Shown here piece after piece: positions 1-64,000 of a stretch of 64,000 bases of DNA (positions within the stretch are counted from its first letter, which is position 1; each line of letters starts with the position of its first letter). The notes under the pieces were generated by a model, which saw nothing but the letters and a program-made list of their open reading frames with translations, made no database searches and was not told where the DNA came from. The position numbers and the translations under genes are program-made. Source of the DNA: Argopecten irradians. Taxonomy: Eukaryota > Mollusca > Bivalvia > Pectinida > Pectinidae. The stretch lies in the NCBI RefSeq assembly GCF_041381155.1, contig NC_091143.1, positions 33,171,331-33,235,330 of the forward strand, written 5' to 3'.

Positions 1-3000
1 ATTAAAAAATATCAAACACAATAACTACAAATGATCACTCACAGCAACTACAAATTATCACTCACAGCAACTACAAATTACTACACACAGTAAGTACAAA
101 TTATTAAACACAGTAACTGCAAATTATCACAGACAGAAACTACATATTATCAAACACACAAACTACAAATTATCAAACACAGTAACTACAAATTATCACA
201 TACAGCAACTACAAATTATCACATACAGCAACTATAAATTATCAAACACAGTAACTACAAATTATCACAGACAGAAACTACATATTATCAAACACACAAA
301 CTACAAATTATCAAACACACAAACTACAAATTATCAAACGCAGTAACTACAAATTATCACATACAGCAACTATATATTATCAAACACAGTAACTACAAAT
401 TATCACACACAGAAACTACAAATTATCAAACACACCAATTACAAATGATCAAACACAGTAACTACAAATTATCACACACAAAAACTACAAATTATCACAT
501 ACACCAACTACAAATTATCAAACATAGTTACTTCAAATGATCAAACACAGTAACTACAAATTATCACATACAGCAACTATATATTATCAAACACAGTAAC
601 TACAAATTATCAAACACAGTAACTACAAATTATCACACACAAAAACTACACATTATCAAACACACCAACTACAAATTATCAAACACAGTAACTAAAAATT
701 ATCACACACAGAAACTACAAATTTTCACACACAACAACTACAAATTATCAAACATAGTAACTTCAAATGATCAAACACAGTAACAACAAATTATCACACA
801 CAGCAACTACAAATTATCCAACACAATAACTAAATATTATCGAACATAGTAACTACAAAGTATCACATACAGCAACTACAAATTATCAAACACACCAACT
901 ACTTATTATAAAACACAGTAACCACAAATTAACAAACAGCAACGGTAACTACAAATTATCACACACAGCAACTACAAATTATCAAACACAGTAACTACAA
1001 ATTTTCACACACAACTACTACAAATTATCAAACACAATAAATAAAAATTATCACACACAGAAACTACATGTTATCAAACACAGTAACTTCAAATTATCAA
1101 ACACAGTACCTACAACTTATAACACACATCAATTACAAATTATCACACACAGTAACTACAAATTATCAAACACAGTAACTACAAATTATCAAACATAGTA
1201 ACTTCAAATGATCAAACACAGTAACTTCAAATTATCAAGCACAGTAACTACAAATTATCACATACACCAACTACAAATTATCAAACACAGTAACTACAAA
1301 TTATCACATACAGCAATTTCAAATTAACAAACACAGCAACTACAAATTATCAAACACAGTAACTACAAATTATCAAACACAGTAACTACAAATTATCAAA
1401 CACAGTAACCATAAATTATCACACACAGCAACTACAAATTATCAAACACAACAACTACAAATTATCAAACACAGTAATTAAAAAATATCAAACACAATAA
1501 CTACAAATGATCACTCACAGCAACTACAAATTATCACTCACAGCAACTACAAATTACTACACACAGTAAGTACAAATTATTAAACATAGTAACTACAAAT
1601 TATCACAGACAGAAACTACATATTATCAAACACACAAACTACAAATTATCAAACACAGTAAATACAAATTATCACATACAGCAACTACAAATTATCACAT
1701 ACAGCAACTATAAATTATCTAACACAGTAACTACAAATTATCACACACAGAAACTACATATTATCAAACACACAAACTACAAATTATCAAACACAGTAAC
1801 TACAAATTATCACATACAGCAACTATAAATTATCAAACACAGTAACTACAAATTATCAAACACAGTAACTACAAATTATCACACACAGAAACTACAAATG
1901 ATAAACCAACACACCTACTACAAATATCAAACACAACACAAATCAACAAAACAGTAACTACAAATTATCACACACAAAAACTACACATTATCAAACACAC
2001 CAACTACAAATTATCAAACACAGTAACTACAAATTATCAAACACAGTAACTACAAATTTTCACACACAACAACTACAAATTATCAAACATAGTAACTTCA
2101 AATGATCAAACACAGTAACTACAAATTATCACACACAGTAACTACAACTTATCAAACACAATAACTACAAATTATCAAACACAGTAACTACAAATTATCA
2201 AACACAATAACTACAAATTATCAAACACAGTTACTACAAATTATCACACACAGTAACTATCAAAATATCACATACAGCAACTATAAATTATCTAACACAG
2301 TAACTACAAATTATCACACACAGAAACTACATATTATCAAACACACAAACTACAAATTATCAAACACAGTAACTACAAATTATCACATACAGCAACTATA
2401 AATTATCAAACACAGTAACTACAAATTATCACACACTTCAAATGAACAAACACAGTAACTACAAATTATCAAACACAGTAACTACAAATTATCAAACACA
2501 GTAACTACAAATTATCAAACACAGTAACTACAAATTATCAAACACAGCAACTACAAATTATCAAACACAGCAACTACAAATTATCAAACACAGTAACTAC
2601 AAATTATCAAACACAGTAACTACAAATTATCAAACACAGTAACTACAAATTATCAAACACAGTAACTACAAATTATCAAACACAGTAACTACAAATTATC
2701 AAACACAGTAACCATAAATTATCACACACAGCAACTACAAATTATCAAACACAACAACTACAAATTATCAAACACAGTAATTAAAAAATATCAAACACAA
2801 TACCTACAAATGATCACTCACAGCAACTACAAATTATCACTCACAGCAACTACAAATTACTACACACAGTAAGTACAAATTATTAAACACAGTAACTACA
2901 AATTATCACAGACAGAAACTACATATTATCAAACACACAAACTACAAATTATCAAACACAGTAACTACAAATTATCACATACAGCAACTTCAAATTAACA

Positions 3001-6000
3001 AACACAGCAACTACAAATTATCAAACACAGTAACTACAAATTATCAAACACAGTAACTACAAATTATCAAACACAGTAACTACAAATTATCAAACACAGT
3101 AACTACAAATTATCAAACACAGTAACTACAAATTATCAAACACAGTAACTACAAATTATCACACACAGAAACTACATATTATCAAACACACAAACTACAA
3201 ATTATCAAACACAGTAACTACAAATTATCACATACAGCAACTACAAATTATCACATACAGCAACTATAAATTATCTAACACAGTAACTACAAATTATCAC
3301 ACACAGAAACTACATATTATCAAACACACAAACTACAAATTATCAAACACAGTAACTACAAATTATCACATACAGCAACTATAAATTATCAAACACAGTA
3401 AACAAATTATCAACACAGAAACTACAAATTATCAAACACACAGAAACTAACTACAAATTATCAAACACACCTAACTACAAATTATCAAACACAGTAACTA
3501 CAAATTATCACACACAAAAACTACACAGAACTACAAATTATCAAACACACAACTATACAAATTATCAAACACAGTAAACTACAAATATCAATACACACAG
3601 TAACTACAAATTATACACACAGAAACTACAAATTATCAAACACAACAACTACAAATTATCAAACATAGTAACTCAAATGATCAAACACAGTAACTACAAA
3701 TTATCACACACAACAACTACAAATTATCACACACAATAACTAAAAATTATCGAACACAGTAACTACAAAGTATCACATACAGCAACTACAAATTATCAAA
3801 CACACAACTACTACTTATTATAAAACACAGTAACCACAAATTAACAAACAGCAACGGTAACTACAAATTATCACACACATCAACTACAAATTATCAAACA
3901 CAGTAACTACAAATTTCACACACAACAACTACAAATTATCAAACACAATAACTAAAAATTATCACACACAGAAAGTACATATTATCAAACACAGTAACTA
4001 CAAATTATCAAACACATTAACTACAAATTATCACACACAGCAACTACAAATTATCAAACATAGTAACTTCAAATGATCAAACACAGTAACTTCAAATTAT
4101 CAAACACAACAACTACACAAATTATCAAACACGGTAACTACAAATTATCAAACACAGTAACTACAAATTATCAAACACAGTAATCACAAATTATCACATA
4201 CACAAGCTACAAATTATCAAACACAGTAACTACAAATTATCACATACAGCAATTTTTAATTAACAAACACAGTAACTACAAATTATCTCACACAGCAACT
4301 ACAAATTATCACATACAGCAACTATATATTATCAAACACAGTAACTACAAATTATCACACACAAAAACTACACATTATCAAACACACCAACTACAAATTA
4401 TCAAACACAGTAACTACAAATTATCACACACAGAAACTACAAATTTTCACACACAACAACTACAAATTATCAAACATAGTAACTTCAAATGATCAAACAC
4501 AGTAACTACAAATTATCACACACAGCAACTACAAATTATAAAACACAGTAACCACAAATTAACAAACAGCAACGGTAACTACAAATTATCACACACAGCA
4601 ACTACAAATTATCAAACACACCAACTACTTATTATAAAACACAGTAACCACAAATTAACAAACAGCAACGGTAACTACAAATTATCACACACAGCAACTA
4701 CAAATTATCAAACACAGTAACTACAAATTTTCACACACAACTACTACAAATTATCAAACACAATAAATAAAAATTATCACACACAGAAACTACATATTAT
4801 CAAACACAGTAACTTCAAATTATCAAACACAGTACCTACAACTTATAACACACATCAATTACAAATTATCACACACAGTAACTACAAATTATCAAACACA
4901 GTAACTACAAATTATCAAACATAGTAACTTCAAATGATCAAACACAGTAACTTCAAATTATCAAGCACAGTAACTACAAATTATCACATACACCAACTAC
5001 AAATTATCAAACACAGTAACTACAAATTATCACATACAGCAATTTCAAATTAACAAACACAGCAACTACAAATTCTCAAACACAGTAACTTCAAATTATC
5101 AAACACAGTAACTACAAATTATCAAACACAGTAACTACAAATTATCAAACACAGTAACTACAAATTATCAAACACAGTAACTACAAATTATCAAACACAG
5201 TAACTACAAATTATCAAACACAGTAACCATAAATTATCACACACAGCAACTACAAATTATCAAACACAACAACTACAAATTATCAAACACAGTAATTAAA
5301 AAATATCAAACACAATAACTACAAATGATCACTCACAGCAACTACAAATTATCACTCACAGCAACTACAAATTACTACACACAGTAAGTACAAATTATTA
5401 AACATAGTAACTACAAATTATCACAGACAGAAACTACATATTATCAAACACACAAACTACAAATTATCAAACACAGTAACTACAAATTATCACATACAGC
5501 AACTACAAATTATCACATACAGCAACTATAAATTATCTAACACAGTAACTACAAATTATCACACACAGAAACTACATATTATCAAACACACAAACTACAA
5601 ATTATCAAACACAGTAACTACAAATTATCACATACAGCAACTATAAATTATCAAACACAGTAACTACAAATTATCACACACAGAAACTACAAATTATCAA
5701 ACACACCTACTACAAATGATCAAACACAGTAACTACAAATTATCACACACAAAAACTACACATTATCAAACACACCAACTACAAATTATCAAACACAGTA
5801 ACTACAAATTATTACACACAGAAACTACAAATTTTCACACACAACAACTACAAATTATCAAACATAGTAACTTCAAATGATCAAACACAGTAACTACAAA
5901 TTATCACACACAACAACTACAAATTATCCAACACAATAACTAAAAATTATCGAACACAGTAACTACAAAGTATCACATACAGCAACTACAAATTATCAAA

Positions 6001-8215
6001 CACACCAACTACTTATTATAAAACACAGTAACCACAAATTAACAAACAGCAACGGTAACTACAAATTATCACACACATCAACTACAAATTATCAAACACA
6101 GTAACTACAAATTTCACACACAACAACTACAAATTATCAAACACAGTAACTACAAATTTCACACACAACAACTACAAATTATCAAACACAATAACTAAAA
6201 ATTATCACACACAGAAAGTACATATTATCAAACACAGTAACTACAAATTATCAAACACAGTAACTACAAATTATCAAACACAGTAACTACAAATTATCAC
6301 ACACAGCAACTACAAATTATCAAACATAGTAACTTCAAATGATCAAACACAGTAACTTCAAATTATCAAACACAACAACTACAAATTATCAAACACAGTA
6401 ACTACAAATTATCAAACACAGTAACTACAAATTATCAAACACAGTAATCACAAATTATCACATACACAAGCTACAAATTATCAAACACAGTAACTACAAA
6501 TTATCACATACAGCAATTTTTAATTAACAAACACAGTAACTACAAATTATCTCACACAGCAACTACAAATTATCAAACACAGTAACTACAAATTATCAAA
6601 CACAGTAACTACAAATTATCAAACACAGTAACTACAAATTATCAAACACAGTAACCACAAATTATCACACACAGCAACTACAAATTATCAAACACAGTAA
6701 CTACAAATTATCAAACACAGTAACTACAAATTATCAAACACAGTAACTACAAATTATCAAACACAGTAACTACAAATTATCAAACACAGTAACCAAAATT
6801 ATCACATACTCCAACTACAAATTATCAAACACAGTAACTACAAATTATCAAACACAGTAACTACAAATTATCAAACACAGTAACTACAAATTATCAAACA
6901 CAGTAACTACAAATTATCACATACACCAACTACAAATTATCAAACACAGTAACTACAAATTATCACATACACCAACTACAAATTATCAAACACAGTAGCT
7001 ACAAATTATCACATACACCAACTACAAATTATCAAACACAGAAACTACAAATTATCACACACAGCAACTACAAATTATCAAACACAGTAACTTCAAATTA
7101 TCAAACACAGTAACTACAAATTATCAAACACAGTAACTACAAATTATCAAACACAGTAACTACAAATTATCAAACACAGTAACTACAAATTATCAAACAC
7201 AGTAACTACAAATTATCAAACACAGTAACTACAAATTATCACACACAGTAACTACAAATTATCAAACACAGAAACTACAAATTATCACATACAGCAACTA
7301 TAAATTATCAAACACAGTAACTACAAATTATCAAACACAGCAACTACAAATTATCAAACACAGTAACTACAAAGTATCACATCCAGCAACTACATATGAT
7401 CAAACACAACAACTACAAATTATCAAACACAGTAACTACAAATTATCAAACACAGTTACTACAAATTATCAAACACAGTAACTACAAATTATCAAACACA
7501 ACAACTACAAATTATCAAACACAGTAACTACAAATTATCAAACACAGTAACTACAAATTATCAAACACAGTAACTACAAATTATCAAACACAGCAACTAC
7601 AAATTATCAAACACAGTAACTACAAATTATCAAACACAGTAACTACAAATTATCACATATCAAACACAGTAACTACAAAGTATCACACACAGCAACTACA
7701 AAATATCAAACATAGTAACTTCAAATGATCAAACACAGCAACTACAAATTATCAAACACAGTAACTACAAATTATCAAACACAGTTACTACAAATTATCA
7801 AACACAGCAACTACAAAGTATCATATACGCCAACTACAAATTATCAAACACAGTAACTACAAATTATCAAACACACCAACTACATATTATCAAACACATT
7901 AACTACAAATTATCAAACACGGTAACTACAAATTATCAAACACAGTAACTACAAATTATCAAACACAGTAACTACAAATTATCAAACACAGTAACTACAA
8001 ATTATCAAACACAGTAACTACAAATTATCACACACAGCAACTACAAATTATCAAACACAGTAACTACAAATTATCAAACACAGTAACTACAAATTATCAA
8101 ACACAGTAACTACAAATTATCAAACACAGTAACTACAAATTATCAAATACAGTAACTACAAATTATCAAACACAGTAATTACAAATTATCAAAGACAATA
8201 ACTACAAACATTTAA
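1..8215. repeat. 23-bp AT-rich minisatellite array with higher-order duplications
   Basis: About 350 tandem copies of a 23-bp unit built around ACAAATTATCAAACACAG and TAACT, with variants such as CACATACAGCAACTATA. The array starts before the window. A recognisable variant block opening ATTAAAAAATATC recurs at 1, 1477, 2780 and 5295, so kilobase-scale segments have been duplicated inside the array. Copies are most uniform near 2450-2700, 5100-5230 and 6560-8150. No reading frame in it looks like protein. Confidence 0.97.
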
Positions 8216-8469
8216 CGACAGCAGCTACAAATTTTCAGTTTAAAGACAGAATTGAATGACATGATGGACATTTGCCAAATAGAAGCGCCACATTGGAGTT
8301 ATACATATTATTGTGGTGTAATTAAACACATTCATGTCATAATTTAGAATTTCATTTTCATGATTTAATCTTATATTATAAATTTCTGAATATTTTGAAA
8401 TATCGATACAAACTATGGCACTGGTCTATTGGCATTCTTCCAATCCAATTGACGAGCTACAACTTAAGT

Positions 8470-8850
8470 TTCGAAATATTCTGATAAAGTATTTTAAACA
8501 GTAGAAACATTCTGATAAAGTATTCCAAACAGTCGAAAAGATTCTACCTTAGTTTTCAAAACAGACGAAACCTTTTGATAAAGTATTCCAAACAGACGAA
8601 ACACTCTGATAAAGAATTCCAAACAGACGAAACATTCTGATAAAGTATTTCAAACAGACGAAACACTCTGATAAAGTCTTCCAAACAGTCGAAACACTCT
8701 GATAAAGTCTTCCAAACAGTCGAAACACTCTGATAAAGTATTCCAAACAGTTGAAACATTCTGATAAAGTATTCCAAACAGACGAAACACTCTGATAAAG
8801 TATTCCAAACAGACGAAACACTCTGTTAAAGTATTCCAAACACACATTTC
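8470..8850. repeat. 31-bp minisatellite
   Basis: About 12 copies of a 31-bp unit (GATAAAGTATTCCAAACAG followed by a GACGAAACAYTCT-like part). Successive GATAAAG starts at 8577, 8608 and 8639 give the period. The overlapping open frames of 65-98 codons on the minus strand are by-products of the repeat. Confidence 0.93.
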
Positions 8851-9179
8851 ATTTCAAGATGCATTTCGCACCACGTCATGTAATATCAGGACTGAATCGT
8901 CTCTCAAAAAGAAAACGTTCTGATAAAACAACAACATATATTTTTTCTGATCAAATATTTTTTTAATATCTAACATGTTTTTTTATATATATAAATAGAA
9001 TGAGTCATTCAAACTGTTTCACAAGAATGATTTTATCACAAACATGTATTGAACGGGAAAAGATATGTTAATTATCTCTCAATGAACTATAAAACAATCT
9101 GATGTTTTACTGTGCAGACAATATCAAAACAATATCTATGCCTATTAAGAGCATGGTTATTGCCTGAAAAAAAATTGTT

Positions 9180-9600
9180 GATTCAAGAGAGTTGGGATTT
9201 GTGTTAATAAAATGTTCTAGATTCAGTTAGAGTGGTAGTTTTTCTGAATAAAATGTTCTAGATTAAGGATGGTGTTTGCCTGAACAAAATTATTTAGATT
9301 AAGGATGGTGTTTGACTGAACAAAATTTTCTAGATTAAGGATGGTTTTTGTCTGAACAAAGTTATTTAGATTAATGATGGTTTTTGTCTGAACAAAACAT
9401 TTTAGATTGAGGATGGGTTTTGTCTGAACAAAACGTTCTAGACTATGGATGGTTTTTGTCTGAACAAAATGTTCTAGATTAAGGATGGTCTTGTCTGAAC
9501 AAAATGATTTAGATTTAATAAGGGTGAGGTTTGACTGAACAAAATGTTATGGAATCAAAAAGGGTGCTTTTTTTCTGATTAAAATGTCCTAGTTTCAATA
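9180..9600. repeat. ~36-bp degenerate minisatellite
   Basis: About 11 imperfect copies of a unit containing TCTGAACAAAAT, GTTCTAGATTAAGGATGG and TTTTTG. More diverged than the neighbouring arrays. Confidence 0.88.
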
Positions 9601-10015
9601 AGGTAGTTTTTGTCTGGCGGTCTGGGCGCTGCATTTTTCCTTTCCTTTTTCATACATATGAAACATTAATGAATTATCAAAGTGGCATGAACAATTTCGC
9701 AATACTATATTTTTTTTAAAATTCAAATAGGATGCCTGCCAGATATGATGAATGGAGGGACCCAAATGAATTGGTGGTCCATGGTACTGAGTGTCCAGAT
9801 CGGGAACAACCACATATATGAGAACAACTTCATGTATGTTCATGTATATAGATGAAATAAGTCGTACAGTTTCCGCAAAAGTTTTGTTTTGGTCCAAGTG
9901 TATATTTTGATAGTCTAGTACCTTGCAGACGTTTAGTACATTGGATACTTTGCATAAGTGGGATATCATATTTATTGATAAAAATGTTCACATGTGATAA
10001 GAAAAGGTGTTCCAA
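9595..10015 (-). other. Minus-strand open frames, possible remnant, unrecognised
   Basis: Two overlapping minus-strand frames of 124 and 61 codons lie in non-repetitive sequence here. The 124-codon frame (9595-9969) has mixed, protein-like composition with several Cys and His, for example QASYLNFKKNIVLRNCSCHF, but I recognise no domain and see no supporting splice structure. It could be an exon of an unknown gene, a transposon remnant, or chance. Confidence 0.2.
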
Positions 10016-10039
10016 AGAATGTTCAAAGAATTAAGTTGA

Positions 10040-10263
10040 ACAAATAAATGCTAAGTGGCATAGATATCCTGATATATTGGTATAACCATAAACCTTCACC
10101 TGTTTGAATCCCATTTGGGGCAGTTGCCATGTGCTCAAAGCTGGTCGGTTTTTCTCCACCATCTCAACATGACATTCTTTAAATTACCCTGGCTGTTAAT
10201 AGGACGATAATCAATCTACTCAATAAAACCAGACTTTGCAAAAAAAAAAAAAAAAAAAAAAAA
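10040..10263 (+). mobile_element. tRNA-derived SINE with poly-A tail
   Basis: A pol III B-box-like GTTTGAATCCC (10102-10112) is followed by CATTTGGGGCAGTTGCC, then a tail with CCTGGCTGTTAATAGGACG and a terminal run of about 24 A. This architecture and tail are typical of bivalve SINEs. The A box is degenerate (around 10048-10060). The tail CCCTGGCTGTTA also ends the separate element at about 32030-32690, so the two families probably shared a LINE partner. Confidence 0.65.
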
Positions 10264-10841
10264 TCTATACAGACCAGTTGTTTTAGTTTCAATGTAAGTG
10301 TATTACACATTTTGTAGCATATTAACTTCTTTACATATTTCAAATGTACATTTAAATGTCATTGGAGAGGCCCTTTTTCAATAACCATTCAAGTGGTCTC
10401 CAACACAGGTTTGACATACAGATACTGGTTGTATTTATTCATTCAGCTAATTAGATTTTTTGTAGTCAAGGGTCAAAGTTTTGACCCCTGAGACAATGAG
10501 ATTCAAGCTGAAATCAGATGGTTTGAGAAAAAAAAGAAAGGGTGAAGACAGTCTGAGGCATTTAAGAATCAGCTGCATCACTTGGTTTGTTGAGGTTACA
10601 CATGACCAGGGCTACAACTTGGAAAGGTAAAATGAAAATCTCAGAAATGAAAATGAATTTTTGAGACAAGAAATTAAAAAAATATAACATATGTAAGACA
10701 TGTAGAGAAAAAATGGAAAGCATCCTGTGAAAGTTTTCAGGAAATATTAAACTCTGTTACTCCTGTTTCGGTTAAACGCAAAATAAAAACCGCTAAGTGA
10801 TTGTACTAATTCTTATGTGAGCAAAATTTGAAAGTCAGAAA

Positions 10842-11781
10842 TTGGAGAGTGCTAAATCGAATGAATGTAGTGTAGTTGAGGTGACCGTGATTAGAAATGG
10901 AAAGAAAGAGGTGTCATTGGTGGATGATTCTGAGGTGTCATCAGAGAAAATACTTGACATGAACATGTTGATATATGTCCTTGACACAACTCATATTTCG
11001 TGGTCATGTTATCATGAATTGAGTATGCTCTTTAAGTCTTTGCCTCGAAGTTTTTCTGTATCAGAACAAATTCATTCTATTAATTCCAGCTTTAATATTA
11101 GAGAAACTGCAGATGGGTTAGGAGTACAACAATCATTGAGGGAAAGGATAATGGCTGTTGTGAAAAACTGATTGAGCAGGATTCCTGTAATAATGAAGAT
11201 ACATTGCACATAAAATATCAGGGGATGGAACAAAAGTTGGCAAAAAAATGGATGTGATTAACTTTTCTTTCACTATCATGAATGAGGCTCGGTGCGGCTC
11301 AGTGGAAGGGAACTACCTCATATTTATTATAAGGACAAAAGAAAACTATGAGGACCTGAAACTGACTTTGAAAGATTTTTAAATGGAGGTGAAGCAGTTA
11401 CAAAACTGTGAAGTACAAATCTGTGAAAAAACATATATAGTAAAACTTTATCTTGGCGTTGACTACAAATTTTTGTTAACTGCTTTAGGAATGAATTCAA
11501 TTTGTTCGCAGTTCTTGTGCCTTTATTATAAATACCCTAAGCAGGAAAGAGGAGATCTTGGAAAACAGTGGTCAATTAGAAACTGTGTCTTTGGAACTCT
11601 ACCTGTTGGCTATGTGTATGAAGCAAACAAAAGTAAAAATAGAAAGCAGACAACATATTCTGTGGTTAATGAACCCATTTTTCCAGAGATACACCTCATT
11701 GAGGTAGTTAACCGCTTTATTAATATGGAACATAGAACACTAGACAACATAGCAACAAAAAGCACATTTCCGTCCGGTTAA
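10842..11781 (+). pseudogene. Degenerate fragment of a multicopy invertebrate protein family, probably transposase-related
   Basis: Two open frames (10842-11171, 109 codons; 11383-11781, 132 codons), with further coding-like sequence between them, are collinear with a large uncharacterised family I recall from cnidarian, sponge and mollusc genomes. Its landmarks are an N-terminal segment like WSCYHELSMLFKSLPRSF, an acidic Asp-Gly motif, and a later GVDYKFLL segment. Repeated Asp-containing motifs and high copy number suggest a DDE-type transposase origin, but that is inference. The copy is broken into several pieces and no terminal repeats were found. I assign no function. Confidence 0.5.
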
Positions 11782-13295
11782 GATAAGACCAAAGCAAAAC
11801 ATATTACACAGTTTGAAATGATGACACTGGCTACATCTGTATGTTGTATGAAAAGAAAACAATTACAATATCATATTTTTTAATTAAAAATTATTTGTTC
11901 AATGATGTCAATTATGATTAAACATTTCTGTCTTAAATGTTTTCGGTTTTCGTTCTCAAAGTTAAAACTTACATACCAATGTCTAAGAACAAATATTTTA
12001 AGGGTAACAAATTCCCTTGGTACACACCGTTCGACTCAAAATTCTATTTAAATGACGTGATTTTCTTAAAACAAATCATTTCCTTTGTTGATAAAATTAG
12101 ATAATGGTAAACATCTCTACGTCATAATAAATGTAATGGGGGATTGGTTGAGAACAAGAGAAGATACATATACATAATTCCTGCAAAGCGCAAATTTCGT
12201 TCTCGTTAACTGGTTGTCTCCTCAGTTCAAAAGAAACGGTGTTGACCGTGAAATTCCGTCTATTTTGCTATCAAACATAGATTTAACATATAATCTCAGA
12301 AATACTTAAATTATCAGCAGATAGAAGAAATATTAATGATCCTTAATTGCTTGAATTTAACAGACAAAAACCTGTACAGTATCAAGCTTTCTTCCTCAAG
12401 AAATGCACTTACTTAGTAAGAACAATATCTCTATATTTTTCGGAGGCCAAATATTTCCCGCTATGTTGTTTGAGCTAGACTAAGCTTACCTTAATGTTAC
12501 TAAGCAAGACTAGCTTAAATGTGCGCAAAGGGAGATAACTCAAATATTGCTAACTAAGGTTCAGAAAGAATTATTTTTACTACTTCAGTATTTATAAAAC
12601 CATTTCAACCATCATGCAATAATACATTTTCCGTTCATTAAGAAATTTGAATTGAAATTTTAAAAAATGTACAGTCCGACTGCATTAGGAATAAAATCAT
12701 GCATGCGTATTGATCTATAAGTTTTAACACGCTTGATAAATGTTTTGGTGATTATGAAATTAGACACTAAATATTGGTATTGGTCTATACACAAAGCAAA
12801 AAGACAAAATACATTATACTTATTAAGAATTGTCTAATATAAAGCAATAAATGAAAATATTGTTGAAATGTTGAATACAACATAAGGCAGATGCCATTTA
12901 TATGAAATCGAGAATCAAATTAAATTACTTAATACAAATATCCTTGTTCACAGTATAAATCTATATATTGAAGTCCTGAAATATATATCATCGATGTGTT
13001 TCCTATCTAACATTTCTTTCCTTATTGTTAAAATAAGATTTGTTTTCTTAAGTCAAATTAATTATTAATGAATATGATCATTGTATATCAACATGAAAAA
13101 AAGATCTAGAAAAAAAAGAAGAAAGAATAAAATAAAAGTGAATAAAAATGATAGTTGGTAATGTTAGAAAAACATACTTTTACATATTTTTCAAAAAAGC
13201 AACAGTTATATAAATTTTAATAAAGCTGACAAATAATCGAAAGCCTTGACCTTGTAATGGTAGCGATAACGATAGTGGTTTAGTCGGGGGAAGCC
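11782..13295. other. AT-rich intergenic stretch
   Basis: No gene, tandem array or recognisable mobile element seen. The sequence is AT-rich with short homopolymers (for example A-rich runs near 13095-13140). The regulatory region of the downstream secreted-protein gene presumably lies at its right end, but I see no clear TATA box near 13296. Confidence 0.6.
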
Positions 13296-13444
13296 ATGTT
13301 TGCCCACCAGGTTTTGGTTTTAGTACTGATCGGTTACTTCTGGCTGTGTGTGACAGCCATCTGGCCGAGGGAACTACAGGAGAAGCTGGTCAATGTGCAG
13401 ACAGTCACATTCCTAGTCACTGTTAATGATACCTGGGATCCCAG
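13296..13444 (+). CDS. Secreted protein exon 1 (signal peptide)
   Basis: Residues 1-49 plus two bases of codon 50. Start ATG in context GAAGCCATGT; ends CCCAG before gtagtc. Encodes the signal peptide and the start of the mature chain including the N44 sequon. Confidence 0.68.
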
Positions 13445-16031
13445 GTAGTCAAACTTATCATTTTCATAGTCTTGAAGCGAAATAAGTATTTAACAAAAGC
13501 CTTTATTCAATTCTACAAAGACTTTTACAAACCTAGGAGTAATGTCGAGGTTAAATTCGATTATTTACAGATTAGAAATTGATCAACAGCAGTATGTTTC
13601 TAAATAATTTACAAAAGCGGAAAACAGGCAAATATCATGATGACTTCACAAGGAATTCGACTTAAATAATGAAAGTATGATACATTTTTTTACTTGTGAG
13701 TGGGTGTATATCAACTGTCAAAACTCCTCCACTAAAGCCGAATGTCCGGTACAACCACTCCCAGCAAATCCAGGTTGGATCATGTGACCACGGTCCAATT
13801 GATTTCCGGGTTTCTGCCCTCAACGACAGCATTAATGCGGCGGTACGTATGTGATGGTTGTGTAAATGTAGGAAATACATCAATACAAAATAATTTTTTT
13901 ATTACATTATAATGCAGTGAATATAAGGTTTCACGGTGAACATAAAAGCGATAAACTCAATTTTGATATTTTCATTCGCTTTTTACCGATCGGAATGCAG
14001 CATTGACAGTGAAAATATCCTTTTGATTATTACCTCATTGGTTTGTGCTCGTATATCTTCTTTACCTTTTTGTGCATGTCTCTTGTTTAACTTTCTCTCT
14101 TTTTATAAGACTTAAAGTTCTCTAAGTTTTACCAAACAGGACTCACAGTTTGTACTTTTGTACAACGTTGCTTGTGCCTCCTATAGGCTAAAATGATGGC
14201 ATGACTATTTGATGACAGGAGTATGTTCCAAACCCGATGAACTTATTTTCCCTATATTTTGCCAAAATTTATGTACACAATAGATACCGATTCAATAGTA
14301 AAACTTAAGTCAGGTTATCTTATATTAGTTCTGTTCAACTGAACCAAAGAAATACTTTTGTCTAATTTCCGGTTACAGCTTTCTAAAATTTTTTCCGACT
14401 ACTATTCGTCTATGGAACCAACCTGACTTACAGATCTGACAAAATATTTCGTGTTCAGTGTTCAAAGAATCAATAAACACTATGAGACCTTCAATTCAAA
14501 ATTACTATCTTATTGGAAATGGAATTGCTAACATATTACAAGCCAGACTTAGGAGCAATTGTAGTACTTTAATCAACGACCTATTTTATCAAATTTAGTA
14601 GATAATCGTCACTGTCAATGCGGATACCAAATTGAAAATGCAAGTCACATCTTTTTCCACAGTGATGTTTATGTTCAACAACGAATAGAATTATATCGCG
14701 TATTAAACAATTTCATTTCTCTCGATTTGCGGTTATTAATGCATAGAAGTAATGGATTTTTAGATGAGTAAAATACACTTATATACCAGAGCACCCAGAA
14801 ATACATTGTTGATACAAATAGAGTTTGGAAATTATAATCCAAATGTTTTTCTTCCCTTTATTTGTACACAAGATATATATTGTGAAAACTTAATCTATGA
14901 TGCTGACTGCAAAAGAGAAACGTATATTGTAAAAGCCTGGATAGATTGGAGAGCGAAAACATGGCACGGGATGTGATTTAAAACAGCTTAAAGCATCGAC
15001 ACGTGAAATGCTGAAACTTCTGCTGTCAGCATAGGAAAATATGTCATTCTAGTAAACCTTAAAAAAATAATAACGAAACCTCTTTCCCCTTCTCTATCTC
15101 TCCCCTCCTTTCCCATTCTCTATCTCTCCCCTCCCTCCACCTACAGTGATTCCCTGTGTATTGCCCGCACAGGTAATGTACATATAATTTGTATTATGTA
15201 CTAATAATGGCACGTGAGTCTAAATGTTATAATCCTTTCATTTTGGAGAGGGAAACATAGGTTTATTTAAAGACATCTAGAGTCATTAGCATATTATATG
15301 GTTAATGATAGGTGTCAAATGCAAGAAAAATGGCTGATATAAAAATACTTTAATATGGTAGGAGCGTACCTCAGCTATTCACCTCCTATTTTTGTGTCTT
15401 TAATATAGCTTACAACGTATAGCACGTATATATTTCTATTTTCGTAATGATTTCCATAGATAGCCCGCATCGGCAGATAACCCGCATTAGACATATTTTT
15501 ATTTTTAAAATAGTATAGCCCTCGGTCAATACGTATCTTACTTTGCCTGTTTTCTACCAACTCTTTCCTTCTCCGTCAAATTCTACCTCTCCTAATTACA
15601 CATACGTAAATATATTGTCATCTTGTTGTGTATGTATTGATTAAATTGTATTGGGAGAGGGCCTAAAACAAGTTGTCCAACTTGTGCCCAATCCCACTGT
15701 ATATATCTGATACAGATAAAATATATTTAAAACAAATCCATATGGTTCGTGATGTATTTGTAAAGTGTTAAATCAGAATGATATGAACGCAAAAAAGAGT
15801 GATGTAGTACACATACCTGTTTTACAGACAATCCATGTTGTATTCCACTCGTCTGTAGTAGAGGACGCTGACCCCCCTTCGTGTGCTATTGGCTGGAATG
15901 GTACCTACCTTGTACCACGTGACCCACGCCAACCCGACCAGTCCTTACTTCCAGGCTGTACGACGGGTGATTCGAGAGAGGGCTACCACATGACCTATTA
16001 TTGGTTCTATGTTCTCGACTGGTCGTTTTAG
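13296..16031 (+). CDS. Small secreted glycoprotein, family unknown (3 exons)
   Basis: Three exons, 13296-13444, 13701-13842 and 15828-16031, join in phases 2 and 0 into 165 codons (164 residues). The donors (CCCAG|gtagtc, GCGGCG|gtacgt) and acceptors (tacttgtgag|, ttttacag|) are good. Residues 1-21 form a classic signal peptide, MFAHQVLVLVLIGYFWLCVTA, with V19/A21 fitting the -3/-1 rule. The mature part has four cysteines (C52, C78, C116, C141), enough for two disulfides, and four N-glycosylation sequons (N44, N68, N91, N121). It ends YYWFYVLDWSF. There is no membrane segment after the signal. A poly-A signal AATAAA lies at 16131-16136. I do not recognise the fold. The gene was assembled from splice consensus and phase, not from homology, so exon limits could shift slightly. 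Confidence 0.68.
13701..13842 (+). CDS. Secreted protein exon 2
   Basis: Residues 50-97, open in one frame only after joining exon 1 in phase 2. Contains C52, C78 and sequons N68 and N91, with the central motif VGSCDHGPIDFRVS. The 73-codon open frame on the opposite strand (13662-13883) overlaps it and is rejected. Confidence 0.68.
14330..14780 (+). mobile_element. LINE fragment (C-terminal part of reverse-transcriptase ORF), decayed
   Basis: Conceptual translation gives FFPTTIRLWNQ, then ILQARLRSNCSTLINDLFYQ, then a Cys/His cluster HCQCGYQIENASHIFFH. This is the usual C-terminal signature of mollusc non-LTR retrotransposon ORF2 proteins (zinc-knuckle-like C-x-C-x8-H-x4-H). The frame is interrupted in several places. 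The copy lies in intron 2 of the secreted-protein gene, sense orientation. Confidence 0.7.
15600..15745 (+). mobile_element. LINE 3' untranslated end
   Basis: The segment with TTGGGAGAGGGCCTAAAACA, then GTTGTCCAACTTGTGCCCAA and an A-rich end resembles the 3' untranslated region of the same kind of mollusc LINE as at 14330-14780. The two may be parts of one insertion. It ends about 80 bp before exon 3 of the secreted-protein gene. Confidence 0.5.
15828..16031 (+). CDS. Secreted protein exon 3 (C-terminal)
   Basis: Residues 98-164 and the TAG stop, entered in phase 0 after ttttacag. Contains C116, C141 and sequon N121 (WNGTYL). Codon usage and composition look genuinely coding. Confidence 0.72.
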   Translation, partial: TIHVVFHSSVVEDADPPSCAIGWNGTYLVPRDPRQPDQSLLPGCTTGDSREGYHMTYYWFYVLDWSF

Positions 16032-16258
16032 AATGAAGGATATATTATTTTGATTTATATTTAAATAATTAATTTTCTCTTTGTTTCTGGCTTTCTAATT
16101 GGCCTATTCAATTTTTTTATTCCACGATGAAATAAAAATCCGAGAATGGCGCGGAAACCGACGTTGCGTATTGATTTGGAAAATATAATCCCTTGGAAAT
16201 AATTAATGTAATCGTACGTGTAAACGTATTTAATTTTATAAAAGTAGCCTGGAAAATT

Positions 16259-16419
16259 AATTATAAGCATTGAAGTCACTATTTTTTAATTTCATCGGGT
16301 TATAAAGTTTGTTTGCAAACTTTTATTAGAATCCGCTACGCGGATTCACACAGTTTGCAAACAAAATTTCTTTTATACCCTGATGAAATTAAAAAATAGA
16401 AACTTCAATGCTTAATTAT
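16259..16419. mobile_element. Fold-back MITE with 6-bp target duplication
   Basis: A 149-bp near-palindrome (16265-16413) begins AAGCATTGAAGT and ends with its complement. The arms include ATTTTTTAATTTCATC and GTTTGCAAAC, around a centre at CCGCTACGCGG. It is flanked on both sides by AATTAT (16259-16264 and 16414-16419), a likely target-site duplication. Confidence 0.8.
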
Positions 16420-16954
16420 CTTGAGTGGTGATAAGTGTATAACGAATTGGTCTGTGTTCGTGTTTTGATTTTTTTCTTTGATTGAAGTTGATTTTGTTAT
16501 CATGTTTTTATGTTGGTTCTTTTTTGTTTTCGATTCTTTTCTTAACTGAACAATGTCTTTCTCCCGTTATTTTGATACCGCATTTGTCATATTGGATCAT
16601 AAAATGGTATGCCAATTTTTTAAATCTGGTTAAAATTCTCCATTTCCACTATCTTGATGACGTCATAACTGGAAGTTAATTCCATACAACATTACTATGT
16701 ATTATGTAAAAACGGTTTCAAGATTTTGGTGGACGAATAATTTATCCAATGATTCTTAACTAATAAGGAACTAGTTGTACAAAAAATACAAATGTTTTCT
16801 GTTATGATGTCATTCAGATGATCGCCGTATTGAATTTGAGCCAAAAACGAACATTTTTGGTGGGTCAAAAAAGAACATTTTTGGTGGGTCAAATGTTACA
16901 AATGACGTATCAAATTGACAAATGAAAGTAAAGTATTGAAATACGGTATGATTA

Positions 16955-17526
16955 AAGACACAATTCACTTAGGCTAATAATTCTTTTACATAAGCAAGAA
17001 GCAAAATATGGCATAAATCCATTGTTCTACATTTCTTATGAAACATATAACATAAAATATTGACAAATTCCACGTCATTGTTTAGTATTTTAATTAATAT
17101 CGTTGAAATATCAAATCGTTGATCAATACGATTAAGCAGGTACAACATGGACGCTGTACCTAAACCCGAGCCAAAGACACGCGTGTTAAACAAATAAACT
17201 TCATAACCACTGAAAAGGTGATAAAATGATTTTTAGGCAAGACAATTCACCTAATAAAGTAAACACACTCCTCTCAGAGCGATTTGAGCAGTTCTAGACA
17301 AAAGTTGCATTACTCTACGAGCAAGGGACAGGGTTCGGCATACAAGAAGTTCGACCACAATGTGTAATGGCGGACAGCGGGCGAGTTTGAACATCTACAC
17401 ACATGTCACAACTATGTGCTTTTTAGGCATATTACAGTAAAACCGACTGATCTAATTTCCATTAGAACTGGATTTTTCCCGATATATATACAAATTTTAA
17501 TGTTCTCTTAGACTGAATTGTCCCTT
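16955..17526 (-). mobile_element. ~580-bp MITE copy A, TA-flanked
   Basis: The terminal inverted repeats contain GACAATTCA/TGAATTGTC-like ends, here AAGACACAATTCAC...GAATTGTCCCTT, flanked by TA dinucleotides as in Tc1/mariner-type elements. The whole segment is the reverse complement of 34328-34910. No coding capacity. Confidence 0.75.
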
Positions 17527-19575
17527 TAACTGACAATAAAATTTGGTAAAATTGTTCAGATAGAAATTCATAATGTCATGAAGAATATGAAGATATGATA
17601 ATCGGAACATCAACCTAGGTTATGCAATGTTCCTTGTTGATTTCGGATTCTCTCATACTTCACAGTGATATCCCGTGGTTGCTAGGGATAAGATTAAGAT
17701 CTTTCCCTATCTTCATGGCAAGACGGATTAATCTCTACCCGATGAGGCTTGCCGAGTGTTAGACTGTCGTGAAACTCCTCCGAGGGTAGATATTTCCCCG
17801 TCCTGGTCTCTTGGTAAAGAATTATCCGTGTTCTGCCTCTATTAGTTCCTCAAAATGTAAAAAAAAATAACAACAACAAAAAAAACCCAAGAAACTACAA
17901 GATGGCGATTTCACTAAAAAATAGGATAAATTTATTTCCTTATTGTATCAAATTTTCATTCTACATAGCAAAAATTTTGTTAAACTCCTTGTACTTTGAC
18001 AAACAAGAATGTATATCTTTTTGAAATATTGAAAGTCAAAGAAATATTAACATATATTTATCAAAACCACTTATATAATCTGTTTACCAGGTAAACATCT
18101 CTGAAATATGTGAAGGCATTAGGACTTCCGATTACCAGGGTTATGATGCCAAAGTTCAGTAAACGTGTGAAGCACGAGTTGGAGGTCAAAGGTGATATGG
18201 AATGTCCAATTGATCTGCACAAGTTAATGTTTACTTGCATATGACGTTTCACAACTTCCGGTTTATCACGCGAATATGTTCAACGATATGGTGCATGGTA
18301 CATAACATTTTTTCACAATTAAGGTAAATATTAGTATGAGTAAAGGATATCGCATAGCAATAAAATGTATTTATTTTCATCAGAGTAACAACATTTAAAG
18401 ATGTTTCTCCTGTAAAACCTGTAAACATTACATCTGACCCCATTGACCATCTTTTTCTCGTATCGGTATCTAGATTACGTGACATTCGTAAGTAATGGAA
18501 TGTCCATGGCGATGGTCAAGTTCATCCGCATGAGAATTGCTCGAGAAAACTAATGACTGTCAGGCGCGTAGCTGAAGGATGTTGGGTGTGTAAGCGCTTT
18601 TTGGAGGAGGGCGCCGCAGGTACGAGAAGGTTTGAAGGGGGTCCGTGATAGTCTCCTCTGTTAAAAATTTGAAATATCTAGATTTCAAATGGTGCCATTT
18701 GGTGGCATTTGGCAGTTTTTGCGTTATCTACCATTATGCAACATAGGTAACACCAAATGGGTCATGCTGATACATCTGTAGGGTACATCAAATATATTTT
18801 AGTCTCGTTAGTTAAGGAAATGAATTCATTTTAAAATATAGACTCGTTATTTCCAGGTAGGTATGTTATATGTTTGATGATAAGTGTTCAATGAATATGC
18901 ACTTATTCTGACTTGGAAGATATGAAATATATCCCAACTGTTAGCAAGGAAGATCTGTTCGTAATTTAGAAATAGCAAAATTTAGATCATCCCCAATGTA
19001 AGGTGGCATCATTATTTCTTACCTTCATATTGTTAATGCTATGATTTTATCTTTCTTTTCCACCAGAAACAAACATATTCAATTTATATATGTATTAAAA
19101 TACATATCTACGTATAGACTGAATCTTCTGTCTCTTAAAAATGAGCCTTTTAAAATGAGCGTATCAATAAACGACGACAAAAAGAAAAGGAGCTCATTTT
19201 ACGAGACAGGTGATTCGGCCTAATCCACATACAGAGTGAGCACCACAATGTCAAAACTCAAACACTTATGTTCTCAATAAAATGATTTCTAATCCACGAC
19301 TTCAAAACCTGAAATGCCTAGAATAAAATTAAAGTTCCTCTTAGGCAATAAACAACATTATAATTTTGATTTAATACTTCCTAAAACGAACTGGCAGTCC
19401 ATCATGAGAGACCTTATATCACCATAGTAGCTTTTTTATCTACACTATTTATTTGCTCTTGATAAGGAGGCGAGCTTCGCTAGTCGGGAATATTATCAGG
19501 AAAAATTAAATACATGTATACAGTTTTTTTATATATTAATTTCCAATTCTTAAACAATGTATATAAAGATAACAC
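17527..19575. other. Intergenic stretch, mostly unassigned
   Basis: No complete gene seen. Two short coding-like pieces at about 18136-18242 and 18400-18485 weakly resemble exon 2 of the upstream secreted-protein gene (see findings). The sequence at 17600-17830 is less AT-rich and could be an unrecognised dispersed repeat. Confidence 0.4.
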
Positions 19576-19577
19576 AA

Positions 19578-19720
19578 TGAGTGGTTGTTGAATATTGAAT
19601 TTGTTCCACACGAGTAAGTTATTTTTTAAAGACACGAGCCTTAATTAGCGAGTGTCTTTTGTTACTTTTAAGAAATAACTTAGGAGTTTGGAACAAATTC
19701 AATATTCAACACCCACGAGT
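19578..19720. mobile_element. Fold-back MITE
   Basis: The inverted arms share TTGTTGAATATTGAATTTGT and AAGTTATTTYTTAAA, around a short centre with GACACGAGCC. A second inverted pair, TTTCTACCACAAT near 19730 and ATTGTGGTAGAAA near 20456, suggests a larger element of about 0.75-0.9 kb enclosing this area. Confidence 0.65.
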
Positions 19721-20854
19721 AGTGTGACCTGTTTCTACCACAATCTTATTTGTTTTAGCCGATAGAAATACGGCGGATATACGGTGGGGATACGGTAACG
19801 TGTATTTACCGAAATATGCAAATAAGGTGTAGTAATATTTTCATCAACAAAAAGACACTGATAAGTATTAAAAATTCATCGTTTGATAAAGAATCCATCG
19901 ATATCAAATTCTTCTAATCGGAATATCTTAAGGGTTAAATTACACTCATTTAACGTCTTATTGAGTTCAAATCTTCATAGTTACTTCCATAAATTAAAAC
20001 TCAATGTCGGACTACACGTATAAATGTAAAAGCATTCGCACGACACGGCATCGTCTATTTCCCGCCAAATAATCATCAAGCCATTACCATCAACATCAAG
20101 TTCGTTTCATACACGTTAAATCTACGAAACTCCTCAGTATAATCTTGTCCGTCAAGATGTATTATCAATATAATGTCAATTTAACATGTATGAAAACGTC
20201 ACGTATTTTGAGACAACGACCACAACGCATACGTTTTCCAACATCAGAACAGCAGCGATCACAACATAGTATGACGTCATTCGATTATTGATGACGTTGA
20301 CAAATGATGATGTGACACCAAGAAAAAAGTTCACAGGTCAAAGTTCACCGTGTCAGCCAATCAGAATGCGTAGAGTTTATACCACGTGTGGTATAAACAA
20401 ATTGTTAATCAACAACTGTGCCGTTTATTTTATGCTGTGAGAGTTGAATAGCACCGCTTATTGTGGTAGAAAGACTGTTACTCTCACTGGTATGCTCATT
20501 CTTAAACGAGTTTCACAAAAACATACACATAAAACTCCAAAGTTACTGACCAGTACATTCCAAACGTCCCTCGAATATTTGAATTTCACATACTTAGATA
20601 AGTGATGTGCATTCACTGGCTTTAAATGTGCTTACATTGCAGCTACGCGCCTGACTGTAGAGTAATCATGCAATATTTGATACTTTTTTTGGTTGATTTT
20701 ATTTTTTTGGTTGATTTTCCTTTAATACGTCAACATTTTCCGGTTTCGTGATTGTAAAAACACTTACATACGCTGGAACCCATATTTAAATGTGCGTAGA
20801 AAACCGATATTGTGATACAGTAAAATCATTTATAAACATTTGTCAATAATATGT

Positions 20855-21090
20855 TTAAATTGGACGTGTGCTCCTTTGCGATGCAAACCATTTATTTGAA
20901 ATAGGGTTTCCATCTAAACAATACCCCCCATTTATATTTATAAGACACACCATGACGTCATCTACGTCTGCGTCGCTATCGCGCAACAACATTTGTGCGT
21001 CCTTTAATAACTTTAAACTTGCTGTAGCTGAGTGGTCGAGGTGAGAGAGATATGACTGAGCCAAGACAAGATCGAAAATACCCATCTATT
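20855..21090 (-). other. Possible tRNA-like SINE head overlapping a minus-strand open frame
   Basis: A plus-strand segment near 21020 (GTAGCTGAGTGGTCGAGGTG, then AGATCGAAAATACCC) loosely resembles tRNA A and B boxes. A 76-codon minus-strand frame (20855-21085) of protein-like composition overlaps it. Neither reading is convincing; a SINE or DNA-transposon remnant is as likely. Confidence 0.2.
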
Positions 21091-21131
21091 GTATGCCTAT
21101 CTAACATATTAGGTGTACGTAAACACAATTT

Positions 21132-21905
21132 AGTTGATAAAAAGTGTCTAGCATGGCGACATCTGCCCTAACCTTAGATATTACTGTTGACTCGTAAATT
21201 ATTATTTTGTTTGTAATTTTTGGCAACGTATGCATAATATTGCACATTTCAGTTAAGTAAGCCCACAGGGTTCAGTACATATTTCTGTCACCAAATAACC
21301 ATGCCGTTATGTTTACTATAGTGTTTATAGCATTATAAAGTATGAAAGTATACACACCCAATCTTTTTTCGATATTGGCGGCTATAGATTATAACATGTA
21401 AACATAGTATGTATGGGGCGTCCCAATTGATACCAGTGTACATAGTCAATGTTATTGTGTCATCTGAACATAGTGGATATACTGTTTTAAGAAAAAAAAA
21501 CCAGTGTTTAATTTAAAGATGCTCCACTGCTGACAAAGTTTTTTTTTCAAAAAAAATACATGTAGGAGCAAACGAATACGTTTTTTTTCAGTTACAAAAT
21601 TACTTACTTTACACCATTACAATCTACAGTCGCCATTTTCATTTCAAGGTCAGAAATGACCTAATGTAATGTCTTTGTAAAGTCGAATCTGGTCAAACCA
21701 TCGCTCCTAGTACATGCTATAAACACTAGTTAACAAAATTGGATGGTTATTTGGTGACAGAAATATTACCGAACTCTGTGGAATTACTAAACTGAAACAA
21801 ACAATTTTTACCTTGCGAAAAGCCAACAACACAACAATCTTCGAGTGACCAGTAAAACCGAAGTAAAGGCCTGCTGCATACACACATTTTTTATCAACTT
21901 ATTAA
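21132..21905. mobile_element. DNA-transposon-like element with long degenerate inverted repeats
   Basis: The left part near 21130-21345 and the right part near 21700-21905 are imperfect inverted copies. Both contain AGTTGATAAAAA ends and the internal landmark TTTCTGTCACCAAATAACC (21281-21301; complement at 21750-21770). Non-coding. The right end runs directly into the 38-bp array. Confidence 0.65.
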
Positions 21906-23245
21906 TTTTCATGTAAAATACACACTTTTTATTTATTTAGTTATGTTCAAGTAACATACAATTATTATCATGATTATGTTCAAGTAACATACAAACTTTT
22001 TATCAAAATAGTTATGTTCAAGTAACATACAAACTTTTTATCAACATAGTTATGTTCAAGTATTATATAAACTTTTTACCAAAATAGTTATTTTTAAGTA
22101 ACATACAAACTTTTTATCAAAATAGTTATGTTCAAGTAACATACAAACTTTTTATCAAAATAGTTATGTTCAAGTAACATACAAACTTTTTATCAACATA
22201 CTTATGTTCAAGTATCATATAAACTTTTTATCAACATACTTATGTTCAAGTAACATACAAACTTTTTATCAAAATAGTTATGTTCAAGTAACATACAAAC
22301 TTTTTATCAAAATAGTTATGTTCAAGTAACATACAAACTTTTTATCAAAATAGTTATGTTCAAGTATCATATAAACTTTTTATCAACATACTTATGTTCA
22401 AGTAACATACAAACTTTTTATCAAAATAGTTATGTTCAAGTAACATACAAACTTTTTATCAAAATAGTTATGTTCAAGTAACATACAAACTTTTTATCAA
22501 CATAGTTATGTTCAAGTATTATATAAACTTTTTATCAAAATAGTTATTTTTAAGTAACATACAAACTTTTTATCAAAATAGTTATGTTCAAGTAACATAC
22601 AAACTTTTTATCAAAATAGTTATGTTCAAGTAACATACAAACTTTTTATCAACATACTTATGTTCAAGTATCATATAAACTTTTTATCAACATACTTATG
22701 TTCAAGTAACATACAAACTTTTTATCAAAATAGTTATGTTCAAGTAACATACAAACTTTTTATCAAAATAGTTATGTTCAAGTAACATACAAACTTTTTA
22801 TCAACATACTTATGTTCAAGTAACATACAAACTTTTTATCAACATTATTATGTTCAAGTAACATACAAACTTTTTTATCAACATAGTTATGTTCAAGTAA
22901 ATACACAATTTTTATCAACATTATTATGTTCAAGTAACATACAAACTTTTTATCAACATAATTATGTTCAAGTAACATACAAACTTTTATTCAACATAGT
23001 TATGTTCAAGTAAATACACAATTTTATCAACATTATTAAGTTCAAGTAACATAAACAATTTTTATCAGCATAATTATGTTCAAGTAAGATACAGACTTTT
23101 TTATCAACATAGTTATGTTCAAGTAACATAACAAACTTTTTATCAACATATTTATGTTCAAGTAAAATACACAATTTCTATCATCTTAGTTCTGTTCAAG
23201 TAACGTACACTTATTGATTATAATAACTATGTTCAAGTATACCTA
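21905..23245. repeat. 38-bp minisatellite
   Basis: About 35 copies of a 38-bp unit containing ATGTTCAAGTAACATACAAA and CTTTTTATCAAAATAGTT. ATGTTC starts at 22128 and 22166 give the period. Blocks of several units recur in the same variant order (22080-22250 and 22530-22700), a higher-order repeat. The array ends about 150 bp before the SLC22 TATA box. Confidence 0.95.
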
Positions 23246-23397
23246 AGAAGTAATTGTTAAAAATCATCACTACCTTAAACAGCGTCTTAAAACGCCCTAT
23301 CACTGGTTTAAGGAGAATTTAAACGTTTGATATAATACATTATTGTCATTATCAATTCAAAATCACAACCACTTAGTACTGAACATCGCGGTACGTT

Positions 23398-23405
23398 TAT
23401 ATAAA
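23398..23405 (+). promoter_or_regulatory. Candidate TATA box for the SLC22-type gene
   Basis: TATATAAA lies 125 bp upstream of the chosen start codon at 23530, leaving a plausible 5' untranslated leader of roughly 95-100 bases. Inferred from position and sequence only. Confidence 0.35.
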
Positions 23406-23529
23406 TACAATTTTGTATTCATACAGTCGAATATATAAATACGAGTTGATCACCAGCTGGTTTTTTTCCGGAGACACTTTTCAAAGACAGAATAACGCTG
23501 TCGTCGCCGGTAATAACATCACATATGCG

Positions 23530-23665
23530 ATGCCGGAGTATAACTACCTAGATGAGGTTTGGAGGAGACTTGGGACATGGGGAAGATACCAAAGTTTTCA
23601 GATATTCTTACAACTTACGTCCGTTTTGTCTGAATCTATTCATTTAATGGTAATTGTCTTTATAG
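23530..23665 (+). CDS. SLC22 exon 1
   Basis: Residues 1-45 plus one base; N-terminal cytoplasmic helix and TM1. Donor ATAG|gttagt. Confidence 0.88.
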
Positions 23666-23990
23666 GTTAGTATTCAGCATACTCTTAAACTTCAGAAAAA
23701 CATCCAAGGCGAGTATTAACGACTTAAGCTACGACTTTACGAAGACGGCGACGATGATAATGACGACGACGATGATGTTGATGATTACAAGGATGATGAT
23801 GACGACGATAATGACGACGACGACGATGATGATATGATATGATGATGATGATATTGATGATGATGACGACGACGACGATAATGACGACGACGACGATGAT
23901 GATGATGATGACGACGACGACGATAATGACGATGATATGATGATGATGATGATGATGGTGATATGATGATGATGATATGATGATGATGAT

Positions 23991-24075
<85 letters not shown>

Positions 24076-27000
24076 CGACGACAATGGATATGATGATGAT
24101 GATGACGTGTTTGTATCCTGAAAATTATTCCCATTGTTTTATCTTAAATGCCATTTTATAGACATTATATATATTACTACTAGGCTATCGTCCTCCCTAC
24201 CAGTGCGCTGAGGTGGAGAATATAACAAGCCGTTATGAGGTCCTATCTAATTCAAGTGTAACCACAAGATACGGCGCATGTCATATAGATGTTTTACTGA
24301 ACGGTACCAATCACACCATCATGGAATTATCACCTTGTCCGACAGGCTATACGTATGGTCTACAGAAAGACAGAACCTTTGTGACTGAGGTAAGAACTTG
24401 CACTCACAGGTAGCTTGTTACAATCAAATCTTAGCGTAAAGATGTTGATATTTTACGTGTAATCGTAGTAATTTATGTGCTTACACGTAAAGTTATAATA
24501 TCAATGATATGCAGTAAATAAAAAAAATGTGATTATCAATGACATGTTTTGGAGAAAATAGGCAATAACAGGGTATTTCAAACCGTTTGTTTTTCAAATG
24601 TGATTTAGTTTCATGAATTTCACGTTCATAGAAAATCGGAAAAAAATAAATCTATATGAATCTGAACGGAAGTGCAAACAATGTAGTCAGAATGGTCGAA
24701 ATTAGATCGTAACAATTTCGTGATATATGACGAGGTGTTCCTCAAATAAGTCTTTTTACATAGCTAGAAGAAATTTCCATCATGCTTCTCCAAATAAAAG
24801 TGTAGCGTAATGATTAATTCTAGAATTGGTTCATAGTCACATAACGGTAATATGCTATATCTACGGAATTGTTGTGACATGTTTCATATTGTGTGTTGTC
24901 TGTTATTATCTACTGAGTTGTTGTGACATGTTTTAAATTGTGTGTTGTCTGTTTTTATCTACTGAATTATTGGGACATGTTTTATATTGTGTGTTGTCTT
25001 ATTATCTACTGAATTGTTGTGATCTGTTTTATATTGTGTGTTGTCTGTTATTATCTACTGAGTTGTTGTTATCTGTTTTAGATTGTGTGTTTTCTGTTAT
25101 TATCTGTCGAATTGTTGTGACATTTTGTATATTATGTATTTTACACGATAACAGTGGGATCTCGTGTGTGAAGGAGCAGAGAGAGCCGAGGTATCCCAAA
25201 TGTTGATGATGATCGGACAAATGGTCGGGGCCGCTTTTCTTCCCCAGCTGTCTGACAAGTACGGACGGAAGATTGTTTTGGTGACGTCACAGATAGTCCT
25301 GTTTTCTTCAGGGATAGGCGCCGCTCTTTTGCCCACTTTTACTTGCTATGCCATTATGCGTTTTATATGTGGCGTAACACACCAGGTATGTCTTTAATAA
25401 ACAGTTGACAACACGGACAATAGCTTAAAACACGTGGAGTACAATACAACCTGTAAAATATTGAAATTTATTTAAATTATAACGTTGTAGCTACCTACGC
25501 TTTTAACATAACTTTTATTTATTTATTTATTTATTTTATATCATTTTGATTTATGACGTCATAATGACATTTGCGCTAAAATAAAAGTTAATGCTGTTGG
25601 TGGCGAATGTTATCGTTTATGATACTTTTGTTGATTGCGATGTTTGTAATGTTGGTGGCGATGTTCGCAATGTTGGTGGCGATGTTCGTAATGTTGGTTG
25701 CGATGTTTGTGTTGTTGGTGGCGATGTTCGTGTTGGTGGTGGCGATGGTCGTAATGTTGGTGGCGATGTTCGTAATGTTGGTTGCGATGTTCGTAATGTT
25801 GGTTGCGATGTTCGTAATGTTGGTTGCGATGTTTGTGTTATTGATGGCGATGTTCGTGTTGGTGGTGGCGATGGTCGTAATGTTGGTGGCGATGGTCGTA
25901 ATGTTGGTTGCGATGTTCGTAATGTTGGTGGCGATGTTTGTGTTGTTGATGGCGATGTTCGTGTTGGTGGTGGCGATGTTCGTAATGTTGGTGGCGATGT
26001 TCGTAATGTTGGTTGCGATGTTAGTGTTGTTGGTGGCGATGTTAGTGTTGTCGGTGGCGATGTTAGTGTTGGTGGTGGCGATGTTTGTGTTGTTTGTGGC
26101 GATGTTCGTGTTGTTGGTGGCGATGCTGCGATGTTGGTGTCGATGTTTGCTGTTGGTGGCGATGTTCGTGTTGTTGGTTGCGATGTTTGTGTTTTTATGT
26201 TCTTGTTGCAGCTGTTGCTTTAGACGATGCTACTATAGTCTATTTTGTTCCCACAGCTGTCAGTTTGCCATCAATGTTGTCGATGAAGAAAATATTGCTT
26301 TTGTGGGTTTTTGACAAGGATGCTTTACACATGGCGTTGTAGGGCATGGCGATGGCCAGGGCGGTGATGTCTGTGGAGATACTACCGGAAGAGAGTCGAT
26401 ACATGGCGGAAGTCCTCGGATGTACCGTATGGGCACTGGGATTATGTTTGATCGCGCCAGTGGCCTACGTCATGCAAGACTTGTCATGGCGATACCTGTA
26501 CCTTGTCCTCTCCCTGATCAGTATCCACAGCCTACTCGGATTTTGGTCAGTATGCAAGATAGGGATTGGTTTCCTTTTCTTAACCCGTGGACCTTTTGAG
26601 TGACACTGTAACATATTTTATTAAAGGATTTATACTGAATAGCTTTAAAGTTATATGTGCCGTATTTTTCATACCCACGAATCAAGATGAGCTTTTAATA
26701 TGTTATTCAGCACCGAAAATTACCAACTTTTTGAAAATTACAGTGCTTTAAATGCATAGGTTTTAATTTTACATGTACAAATAAGAGCTGAAAATGATTT
26801 TTGGCAGTACAGCCGAAAATCATTTATTTACATCAATAGTGAAGTGAAATGAGTACATACGGTGAAACCATGAAGCCAAATTGTGGTCTACAATTTCATT
26901 ACACATTTTTACAATGTTTTTAGTAATTATAAAGTGACTTCTGCAGGTATGTTTTCATTTAAACATATTTAAGGCATAAAAGCAACAATTTTTCATTACA

Positions 27001-30000
27001 GAATTTCTATGTTATAACTAACGTTTATAAATCATCTGAAGCCATTTGAATGGTTTTTACAGCTTTATTCATCAAACCTTATGGTTTTTAATAAATGATG
27101 AAAAAAATAGCATGTCAAAATTATCGCCCAGTTACGGCACATATAACTTTAATATTAGACATTTGAAGCCGTATCAGTTTGGGTATGCACAGGGTGTTTC
27201 AAAAAACTGTTATAATTTCTTCATGCAAAATCTTAATGACACGGATTAAAACATTATATAAAGTAAGTGATCACACCGTTTGTTGGAATACAATAATTTA
27301 GAGTTAGGATTTAACAATAAAACATCATGACATCATTGATAATATCACTAAAACAATGATACACTGGTTTTTACCAAGGTACATTTGATCATAAAGTCTT
27401 GCATTTGTGTGGTAACATTCATTGTTTTATATTTACACTTGCTAAGCTTTTTCACTATACGCAAATTCTAGCCGAGTTTGTTTACCATAACTGCATGGTA
27501 ACATTGAAGTTTGAGCTTGCAAATAAAAATGTTCTATGCAACGAATGCCACTTTATTAAAGAAACACATGGCTTTGTTGACATTTCGACGCACATTACAT
27601 GTAAATGTACATGTGTAGTTTTTCATAGAATTTTGTAAACAATATATTTTATTAATATATAATACAAACATTTTATTTTAATTAACAATTGTATTTTTTT
27701 TAAAAACGAGAAAAAATATTCCGACGTGCAGTGCATTCAGTTTTGTTCAAAATGATGGATGGCAAATGTAAACATCACATCTGTGTCTGTCTTTGTCCTA
27801 CGATCGAGTCTTTGGAGTGAACGGGCGTGAGGCACTCTGGCAGAGTTCAGATATAAACATATTATCTTGTCCATATTCTTTGAGACTTTAGTAATTTGTA
27901 TTTTAAAACATGCACTGCTAGTAATCCATGTCGCTGCATAATAACGGTCAGATAGTTCACACATGTGAGTACAAATACTTTATGTAATTACGCTATATAT
28001 CAACTTTTACTAAAAATAAACACATATTTAAATATCTGATCTGATATAATAAAATAATGTTGTTATTATTATAAATAAGAATATGCTATTTTTACCTTAG
28101 GACTTTTGACGAATCTGTTCGTTGGCTGCTGGCAAATGGTAAAATAACCGAAGCAAAGAGAATTCTAAGAAAAGCTGCAAAAATGAACAAGGTGAACGAG
28201 GAGGAAATCTTAGAGGTTGTAGATCATGCTGGAGCTATCGCGTTAAAATCAAAGTTATTACAGGGCGATAATCAAACACAGAGCATCAATGGGAAGGAAT
28301 TGACGGGGCATTCCACTGACGTTCTGCCTAAGTACACGGTATGGACACTATTTACAAGACGGAGAATAGCCATCATTACTCTAATCATGACGTACACCTG
28401 GTAAGTCATACAAAAATCACCTCATGTGGATTTCCGTAAATTCTACGTATTTAAAATAATTGCTCAACAGATTATTTACAGTTTAAACCTAACACTATTG
28501 ATTGCTTTGATTGATGGAAGAGCGGGTCGTATTGTGTGTGTATGACAGAAGAGCAGGTCTTACTGTGTGTGTCTGATGGAAGAGCGGTCCATACTGTGTG
28601 TGTCTGATGTAAGAGCGGGCCTTATTGTGTGTGTCTGATTGAAGGGCGGGTCTTACTGTGTGTGTCTGATGGAAGAGCGGGCCTTATTGTGTGTGTATGA
28701 TGGAAGAGCGGGTCTTACTGTGTGTGTCTAATGAAAGAGCGGGCCTTATTGTGTGTGTCTGATGGAAGAGCGGGTCTTACTGTGTGTGTATGATGAAAGA
28801 GTGGGTCTTACTGTGTGTGTCTGATGGAAGAGCGGGTCTTACTGTGTGTCTGATGGAAGAGCGGGCCTTACTGTGTGTGTATGATGGAAGAGCGGGTCTT
28901 ACTGTGTGTGTATGATGGAAGAGCGGGTCTTACTGTGTGTGTCTGATGGAAGAGCGGGTCTTACTCTGTGTCTGATGGAAGAGCGGGTCTTACTGTGTGT
29001 CTGATGGAAGAGCGGTCCTTACTGTGTGTGTCAGATGGAAGAGCGGGTCTTACTGTGTGTTTATGATGGAAGAGCGGGCCTTATTGTGTGTGTATGATGT
29101 AAGAGCGGACCTTACTGTGTGTGTCTGATGGAAGAGCGGGCCTTACTGTGTGTGTCTCATGGAAGAGCGGGCCTTATTGTGTGTGTATGATGGAAGAGCG
29201 GGCCTTATTGTGTGTGTATGATGGAAGAGCGGTCCTTACTGTGTGTGTCTAATGAAAGAGCGGACCTTACTGTGTGTGTCTGATGGAAGAGCGGGCCTTA
29301 TTGTGTGTGTATGATGGAAGAGCGGGCCTTACTGTGTGTGTATGATGGAAGAGCGGTCCTTACAGTGTGTGTCTAATGAAAGAGCGGACCTTAATGTGTG
29401 TGTATGATGGAAGAGCGGGCCTTATTGTGTGTGTATGATGGAAGAGCGGTCCTTACTGTGTGTGTCTAATGAAAGAGCGGACCTTACTGTGTGTGTCTGA
29501 TGGAAGAGCGGGCCTTATTGTGTGTGTATGATGGAAGAGCGGGCCTTACTGTGTGTGTATGATGGAAGAGCGGTCCTTACAGTGTGTGTCTAATGAAAGA
29601 GCGGACCTTAATGTGTGTGTATGATGGAAGAGCGGGCCTTATTGTGTGTGTATGATGGAAGAGCGGTCCTTACTGTGTGTGTCTAATGAAAGAGCGGACC
29701 TTAATGTGTGTGTATGATGGAAGAGCGGACCTTACTGTGTGTGTCTGATGGAAGAGCGGTCCTTACTGTGTGTGTCTGATGGAAGTGCGGGCCTTACTGT
29801 GTGTGTCTAATGGAAGTGCGGGCCTTACTGTGTGTGTATGATGGAAGAGCGGGTCTTACTGTGTGTGTCTAATGAAAGAGCGGACCTTACTGTGTGTGTC
29901 TGATGGAAGAGCGGACCTTACTGTGTGTGTCTGATGGAAGTGCGGGCCTTACTGTGTGTCTGATTGAAGGACGGGTCTTATTGTGTGTGTCTGATTGAAG

Positions 30001-33000
30001 TGCGGGTCTTACTGTGTGTGTCTGATGGAAGTGCGGGCCTTATTGTGTGTGTCTGATTGAAGGGCGGGTCTTACTGTGTGTGTCTGATAGAAGTGCGGGT
30101 CATATTGTGTGTGTCTGATGAAAGAGCGGGTCTTACTGTGTGTGTCTGATGGAAGTGCGGGTCTTATTGTGTGTCTGATTGAAGGGCGGGTCTTACTGTG
30201 TGTATATGATGGAAGAGTGAACCTTTTTGATAATAAATGATCGGACATGTGCTTTTTTTCTCCGTCATTTTTCTAAAGGCTAATTAAACTACTGTAAATC
30301 GTTTTATTGTCGCGGGATACAAACTCAAAGTAACGCGAATTCAAACGTTACGCCAATAATTGTACTAACAAATGTAAATATACTGATAGGCCCTTGGTCG
30401 CGAATATGTTGTAATTCATGATGACGCGAAATACAGTATACGGGAAAATAAAGTGATTTTAGAGTAAAAGTGTCGTTATCCTATCTTGTAGATTGCTATG
30501 TTTCATTTATCGTGAATCTCTTTATACTCTATCCACATTATTATGTTTCTATTGTGACTCAGGCTTGTCAATAGCCTTACGTATTATGGCTTGTCTCTGT
30601 CGTCTGCTTCTCTACCTCTGGATCGTTTCTTGAGTTTCTTTCTTCTTTCCCTTGCGGAATTGCCAGTAGCACTCATCGAATACTTTACATTCAATAGGTA
30701 AGTGGCAAACATTTTACGAAACAATGTTCGTAAACAAATACTTATTTTTTACACATGTCTAAAAGACCTGTTACAGCTATAATTGGATTTTGTCCACGGA
30801 CCGATTGGACAAAACCCAAGTGCATTTTGTAGTACAATAACAGAGAACTAGAAAGATACATTTAATAATTTCAAAAGGCCCCAAAGGCATGTACTTGGGA
30901 TGCTTTAATGTTGCCCTCTCGAGCTGTACACCAGGGTCCCTTTTTTGGTTCAAAACTATATCAAAATAATTGTCAATTAGAGGGCAACATTAAATCATCC
31001 CTAGTACAGACTCCTGGGGCCTTTGGAATTTTTAAATGAAACTGGTCCCAGGTAGAATAAAATAATGACCTCTGATCACGTATACATTTAATTTGTGCTA
31101 ATCATGGTACGCGTAATGTATTTTATATCCAGAATTCAATTAAATTTACCAAGAAATGTTGTTGTCTTCTTTTGAAATGATCCCATTTGATATTATTAAG
31201 TAACTTTTTTTTTAACTTAAGTATATTTTAAAGCAAATGGAAGTAATTTGGATCTTAGCATACCAGAAAATCTCTTTATGTTGGGGGGGGGGGGGGGGTG
31301 CCCGTATCAGGCAGGAAATATAACCTATGACATTGCATCCACATCGTTTGTTCTGTTGCCTCCAGTTTTACTATGAAATTGTCCAGGGTGTAGAGATCGT
31401 AAGTGATCACAACCCTTGGAGTATCGAGAATGCAGTAACGCAAACGTTCAAATAAGATAATTGTACACCAATTAATCTGTTGGGGAGTATATAATATATA
31501 CACATGGGAGTTATTTTATTGATAGCATAGCATAATATAAATAATAAAAAATAATAATAATTAATGATGGTATCAGTCGATTCATTAACTGTTTTATTGG
31601 GATCTATAAGTACTGGTGAATAATGGAACAGCACATATTGTATTACTCTATGTATTTCACATTGGTAGATGGGGCCGGAAGTGGCTTTGTATCATATTCC
31701 ACGCAGTAGCTGCTTTATCTCTCATAGCCGGAACAGTCGCTAATTATCTATCTGATAAGGTTTTTGTGTTAATGTAAAACATTATTTTGTCATTATTATA
31801 CAAAAACCCTTTAAATGTATTGGGCTATAGTGCTACAATCATTCTAAGATGGAATTGATTAATACAAAAGGTCCAAGAACCTTAAACGAAGGATATCTCT
31901 TCTGTGTTTATTGTGAATGTTTCGAAGAAACCACTTCAATGTGAACTCCACGAAAAGTCAAGGGTGACAGCGGTCAAACAAACAAAGTTATGATCATCAT
32001 CCCTCGCCTTATCGGTAATTCGGCCCTGTAGATAGGGCGTTAGTATTAAACCTGCTACCCCGATTGGATGATTGTAAAAGACGACTAAATTTAGGATCTT
32101 ACCTTTTCTCTTCTTCCTAACTGACTTTATTCTTCCTAACGTCTCTCTTGACACCGCCTCACTTTTGGCCTTTTGTGGAGCGCTTGTCCCTGTGAGGTAG
32201 GCTCTGGGTTTTGTCCCCTGGCCGAGACATGTACCAAACTCTATAAAAGTGGTAGTTTCTGTTCCTGCTTAGCACTCAGCATAGTCCGCTAAACCTGCCT
32301 ATATTATTAGGCTTTTTAATTTTTTTTTTTTTTTTGCCTAATATATAGTCTATATATTAGGCAAAAAAAAAAAATTAAAAAAGCCTAATAATATAGGCAG
32401 GTTTAGCGGACTACACTCAGCATACAGGGGGTAGGACGACTGGTTCGCCCGTTGTCACTATAATGTGACCGGGTGGGGTGTGTTGCTTGGTGTCTTCGGC
32501 AGCATGCTTCAGTGATATAGCACTATAAAAAGGTCAACAGTTCCATTATACAAGAAGACACAACACGAACATACCGCAGTCTCCCAAAACACGCACCTCG
32601 CACTTTACACACGCTACACACTGCATACATGAGAGACCGTCCTTACATGACCCTGGCTGTTACTAGTATATACAAATGTAATCAAACAAACAAACAAAGT
32701 ATTCAGGTTTTTATAGGAATAAACAATTACCCATACAAACACATAGCCTTTCTTACAATAAGAAAATAATATGAAGCCATCAATAAGATTGATATTTTGT
32801 CTCTCCATTTTACTAGAATTGAAAAAAAACATCTAGCTCAAGGACGATTCTTTAATTCTAGAAGTCATTTGGAGTACGTGTAAAAGAACCGCTGATAAAT
32901 TTACATACACATGTTTATTTTTCTTTCATGTTAATTGAATAAAACCCGTTTCTAATAATTTCATTGATACATTACATCAATATTTCTTACAATGAGGTAC

Positions 33001-36000
33001 GTCATGTCATAATCCAGTTGCTATTTCATATGAAGAGAAATTGAAAAAAAAAGTTTGATAAATAACAAATGAACATAATTTTCTCAATTTATTCCCTGTC
33101 GTACCTATCAAACTGCAACAAGTGCCATTTTTATAACTGAGTCTTGTTCACAATTTCTTATTTTATCTTTTGATAGAGAAGCCAGGTGCAGAGGTGGCTT
33201 TGATGATCTTCTTCTTTATCGGAAAGCTGAGTATCGCTGGATCCTTTAGCACGATATTCTTATTTACACCGGAGTTATACCCTACAAACCTCAGGTAAAA
33301 AGAAAGAAATAACATTTTCTTCTTAATCCGCTATTATCCTGATTCATTTGAAATACGTCGGTTTTGAGATACAAAAACGACGTTGGTAAGTAGCCGTCGA
33401 TAAGCCCCGCCTTCCGGTGATTATGATGTCATGATGTTTTGGCGTCAGAGCCTCCAGGGGGTAGGATTAATCAAACTCAGTATTTATTATCTTAAAATCA
33501 CTGAATCTTATCAGCCCGATCTGCTTCAGATTTCTATGATGTTGATGAACCAGCGCTCGTTTTCTCTTTCGTGGAATCTGGTTCTACCATTACTGTATTT
33601 TTGTTTATCACATAATCCACCTGATATGCAGTGATTTCGCCAGTGTAATATTTTTGCGTATGGCACTAGTGTAATATGACCTTGAGCGATTTTCATTGCC
33701 TAGAAATTCATTGTGACGTTAGACAGAAACAATTAAATGACGTCAGGAAAAATGACGTGACATCAGGATTAAGAGGAAGGCGGGACAAAATGGCGACCTC
33801 TGCTGGATTTTCGGAATACATTTTGACGTGAAATTGTTTGTTATGTAGGTATCGGTAATGTGATAAAAAGTATCTTAAATTTGTGTTCATTTCATATGAG
33901 ATTTTATCAAAGTCGTCTCGAAGTTTTAATTTTTGCTCGCCAAGGCTCGCTAAAATAAAAACTTCTTAGACTCGTTTCATAAAATCTCATATGAAATGAA
34001 CACTCATGTAAGATCTTATATATATGATATTTCATATTTATCTGTATTTTACATTAATTTGTCAATCGCGTTACATGTAACCGGTGTTACGGCGTTTTAA
34101 GGAATTGCTATTAGAATGAAAATTACTTAATATACGCGGTGGCGCATTTTTTCGGTTTTATATGTAGGTTACTGGTGTTTTCGTGGAGATTTCGTTTCGC
34201 GGTTTTCTGGAGTTCTACTTTACCTTAGTCTGTCTCGTTTTGAATAAAAACATAAACCAAAATGGTTTTAGATTTGTGTGATGATTGATTATACATAATT
34301 TGGTCTGTTGTGTCTGATATTCTTTTCAAGTGACAATTCAGTCTAAGAGAACATTAAAATTTGTACATATATCGAAAAAACCCAGTTCTAATGGATATTA
34401 GATCTGTCGGTTTTACGGTGATATAACAGAAAAGCCCATAGTGGTGAAATGCGTGTAAAATGTTCAAACTCGCTCGCTGTCCGCCATTACACATAGTGGT
34501 CGAACATCATGTATGCCGAACCCTGTCCCTTGCTCGTAGAGAAGTGCAACTTTTGTCTAGAACTGCTTAAATCGCTCTGACAGTAGTATGTTTACTTTAA
34601 TAGGTGAATTTTCTTGTCTAAAATCATTTTGTCACCTTCTCAGTGGTTATGTAGTTAATTTGTTTAACGTGCGTGACTTTGGCTCGGGTATGGGTACAGC
34701 GTACATGTTGTACATGTAGAGAGATCTACCTGCTTAATCGTATTGATCAACAATTTGTAATTACAACGGTATCAATTAAAATACTAAACAATGACATTGA
34801 ATTTGTCAATATTTTATGTTAAATGTTTCATAAGAAATGTAGAATAATACATTTATGCCATTTTTGCTTCTTGATTATATAAAAGATATAGCCTTAGTGA
34901 ATTGTCTCTTTAACACAACAGACGATCAGACCAATTTGGTTAGTTTTACCGTGTTTAGGATTTTAGCTCTAAAGGGCACATATTTGTATCCATTCAGAAA
35001 TGTTGGCATTGGTTTTTCGTCTGCTGCTGGACGAATCGGTGGAATGTTGGCTCCGTTTGCTGGTCCATTGGTAAGAACAGCCAATACATGTTTGTAATTA
35101 ATTGATAAGATTTAACAAATAAGTGGAAACAACAAAATTGACTGAAAAAGAAAAAAAACATAAATTAAAATGATGTTATAATTACTCGCTAAATAAAGTG
35201 ATGGTGTTTTCAGGTTGGTGCATCACCGTCATCTGCTATTCCTAGAAAGCATAATTTGAAAATTCATTCTTTTCTGTGGATCATCCATTATCAAAATTAT
35301 TCGAGATCTCAGTTACGGCTTCTAAATGGCTGACATTGGAGAAATTGTTCCTTCCTTCCCCAATAACTTATAGGATGTCCCATAACTATGCATGCATGTT
35401 TTACAATGGAAAACCCATCTCACAGACTCAATAGTGGTTTATTATTGTTTATATTTACACTGTCTCTTCATGCCTATTAGTTTTAATAATACAATTTCTT
35501 TTAAATAACATTTGAAACAGGAAGTATACAACAACAGAATATTTTATGATGGAGAAATATTAATTATGATGTGGTGGTAAGCTTCTGTGACTAAAAACGA
35601 CTTATCACCACGGTCTAGATATAGAGCTAACTTATTAAGGATAAGTCCCCAAACGCATCACTGTTACCAAGATTTGAGACAAACATGATAAATAACAGCC
35701 ATGCGTTGGAAGTTTAATGCCTCCCGTTTACAAAAATACTGTGTACCATTTCCATTTAAGACTTTCATATCTTTTATGACATACATTGTATGACACAAAT
35801 CAGAAAAGATGATATTTCTATATGATTATAACATATATTTACTTTTGATATTTTATATCCTTAATATCCGCGCGTTTCCTGTCCTACACAACCATAGCTA
35901 TATCATATCGGGGCAATGTTTATTTCCAGGCTGAAAAAGTAAGCTGGGCTCCCGGGGCCATATTCGGTGTCATGTGTGTATCGGTGGCCTTATTATTGCC

Positions 36001-36142
36001 CCTCTTACCGGAACCGACTGGACATGAACTGCCCACCACTGTCGAGGAGCTGGAGCAATGGTATAAACAACACAGCGGAATTAAACGACGTAAACCATTG
36101 AACATAAACAACACAGCGGAATTAAACGACGTAAAACATTGA
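23530..36142 (+). CDS. SLC22-family organic cation/anion transporter (10 exons)
   Basis: Exons 23530-23665, 24184-24389, 25155-25385, 26343-26545, 28101-28400, 30563-30697, 31669-31759, 33179-33294, 34998-35070 and 35930-36142 join in consistent phases into 568 codons (567 residues), close to the usual 550-570 for SLC22. As an MFS plasma-membrane carrier it should move organic ions across the membrane; substrate cannot be told. Hallmarks: N-terminal LDEVWRRLGTWGRYQ; TM1; a large extracellular loop (46-~125) with cysteines 53, 78, 97, 119 and sequons N58, N68, N85, N88; MFS motif LSDKYGRK (147-153); DESVRWLL; WGRKW in the 8-9 loop; PELYPTNLR; and the late EPTGHELPTTVEELE segment. ATG at 23530 was chosen because SLC22 proteins start a few residues before this motif; the frame is open further upstream without another ATG. 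Confidence 0.93.
23735..24100. repeat. (GAT/GAC)n trinucleotide microsatellite in SLC22 intron 1
   Basis: Roughly 360 bp of GAT, GAC and ATGATATGAT-type trinucleotides, with an almost pure (GAT)n tract near 23990-24075. Minus-strand frames of poly-His or poly-Ser are artefacts. Confidence 0.97.
24184..24389 (+). CDS. SLC22 exon 2
   Basis: Residues 46-114, most of the extracellular loop with four sequons and three cysteines. Acceptor ctactag|, donor GACTGAG|gtaaga. Confidence 0.9.
24880..25150. repeat. ~49-bp minisatellite in SLC22 intron 2
   Basis: Five to six copies of a unit containing TTATATTGTGTGTTGTCTGT, TATTATCTACTGA and TTGTTGTGACATG. The last copy ends close to the exon-3 acceptor. 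Confidence 0.88.
25155..25385 (+). CDS. SLC22 exon 3
   Basis: Residues 115-191: WDLVCEG, TM2, the MFS motif DKYGRK, TM3 and the start of TM4 (MRFICGVTHQ). Acceptor ataacag|, donor CACCAG|gtatgt. Confidence 0.93.
25590..26215. repeat. 21-bp minisatellite in SLC22 intron 3
   Basis: About 29 units of a 21-bp repeat around GATGTTCGTAATGTTGGTGG. As 21 is divisible by 3, two frames stay open for over 200 codons (GDVRNVG and MLVAMFV repeats); both are rejected as genes. The array ends about 130 bp upstream of exon 4. Confidence 0.95.
26343..26545 (+). CDS. SLC22 exon 4
   Basis: Residues 192-258 plus two bases: TM4 to TM6, with EILPEESRYMAEVLG and LSWRYLYLVLSL. Acceptor gttgtag|, donor GATTTTG|gtcagt. 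Confidence 0.9.
26546..28100. other. SLC22 intron 4, no recognised element
   Basis: AT-rich intron without a tandem array, unlike introns 1, 2, 3 and 5. Small inverted repeats exist (for example AAAATGATTTTTGGC near 26790). Short open frames at 27046 and 27399 show no domain. Confidence 0.6.
28101..28400 (+). CDS. SLC22 exon 5
   Basis: Residues 259-358: DESVRWLLANGK, the large cytoplasmic loop (AKRILRKAAKMNKVNEEEIL) and the start of TM7. Acceptor taccttag|, donor CACCTG|gtaagt. Confidence 0.93.
28500..30225. repeat. ~31-bp minisatellite in SLC22 intron 5
   Basis: About 55 copies of GATGGAAGAGCGGGCCTTAC followed by TGTGTGTGTCT or TGTGTGTAT variants. Multi-unit blocks repeat (29220-29400 against 29450-29720), showing higher-order duplication. 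Confidence 0.96.
30563..30697 (+). CDS. SLC22 exon 6
   Basis: Residues 359-403: TM7-TM8 with LTYYGLSLSS and ELPVALIEYF. Not visible as a long open frame by itself; found by splice phase and family pattern. Donor TTCAATAG|gtaagt. Confidence 0.87.
30859..31038. mobile_element. Fold-back MITE in SLC22 intron 6
   Basis: Imperfect inverted arms of about 60 bp, sharing CATTTAA, AAAGGCCCC and TTTAATGTTGCCCTCT, around a centre near 30950. No clear target duplication. Confidence 0.75.
31283..31300. repeat. Homopolymer G run
   Basis: About 17 consecutive G in AT-rich intron sequence; could form a G-quadruplex or be an assembly-error hotspot. Confidence 0.85.
31669..31759 (+). CDS. SLC22 exon 7
   Basis: Residues 404-434: RWGRKWLCIIFHAVAA, the second GRK motif and TM9. 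Donor GATAAG|gttttt is weaker than the others. Confidence 0.83.
32030..32690 (+). mobile_element. SINE-like dispersed repeat, interrupted by a fold-back
   Basis: Contains landmarks I recall from bivalve repeats: AAAGACGACTAAATTTAGGA, GGTTTTGTCCCCTGGCC, GTGACCGGGTGGGGTG, CTTCGGCAGCATGCTTCAG, and a tail CCCTGGCTGTTACTA ending in (CAAA)n. The fold-back at 32282-32413 sits inside it, so the host repeat is older. Lies in SLC22 intron 7. The exact 5' end is uncertain. Confidence 0.65.
32273..32422. mobile_element. Fold-back MITE with perfect 9-bp target duplication
   Basis: A near-perfect 132-bp palindrome (32282-32413) opens TAGTCCGCTAAACCTGCC and closes with its complement. It is flanked by CACTCAGCA on both sides (32273-32281, 32414-32422). 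A 9-bp duplication is typical of Mutator-like elements. Its high arm identity suggests recent insertion. Confidence 0.9.
33179..33294 (+). CDS. SLC22 exon 8
   Basis: Residues 435-472: TM10 and the family motif FTPELYPTNLR. The reading frame requires the second of two adjacent AGs (tgatagag|) as acceptor. Confidence 0.85.
33885..34001. mobile_element. Fold-back MITE in SLC22 intron 8
   Basis: A 117-bp palindrome opening GTTCATTTCATATGAGATTT and closing with the complement; centre CTCGCCAAGGCTCGC. No clear target duplication. Confidence 0.8.
34328..34910 (+). mobile_element. ~580-bp MITE copy B
   Basis: Reverse complement of 16955-17526 over its full length with moderate divergence. Ends are GACAATTCAG and GTGAATTGTC; TA follows at the right end but is not obvious on the left. 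Its right end is 87 bp upstream of SLC22 exon 9. Confidence 0.75.
34998..35070 (+). CDS. SLC22 exon 9
   Basis: Residues 473-497: NVGIGFSSAAGRIGGMLAPF, TM11. Begins 87 bp after MITE copy B. Donor CCATTG|gtaaga. Confidence 0.9.
35071..35929. other. SLC22 intron 9, nothing recognised
   Basis: No tandem array, fold-back or coding fragment recognised in this intron. Confidence 0.6.
35930..36142 (+). CDS. SLC22 exon 10 (C-terminal)
   Basis: Residues 498-567 and TGA: TM12, then EPTGHELPTTVEELEQW and a basic tail. The last ~27 codons lie in a 41-bp tandem repeat (see 36061-36315). AATAAA at 36161-36166 is a candidate poly-A signal. Confidence 0.9.
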   Translation, partial: AEKVSWAPGAIFGVMCVSVALLLPLLPEPTGHELPTTVEELEQWYKQHSGIKRRKPLNINNTAELNDVKH

Positions 36143-36315
36143 ACATAAACAACACAGCGGAATAAAACTACAAAAAAAACGAGACAAAAAAAAACAACAA
36201 CAAAAAACAACTGAGCAACACACTGGAATTATATTTTATAAAAATGACGGGAAACAGCGGAATTAAACGACGGAAAACAACCAACGTAAACAACGCGTTG
36301 GAATTAAACGACGGG
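36061..36315. repeat. 41-bp repeat spanning the SLC22 stop codon
   Basis: Two near-identical 41-bp copies (unit includes AACAACACAGCGGAATTAAA) are followed by decayed copies to about 36315. Copy 1 and copy 2 are both translated, in different frames because 41 is not a multiple of 3, before TGA at 36140-36142. Confidence 0.85.
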
Positions 36316-36429
36316 AAATATTCATAATTAAAATTATGTAAATTTCCTTGTTTTCGTTTTTTCTGTTTACTAATCTAGTATTGTTTTGGTAATCTGTGTA
36401 CATGAGACAAAGCCTACCAATACAGAGGC

Positions 36430-38150
36430 ATTAGCTCGACTATGTATATCGCTAGGTCTTGTCTCTTTATCAAACTAGATTACATGACTAAGTATATCGC
36501 TAGGTCTTGTCTCTTTATCAAACTAGATTACACGACTATGTATATCGCTAGATCTTGTCTCTTTATCAAACTAGATTACATGACTATGTATATCGCTAAA
36601 TCTGGTCTCTTTATCAAACTAGATTACACGACTATGTATATCGCTAGATCTTGTCTCTTTATCAAACTAGATTACATGACTATGTATATCGCTAAATCTG
36701 GTCTCTTTATCAAACTAGATTACACGACTAAGTATATCGCTAGGTCTTGTCTCTTTATCAAACTAGATTACACGACTATGTATATCGCTAGATCTTGTCT
36801 CTTTATCAAACTAGATTACACGACTATGTATATATCTAGGTCTTGTCTCTTTATCAAACTAGATTACACGACTATGTATATCGCTAGGTCTTGTCTCTTT
36901 ATCAAACTAGATTACACGACTATGTATATCGCTAGGTCTTGTCTCTTTATCAAACTAGATTAGTCGACTATGAATATCGCTAGGTCTTGTCTCTTTATCA
37001 AACTAGATTACACGACTATGTATATCGCTAGATCTTGTCTCTATTTCAAACTAGATTACAAGACTGTGTATATCGCTAGGTCTTGTATCTTTATCAAACT
37101 AGATTACACGACTATATGTATATCGCTAGGTCTTGTCTCTTTATCAAACTAGATTACACGACTATATGTATATCGCTAGGTCTTGTCTCTTTATCAAACT
37201 AGATTACACGACTATGTATATCGCTAGGTCTTCTAGGTCTTGTCTCTTTATCAAACTAGATTACACGACTATGTATATCGCTAGGTCTTGTCTCTTTATC
37301 AAACTAGATTACACGACTATGTATATCGCTAGGTCTTGTCTCTTTATCAAACTAGATTACACGACTATGTATATCGCTAGGTCTTGTCTCTTTATCAAAC
37401 TAGATTACACGACTATGTATATCGCTAGGTCTTGTCTCTTTATCAAACTAGATTACACGACTATGTATATCGCTAGGTCTTGTCTCTTTATCAAACTAGA
37501 TTACACGACTATGTATATCGCTAGGTCTTGTCTCTTTATCAAACTAGATTACACGACTATGTATATCGCTAGGTCTTGTCTCTTTATCAAACTAGATTAC
37601 AACTGATACTGTGTATATCGCTAGTTCTTGTCTCTTTATCAAACTAGATTACACGACTATGTATATCGCTAGGTCTTGTCTCTTTATCAAACTAGATTAC
37701 ACGACTATGTATATCACTAGGTCTGTCTCTTTATCAAACAAGATTACACGCCTATGTATATCGCTAGGTCTTGTCTCTTTATCAAACTAGATTACAAGAC
37801 TGTGTATATCGCTAGTTCTTGTCTCTTTATCAAACAAGATTACACGCCTATGTATATCGCTAGGTCATGTCTCTTTATCAAACTAGATTACACGACTATA
37901 TGTATATCGCTAGGTCTTGTCTCTTTATCAAACTAGATTACACGACTATGTATATTGCTAGATCTTGTCTCTTTTTCAAACTAGATTACAAGACTGTGTA
38001 TATCGCTATAGGTCGTGTCTCTTTATCAAACTAGATTACACGACTATATGTATATCGCTAGGTCTTGTCTCTTTATCAAACTAGATTACACGACTATTGT
38101 ATATTGCTAAGTCTCTAGGTCTTGTCTCTTTATCAAACTATGTATACAAA
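36430..38150. repeat. 48-bp minisatellite
   Basis: About 35 copies of a 48-bp unit (GACTATGTATATCGCTAGGT, CTTGTCTCTTTATC, AAACTAGATTACAC). Because 48 is 16 codons, frames of up to 173 codons stay open with a MYIARSCLFIKLDYTT period. Homogeneous repeat identity and indels argue against coding. Confidence 0.97.
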
Positions 38151-38458
38151 CCTACATCTTTTGATTTTCCACATTTTAATATAATCTTTGTGTTGTTAAC
38201 AATACATATATACTTTTGTTTGTCGCGATAATAGCTCACAAGTGCTATTGTTATTTGTAAGAAATATGTGACTTTACATAAAGAAAAACTATTGTATTAT
38301 TATATTGTATTTTGAATTACAAAGTAAAATAATAACCTCAACCTTTTTAATTGTGGTAATGGTGTAAATTAAGTAACTTTTGTAACTGAAAAAAAAATAC
38401 TAATTTGTCTGCTGCCATTTTTTATAAAGAACAAATACCATTCGTCAATCTAATTAAA

Positions 38459-38586
38459 ATTAGACTTGTAATTCCGCTCCACTACGATGTTCTACGTTAA
38501 CGTTACGCTCCAATACAGGCTTGTATTGGAGCGTAACGTAGAGTATCGTATACGTATACGTTGTGGAGCAGAATTACAAGTCTAAT
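38459..38586. mobile_element. Fold-back MITE
   Basis: A 128-bp inverted repeat opening ATTAGACTTGTAATTCCGCT and closing with its complement; the inner arms share TTGGAGCGTAACG. No clear target duplication. Confidence 0.8.
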
Positions 38587-39009
38587 ATACCATTCTTAGT
38601 TGGTGGAGCATTGAGAGTTTCAATTAAGTAGGCCTATAGTTAGAATACATATGAACCAGGGTATCAATTTATTCTACATTGTATTTCCAGTTTCGTCTAA
38701 AACTTCTTCGTATCAAACATTTTTGTTCCACTTAATTTTTAATTTTGCCATACCTACGCACGTCTACGGCGTTTAATTTTACCTAAAATGTGTTTTGAAG
38801 TCTCCACCTTAAAGTACCTTCAGTACTTTGATTATCATAGCCAATACTGATATGAAGCCTGCATGGTAATTTATTTAATTCAAGGGTTCGTGGACATGAA
38901 AAACGTGAAATTAATTTTTCTTTTTTTTTCCTGAAAAATTGTTTTCATATCTTTATTATCAGCGATATCTGAACTTTTGTAATATTGATACGGTCGTAAT
39001 CGGTTCGAG

Positions 39010-39104
39010 ACGGCGGAAGTGAAATTAGTCTCGCCGAATCCATGCTGACGTCATTTCCCGCCATTCGTAAACAAGAACCTACCAACAGGGTGTGATCTGA
39101 GAAG
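39010..39104 (+). promoter_or_regulatory. CpG-rich, TATA-less promoter region of ARL15
   Basis: Upstream of the ARL15 ATG lie an ETS-like CGGAAGT (39014-39020), a perfect CRE palindrome TGACGTCA (39046-39053) and an overlapping-adjacent E2F-like TTTCCCGCC (39054-39062). The mix and the local CpG content suit a housekeeping promoter. The motifs are seen; the function is inferred. Confidence 0.5.
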
Positions 39105-39158
39105 ATGTGTGACAATCTACTGTTAGCATGTGCTGTGTTCAGGATGGCTATTTACACG
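39105..39158 (+). CDS. ARL15: ARL15 exon 1
   Basis: Residues 1-18, MCDNLLLACAVFRMAIYT, ending ACG|gtgaga in phase 0. Assigned from position under a promoter-like region, correct phase and length match to the vertebrate N-terminus; the sequence itself is poorly conserved. Confidence 0.75.
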
Positions 39159-42100
39159 GTGAGAATTTTGTTCAGAATTCAAAGATGACAACATTTAGCA
39201 CGCTATGCAATACATAAAAGAATAGTGCATGCAGAAACAGATACGGAATATATCGGCTCAATCGCCCTCCTAATCAGATGTAATATGAATTTAAGGCAAA
39301 GCCACAAAAGAGCGCAGCTACGTGTAAAAAAAGTGAATATAGTTAGGATTATAACCTCAGAACGAGATTAAAACTGTTTAAACTTGAATTTCGATCATTG
39401 ATTTTTATGCTTTTCTTCAAAACTATTTTTAATGGATGTTTTGTGTTTAGAAATACATGTGTATAATAATAGTCGTCATATACAGATCAGAAAGAAATAT
39501 TCAACTTGAATCTCTCGAAGGCGAAATACTTGGAAAACATGCCGTGTATAAAAAATGTGCGGGAATATGTGCCGTCATCAGCAAGATATGTTCCGTCAAG
39601 CAGCAAGATATATTCACAACAAATATCACGACACCAGTTCGGTTACAAACATGATACATCAACTCAACTGGCCAACATTACAGACACGACGGCTACACAC
39701 AAGATTAATACTTTTCTACAAAATGATACACAATATAGTTGCTGTCGAATACCAGACCATATTCCTACCAGTAGACCACAGAACCAGACACTCCAATCCA
39801 CACTCCTTCAGACAAATCTCTGCTACAAAGGACACATACAAATATTCATTTTTCCCACAAACGATAACACAATGGAATCTCCTCCCTGTAGCAGCAGTAC
39901 AATGCGCTACACTCGAGGACTTCAAGGCACATATTTCCAACGTAGCCCTTGAAGCCCTCACACATTAGTTCTGCACACACCTTTTATCTATACTTGTATA
40001 CTAAAAAAAAAAAAAAATAAAAAAAAATCACAAATTATTTAATCCCTTCACACCCTTGCACCCCTACAGATCACCGTGACATAATCGTCATATTTTGACG
40101 GCGTCATGTAAATAGAAGAAGATCGTTGGCACCAAGCTTCCTTGTATCTCGACTGACGGTGCCGTGTGCTTGACAACACAGGAGTCTCTCATATTCACTG
40201 TATCATCTGATTGATTTGTTTTTATAGCACATCCATTTTTGAGTCAGTTTAACCTGAGCTGGGCTAATAGTGGCAATATTGATATGTCTTGCTGCTAGAC
40301 TTTATCAAAGTGAATACAGTTTTTCCAGAGACTGTAGATTTATATTTGTACATTGTATGAATTTATTACAGTTTTTCCGGAGACTGTAGATTTATATCTG
40401 TACATTGCATGCATTGATTACAGTTTTTCCAGAGACTGTAGATTTATATCTGTACATTGTATGAATTGATTACAGTTTTTCCAGAGACTGTAGATTTATA
40501 TCTGTACATTGTATGCATTTATTACAGTTTTTCCAGAGACTGTGTAGATTTATATCTGTACATTGTATGAATTTATTACAGTTTTTCCAGAGACTGTGTA
40601 GATTTATATCTGTACATTGTATGAATTTATTACAGTTTTTCCAGAGACTGTGTAGATTTATATCTGTACATTGTATGAATTTATTACAGTTTTTCCAGAG
40701 ACTGTAGATTTATATCTGTACATTGTATGCATTTATTACAGTTTTCCAGAGACTGTGTGGATTTATATTTGTACATTGTATGCATTAATTTATTACAGTT
40801 TTTCCAGAGACTGTAGATTTATATTTGTACATTGTATGAATTAATTACAGTTTTTCCAGAGACTGTAGATTTATATCTGTACATTGTATACATTTATTAC
40901 AGTTTTTCCAGAGACTGTAGATTTATATCTGTACAATGCATTGTATGAATTGATTACAGTTTTTCCAGAGACTGTAGATTTATATCTGTACATTGTATAC
41001 ATTTATTACAGTTTTTCCAGAGACTGTAGATTTATATCTGTACATTGTATGCATTTATTACAGTTTTTCCAGAGACTGTAGATTTATATTTGTACATTGT
41101 ATGAATTGCTTACAGTTTTTCAGGAGACTGAATTTGTATATGTACATTGTATGAATTGATTACAGTTTTTTGCAGACTGAGGATTTGTACATTGTATGAA
41201 TTGATTACAGTTTTTCCAGAGACTGTGTAGATTTATATTTGTACATTGTATGCATTTATTACAGTTTTTCAGAGACTGTGTGGATTTATATTTGTACATT
41301 GTATGCATTTATTACAGTTTTTCAGAGACTGTGTGGATTTATATTTGTACATTGTATGCATTTATTACAGTTTTTCCAGAGACTGTGTGGATTTATATTT
41401 GTACATTGTATGAATTGATTACAGTTTTTCCAGAGACTATGTAGATTTATATCTGTACATTGTATGAATTGATTACAGTTTTTCCAGAGACTGTAGATTT
41501 ATATCTGTACATTGTATGAATTTATTAGTTTTTCCAGAGACTGTAGATTTATATCTGTACATTGTATGCATTTATTACAGTTTTTCCAGAGACTGTAGAT
41601 TTATATCTGTACATTGTATGAATTTATTACAGTTTTTCCAGAGACTGTGTAGATTTATATCTGTACAATGCATGCATTTATTACAGTTTTTCCAGAGACT
41701 GTAGATTTATATTTGTACATTGTATGAATTGCTTACAGTTTTTCAAGAGACTGAATTTGTATATGTACATTGTATGAATTGATTACATTTTTTTTGCAGA
41801 CTGAGGATTTGTACATTTTATGCATTTATTACAGTTTTTTCGGAGACTGTGTGGATTTGGACCGCCTCCTGCCAAGCCCAACTTCACAGTGCTGTGTATT
41901 GGTCTGGAAAAGTCTGGAAAGAGTTCCTTGTTAGCAGTGCTTAGTGGGGAAAAGTGTGATGAAATACCACCAACCATTGGTATGGAAAATGTATTTTATA
42001 TAGTTGCCAAGCATTGTTATGGAAAATGTATTTGAGTTTGGAGAATTCAATGATATTGCCAGTTTTTGATGATCAAACTTTCAATATTACGAATATAGTG

Positions 42101-45100
42101 TACGTCGCTCTTTAGAAGGTTTCATGATAATTTGGAAATGGTTTTCTGGACTACTTAAAAACATCACATTAATACTTCACTAGCAGTCTTTTGTTTTCAT
42201 TAAGAATTATTTACATGATTTTTGTCTGCACAAACATATATATATTTTCATTACTACGTAAAAAAAAAATCACAGATCTATATTTCAAAGTTTTATAAGG
42301 CAGGAAAAGATGCATGATTTACCTTATAATTCATGTATATATTTATGAATGATAGATTTTGTTTGTCACGGTGGTAAAGAATTTGATTGGTTTACAGGGT
42401 TCAGCATCAAAGCTCTTTTGTTTGACGACTGTATTGTTGATGTCAAAGAACTAGGAGGTCAGTATACAAAACTACAGAACATTCAATATCTACATAATGT
42501 TAGTACATAACATTCAATATCTATATAATGTTAGTACATAACATTCAATATCTACATAATGTTAGTACATAACATTCAATATCTATATAACATTAGAACA
42601 TAACATTCAATATCTATATGACATTAGAATATAACATTCAATATTTATATAACATTAGAATATAACATTCAATATCTATATAACATTAGAACATAACATT
42701 CAATATCTATATAATGTTAGTACATAGCATTCAATTTCAATATAATGTGATCACCAATATCTGTTTCTCTGCTTTAAGGTGGTGAATCGATTCGTCCATA
42801 CTGGGACCGATACTACGCTGGAGCCCAAGGAATTATATTTGTAGTTGATAGCTCTTCGTCTGACGAGCGCCTAAAGCTAGCCAGTAATGAACTACACAAA
42901 GCTCTCGGTGACCCAGTGTTGGATGATCTCCCTTTATTAGTGTTGTGTAATTATCAGGATAAACCAAATGCAAAAACTGTCTCCCAGGTTTGTACTCTAT
43001 ACCTTTATACAATGTAATTATGTTTTAGGTATTCTATAACTTTATACAATGTAATTATATATTAGGGGTGAGAGGTACCTTTATACAATGTAATTATGTT
43101 TTAGGTATTCTATAACTTTATACAATGTAATTATATATTAGGGGTGAGAGGTAACTATACAATGTAATTATATATAAGGGGTGAGTGGTAACTGTACAAT
43201 GTAATTATATATTAGGGGTGAAATGTAACTATACAATATAATAATATATTAGGAGTGAGAGATAACTATACAATGTAATTATATATTAGAGGTGAGAGAT
43301 AACTATACAATGTAATTATATATAAGGGGTGAGAGATAACTATACAACGTAATTATATATTAGGGGTGAAATGAAAGTATAAAATGTAATTATATATTGG
43401 GGGTGAGAGATAACTATACAACGTAATTATATATTAGGGATGAGAGGTAACTATACAATGTAATTATATATTAGGGATGAGAGGTAAATATACAATGTAA
43501 TTATATATTAGGGGTGAGAGATAACTATACAATGTAATTATATATTAGGGGTGAGAGATAACTATGCAATGTAATTATATATTAGGGGTGAGAGAATAAC
43601 TATACAATGTAATTATATATTAGGGGTGAGAGATAACTATACAATGTAATTATATATTAGGGGTGAGAGATAACTATGCAATGTAATTATATATTAGGGG
43701 TGAGAGATAACTATACAATGTAATTATATATTAGGGATGAGAGGTAAATATACAATGTAATTATATATTAGGAGTGAGAGATAACTATACAACAATGTAA
43801 TTATATATTAGGAGTGAGAGATAACTATACAATGTAATTATATATTAGGAGTGAGAGATAACTATACAATGTAATTATATATTAAGGATGAGAGGTAACT
43901 ATACAATGTAATTATATATTAGGGATGAAATGTAACTATACAATGTAATTATATATTAGGGATGAAATGTAACTATACAATGTAATATATATTAGGGGTG
44001 AGAGATAACTACAATGTAATTATATATTAGGGGTGAGAGGTAACTATACAATGTAATTATATATTAGGGATGAAATGTAACTATACAATGTAATTATATA
44101 TTAGGGGTGAGAGATAACTATACAACGTAATTATATATTAGGGGTGAGAGGTAACTATACAATGTTATTATATATAAGGGGTGAGAGATAACTACAATGT
44201 AATTATATATTAGGGATGAATTGATAGTATAAACCCAGTTGATTTCAACAAACTACTCAACTTTATTTCTCGATAGATTGAGTATGTCACGCGCAATTTG
44301 GAGCCGCGCGGATGAATTTATGATGTAACTTTTGGTGTTTTCAGTAACTGAACGTACGTTCGATGAACATGTACATGTATCAAAATAGGTTTGAACACAT
44401 ATACATGTACGTGTGTAAATACAAATGTAGAAAAGTTACATTGTTTATGTTACTACCGTACCTCTTTGAGCAATGCTTCCGTGCGTTATGATAAATAAAC
44501 AATGTTGTACAATGTACAGTTTTGCACATTCCGATGACGTCGCAATGTTTACATGTTTTGTGTCAGTGAGTCTGTGTTGTTCGCTACAACATGTAGGTCT
44601 ACATCCTATTTGTATTTTTAACATCTTTGGTTGTACGCAAATGGATAAGATATGTCAGGACAACATAGTCTTTGAGTTGGATAAGTTTAACCAAAACGAC
44701 CTAGCACGACAATGCATTTTTGTTCACCTCGGGGGACAGACAAGTCCTGTACGTTATTATCTACTGTGAATCGGCGAGAGTAGGCCTTACATAAACAATG
44801 TATGTTTTGGGTGTTTCGAAATATCAATGAAACGGAATCCTACAATTGTAGCTTTACAATACTTGTAATAGATATCTCTAATATTTATTGAAGTTTTTGA
44901 AACAACAATATAAAAATAGCTAACATTTTGAGAGCGGTACAGTAAACGTTTACAGTAGTGGGCCTACCTGTGTTTGTACATGTTCCTCGAAACGACGTCC
45001 GATAATTTGAAAATCTCCAAAATCCGGAAATAATGACATGGAACTATGTAAAACATCCGTGTATTCAAGTAATTTCAAACGCGAACTGATTAAGTAGAAC

Positions 45101-48100
45101 TCAAGTGATCACAAAATTAAAGAAACTCTCTGTTTGTCACACCTCCTTGACACAGGCGGTTTGAATCGGACGCCGCGTCACAACTACGTTAAATATCCTG
45201 CCACGTTATGAATTGTGTAAGCGTGTGTAATCATAGGAAGCAAAAGAATAAAACCAAACTGCTTTGCACCATGGTGTTTTTAACAGCAGATAAATAAAAA
45301 CTATTTAAAGTTCCATACCGGGAAAACCTCAGATACATGCTTCATCAGACGGAATCATTTTATTTGTATGTTCATTGATAAATTGGCGGGAATTTCCGCA
45401 CATTCGAGTGGCTGTTCCAAATGCCTGTCGGAACCAAACGATATAATCCAATGTTAGTCTTATAAATGCCATAAACACTATTAAGGATAAATTTTGAGCT
45501 ATGAAAATAATAGTTAAGACTGTAAATATAAGGATTAAAGTTTCTTTCTGGTGGTTCTATCGAAGGATAAAGTTGAGTAGTAGGTATCAATATTTGTTTC
45601 ATGGACCGCTCCGCGGTCCATTCCAAATATCGATACCTACTCAACTTTATCCTTTCGATAGAACCACCAGAAAGAAACTTTAATCCTTAAATATAATATA
45701 TTAGGAGTGAGAGATAACTATACAATGTAATTATATATTAGAGGTGAGAGATAAACTATACAATGTAATTATATATAAGGGGTGAGAGATAACTATACAA
45801 CGTAATTATATATTAGGGTGTGAAAGATATCTATACAATGTAATTATATATTAGGGGTGAAAGATAACTATACAATGTAATTTATATATTAGGGAGTGAG
45901 AGATATCTATACAATGTAATTATATATTAGGGGTGAAAGATAACTATACAATGTAAATTATATATTAGGGGTGAAAGATAACTATACAATGTAATTTATA
46001 TATTAGGGTGTGAAAGATAACTATACAATGTAATTATATATTAGGGTTGAAAGATAACTATACAATGTAATTTTATATTAGGGGTGAAAGAGATAACTAT
46101 ACAATGTAATTATATATTAGGGGTGAGATGAAACTATAGAATGTAATTTATCCCCCGCCCAACGAAGTTGGCGGGGGATATACAAATGGGTTCTGTCCGT
46201 CCGTCTGTCCGTCTCCGTCTGTCCATCCGTATGAATGGTTTCCGGAACATTACTCTAAACCAATAGAGATATTTCCACGTAACACATTGGTCTTATGGTC
46301 TAGTAGTGCCTTTTGCTATTTTTAGGTTTTCATTTTTTGCATTTATTCCGTAACCATGGAAACATTGCTGAAAATATCATATTTTTGTACCAGGTTCGTT
46401 TCCGGAGCATAACTCTAAAACCAGAAGAGATATTTCCACGAAACTTCATAGACACATTGTTCTTATGGTCTAGTAGTGCCTTTTGCTATTTTTAGGTTTT
46501 CATTTTTTGCACTTTTTCCGTAACCATGGAAACATTGCTGAAAATATATTTTTGTACCAGGTTCGTTTCCGCAGCATAACTGGAAAACCGGTTGAGATAT
46601 ATGCACGGAACTCCATAGGCACATTAGTCTTATGGTCTAGTAGTGCCTTTTGCTATTTTAAGGTTTTCACTTTTTGTACTTTTTTCTGTAACCATGGAAA
46701 CATTGCTGAAAATGGCAGATTTTTGTGTAAGAATCGTTTCCGGAGCACAACTCTAAAACCAGCAGAGATATTTCCATGAAACTTCATAGACACATTGTTC
46801 TTATGGTCTAGTAGTGCCTTTTGCTATTTTTAGGTTTTCACTTTTTGTGCTTTTTTTTCTGTAACCATAGAAACATTGCTGAAAATATCATATTTTTGTA
46901 GCAGGTTCATTTCCGGAGCATAACTCTAAAACCAGCAGAGATATTTCCACGAAACTTCATAGACACATTCTTTTTAGGCCCTTTATGACACTGTCATTGT
47001 ACTAGTTATAAACAGGTTAATAGTTTTTCACCTGTATGCTTCACATTCATGAAAACTATTCACCTTGCTGTATCTGCCCTTACCAGAAAAGAAAGAAAAA
47101 CATTTGGATTATATTCGTGGCAGTGTTAATTGGTGGATGAAAAAAAAATACGAATTTCAAAACTGCGGTCAAATTTGAATGATATATGTATCTTAAGACA
47201 TTAGGCAACACAGACCTTGAATTTAATACTGCGAGGAGTAAAATTTTTTTTATATTAAAAAAAAAAAAAACGGGAAAATTATCGCCAACAAATGTCAAGG
47301 CTGTATACCTGATTCAACAATTGCAGCCCCGCTCTACTTGAATTATACTCCATCTTTCTTTAGCTCAACTTCCTTTTTCCTGTTTTTTTATACACATAAG
47401 TCTCCACAATCAAACTTCACTTCAGCTTTGGCGGGGAATCTGAATGACTATGTCCTTGTTATATATTAGGGGTGAGATGAAACTATACAACGTAATTATA
47501 TATTAGGAGTAAGAGATAATAATTATACAATGTAATTTATATATTAGGGGTGAGAGATAACAATACAATGTAAATATATATTAGGGGTGAGAGATAACTA
47601 TACAATGTAATTATATATTAGGGGTGAGAGATAACTATACAATGTAATTATATATTAGGGGTGAGAGATAACTATACAATGTAATTATATATTAGGGGTG
47701 AGAGGTAACTATACAATGTAATTATATATTAGGGGTGAGAGATAACTATACAATGTAATTATATATTAGGGATGAGAGGTAAATATACAATGTAATTATA
47801 TATTAGGGGTGAGAGATAACTATACGATGTAATTATATATTAGGGTGAGAGATAACTACCGTATACAATGTAATTATATATTAGGGGTGAGAAGTCACTA
47901 TGTAGTCTCTGTGCTGTCTGGTAAAAAAATATTTATTTTATAATAATTATGCAACTTCAGTGTATGGTGACAGACTACAATTGCAATATACTGTACCATT
48001 GCATTATGCACTCTATGAGATTACTTCCCTTTATCTTGTAGCATCAGTATCAATCCAAAAACACTGATGATCGTGATAAGTTCAATATCCATGTTTGTTC

Positions 48101-48652
48101 TTTGCTCACCTGGTCTGTCCATCGTCCGTCTTTCAACATTTCCTTTAAATTGCTGCTTGTTATAGATTTCTGCATGTTTGCAACCAAATTTGGCCAGAAA
48201 TATCCTGGAGAGAAGGGGAACATAGTTTGCATAAATTTTGGCTCTGACCCCCCCGGGGCAGGAGGGGCGGGGCCCAATATTTATATTTCATCTCTTATTA
48301 GTAACTTAATTTAAATTTTATTAAATTGTCTATGATTAGGATTATTTTTGCTATTACATGATGATTTTTGTGTAAGTTCTAAATAAGCTTTTAACCATGT
48401 GTAGTATTATTATGAAGTCAATGTTTATTGATGAATTTTTCATTATGAGTTTTCTCTGTGTTTCCTCAGCTAAAAGAAATTCTTGAAGTGAGCCTAGAGG
48501 ACGGACACAGGCGCTGGAATATATTTGGATGCAGTATTCATGATAAAGACTCCATCAAACAAAGCTTCGAGGAACTCAATAAGACGCTTCTACATCCTAA
48601 ACCTCATTCAAAGGCAAATCATTCAGACAACAATGAATTTAGTCAACTGTGA
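39105..48652 (+). CDS. ARL15: ADP-ribosylation factor-like protein 15 (5 exons)
   Basis: Exons 39105-39158, 41835-41979, 42398-42457, 42779-42987 and 48470-48652 join in phases 0, 1, 1, 0 into 217 codons (216 residues; human ARL15 is 204). Atypical Arf-family GTPase; in vertebrates reported to bind CNNM magnesium transporters and affect trafficking. Motifs: G-PPPAKP linker (27-33); P-loop GLEKSGKS (41-48); switch-1 PTIGFSIKA (64-72); ARL15-specific VKELGG (82-87) in place of the usual DxxGQ; IRPYWDRYY (91-99) and GIIFVVDSSSSDERL; NYQDKP (144-149) for NKxD; CSIHD for the G5 loop. Human ARL15 shares GFSIKA, VKELGG, IRxYWxRYY and NxQDKP (from memory). N-terminal cysteines 2, 9 and 24 could be palmitoylated. 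Poly-A signal AATAAA at 48882-48887. Confidence 0.95.
39470..40125 (+). mobile_element. 5'-truncated LINE, 3' end, in ARL15 intron 1
   Basis: The frame at 39555-39968 reads RQAARYIHNKYHDTSSVTNM, then LQTRRLHTRLILFYKMIH, YKYSFFPQTITQWNLLPVAA and TLEDFKAHISNVALEA. This is the standard C-terminus of jockey/CR1-like non-LTR reverse-transcriptase proteins in bivalves. After the stop come an A-rich stretch, then CACCCCTACAGATCACCGTG and ATGTAAATAGAAGAAG, typical of the 3' untranslated part. Only the last ~135 codons remain, consistent with 5' truncation on insertion. The final part is intact and looks fairly young. Confidence 0.85.
40310..41834 (+). repeat. 52-54 bp array of duplicated ARL15 exon-2 splice acceptors
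   Basis: About 29 units, each containing TTTATTACAG followed by TTTTTCCAGAGACTG and T(GTG)AGATTT, then TATCTGTACATTGTATG. The last unit merges into the real exon-2 acceptor and exon start (TTTATTACAG|TTTTTTCGGAGACTGTGTGG). Two main lengths occur: 52 bp (CTGTAGA) and 54 bp (CTGTGTAGA). In the exon-2 frame the 52-bp type meets a TAG; the 54-bp type reads through as FFQRLCRFISVHCM. Confidence 0.95.
41835..41979 (+). CDS. ARL15: ARL15 exon 2 (P-loop)
   Basis: Residues 19-66 plus one base; starts FFRRLCGFGPPPAKP after tttattacag| and ends ACCATTG|gtatgg. Its acceptor and first ~24 bases are the source of the upstream array. Confidence 0.93.
42398..42457 (+). CDS. ARL15: ARL15 exon 3 (switch region)
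   Basis: Sixty bases, residues 67-86 plus one base: FSIKALLFDDCIVDVKELGG. Too short to show as an open frame alone. Acceptor tttacag|, donor GGAG|gtcagt. Confidence 0.93.
42478..42745. repeat. 31-bp minisatellite in ARL15 intron 3
   Basis: Eight to nine copies of AACATTCAATATCTATATAA plus TGTTAGTACAT (starts 42481, 42512). Ends about 35 bp before the exon-4 acceptor. Confidence 0.93.
42779..42987 (+). CDS. ARL15: ARL15 exon 4 (nucleotide-binding core)
   Basis: Residues 87-156, including IRPYWDRYYAGAQGIIFVVD and the guanine-specificity NYQD. Acceptor gctttaag|, donor CTCCCAG|gtttgt. Confidence 0.95.
42990..44234. repeat. 37-bp minisatellite in ARL15 intron 4, part 1
   Basis: About 33 copies of CTATACAATGTAATTATATA plus TTAGGGGTGAGAGATAA. 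Begins almost at the exon-4 donor. Parts 2 and 3 follow at 45690-46148 and 47458-47900. Confidence 0.96.
44235..45520. mobile_element. Insertion splitting the 37-bp array, unclassified
   Basis: About 1.3 kb of non-repetitive sequence interrupts the 37-bp array. Its left end contains CTACTCAACTTTATTTCTCG, which resembles an arm of the fold-back at its right side. A 98-codon open frame (44473-44769) has no recognisable domain. Probably a non-autonomous DNA element. Confidence 0.5.
45523..45695. mobile_element. Fold-back MITE with perfect 8-bp target duplication
   Basis: A 157-bp palindrome (45531-45687) opening AGGATTAAAGTTTCTTTCTG and closing with its complement, centred on GACCGCTCCGCGGTC. 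Flanked by TAAATATA on both sides (45523-45530, 45688-45695). An 8-bp duplication is usual for hAT-like elements. Confidence 0.9.
45690..46148. repeat. 37-bp minisatellite in ARL15 intron 4, part 2
   Basis: About 12 further copies of the same 37-bp unit, with more single-base indels than part 1. Confidence 0.95.
46150..47458 (+). mobile_element. Dispersed repeat with GC-rich hairpin head and ~170-bp internal tandem copies
   Basis: Opens with the hairpin CCCCCGCC-CAACGAAGTT-GGCGGGGG, then ATACAAATGGGTTCTGTCCG and (TCCGTCTG)n. About five tandem copies of a ~170-bp unit follow (landmarks TTTCCGGAGCATAACTCTAA, CTTATGGTCTAGTAGTGCC, TAACCATGGAAACATTGCTG) to about 46980. Near its right end is a diverged copy of the head (TTGGCGGGGAATCTGAATG). 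It interrupts the 37-bp array. I recall similar heads as abundant in bivalve genomes. Confidence 0.7.
47458..47900. repeat. 37-bp minisatellite in ARL15 intron 4, part 3
   Basis: About 12 copies of the 37-bp unit, continuing the array after the second insertion. Confidence 0.95.
48085..48275 (+). mobile_element. Fragment of a bivalve-type dispersed repeat
   Basis: CTTTGCTCACCTGGTCTGTC, AACCAAATTTGGCCAGAAA and CTGACCCCCC resemble the family at 52177-52780 and 52950-53330. Truncated. Confidence 0.5.
48470..48652 (+). CDS. ARL15: ARL15 exon 5 (C-terminal)
   Basis: Residues 157-216 and TGA: EILEVSLEDGHRRWNIFGCS, then IHDKDSIKQSFEELNKTLL. The tail is longer than in vertebrates. The last codons are in a 47-bp direct duplication. 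Confidence 0.95.
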   Translation, partial: LKEILEVSLEDGHRRWNIFGCSIHDKDSIKQSFEELNKTLLHPKPHSKANHSDNNEFSQL

Positions 48653-48711
48653 TGACAACTATTTATCATTCAGACAACAATGAATTTAGTCAACTGTGAT
48701 GACAACTATTT
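48618..48711 (+). repeat. 47-bp tandem duplication across the ARL15 stop codon
   Basis: ATCATTCAGACAACAATGAA... occurs at 48618 and again at 48665. Each copy includes the TGA context, so the 3' untranslated region begins with a second copy of the protein's last codons. Confidence 0.95.
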
Positions 48712-49179
48712 ATCATTATTATTTGAATACCAATATTTGGTATTGTCACCTGGTGTGTTGATGTTTATACAGTTATAACCTTGTTCACTTTGATTTCATA
48801 TGCTTCATTCTTAGTGGATATTATCGTGAGTACGCATTAATAGTTAATGTTTACATCGAAGTAGCTCGACACTATATATGTAATAAAAGTACTAGTAAAG
48901 ATACTTATTAATCTTCAAATGAATTGAGCAAAATTCTCTATGTAAGGTTGAACACATTCAATTTACCTCTACATGTGAGTACTTAACGATTTGCAAGCGT
49001 AAACCTTTTGTAGTGGTGTTTGTATACCTTCAGACTTTTATACGCTGTTCATACATTCACACAAATTTAAGTGCAGGCTGAATTTTCAAAATTAATATAA
49101 AGTGGAAACTCCCTCCCTGCATATTTCCACATTTTTAGCCCGACATCATCCCATGGTGGGCTATTCAAATTGCTTTTTC

Positions 49180-51970
49180 TGATGTCTGGGAACGACGTCA
49201 GTTCTCTATAGACTGGGAATGAACAGAGTTCTCTTCAGACTTGGAATCACATGAGTTCTCTACAGGCTGGGAATGGCATCAGTTCTCTACAGAGTGGGAA
49301 TGAACAGTGTTCTCTTCAGACTGGGAATGACATCAGTTCTCTAGATCTACAGACAGGGAATGACATCAGTTCTCTACGAGATGGGAATGAACAAGTGTTT
49401 CTCTACAGACTGGGAATGACATCAGTTCTCTAGATCTACAGACAGGGAATGACATCAGTTCTCTACAGACAGGGAATGACATCAGTTCTCTAGATCTACA
49501 GACAGGGAATGACATCAGTTTCTCTAGATCTACAGACAGGGAATGACATCAGTTCTCTACAGACTGTGGGAATGACATCAGATGTTCTCCTCTACAGCAC
49601 TGGGAATGACATCAGTTCTCTACAGACAGGGGAATGGTCATCCAGTTCTCTAGATCATCAGACAGGGGAATGAACATCAAGTTCTCTCAGATCTACAGAC
49701 TGTGGGAATGACAATCAGTTCTCTACAGATCTACAAGACAGGGAATGACATCATTTCAGTCTAGATTCTATAGACAGGGAATGACATCAGTTCTCTAGAT
49801 CTACAGACAGGGAATGACATCAGTTCTCTAGATCTACAGACAGGGAATGACATCAGTTCTCTAGATCTACAGACAGGGAATGACATCAGTTCTCTAGATC
49901 TACAGACAGGGAATGACATCAGTTCTCTAGATCTACAGACAGGGAATGACATCAGTTCTCTACAGACAGGGAATGACATCAGTTCTCTAGATCTACAGAC
50001 AGGGAATGACATCAGTTCTCTAGATCTACAGACAGGGAATGACATCAGTTCTCTAGATCTACAGACAGGGAATGACATCAGTTCTCTACAGACAGGGAAT
50101 CACATCAGTTCTCTACAGACTGGGAATCAACATCTAGATCTAGATCTACAGACAGGGAATGGACATCAGTTATCTCTACAGACAGGGAATGACATCAGAG
50201 TTCTCTTACAGACTGGGAATGACATTAGTTCTCTAGAATCTAACAGACAGGGAGATTGGGACATCAGTTCTCTACAGATGGGACAGACATGGGGAATGAC
50301 ATCAGTTCTCTAGATCTACTACAGACAGGGAATGACATCAGTTCTCTAGATCTACAGACAGGGAATGACATCAGTTCTCTAGATCTACAGACAGGGAATG
50401 ACATCAGTTCTCTAGATCTACAGACAGGGAATGACATCAGTTCTCTCTACAGACTGGGAATGACATCAGTTCTCTAGATCTACAGACAGGGAATGACATC
50501 AGTTCTCTACAGACAGGGAATGACATCAGTTCTCTAGATCTACAGACAGGGAATGACATCAGTTCTCTAGATCTACAGACAGGGAATGACATCAGTTCTC
50601 TAGATCTACAGACAGGGAATGACATCAGTTCTCTAGATCTACAGACAGGGAATGACATCAGTTCTCTAGATCTACAGACAGGGAATGACATCAGTTCTAG
50701 ATACAGACAGGGAATGACATCAGTTCTCTAGATCTACAGACAGGGAATGACATCAGTTCTCTACAGACTGGGAATGACATCAGTTCTCTGGGAAGAGCAT
50801 GATCTACAGACAGGGAATGACATCAGTTTCTCTACAGATGGGAATGACATCAGTTTCTAGATCTACAGACAAGGGAATGACATCAGATCTTCTACAGACA
50901 GGGAATGACATCAGTTCTCTACAGACAGGGAATGGCAACATTCTCTACAACTGGAATGACAATCAGTTCTCTGGATCTACAGACTCGGGAATGACATCAG
51001 TTCTCTACAGACTGGGAATGACATCAGTTCTCTAGATCTACAGACAGGGAATGACATCAGTTCTCTAGATCTACAGACAGGGAATGACATCAGTTCTCTA
51101 CAGACAGGGAATGACATCAGTTCTCTACAGACAGGGAATGACATCAGTTCTCTACAGACTGGGAATGACATCAGTTCTCTACAGACTAGAATGACATCAG
51201 TTCTCTACAGACAGGGAATGACATCAGTTCTCTACAGACAGGGAATGACATCAGTTCTCTACAGACAGGGAATGACATCAGTTCTCTACAGACAGGGAAT
51301 GACATCAGTTCTCTACAGACAGGGAATGACATCAGTTCTCTAGATCTACAGACAGGGAATGACATCAGTTCTCTAGATCTACAGACAGGGAATGACATCA
51401 GTTCTCTACAGACAGGGAATGACATCAGTTCTCTAGATCTACAGACAGGGAATGACATCAGTTTCTAGATCTACAGACAGGGAATGACATCAGTTCTCTA
51501 GGATCTACAGACTGGGAATGACATCAGTTCTCTACAGACAGGGAATGACATCAGTTCTCTACAGACTGGGAATGACATCAGTTCTCTACAGACTGGGAAT
51601 CACATCAGTTCTCTACAGACTGGGAATCATCAGTTCTCTACCAGACAGGGAATGTTCTCTACAGACTGGGAATGACATCAGTTCTCTGGGAAGACTCTCT
51701 ACAGACTGGGAATGACATCAGTTCTCTACAGACTGGGAATGAACCATCAGTTTCTCTACAGACTGGGAATGACATGAAGTTCTCTCTACAGACTGGGGAA
51801 TGAACATCAGATCTCTAGATCTACAGACTGGGAATGACATCAGGATGAGCTCTCTACAGACTGGGAATGACATCAGGATGAGCTCTCTACAGACTGGGAA
51901 TGACATCAGTTCTCTACAGACTGGGAATGACATCAGTTCTCTACAGACTGGGAATCACATCACTTCCATC
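49180..51970. repeat. 33/27-bp minisatellite
   Basis: About 90 copies of two interleaved unit types, both containing GACATCAGTTCTCTA and CAGACAGGGAAT. They differ by an extra AGATCT hexamer (BglII site) in the 33-bp type. Edges are ragged with GACTGGGAAT variants and many indels near 49560-49760 and 50100-50300. Both lengths are multiples of 3, so repeat-derived open frames abound. Confidence 0.96.
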
Positions 51971-52176
51971 ATATCTGTATTACATATAGCTGAAAGAATT
52001 CCACATTATCATTTAAGTTGATGGCTTTAAGTTTCATGCAGCTATATGTTAGATACGACTATGTATATGTGTTATGTACTGTGAAGAAATGATCACAAAT
52101 ATATACTTATTTTTTCATTAACTACTTTATATTTGTAGAATTTTTATACCATTATTATCATATTTTCAGGATTTTT

Positions 52177-52780
52177 AGGTCACCTGAGACGAAGTCACAA
52201 GTGACCAATTCTAATTGCCTTTTGTCCGTCCTCGTGTGTCTTCCGCCATGCATCATCCGTCATACATTGCACGTAAACAATTTACATTTTTGACTTCTTC
52301 TCCAAAACTGCTGAAGCAATTTCAATAAAATTTTGTACAAACCTTCTAAGGCATAAGGCCAATCAAAATCGTGTATTATATGACCCTGGGGTCTCACGTT
52401 TTCCCCTAGGGAAAGGGTCAAGTTTACTATAGTTTATATAGGGAAATTCATTTATGAGCATTTTTTGCTCAATTTACATAGGAAATGAGTCAAACTTGAT
52501 TTGAATTATTAGCCTGAGATACATCCATATCGGTCCACGCTGACCCCCTGAGGGACCAGAGGGGCGAGACCAAACAGGGTCAAAATGACTAAAATTTCAA
52601 AAAATCCTTCTTCTAAGTTCACAGGTTTGATGGAAGCAGATACTCTTCATAGACAGAAAAGTCAAATTTATAACATTACTGACCAACTTCAAGGCCCAGT
52701 ATATAGTGTTTACATCTCTTTAATTTGTTTCATTATATATTCAAACTCAGGTGACCGTTAAGGCCCATGGGCCTCTTGTC
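52177..52780 (+). mobile_element. Bivalve dispersed repeat with AGGTCACC / GGTGACC ends
   Basis: Opens AGGTCACCTGAGACGAAGTC and closes CTCAGGTGACCGTTAAGGCC plus CATGGGCCTCTTG. The ends form an inverted repeat of 10-11 bp. Inner landmarks: TTTTGTCCGTCC and GACCCTGGGGTC. Non-coding, about 600 bp. I recall the same ends as common in mollusc genomes. Confidence 0.7.
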
Positions 52781-52949
52781 TATAACTTGAATGTGGTAGT
52801 GTAGAAATTTAGTTGAATCTGGATCAAGTTTGAGGTATAGTCTCACTATTGTTTACCCCATGTGACATATTGTAAAATTGAATCTTAAACTTTTGGATTC
52901 CTGTGGTTTCACTCTATTCTGTAGATTTCATCCATCTGGTCAGAAGAGT

Positions 52950-53330
52950 GAAGCATGAGCATATGTCATGGGTAGGCGTCTGTCATCTGCCAGTCGTTCA
53001 TCTACATTTACTTTTAATCACCACTTGTCATAAAGATCTGATTGGATTTTAACCAAATTTGGCCAGACTTTGATCCCTGGGCTTTGAGGGTCAAGGTCAA
53101 GCAGTGATGAAAACACCAAACCCATTTAAATGCTACTTTTCATTAAGTATCTAATAGATTTTAACCCAATTACATTGCAGCATCTTTCATGGAAAGGAAC
53201 TGATTTTGAAGTAAATGCTGTACTTGCACATACTTGTCCAAAAGGGGATATAAAATCCAATATCTTCTTAATTCTTCAGTTGCCATAAAGGATGTAATAT
53301 CCAGGTGAGCGATTAAGGTCTCCTATTCAA
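52950..53330 (+). mobile_element. Older relative of the AGGTCACC repeat
   Basis: CATCTGCCAGTCGTTCATC, TTTTAACCAAATTTGGCCAG and a closing CCAGGTGAGCGATTAAGG show the same layout as 52177-52780 but are more diverged. Confidence 0.5.
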
Positions 53331-55936
53331 TTATCAAACACTTTCTGTAGCACTCTACATTGTCTATTTGAGGTATGTATTCCCTTTTTTTTTTGTAAAT
53401 CATTAAAAAAAACCACATGCATAATGTACATTTTTCTGTCTGTGGTATACATGTGCTAATATTTATTAATTCCTGTGTTTTTTAAACAGTCCTAATTTTC
53501 ATTTGATTTCTCATTGTACATGTACCGGGTATTCATTTGTTTGCAACCATTGTTTTGACCATTATTTAACACAATGAATTCTCTCTCCCTCAGATACATC
53601 TGTAATCAGGCAATAGATAATGTGCAATTAATTAAATAAATGTTGAAAACTATGTAGAATGACTGAGATCCTAGTTTCATCCTAAAGCAGTAATCCCAAT
53701 AGGATCTAATTATGTAACTGGTGTATCCAGGGATATTCTCAGCCTCTTCTAATATTGGCGGAGAGTCCGGATCAGATTTGATAATCTTGATAATCTGACA
53801 CTCAAGTCAAATGTTGAAAACTAAGTTTCATCCATCATTATTGAAATACACAAAATATTAAAATGAAATATCAACTAATTCTCCCATAATTCAAGTGTGT
53901 CCAGTGGTTAGTGTCAAGAAATCTTTTTGAAAGTTGTACATCTAAAATTTGAATATGCATTCAGATCAATTGGAGATACTCCCTTTGGTTTCACTCCTCC
54001 TTCAGTACTGGCAAAACAAAGGGAAGTAACTCTGGTAGATTAGAATAATGTCATTATGCAGATATTGAATTTGCAAAACAACAAAAAACTGTATCTTATC
54101 AACTGACCCAAACATATGATTTCTTGTCTCAATTGTCATCATTTTGTGCTCATTGTGCCTAAAATTGTTTTAAAAGAGACACTAAAGTGTAATTATGTTC
54201 AGAAATTAATGTTTCAGGAAAATGTCATTGGCAATGTATTACAAATATTTATTCTGGGTATAATCAGTTAGCTGTGACTTTGATATTCTCATCCAGACTT
54301 CATTATCCATGAAGACACATTTCAAACTCTTCTGATTAAGCTGCTGGACCAGTCCATTATGGTAAAGGGGGGATGAGTGGAGATAAAATTATATCAATAA
54401 CTCAATAAAGAATAGGAGGGGGAGGGGGGGGGGCAAGTAAAATTTAACTTAACACATTATATATGAGATTTTCTTCTTTGATTCCATTCTTATATTATCT
54501 CTGTGCAAGCCTTGCCATTTTACACAATATCTTTTACAGAATGAAATAGGTTTACTAGGTCTGACAGATCAAAGTTATCCAAGACATGTTGTAGTTTATA
54601 TTGAAATATTGATAACACATATCAAATTCAGGTTGCGTAGGTCTATTTAGAGGGTTATTTGTAATTTTTGTTTCAGGTTTGATTTAATGTATTTTAGGGT
54701 TATATATATTCAGAAATTTAATATCCTAACAATATTCATTAAATAGTATTTTCAGTATTTTGATTATCAAGAAGACACCACTGTGGTGTAAATATTGGTC
54801 CTTGGGCCTTGCTGACCACCCAATGGACTTAATCATGTTTCATAATGGTCCTTTTGCTTATTTACTAATTTACTATAATCCTGATTGATTGGCTGGTCCT
54901 GTAATCATACAACCACTGTGAAAGTATTTGATCCATGGGTTCAGCATGTTTTAATTCTAGAAATTGCAGATGCTTTTTAATGCTCCAAACTGATGTAATT
55001 TGTGGTTCTAAATTCAAAATGTTATCCCTAATTTTGCCCTATTTTTCTTTTTGTTCCTTAAATTAACCGTTACCAATAAGTGCTTGACAGCCTTATACTC
55101 TTGAAATATGATTAGGTCTTGTAATTACTAGTGTGAATTTCATGGCCTTGATCGATGTATCGGGCTTTCCCAGTTACAATAGAGGGGGTTATGTTTGAGT
55201 TCTTGGATGAGCGTCAGGACCTCTCTATAACATGTGAGAAAATATAATCATGCGCAGGCTCGCTAAATGCTTTCTAAATAGTATTGTTAATGTAAATGTA
55301 CTTAACATTACTGGTAAATTATTTAAATTCAGCTTAATGAAATTTGCCGAACCGAATATCATGATTTGTAACACTCAATTCAATATAGTTCAGAAAGTGC
55401 TATGTACATAAATCTTTATTACGTTTTAAATGTTCAATGTAAATTAAATAACAATATTTTTTCATCTGAGTTTTATTACTCTTTTACGTTCCGATGACTT
55501 TAAAATGTGGCTGATACTTATGGTGAGTGTTTTAAATGGTATTGAAATGTAAAAAGATGAAGCTGCTATAATGTCTTGAATTCCATTTAACAGTTATAAA
55601 AGTTTCTGTAGTGCCCATTATCGTATTTTTAAAATCGTTTCTCATCCTGAAACGCCCAATTTCTATATTGTATATAGGTATTTACATCTTTGATTATGTA
55701 CTGTATGTGTTAAAGGGAATTGTGGTATGTAAAAGAGTTCAATATATAATAGAAACAAGAATTAGCTTCCAAAAAGCTAATACGACTACCATACAGCATT
55801 ATTTCATAGTAAGCATTTATAAGTACTGAGGCTTAAACATAAAATCGTGCACTTTGTGATACATGCACATTGTTACATTGAGAACGGAACCCCAATGGGA
55901 TCTTACTGCTGACGGCTATGGTGACCATTTTTCAAA
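53331..55936. other. Intergenic stretch, nothing recognised
   Basis: AT-rich sequence without tandem arrays or gene structure. A short G-rich tract lies at about 54415-54432. The 72-codon frame at 55611-55829 has no coding features. Confidence 0.6.
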
Positions 55937-57102
55937 ATGAGTGGGGCAGACATGATCAAACAGAAAATGGAAGCGATTGCTGACGAAGATGCAGTATCCA
56001 AACTCATACGTATTTTATGGAAGTCCTGCTGTTCCCACTGGAATTAACGGTAGAATTCCTTCGGGAAGTTCACGACTCTCTATACCTGGAGCAAAAAAGT
56101 CGGGGCCAGTTGGAAATCTGCACGGAAAGGAAAACCGAAAGAAATGTCGCAAGAGAAAAAAAAAAGATGGAGATTGAATCGTGGCGAAAGGTATCCCCCT
56201 CTCCAGTCATCATTCCTTGGGAACCTGAAAAGGGTTAAATGTCGTGTTAGGAGTCCGAATGATACATCGGCTAAAAACAGAGCGACATCCGGGACTTCAT
56301 CAAATGCAGCAAACGTCGAGGTTTAAACATTGACCCCGTGCACATGGTGGATGGTAACGAATCTGAGAAGACCAGGAATCATGACGATAGGTCTGATGGA
56401 TCAGAATCGACAGACAAGGACTTGATGTACATAGACATAGATGATTACTTGTTGGAGGAGGATCCAGACTACGAGCCGACAGACAAGGACTTGATGTACA
56501 TGGACATAGATGATTACTAGTCGGAGGAGGATCCAGACTGCGAGCCGACAGACAAGGACTTCATGTACATAGACATAGATGATTACTAGTCGGAGGAGGA
56601 TCCAGACAGCAGTATTGGTGACATCAGTATAGAATCTGATGAAGGAGAAAGTTAGGGCGAATTGAAGGCCGTGAAAATGGGCGAGGAAATGTACCAACTC
56701 AAAGAGAAGGCTAACAAACCAGAGGTGTCCAAGCCAAGACAACAGCCCCCAAAACCGGACGACAAAGGCCATTACAATGACAAAGGACAAAATAACGACA
56801 AACGACTATATAACGACAAACGACAACAGAATGACAAAAGGCAGCAGAACGAGAAAGAGAAAGGACGAAAGAACACACAGAAAGGTGACCTAAAGGAGAA
56901 CAAAAATGACACAAAGTCGACCAAACAGAACGACAAAATGTTCCATAAACAGGACCAGAAGAACGTGCCGTCACCCAAACCGGATCAAAGGTCACAGGCT
57001 TTCACTAAACTCGACTATAAGAACACCAAATCTCCCACTAAGGACCAAAAGATAGCGACGGAGCTACAGAGGCCGTGGAGTATAAAAATAAAACGTATAT
57101 AA
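55937..57102 (+). pseudogene. Decayed or unrecognised charged-protein locus
   Basis: A start in good context (CAAAATGAGT, 55937) reads MSGADMIKQKMEAIADEDAV. Further coding-like blocks follow in changing frames: a basic, coiled-coil-like block (56017-56238; LREVHDSLYLEQKSRGQLEI), an acidic block of three 69-bp repeats (about 56411-56600; TDKDLMYIDIDDY), and a Lys/Asn/Gln-rich block (56662-57102; YNDKRQQNDKRQQNEKEKGR). The frame is interrupted several times, so this is either a pseudogene or a gene with structure I cannot resolve. No intron signals bridge the breaks. Family unknown. Confidence 0.45.
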
Positions 57103-58734
57103 ACAACCTCCCATGGGAAATATGGCAAACTGCTCGCCAATCACACTGCCTTCAAAATGACAAACATGGACTGGACAGTTATGCATGAGCTGGGTTTTGT
57201 ATATGAAATTTACGCGCTCAACTTATTGTAAAGACATCATAAGATTTAACTTATCATTAGTTTAAAATGTTATTTATCGACATTTAGGTTGACTATTCTT
57301 GACATAAGACTTACATTATGTAGTTTCATTAGAAACCCGATCAAGCGGGGAAAAACCAGGAGAGGCCATCCGTATATTACCGTAGTTGTTGCATGCGTAT
57401 TCCCTTTATCGAAATAAACATCTACATGTAAAATATCCGTATTGTTTATTTATTATGCTAATTCTGTTTGAAGCGATTCCAACAATTTGCCAGTGGCGCG
57501 AACGTGATCATTCTCAGGGATTATATTGATCCACGGTGAAAGTGCGGATTGATGTACCCGTAAATGGTTACACAATCAAGTGCTTAAAATCAAATGTCAG
57601 CTAGACAGTCCATCGTATCGATTTAGACAGGGTGTCGTGTGGTTGTAGGCGATGCTTCATTCACACCTGTAGCAGCTTATATTGTATACAGTTGTTTACA
57701 TTACTGGTACACACGAATCTGGACGTGCTTTACGTGCTGTTCATATAGTAAAGATGCATATTGGCATTAAGGGAAACTGGAGTTCCCGCTGCAAAATCTC
57801 TGTCACCTGGCTACTACACGCTGCAAATGACACATGACTAAAGTTGGAAATGTATGATGTGGAAATGTTTTTAAAGTTTTTTCTTAATTATGGAAACTAA
57901 TAAAGAAGTGATGAAATTCTACAACATGTTTAATGACTGCTATGAGTTGATCAATGAACCAAAACTACCACAAGAAAGATATTTTTGTTATTTCATAACA
58001 AATATTTTGCCGTTTTAACATACAAAATGTACCTATAGTGACCATAATTTATATGCAAAGTAATTTAGGACGATTATAACTTTATTCATGATACGGAAAG
58101 TAACTTCAATAGCCGTGTTTGTCACAAGAAACTCAAGAAAATTTTGTTCTACTTCGTATCTCATCCGTACATTAATTATTTCATTTCTAAATATTTTAGC
58201 TTGAAATAAGAATACCAGACTGTCAATCTTTTGACCACTGTTGGATTGCTACATGCTTTGTATCAGTGGACGTGCAAAACTATAGAGATTCCATTATCGC
58301 ACATGTACATATTTGAGTCCTAAGGCCTTTTGTGAAACCAAGCAAGCCACCCAACCTGAAAAAATCCTGCAGAGTCGGTTAACAGGAGGTGCGCCAGCAC
58401 TCAATGCTTAAGATTTCAATACTGGATTTAAGAAAGCCGCGAAAAAATATGACTGAATAAGATAGTATTTATTAAACACAGTCTTAAAACGAAGAAACAT
58501 CCAGTAGAACTTATAAACTGAAACCTCCAAAATGGGACAACTCTGTAATGTTAGGTTCAATGTATGATGGTCCACCAGAATTCTACCCAAAGCCGAGGAC
58601 ACTGAAACAATATTCATAATATTAACTGTCTCTGCTCCAAATTTTAGACTGCATAGCCTTCGTCTGGAAAATAAATCACAGTCTACTCTAAATTTCCCGC
58701 AGGAAACAAAACCCTAAAAACCAATACGTACGAC
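57103..58734. other. Intergenic stretch, nothing recognised
   Basis: No gene, array or known repeat seen between the charged-protein locus and the terminal array. Confidence 0.6.
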
Positions 58735-61700
58735 ACTTTTACACACAACCTACTACTAATACGTAAGACACTGAGTTATATACACAACCTACTACTAATA
58801 CATAAGACACTGAGTTATATACACAACCTACTACTAATACATAAGACACTGAGTTATATACACAACCTACTACTAATACGTAAGACACTGAGTTATATAC
58901 ACAACCTATTACTACTAATACATAAGACACTGAGTTATATACACAACCTACTACTAATACATAAGACACTGAGTTATATACACAATACTATAATAGTAAG
59001 ACACTGAGTTATATACACAACCTACTACTAATACATAAGACACTGAGTTATATACACAACCTACTACTAATACATAAGACACTGAGTTATATACACAACC
59101 TACTACTAATACATAAGACACTGAGTTATATACACAACAACCTACTACTAATACACGTAAGACACTGAGTTATATACACAACCTACTACTAATACATAAG
59201 ACACTGAGTTATATACACAACCTACTACTAATACATAAGACACTGAGTTATATACACACAACCTACTACTAATACATAAGACACTGAGTTATATACACAA
59301 CCTACTACTAATACATAAGACACTGAGTTATATACACACAACCTACTACTAATACATAAGACACTGAGTTATATACACACAACCTACTACTAATACATAA
59401 GACACTGAGTTATATACACAACCTACTACTAATACATAAGACACTGAGTTATATACACAACCTACTACTAATACATAAGACACTGAGTTATATACACACA
59501 ACCTACTACTAATACATAAGACACTGAGTTATATACACAACCTACTACACTAATACATAAGACACTGAGTTATATACACAACCTACTACTAATACATAAG
59601 ACACTGAGTTATATACACACAACCTACTACTAATACATAAGACACTGAGTTATATACACAACCTACTACTAATACATAAGACACTGAGTTATATACACAA
59701 CCTACTACTAATACATAAGACACTGAGTTATATACACACAACCTACTACTACTAATACATAAGACACTGAGTTATATACACACAACCTACTACTAATACA
59801 TAAGACACTGAGTTATATACACAACCTACTACTAATACATAAGACACTGAGTTATATACACAACCTACTACTAATACATAAGACACTGAGTTATATACAC
59901 AACCTACTACTAATACATAAGACACTGAGTTAATATACACACAACCTACTACTAATACATAAGACACTGAGTTATATACACAACCTACTACTAATACATA
60001 AGACACTGAGTTATATACACAACCTACTACTAATACATAAGACACTGAGTTATATATACACAACCTACTACTAATACATAAGACACTGAGTTATATACAC
60101 AACCTACTACTAATACTATAAGACACTGAGTTATATACACAACCTACTACTAATACATAAGACACTGAGTTATATACACAACCTACTACTAATACATAAG
60201 ACACTGAGTTATATACACAACCTACTACTAATACATAAGACACTGAGTTATATACACAACCTACTACTAATACATAAGACACTGAGTTATATACACACAA
60301 CCTACTACTAATACATAAGACACTGAGTTATATACACAACCTACTACTAATACGTAAGACACTGAGTTATATACACAACCTACTACTAATACATAAGACA
60401 CTGAGTTATATACACAACCTACTACTAATACATAAGACACTGAGTTATATACACAACCTACTACTAATACGTAAGACACTGAGTTATATACACACAACCT
60501 ACTACTAATACATAAGACACTGAGTTATATACACAACCTACTACTAATACATAAGACACTGAGTTATATACACACAACCTACTACTAATACATAAGACAC
60601 TGAGTTATATACACAACCTACTACTAATACATAAGACACTGAGTATATACAACAACTACTACTAATACTAGATACTGAGTTATATACACACAACCTACTA
60701 CTAATACATAAGACACTGAGTTATATACACAACCTACTACTAATACATAAGACACTGAGTTATATACACAACCTACTACTAATACATAAGACACTGAGTT
60801 ATATACACACAACCTACTACTAATACATAAGACACTGAGTTATATACACACACAACCTACATATACTAATACATATAAGACACTGAGTTATATACACAAA
60901 CCTACTACTAATACATAAGACACACTGAGTTATATACACAACCTACTACTAATACATAAGACACTGAGTTATATACACACAACCTACTACTAATACATAA
61001 GACACTGAGTTATATACACAACCTACTACTAATTACATAAGACACTGAGTTATTTACACAAACCTACTACTAATACATAAGACACTGAGTTATATACACA
61101 ACCTACTACTAATACATAAGACACTGAGTTATATACACAACCTACTACTAATACATAAGACACTGAGTTATATACACAACCTACTACTAATACATAAGAC
61201 ACTGAGTTATATACACAACCTACTACTAATACATAAGACACTGAGTTATATACACAACCTACTACTAATACGTAAGACACTGAGTTATATACACAACCTA
61301 CTATAAGACACTGAGTTATATACACAACCTACTACTAATACATAAGACACTGAGTTATATACACAACCTACTACTAATACATAAGACACTGAGTTATATA
61401 CACAACCTACTACTAATACATAAGACACTGAGTTATATACACACAACCTACTACTAATACATAAGACACTGAGTTATATACACAACCTACTACTAATACA
61501 TAAGACACTGAGTTATATACACACAACCTACTACTAATATACATAAGACACTGAGTTTATATACACAACCTACTACTAATACATAAGACACTGAGTTATA
61601 TACACAACCTACTACTAATACATAAGACACTGAGTTATATACACAACCTACTACAAATACGTAGACACTGAGTTATATACACACAACCTACTACTAATAC

Positions 61701-64000
61701 ATAAGACACTGAGTTATATACACACAACCTACTACTAATACATAAGACACTGAGTTATATACACAACCTACTACTAATACATAAGACACTGAGTTATATA
61801 CACAACCTACTACTAATACTTAAGACACTGTGTTATCTACACAACCTACTCTAATACATAAGACACTGAGTTATATATACACACAACCTACTACTAATAC
61901 ATAAGACACTGAGTTATATACACAACCTACTACTAATACGTAAGACACTGAGTTATATACACACAACCTACTACTAATACATAAGACACTGAGTTATATA
62001 CACACAACCTACTACTAATACATAAGACACTGAGTTATATACACAACCTACTACTAATACATAAGACACTGAGTTATATACACAACCTACTACTAATACG
62101 TAAGACACTGAGTTATATACACAACAACCTACTACTAATACATAAGACACTGAGTTATATACACAACCTACTACTAATACATAAGACACTGAGTTATATA
62201 CACAACCTACTACTAATACATAAGACACTGAGTTATATATACACAACCTACTACTAATACATAAGACACTGAGTTATATACACAACCTACTACTAATACA
62301 TAAGACACTGAGTTATATACACAACCTACTACTAATACATAAGACACTGAGTTATATATACACAACCTACTACTAATACATAAGACACTGAGTTATATAC
62401 ACAACCTACTACTAATACATAAGACACTGAGTTATATATACACACAACCTACTACTAATACATAAGACACTGAGTTATATACACAACCTACTACTAATAC
62501 ATAAGACACTGAGTTATATACACAACCTACTACTAATACATAAGACACTGAGTTATATACACAACCTACTACTAATACATAAGACACTGAGTTATATACA
62601 CAACCTACTACTAATACATAAGACACTGAGTTATATACACAACCTACTACTAATACATAAGACACTGAGTTATATACACAACCTACTACTAATACATAAG
62701 ACACTGAGTTATATACACACAACCTACTACTAATACATAAGACACTGAGTTATATACACAACCTACTACTAATACATAAGACACTGAGTTATATACACAC
62801 AACCTACTACTAATACATAAGACACTGAGTTATATACACAACCTACTACTAATACATAAGACACTGAGTTATATACACAACCTACTACTAATACATAAGA
62901 CACTGAGTTATATATATACACAACCTACTACTAATACATAAGACACTGAGTTATATACACACAACCTACTACTAATACATAAGACACTGAGTTATATACA
63001 CAACCTACTACTAATACATAAGACACTGAGTTATATACACACAACCTACTACTAATACATAAGACACTGAGTTATATACACAACCTACTACTAATACATA
63101 AGACACTGAGTTATATACACAACCTACTACTAATACATAAGACACTGAGTTATATACACAACCTATACTAATACATAAGACACTGAGTTATATACACAAC
63201 CTACTACTAATACGTAAGACACTGAGTTATATACACAACCTACTACTAATACATAAGACACTGAGTTATATACACACAACCTACTACTAATACATAAGAC
63301 ACTGAGTTATATACACAACCTACTACTAATACATAAGACACTGAGTTATATACACAACCTACTACTAATACGTAAGACACTGAGTTATATACACAACCTA
63401 CTACTAATACATAAGACACTGAGTTATATACACAACCTACTACTAATACATAAGACACTGAGTTATATACACACAACCTACTACTAATACATAAGACACT
63501 GAGTTATATACACAACCTACTACTAATACATAAGACACTGAGTTATATACACAACCTACTACTAATACATAAGACACTGAGTTATATACACAACCCTACT
63601 ACTAATACATAAGACACTGAGTTATATACACAACCTACTACTAATACGTAAGACACTGAGTTATATACACAACCTACTACTAATACATAAGACACTGAGT
63701 TATATACACAACCTACTACTAATACGTAAGACACTGAGTTATATATACACAACCTACTACTAATACATAAGACACTGAGTTATATACACAACCTACTACT
63801 AATACGTAAGACACTGAGTTATATACACAACCTACTACTAATACATAAGACACTGAGTTTATTACACACAACCTACTACTAATACATAAGACACTGAGTT
63901 ATATACACAACCTACTACTAATACATAAGACACTGAGTTATATACACAACCTACTACTAATATAAGACACTGAGTTATATACACAACTACTACTAATACT
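58735..64000. repeat. 39-bp minisatellite, runs off the window
   Basis: About 134 copies of a 39-bp unit (ACCTACTACTAATACATAAG, ACACTGAGTTATATACACA). A 41-bp variant carries one extra CA; a rarer type has CGTAAG for CATAAG. The 39-bp type keeps minus-strand frames open (VYNSVSYVLVVGC period) and the 41-bp type breaks them. Very homogeneous, so it is young or actively homogenised. Confidence 0.97.

Follow-up and report, generated by a model that had tools for sequence, protein, structure and literature searches.

The window, that is, the whole 64,000-nucleotide stretch of Argopecten irradians DNA analysed here, located at G000:C10:33171331-33235330 in the assembly, carries on its forward strand coding exons of the ARL15 gene, and one of these is directly preceded by a minisatellite whose units resemble the beginning of that same exon. 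The exons that bear on the array are the following (a caret marks a splice point):

41835..41979, + strand: ARL15 coding exon, here called exon 2, with a phase-0 acceptor ACAG^TTT and a donor G^GTATGG; the repeat derives from its first 24 bases
42398..42457, + strand: next ARL15 coding exon, GFSIKALLFDDCIVDVKELG
42779..42987, + strand: following ARL15 coding exon, GGESIRPYWDRYY...TVSQ

The reading frame of exon 2 is FFRRLCGFGPPPAKP, and its full translation is FFRRLCGFGPPPAKPNFTVLCIGLEKSGKSSLL. Together with the two exons that follow, it matches the Pfam Arf family (6.4e-30), and among solved structures ARL15 itself (8f6d, E 1.4e-10) comes closest to the first 69 residues. ARL15 forms a single locus in the assembly, as three of the 12 genome matches are its own exons and the nine elsewhere are 28-46% identical, presumably representing other Arf-like genes; no ARL15 relatives were found in viral contigs. 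The scallop exon starts with FFRRLCGFGP and shares the pattern F-R-x-L-C-x-x-G-P with mammalian ARL15, partly as read by eye. For mouse Arl15, a published primer gives MDYLCFRA, and LCCKGP was read by eye from two other published primers; these readings indicate that the exon start is old coding sequence. Passages of two papers describe cysteines 17, 22 and 23 of mammalian ARL15 as S-acylated and required for membrane localisation (PMC13196370, PMC8689486). By our own alignment, the scallop exon retains only the cysteine at position 22.

The + strand of the 41.8 kb upstream of the exon in the window was scanned for exon 1 with a 17-residue query, which we take to be the mammalian ARL15 N-terminus. 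This short peptide, which gives the scan low power, found no convincing match: the best score was 28, without a methionine after the preceding stop, the next was 23, and the third, with a score of 21 at 40112 just before the array, contained an internal stop. Exon 1 was thus not recognised upstream in the window, and the intron that would hold the array is a putative intron 1. Further upstream on the same strand, exon-like open reading frames of a transporter were seen by eye at 24162-36142, with a Sugar_tr match at 25152-25394. If ARL15 exon 1 lies beyond them, the transporter gene would be nested in an ARL15 intron.

Repeats are abundant throughout the window (1-64000), about 41% of which is minisatellite, including arrays of 8.2 kb (23-bp unit) and 5.3 kb (39-bp unit) at the two ends. 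Within ARL15, a 31-bp array at 42473-42748 takes up most of the next-but-one intron, starting 15 nt past the donor, with a unit that by eye contains no exon bases. Three arrays in one further intron (43043-44219, 45696-46148 and 47459-47892) share an almost identical 37-38-bp unit (TATTAGGGGTGAGAGATAAC and neighbours), and an exact 47-bp tandem duplication (48618-48717, 2.1 copies) lies at the end of the presumed last coding exon.

The array in front of exon 2 comprises the following parts:

40310..40319, + strand: left array edge, GTGAATACAG, a junction with upstream sequence that is unlike the other units
40320..41834, + strand: splice-junction minisatellite ("mirage") of 29 units, each with about 24 bp resembling the start of exon 2 and about 28-30 bp of intron end, mostly with ACAG
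41064..41210, + strand: units 15-17, distal copy of a three-unit block (unit 15 to unit 27, 100%; 16 to 28, 96%; 17 to 29, 89%)
41687..41834, + strand: units 27-29, proximal copy of the block, whose lengths of 52, 49 and 47 bp break the exon frame

Tandem Repeats Finder (TRF) reports a period of 52 and 29.4 copies for 40315-41850, and cutting at the GAGACT/GCAGACTG core yields 30 anchors, corresponding to 29 units and the exon. Unit lengths range from 45 to 57 bp, with thirteen units of 52 bp, seven of 54 bp and the remaining nine spread over 45-57 bp. An earlier note on this DNA had every one of about 29 units carrying the same junction sequence, which was slightly too strong: the number of units stands, while the junction is exactly TTTATTACAG in 17 of 30 cases (the true one counted) and TTGATTACAG in another seven. 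ACAG ends 28 of the 30 junctions, and an AG of any kind ends 29. The same note was right that each unit holds about 24 exon-like bases, that the last unit is the exon itself and that the feature ends at 41979, the final exon base ahead of GT. Between the units and the first 24 bases of the exon, the edit distance is 2-8 (mean 4.4, n=29). Allowing up to three mismatches, the exon 24-mer has 10 matches in the window on both strands, namely the exon and nine places in the array, and the absence of any match in 100 dinucleotide-preserving shuffles excludes a chance resemblance.

The structure of the array itself is thus certain, and by its build it is a mirage, with three defining features present. 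The unit spans an intron-exon boundary and includes exonic bases as well as a splice signal, the genuine exon forms the last copy, starting at 41835 directly after unit 29, and the repeat was born at the gene itself rather than drawn from a dispersed family, as the unit was found at no second place in the 846-Mb assembly by a genome search that skipped very common words and scored the best candidates alone. At C1:2.59 Mb, TTTATTACAG recurs at even intervals in another array, which was considered and set aside, since it has a different unit (L009) and is unrelated.

That the exon is ancestral and the array derived from it, as the earlier note proposed, is supported by three observations: the exon start is conserved coding sequence, the unit is found only at this locus, and the copies have decayed as coding sequence through changes that spoil its sense (CGG to CAG; GTGTGG to GTGTAG or GTAG). 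Within the array, the mean pairwise identity of units is 0.87 and the longest exact repeat is 135 bp. Units 5-7 are identical, and likewise units 4, 8, 14 and 24, while an offset of 12 units has the highest mean identity among all offsets (0.907). Divergent units are found at the exon edge (28-29) and also inside the array (16-17). The identical units and the likeness of units 15-17 to units 27-29 point to copying both of single units and of blocks. At the far end, the left-edge junction GTGAATACAG is a candidate for the ancestral acceptor, which the growing array would have separated from the exon by 1.5 kb. Among the 13 units of 52 bp, exon-derived columns are nearly invariant (mean minor share 0.003), and intron-derived columns have a mean minor share of 0.051.

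The array places many potential acceptors in front of exon 2. Translation from every AG between 40200 and 41834 (n=114, the true acceptor at 41834 counted) showed that only the true AG gives an open, in-frame entry into exon 2, which none of the 113 other AGs does. Two main classes of poison acceptors make up 54 sites, 27 of the ACAG^TTTT type ahead of the true site and 27 of the TTTCAG or TTTGCAG type, and the note's reading of many decoy 3' splice sites before the true one holds as a description of the sequence. By translation, every decoy leads to a premature stop or a frameshift. Among the ACAG decoys, 14 of 27 stop after FFQRL or FFRRL, because units of the GTAG type (15 of 29) have lost two bases. 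The true acceptor has a pyrimidine fraction of 0.69, the highest of the 28 ACAG sites, compared with 0.50-0.62 for the 27 ACAG decoys, although this is a crude measure. Many TTTCAG-type decoys equal it at 0.69, and one site exceeds it:

41788..41799, + strand: T8GCAG decoy acceptor with a pyrimidine fraction of 0.75, above that of the true site and 35 nt upstream of it; its use would cause a frameshift

With decoys at 0.75 and 0.69, strength alone fails to explain the choice of site, and the T8GCAG decoy at 41799 is the one that we expect to be likely to leak. A weakening of the decoys nearest the exon was also considered, because, compared with units 16 and 17, a CAG is gone from unit 28 and the ACAG from unit 29. 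The idea was dropped, since unit 29 also carries the decoy with the 0.75 tract.

The 54-bp units are open in the exon frame among themselves, as the earlier note stated, yet the irregular units 27-29 and intervening stops separate them from the exon, whose own frame is open back to 41805 and no farther. The proposed gain of 18 residues per 54-bp unit thus fails, and in-frame extension through these units is ruled out by the translation from every AG. Nor does ARL15 offer translatable isoforms from extra sites of the kind known from human IFI6/G1P3 (6-16), whose minisatellite reportedly provides multiple splice donors that are said to be used.

Taken together, the array was probably born by tandem duplication across the ARL15 junction and is spliced out with the intron as a nearly neutral structure of the mirage kind. 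An ancestral tandem duplication would have spanned the junction of the ARL15 intron and exon 2, and the array would then have grown to 29 units by slippage or unequal exchange, including the copying of whole blocks, as the relationships between units suggest. The last exon-like copy, being joined to the rest of exon 2, would have remained coding while the others became intron, so that exon 1 would be joined to the acceptor at 41834 and the 29 copies would leave with the intron. The acceptor at 41834 would be chosen because it alone adjoins a complete exon with its own donor, as expected under exon definition, and because none of the other ACAG sites (28 with the true one) has as high a pyrimidine fraction. 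Transcripts that use a decoy, with their stops and frameshifts, would presumably be cleared by nonsense-mediated decay (NMD), which would leave the array nearly neutral and free to change in length. Judged from the sequence, the array is most likely passenger DNA hidden by splicing, with decoys that are mostly ignored and no role of its own.

To place the ARL15 array in the context of its genome, 85 other exon segments, all matches to Pfam models or protein queries, served as a control: 48 from myosins (a set of 30 and a further set of 18), 30 from kinases and 7 Arf-like ones. Some of them lie in one gene and some at overlapping loci, and the three ARL15 loci (L010, L011 and L019) were excluded. 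In every case, the segment plus 50 flanking bases at both ends was matched against the sequence around it (67 + 18 segments). The kinase control consists of the best 30 of 138 matches, of which 17 cover at least 200 of the 263 domain positions without interruption and consequently have few junctions nearby; the myosin control consists of 48 segments of the 75 matches listed (18 of the 45 rows without loci included). Long splice-junction arrays were found in three of the 85 segments, two at acceptors and one at a donor, and by family in 3/48 myosin, 0/30 kinase and 0/7 Arf-like segments:

G000:C5:36365841 to about 36368550, - strand: myosin acceptor array (L046/L080), 19 exon bases, 60-bp unit, 41 decoys TTAG^ATGTA
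G000:C4:31490988, - strand: myosin acceptor array (L090), TGTAG^GAGAA, about 13 exon bases, 56-bp unit, at least 8 decoys
G000:C16:3233009-3233656, - strand: myosin donor array (L089), exon end plus ATG^GTGAGT, 54-bp unit, at least 10 donors

The ARL15 array is thus not unusual for its own genome, as arrays of the same kind lie at other splice junctions. In L046, use of 10 of the 41 decoys would extend the exon in frame and without a stop, and the units of L089 are open in frame, so that splicing from a more distant donor would lengthen the protein by 18 residues for each unit. These decoys, which are not poison, mean that harmlessness through NMD is not a general rule. The L089 unit was found at one place only, in a genome search that skipped very common words and scored the best candidates alone. 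IFI6/G1P3 resembles ARL15 in having a splice site multiplied by a repeat, yet there it is a donor, which makes the L089 array the closer analogue.

Four further segments of the 85 have versions with 2-6 copies, as judged by eye, which are possible early or decayed stages:

L041: acceptor, 2 copies (by eye)
L024: acceptor, 3 copies, degenerate (by eye)
L042: donor, 2 copies (by eye)
L030: donor, about 6 copies, with hardly any exon sequence (by eye)

Left out of the count were a 118-bp duplication starting at an exon (L088), a repeat just after a donor (L038) and two loci that match copies of neighbouring genes (L012 and L018). The survey loci contain 33 arrays of at least 4.5 copies in 251 kb, boundary arrays included. 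A crude Poisson estimate gives 0.5-0.9 long boundary arrays expected for a guessed 100-170 boundaries, compared with three seen (P 0.015-0.058); as the number of boundaries was guessed and the density includes the boundary arrays themselves, no enrichment is claimed, and the count is compatible with random birth and tolerance. Two other observations concern loci of this genome. Two joined exon pieces of striated-muscle myosin (175 residues) have 174 residues identical to 1DFK/1DFL/1B7T, with 1KK7 and 1QVI scoring equally, all of which we take to be bay scallop myosin; the match marks the DNA as that of a scallop, most likely Argopecten, and not of amphioxus. In addition, kinase matches at G000:C6:3136323 and C255:27715, one on a chromosome and the other on a small contig, have equal scores, which suggests a leftover haplotig or a duplication.

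The main alternative to passenger DNA is that the array acts as a functional decoy field, in which dozens of acceptors would lower the amount of productive ARL15 mRNA in a length-dependent manner through poison splicing and NMD, thereby tuning expression. The poison nature of all ARL15 decoys, the presence of a better tract at a decoy only 35 nt away from the true acceptor and the exact long repeats, which suggest recent turnover and hence likely length variation, are in line with such a field, as is a C. elegans minisatellite over-represented near alternative splicing regions in passages of PMC4039745. However, the assembly has only one ARL15 locus, amphioxus mirages are reported in passages of two papers not to disturb splicing (PMC3087553, PMC3902484), and similar arrays lie at other exons, where some of the decoys would not be poison, which passenger DNA explains better; from the sequence evidence, tuning appears unlikely. 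A broader version, in which many scallop genes would have fields of decoy acceptors or donors arising from frequent junction minisatellites, with the length of the ARL15 array setting the share of productive mRNA and varying between individuals, is improbable.

The remaining alternatives concern what the array is rather than what it does. It could be speculated that it is not intronic but belongs to a 5' leader or promoter region, with translation starting within the last unit:

41820..41834, + strand: the only one of the 32 ATGs in the array from which translation runs in frame and without a stop into exon 2 (MHLLQFFRRLC...)

The scan of 41.8 kb without a convincing exon 1 would fit this, and mouse ARL15 likewise has a methionine a few residues ahead of FRA. 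Yet the 31 other ATGs would then sit in the leader, the junction has the T-rich form of an acceptor ending in ACAG, the other boundary arrays lie at exons inside myosin heads, and published mouse Arl15 assays presume an exon 1-2 junction (TaqMan 'Exon1-2'), the passages giving its presence and not its position; a leader is therefore quite unlikely. The match between exon and array, which are continuous, shows no direction in itself, so the repeat may have come first and the exon may have been extended into it. Such a capture is very improbable, however, as the exon start encodes residues common to mammalian ARL15 in the region of the S-acylated cysteines, and the units carry stop codons and are found at this locus alone. 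Finally, tandem arrays are error-prone in assemblies, and the copy number of the ARL15 array in this assembly could be off, but a falsely expanded array is hardly credible given the diversity of its units and the similarly built arrays on other chromosomes. The array thus remains best explained as a junction-spanning duplication that is removed with the intron.

Structures of this kind are already known. In amphioxus, passages of PMC3087553 describe the mirage as a minisatellite-like tandem duplication across an intron-exon boundary, with Canestro et al. 2002 cited for it, and the cases named there and in passages of PMC3902484 are the globins BflGb6 and BflGb9, Adh3, TnC and PGBD5, the last added by PMC3902484, which cites Adh and TnC. 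The BflGb6 mirage resembles that of scallop ARL15 in repeating the 3' end of an intron and the 5' part of exon 2 (PMC3087553), and across the amphioxus cases both acceptor and donor sides are affected and many units carry splice signals (PMC3087553, PMC3902484). RT-PCR reportedly points to splicing that stays regular despite the mirages (PMC3087553). The copy number differs, as the scallop array has 29 units compared with 6 and 3 in the two haplotypes of BflGb6 (PMC3087553) and 2-7 in PGBD5 (PMC3902484), and so does the kind of evidence, since length polymorphism and splicing were studied in amphioxus (PMC3087553, PMC3902484), whereas the scallop array is described from its sequence.

More distant parallels are found elsewhere. 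According to passages of PMC2812944, internal tandem repeats in human segmental duplications include minisatellites with a mean unit of 30 bp that lie at exons or exon-intron boundaries, as in ARL15, and alter gene structure; they differ in their low copy number (4 on average), in being identified by comparing recent paralogues and in that some are kept in transcripts. Intron gain by tandem duplication in Drosophila and potato also gives rise to duplicate splice signals, yet there a new intron arises inside an exon, whereas in scallop ARL15 an existing intron seems to have been enlarged (PMC4974935; passages of PMC2891723). Among molluscs, intron 3 of an abalone TSSK1-like gene holds a length-variable 27-bp minisatellite, and the passages are silent on whether it reaches an exon or splice site (PMC6905558); similarly, an earthworm metallothionein intron contains repeats, with passages silent on exon contact (PMC12783039). 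A splice-junction minisatellite in a mollusc was not among the matches listed in open-licence PMC literature, as represented by titles, abstract openings and passages. What is new, then, is the mollusc host, the copy number relative to the compared cases and the fact that a single genome holds several of these arrays.

The ARL15 array extends a structure described in amphioxus to a mollusc, at a copy number far above that of the globin and PGBD5 cases. Genes with boundary arrays constitute natural experiments on how splicing settles on a single acceptor or donor when dozens of nearly identical sites are available, and these experiments cover both arrays of poison decoys, as in ARL15, and arrays open in frame, as in L089 and part of L046. 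In addition, gene prediction may go astray at boundary arrays, and these may supply new exons, introns or protein repeats.
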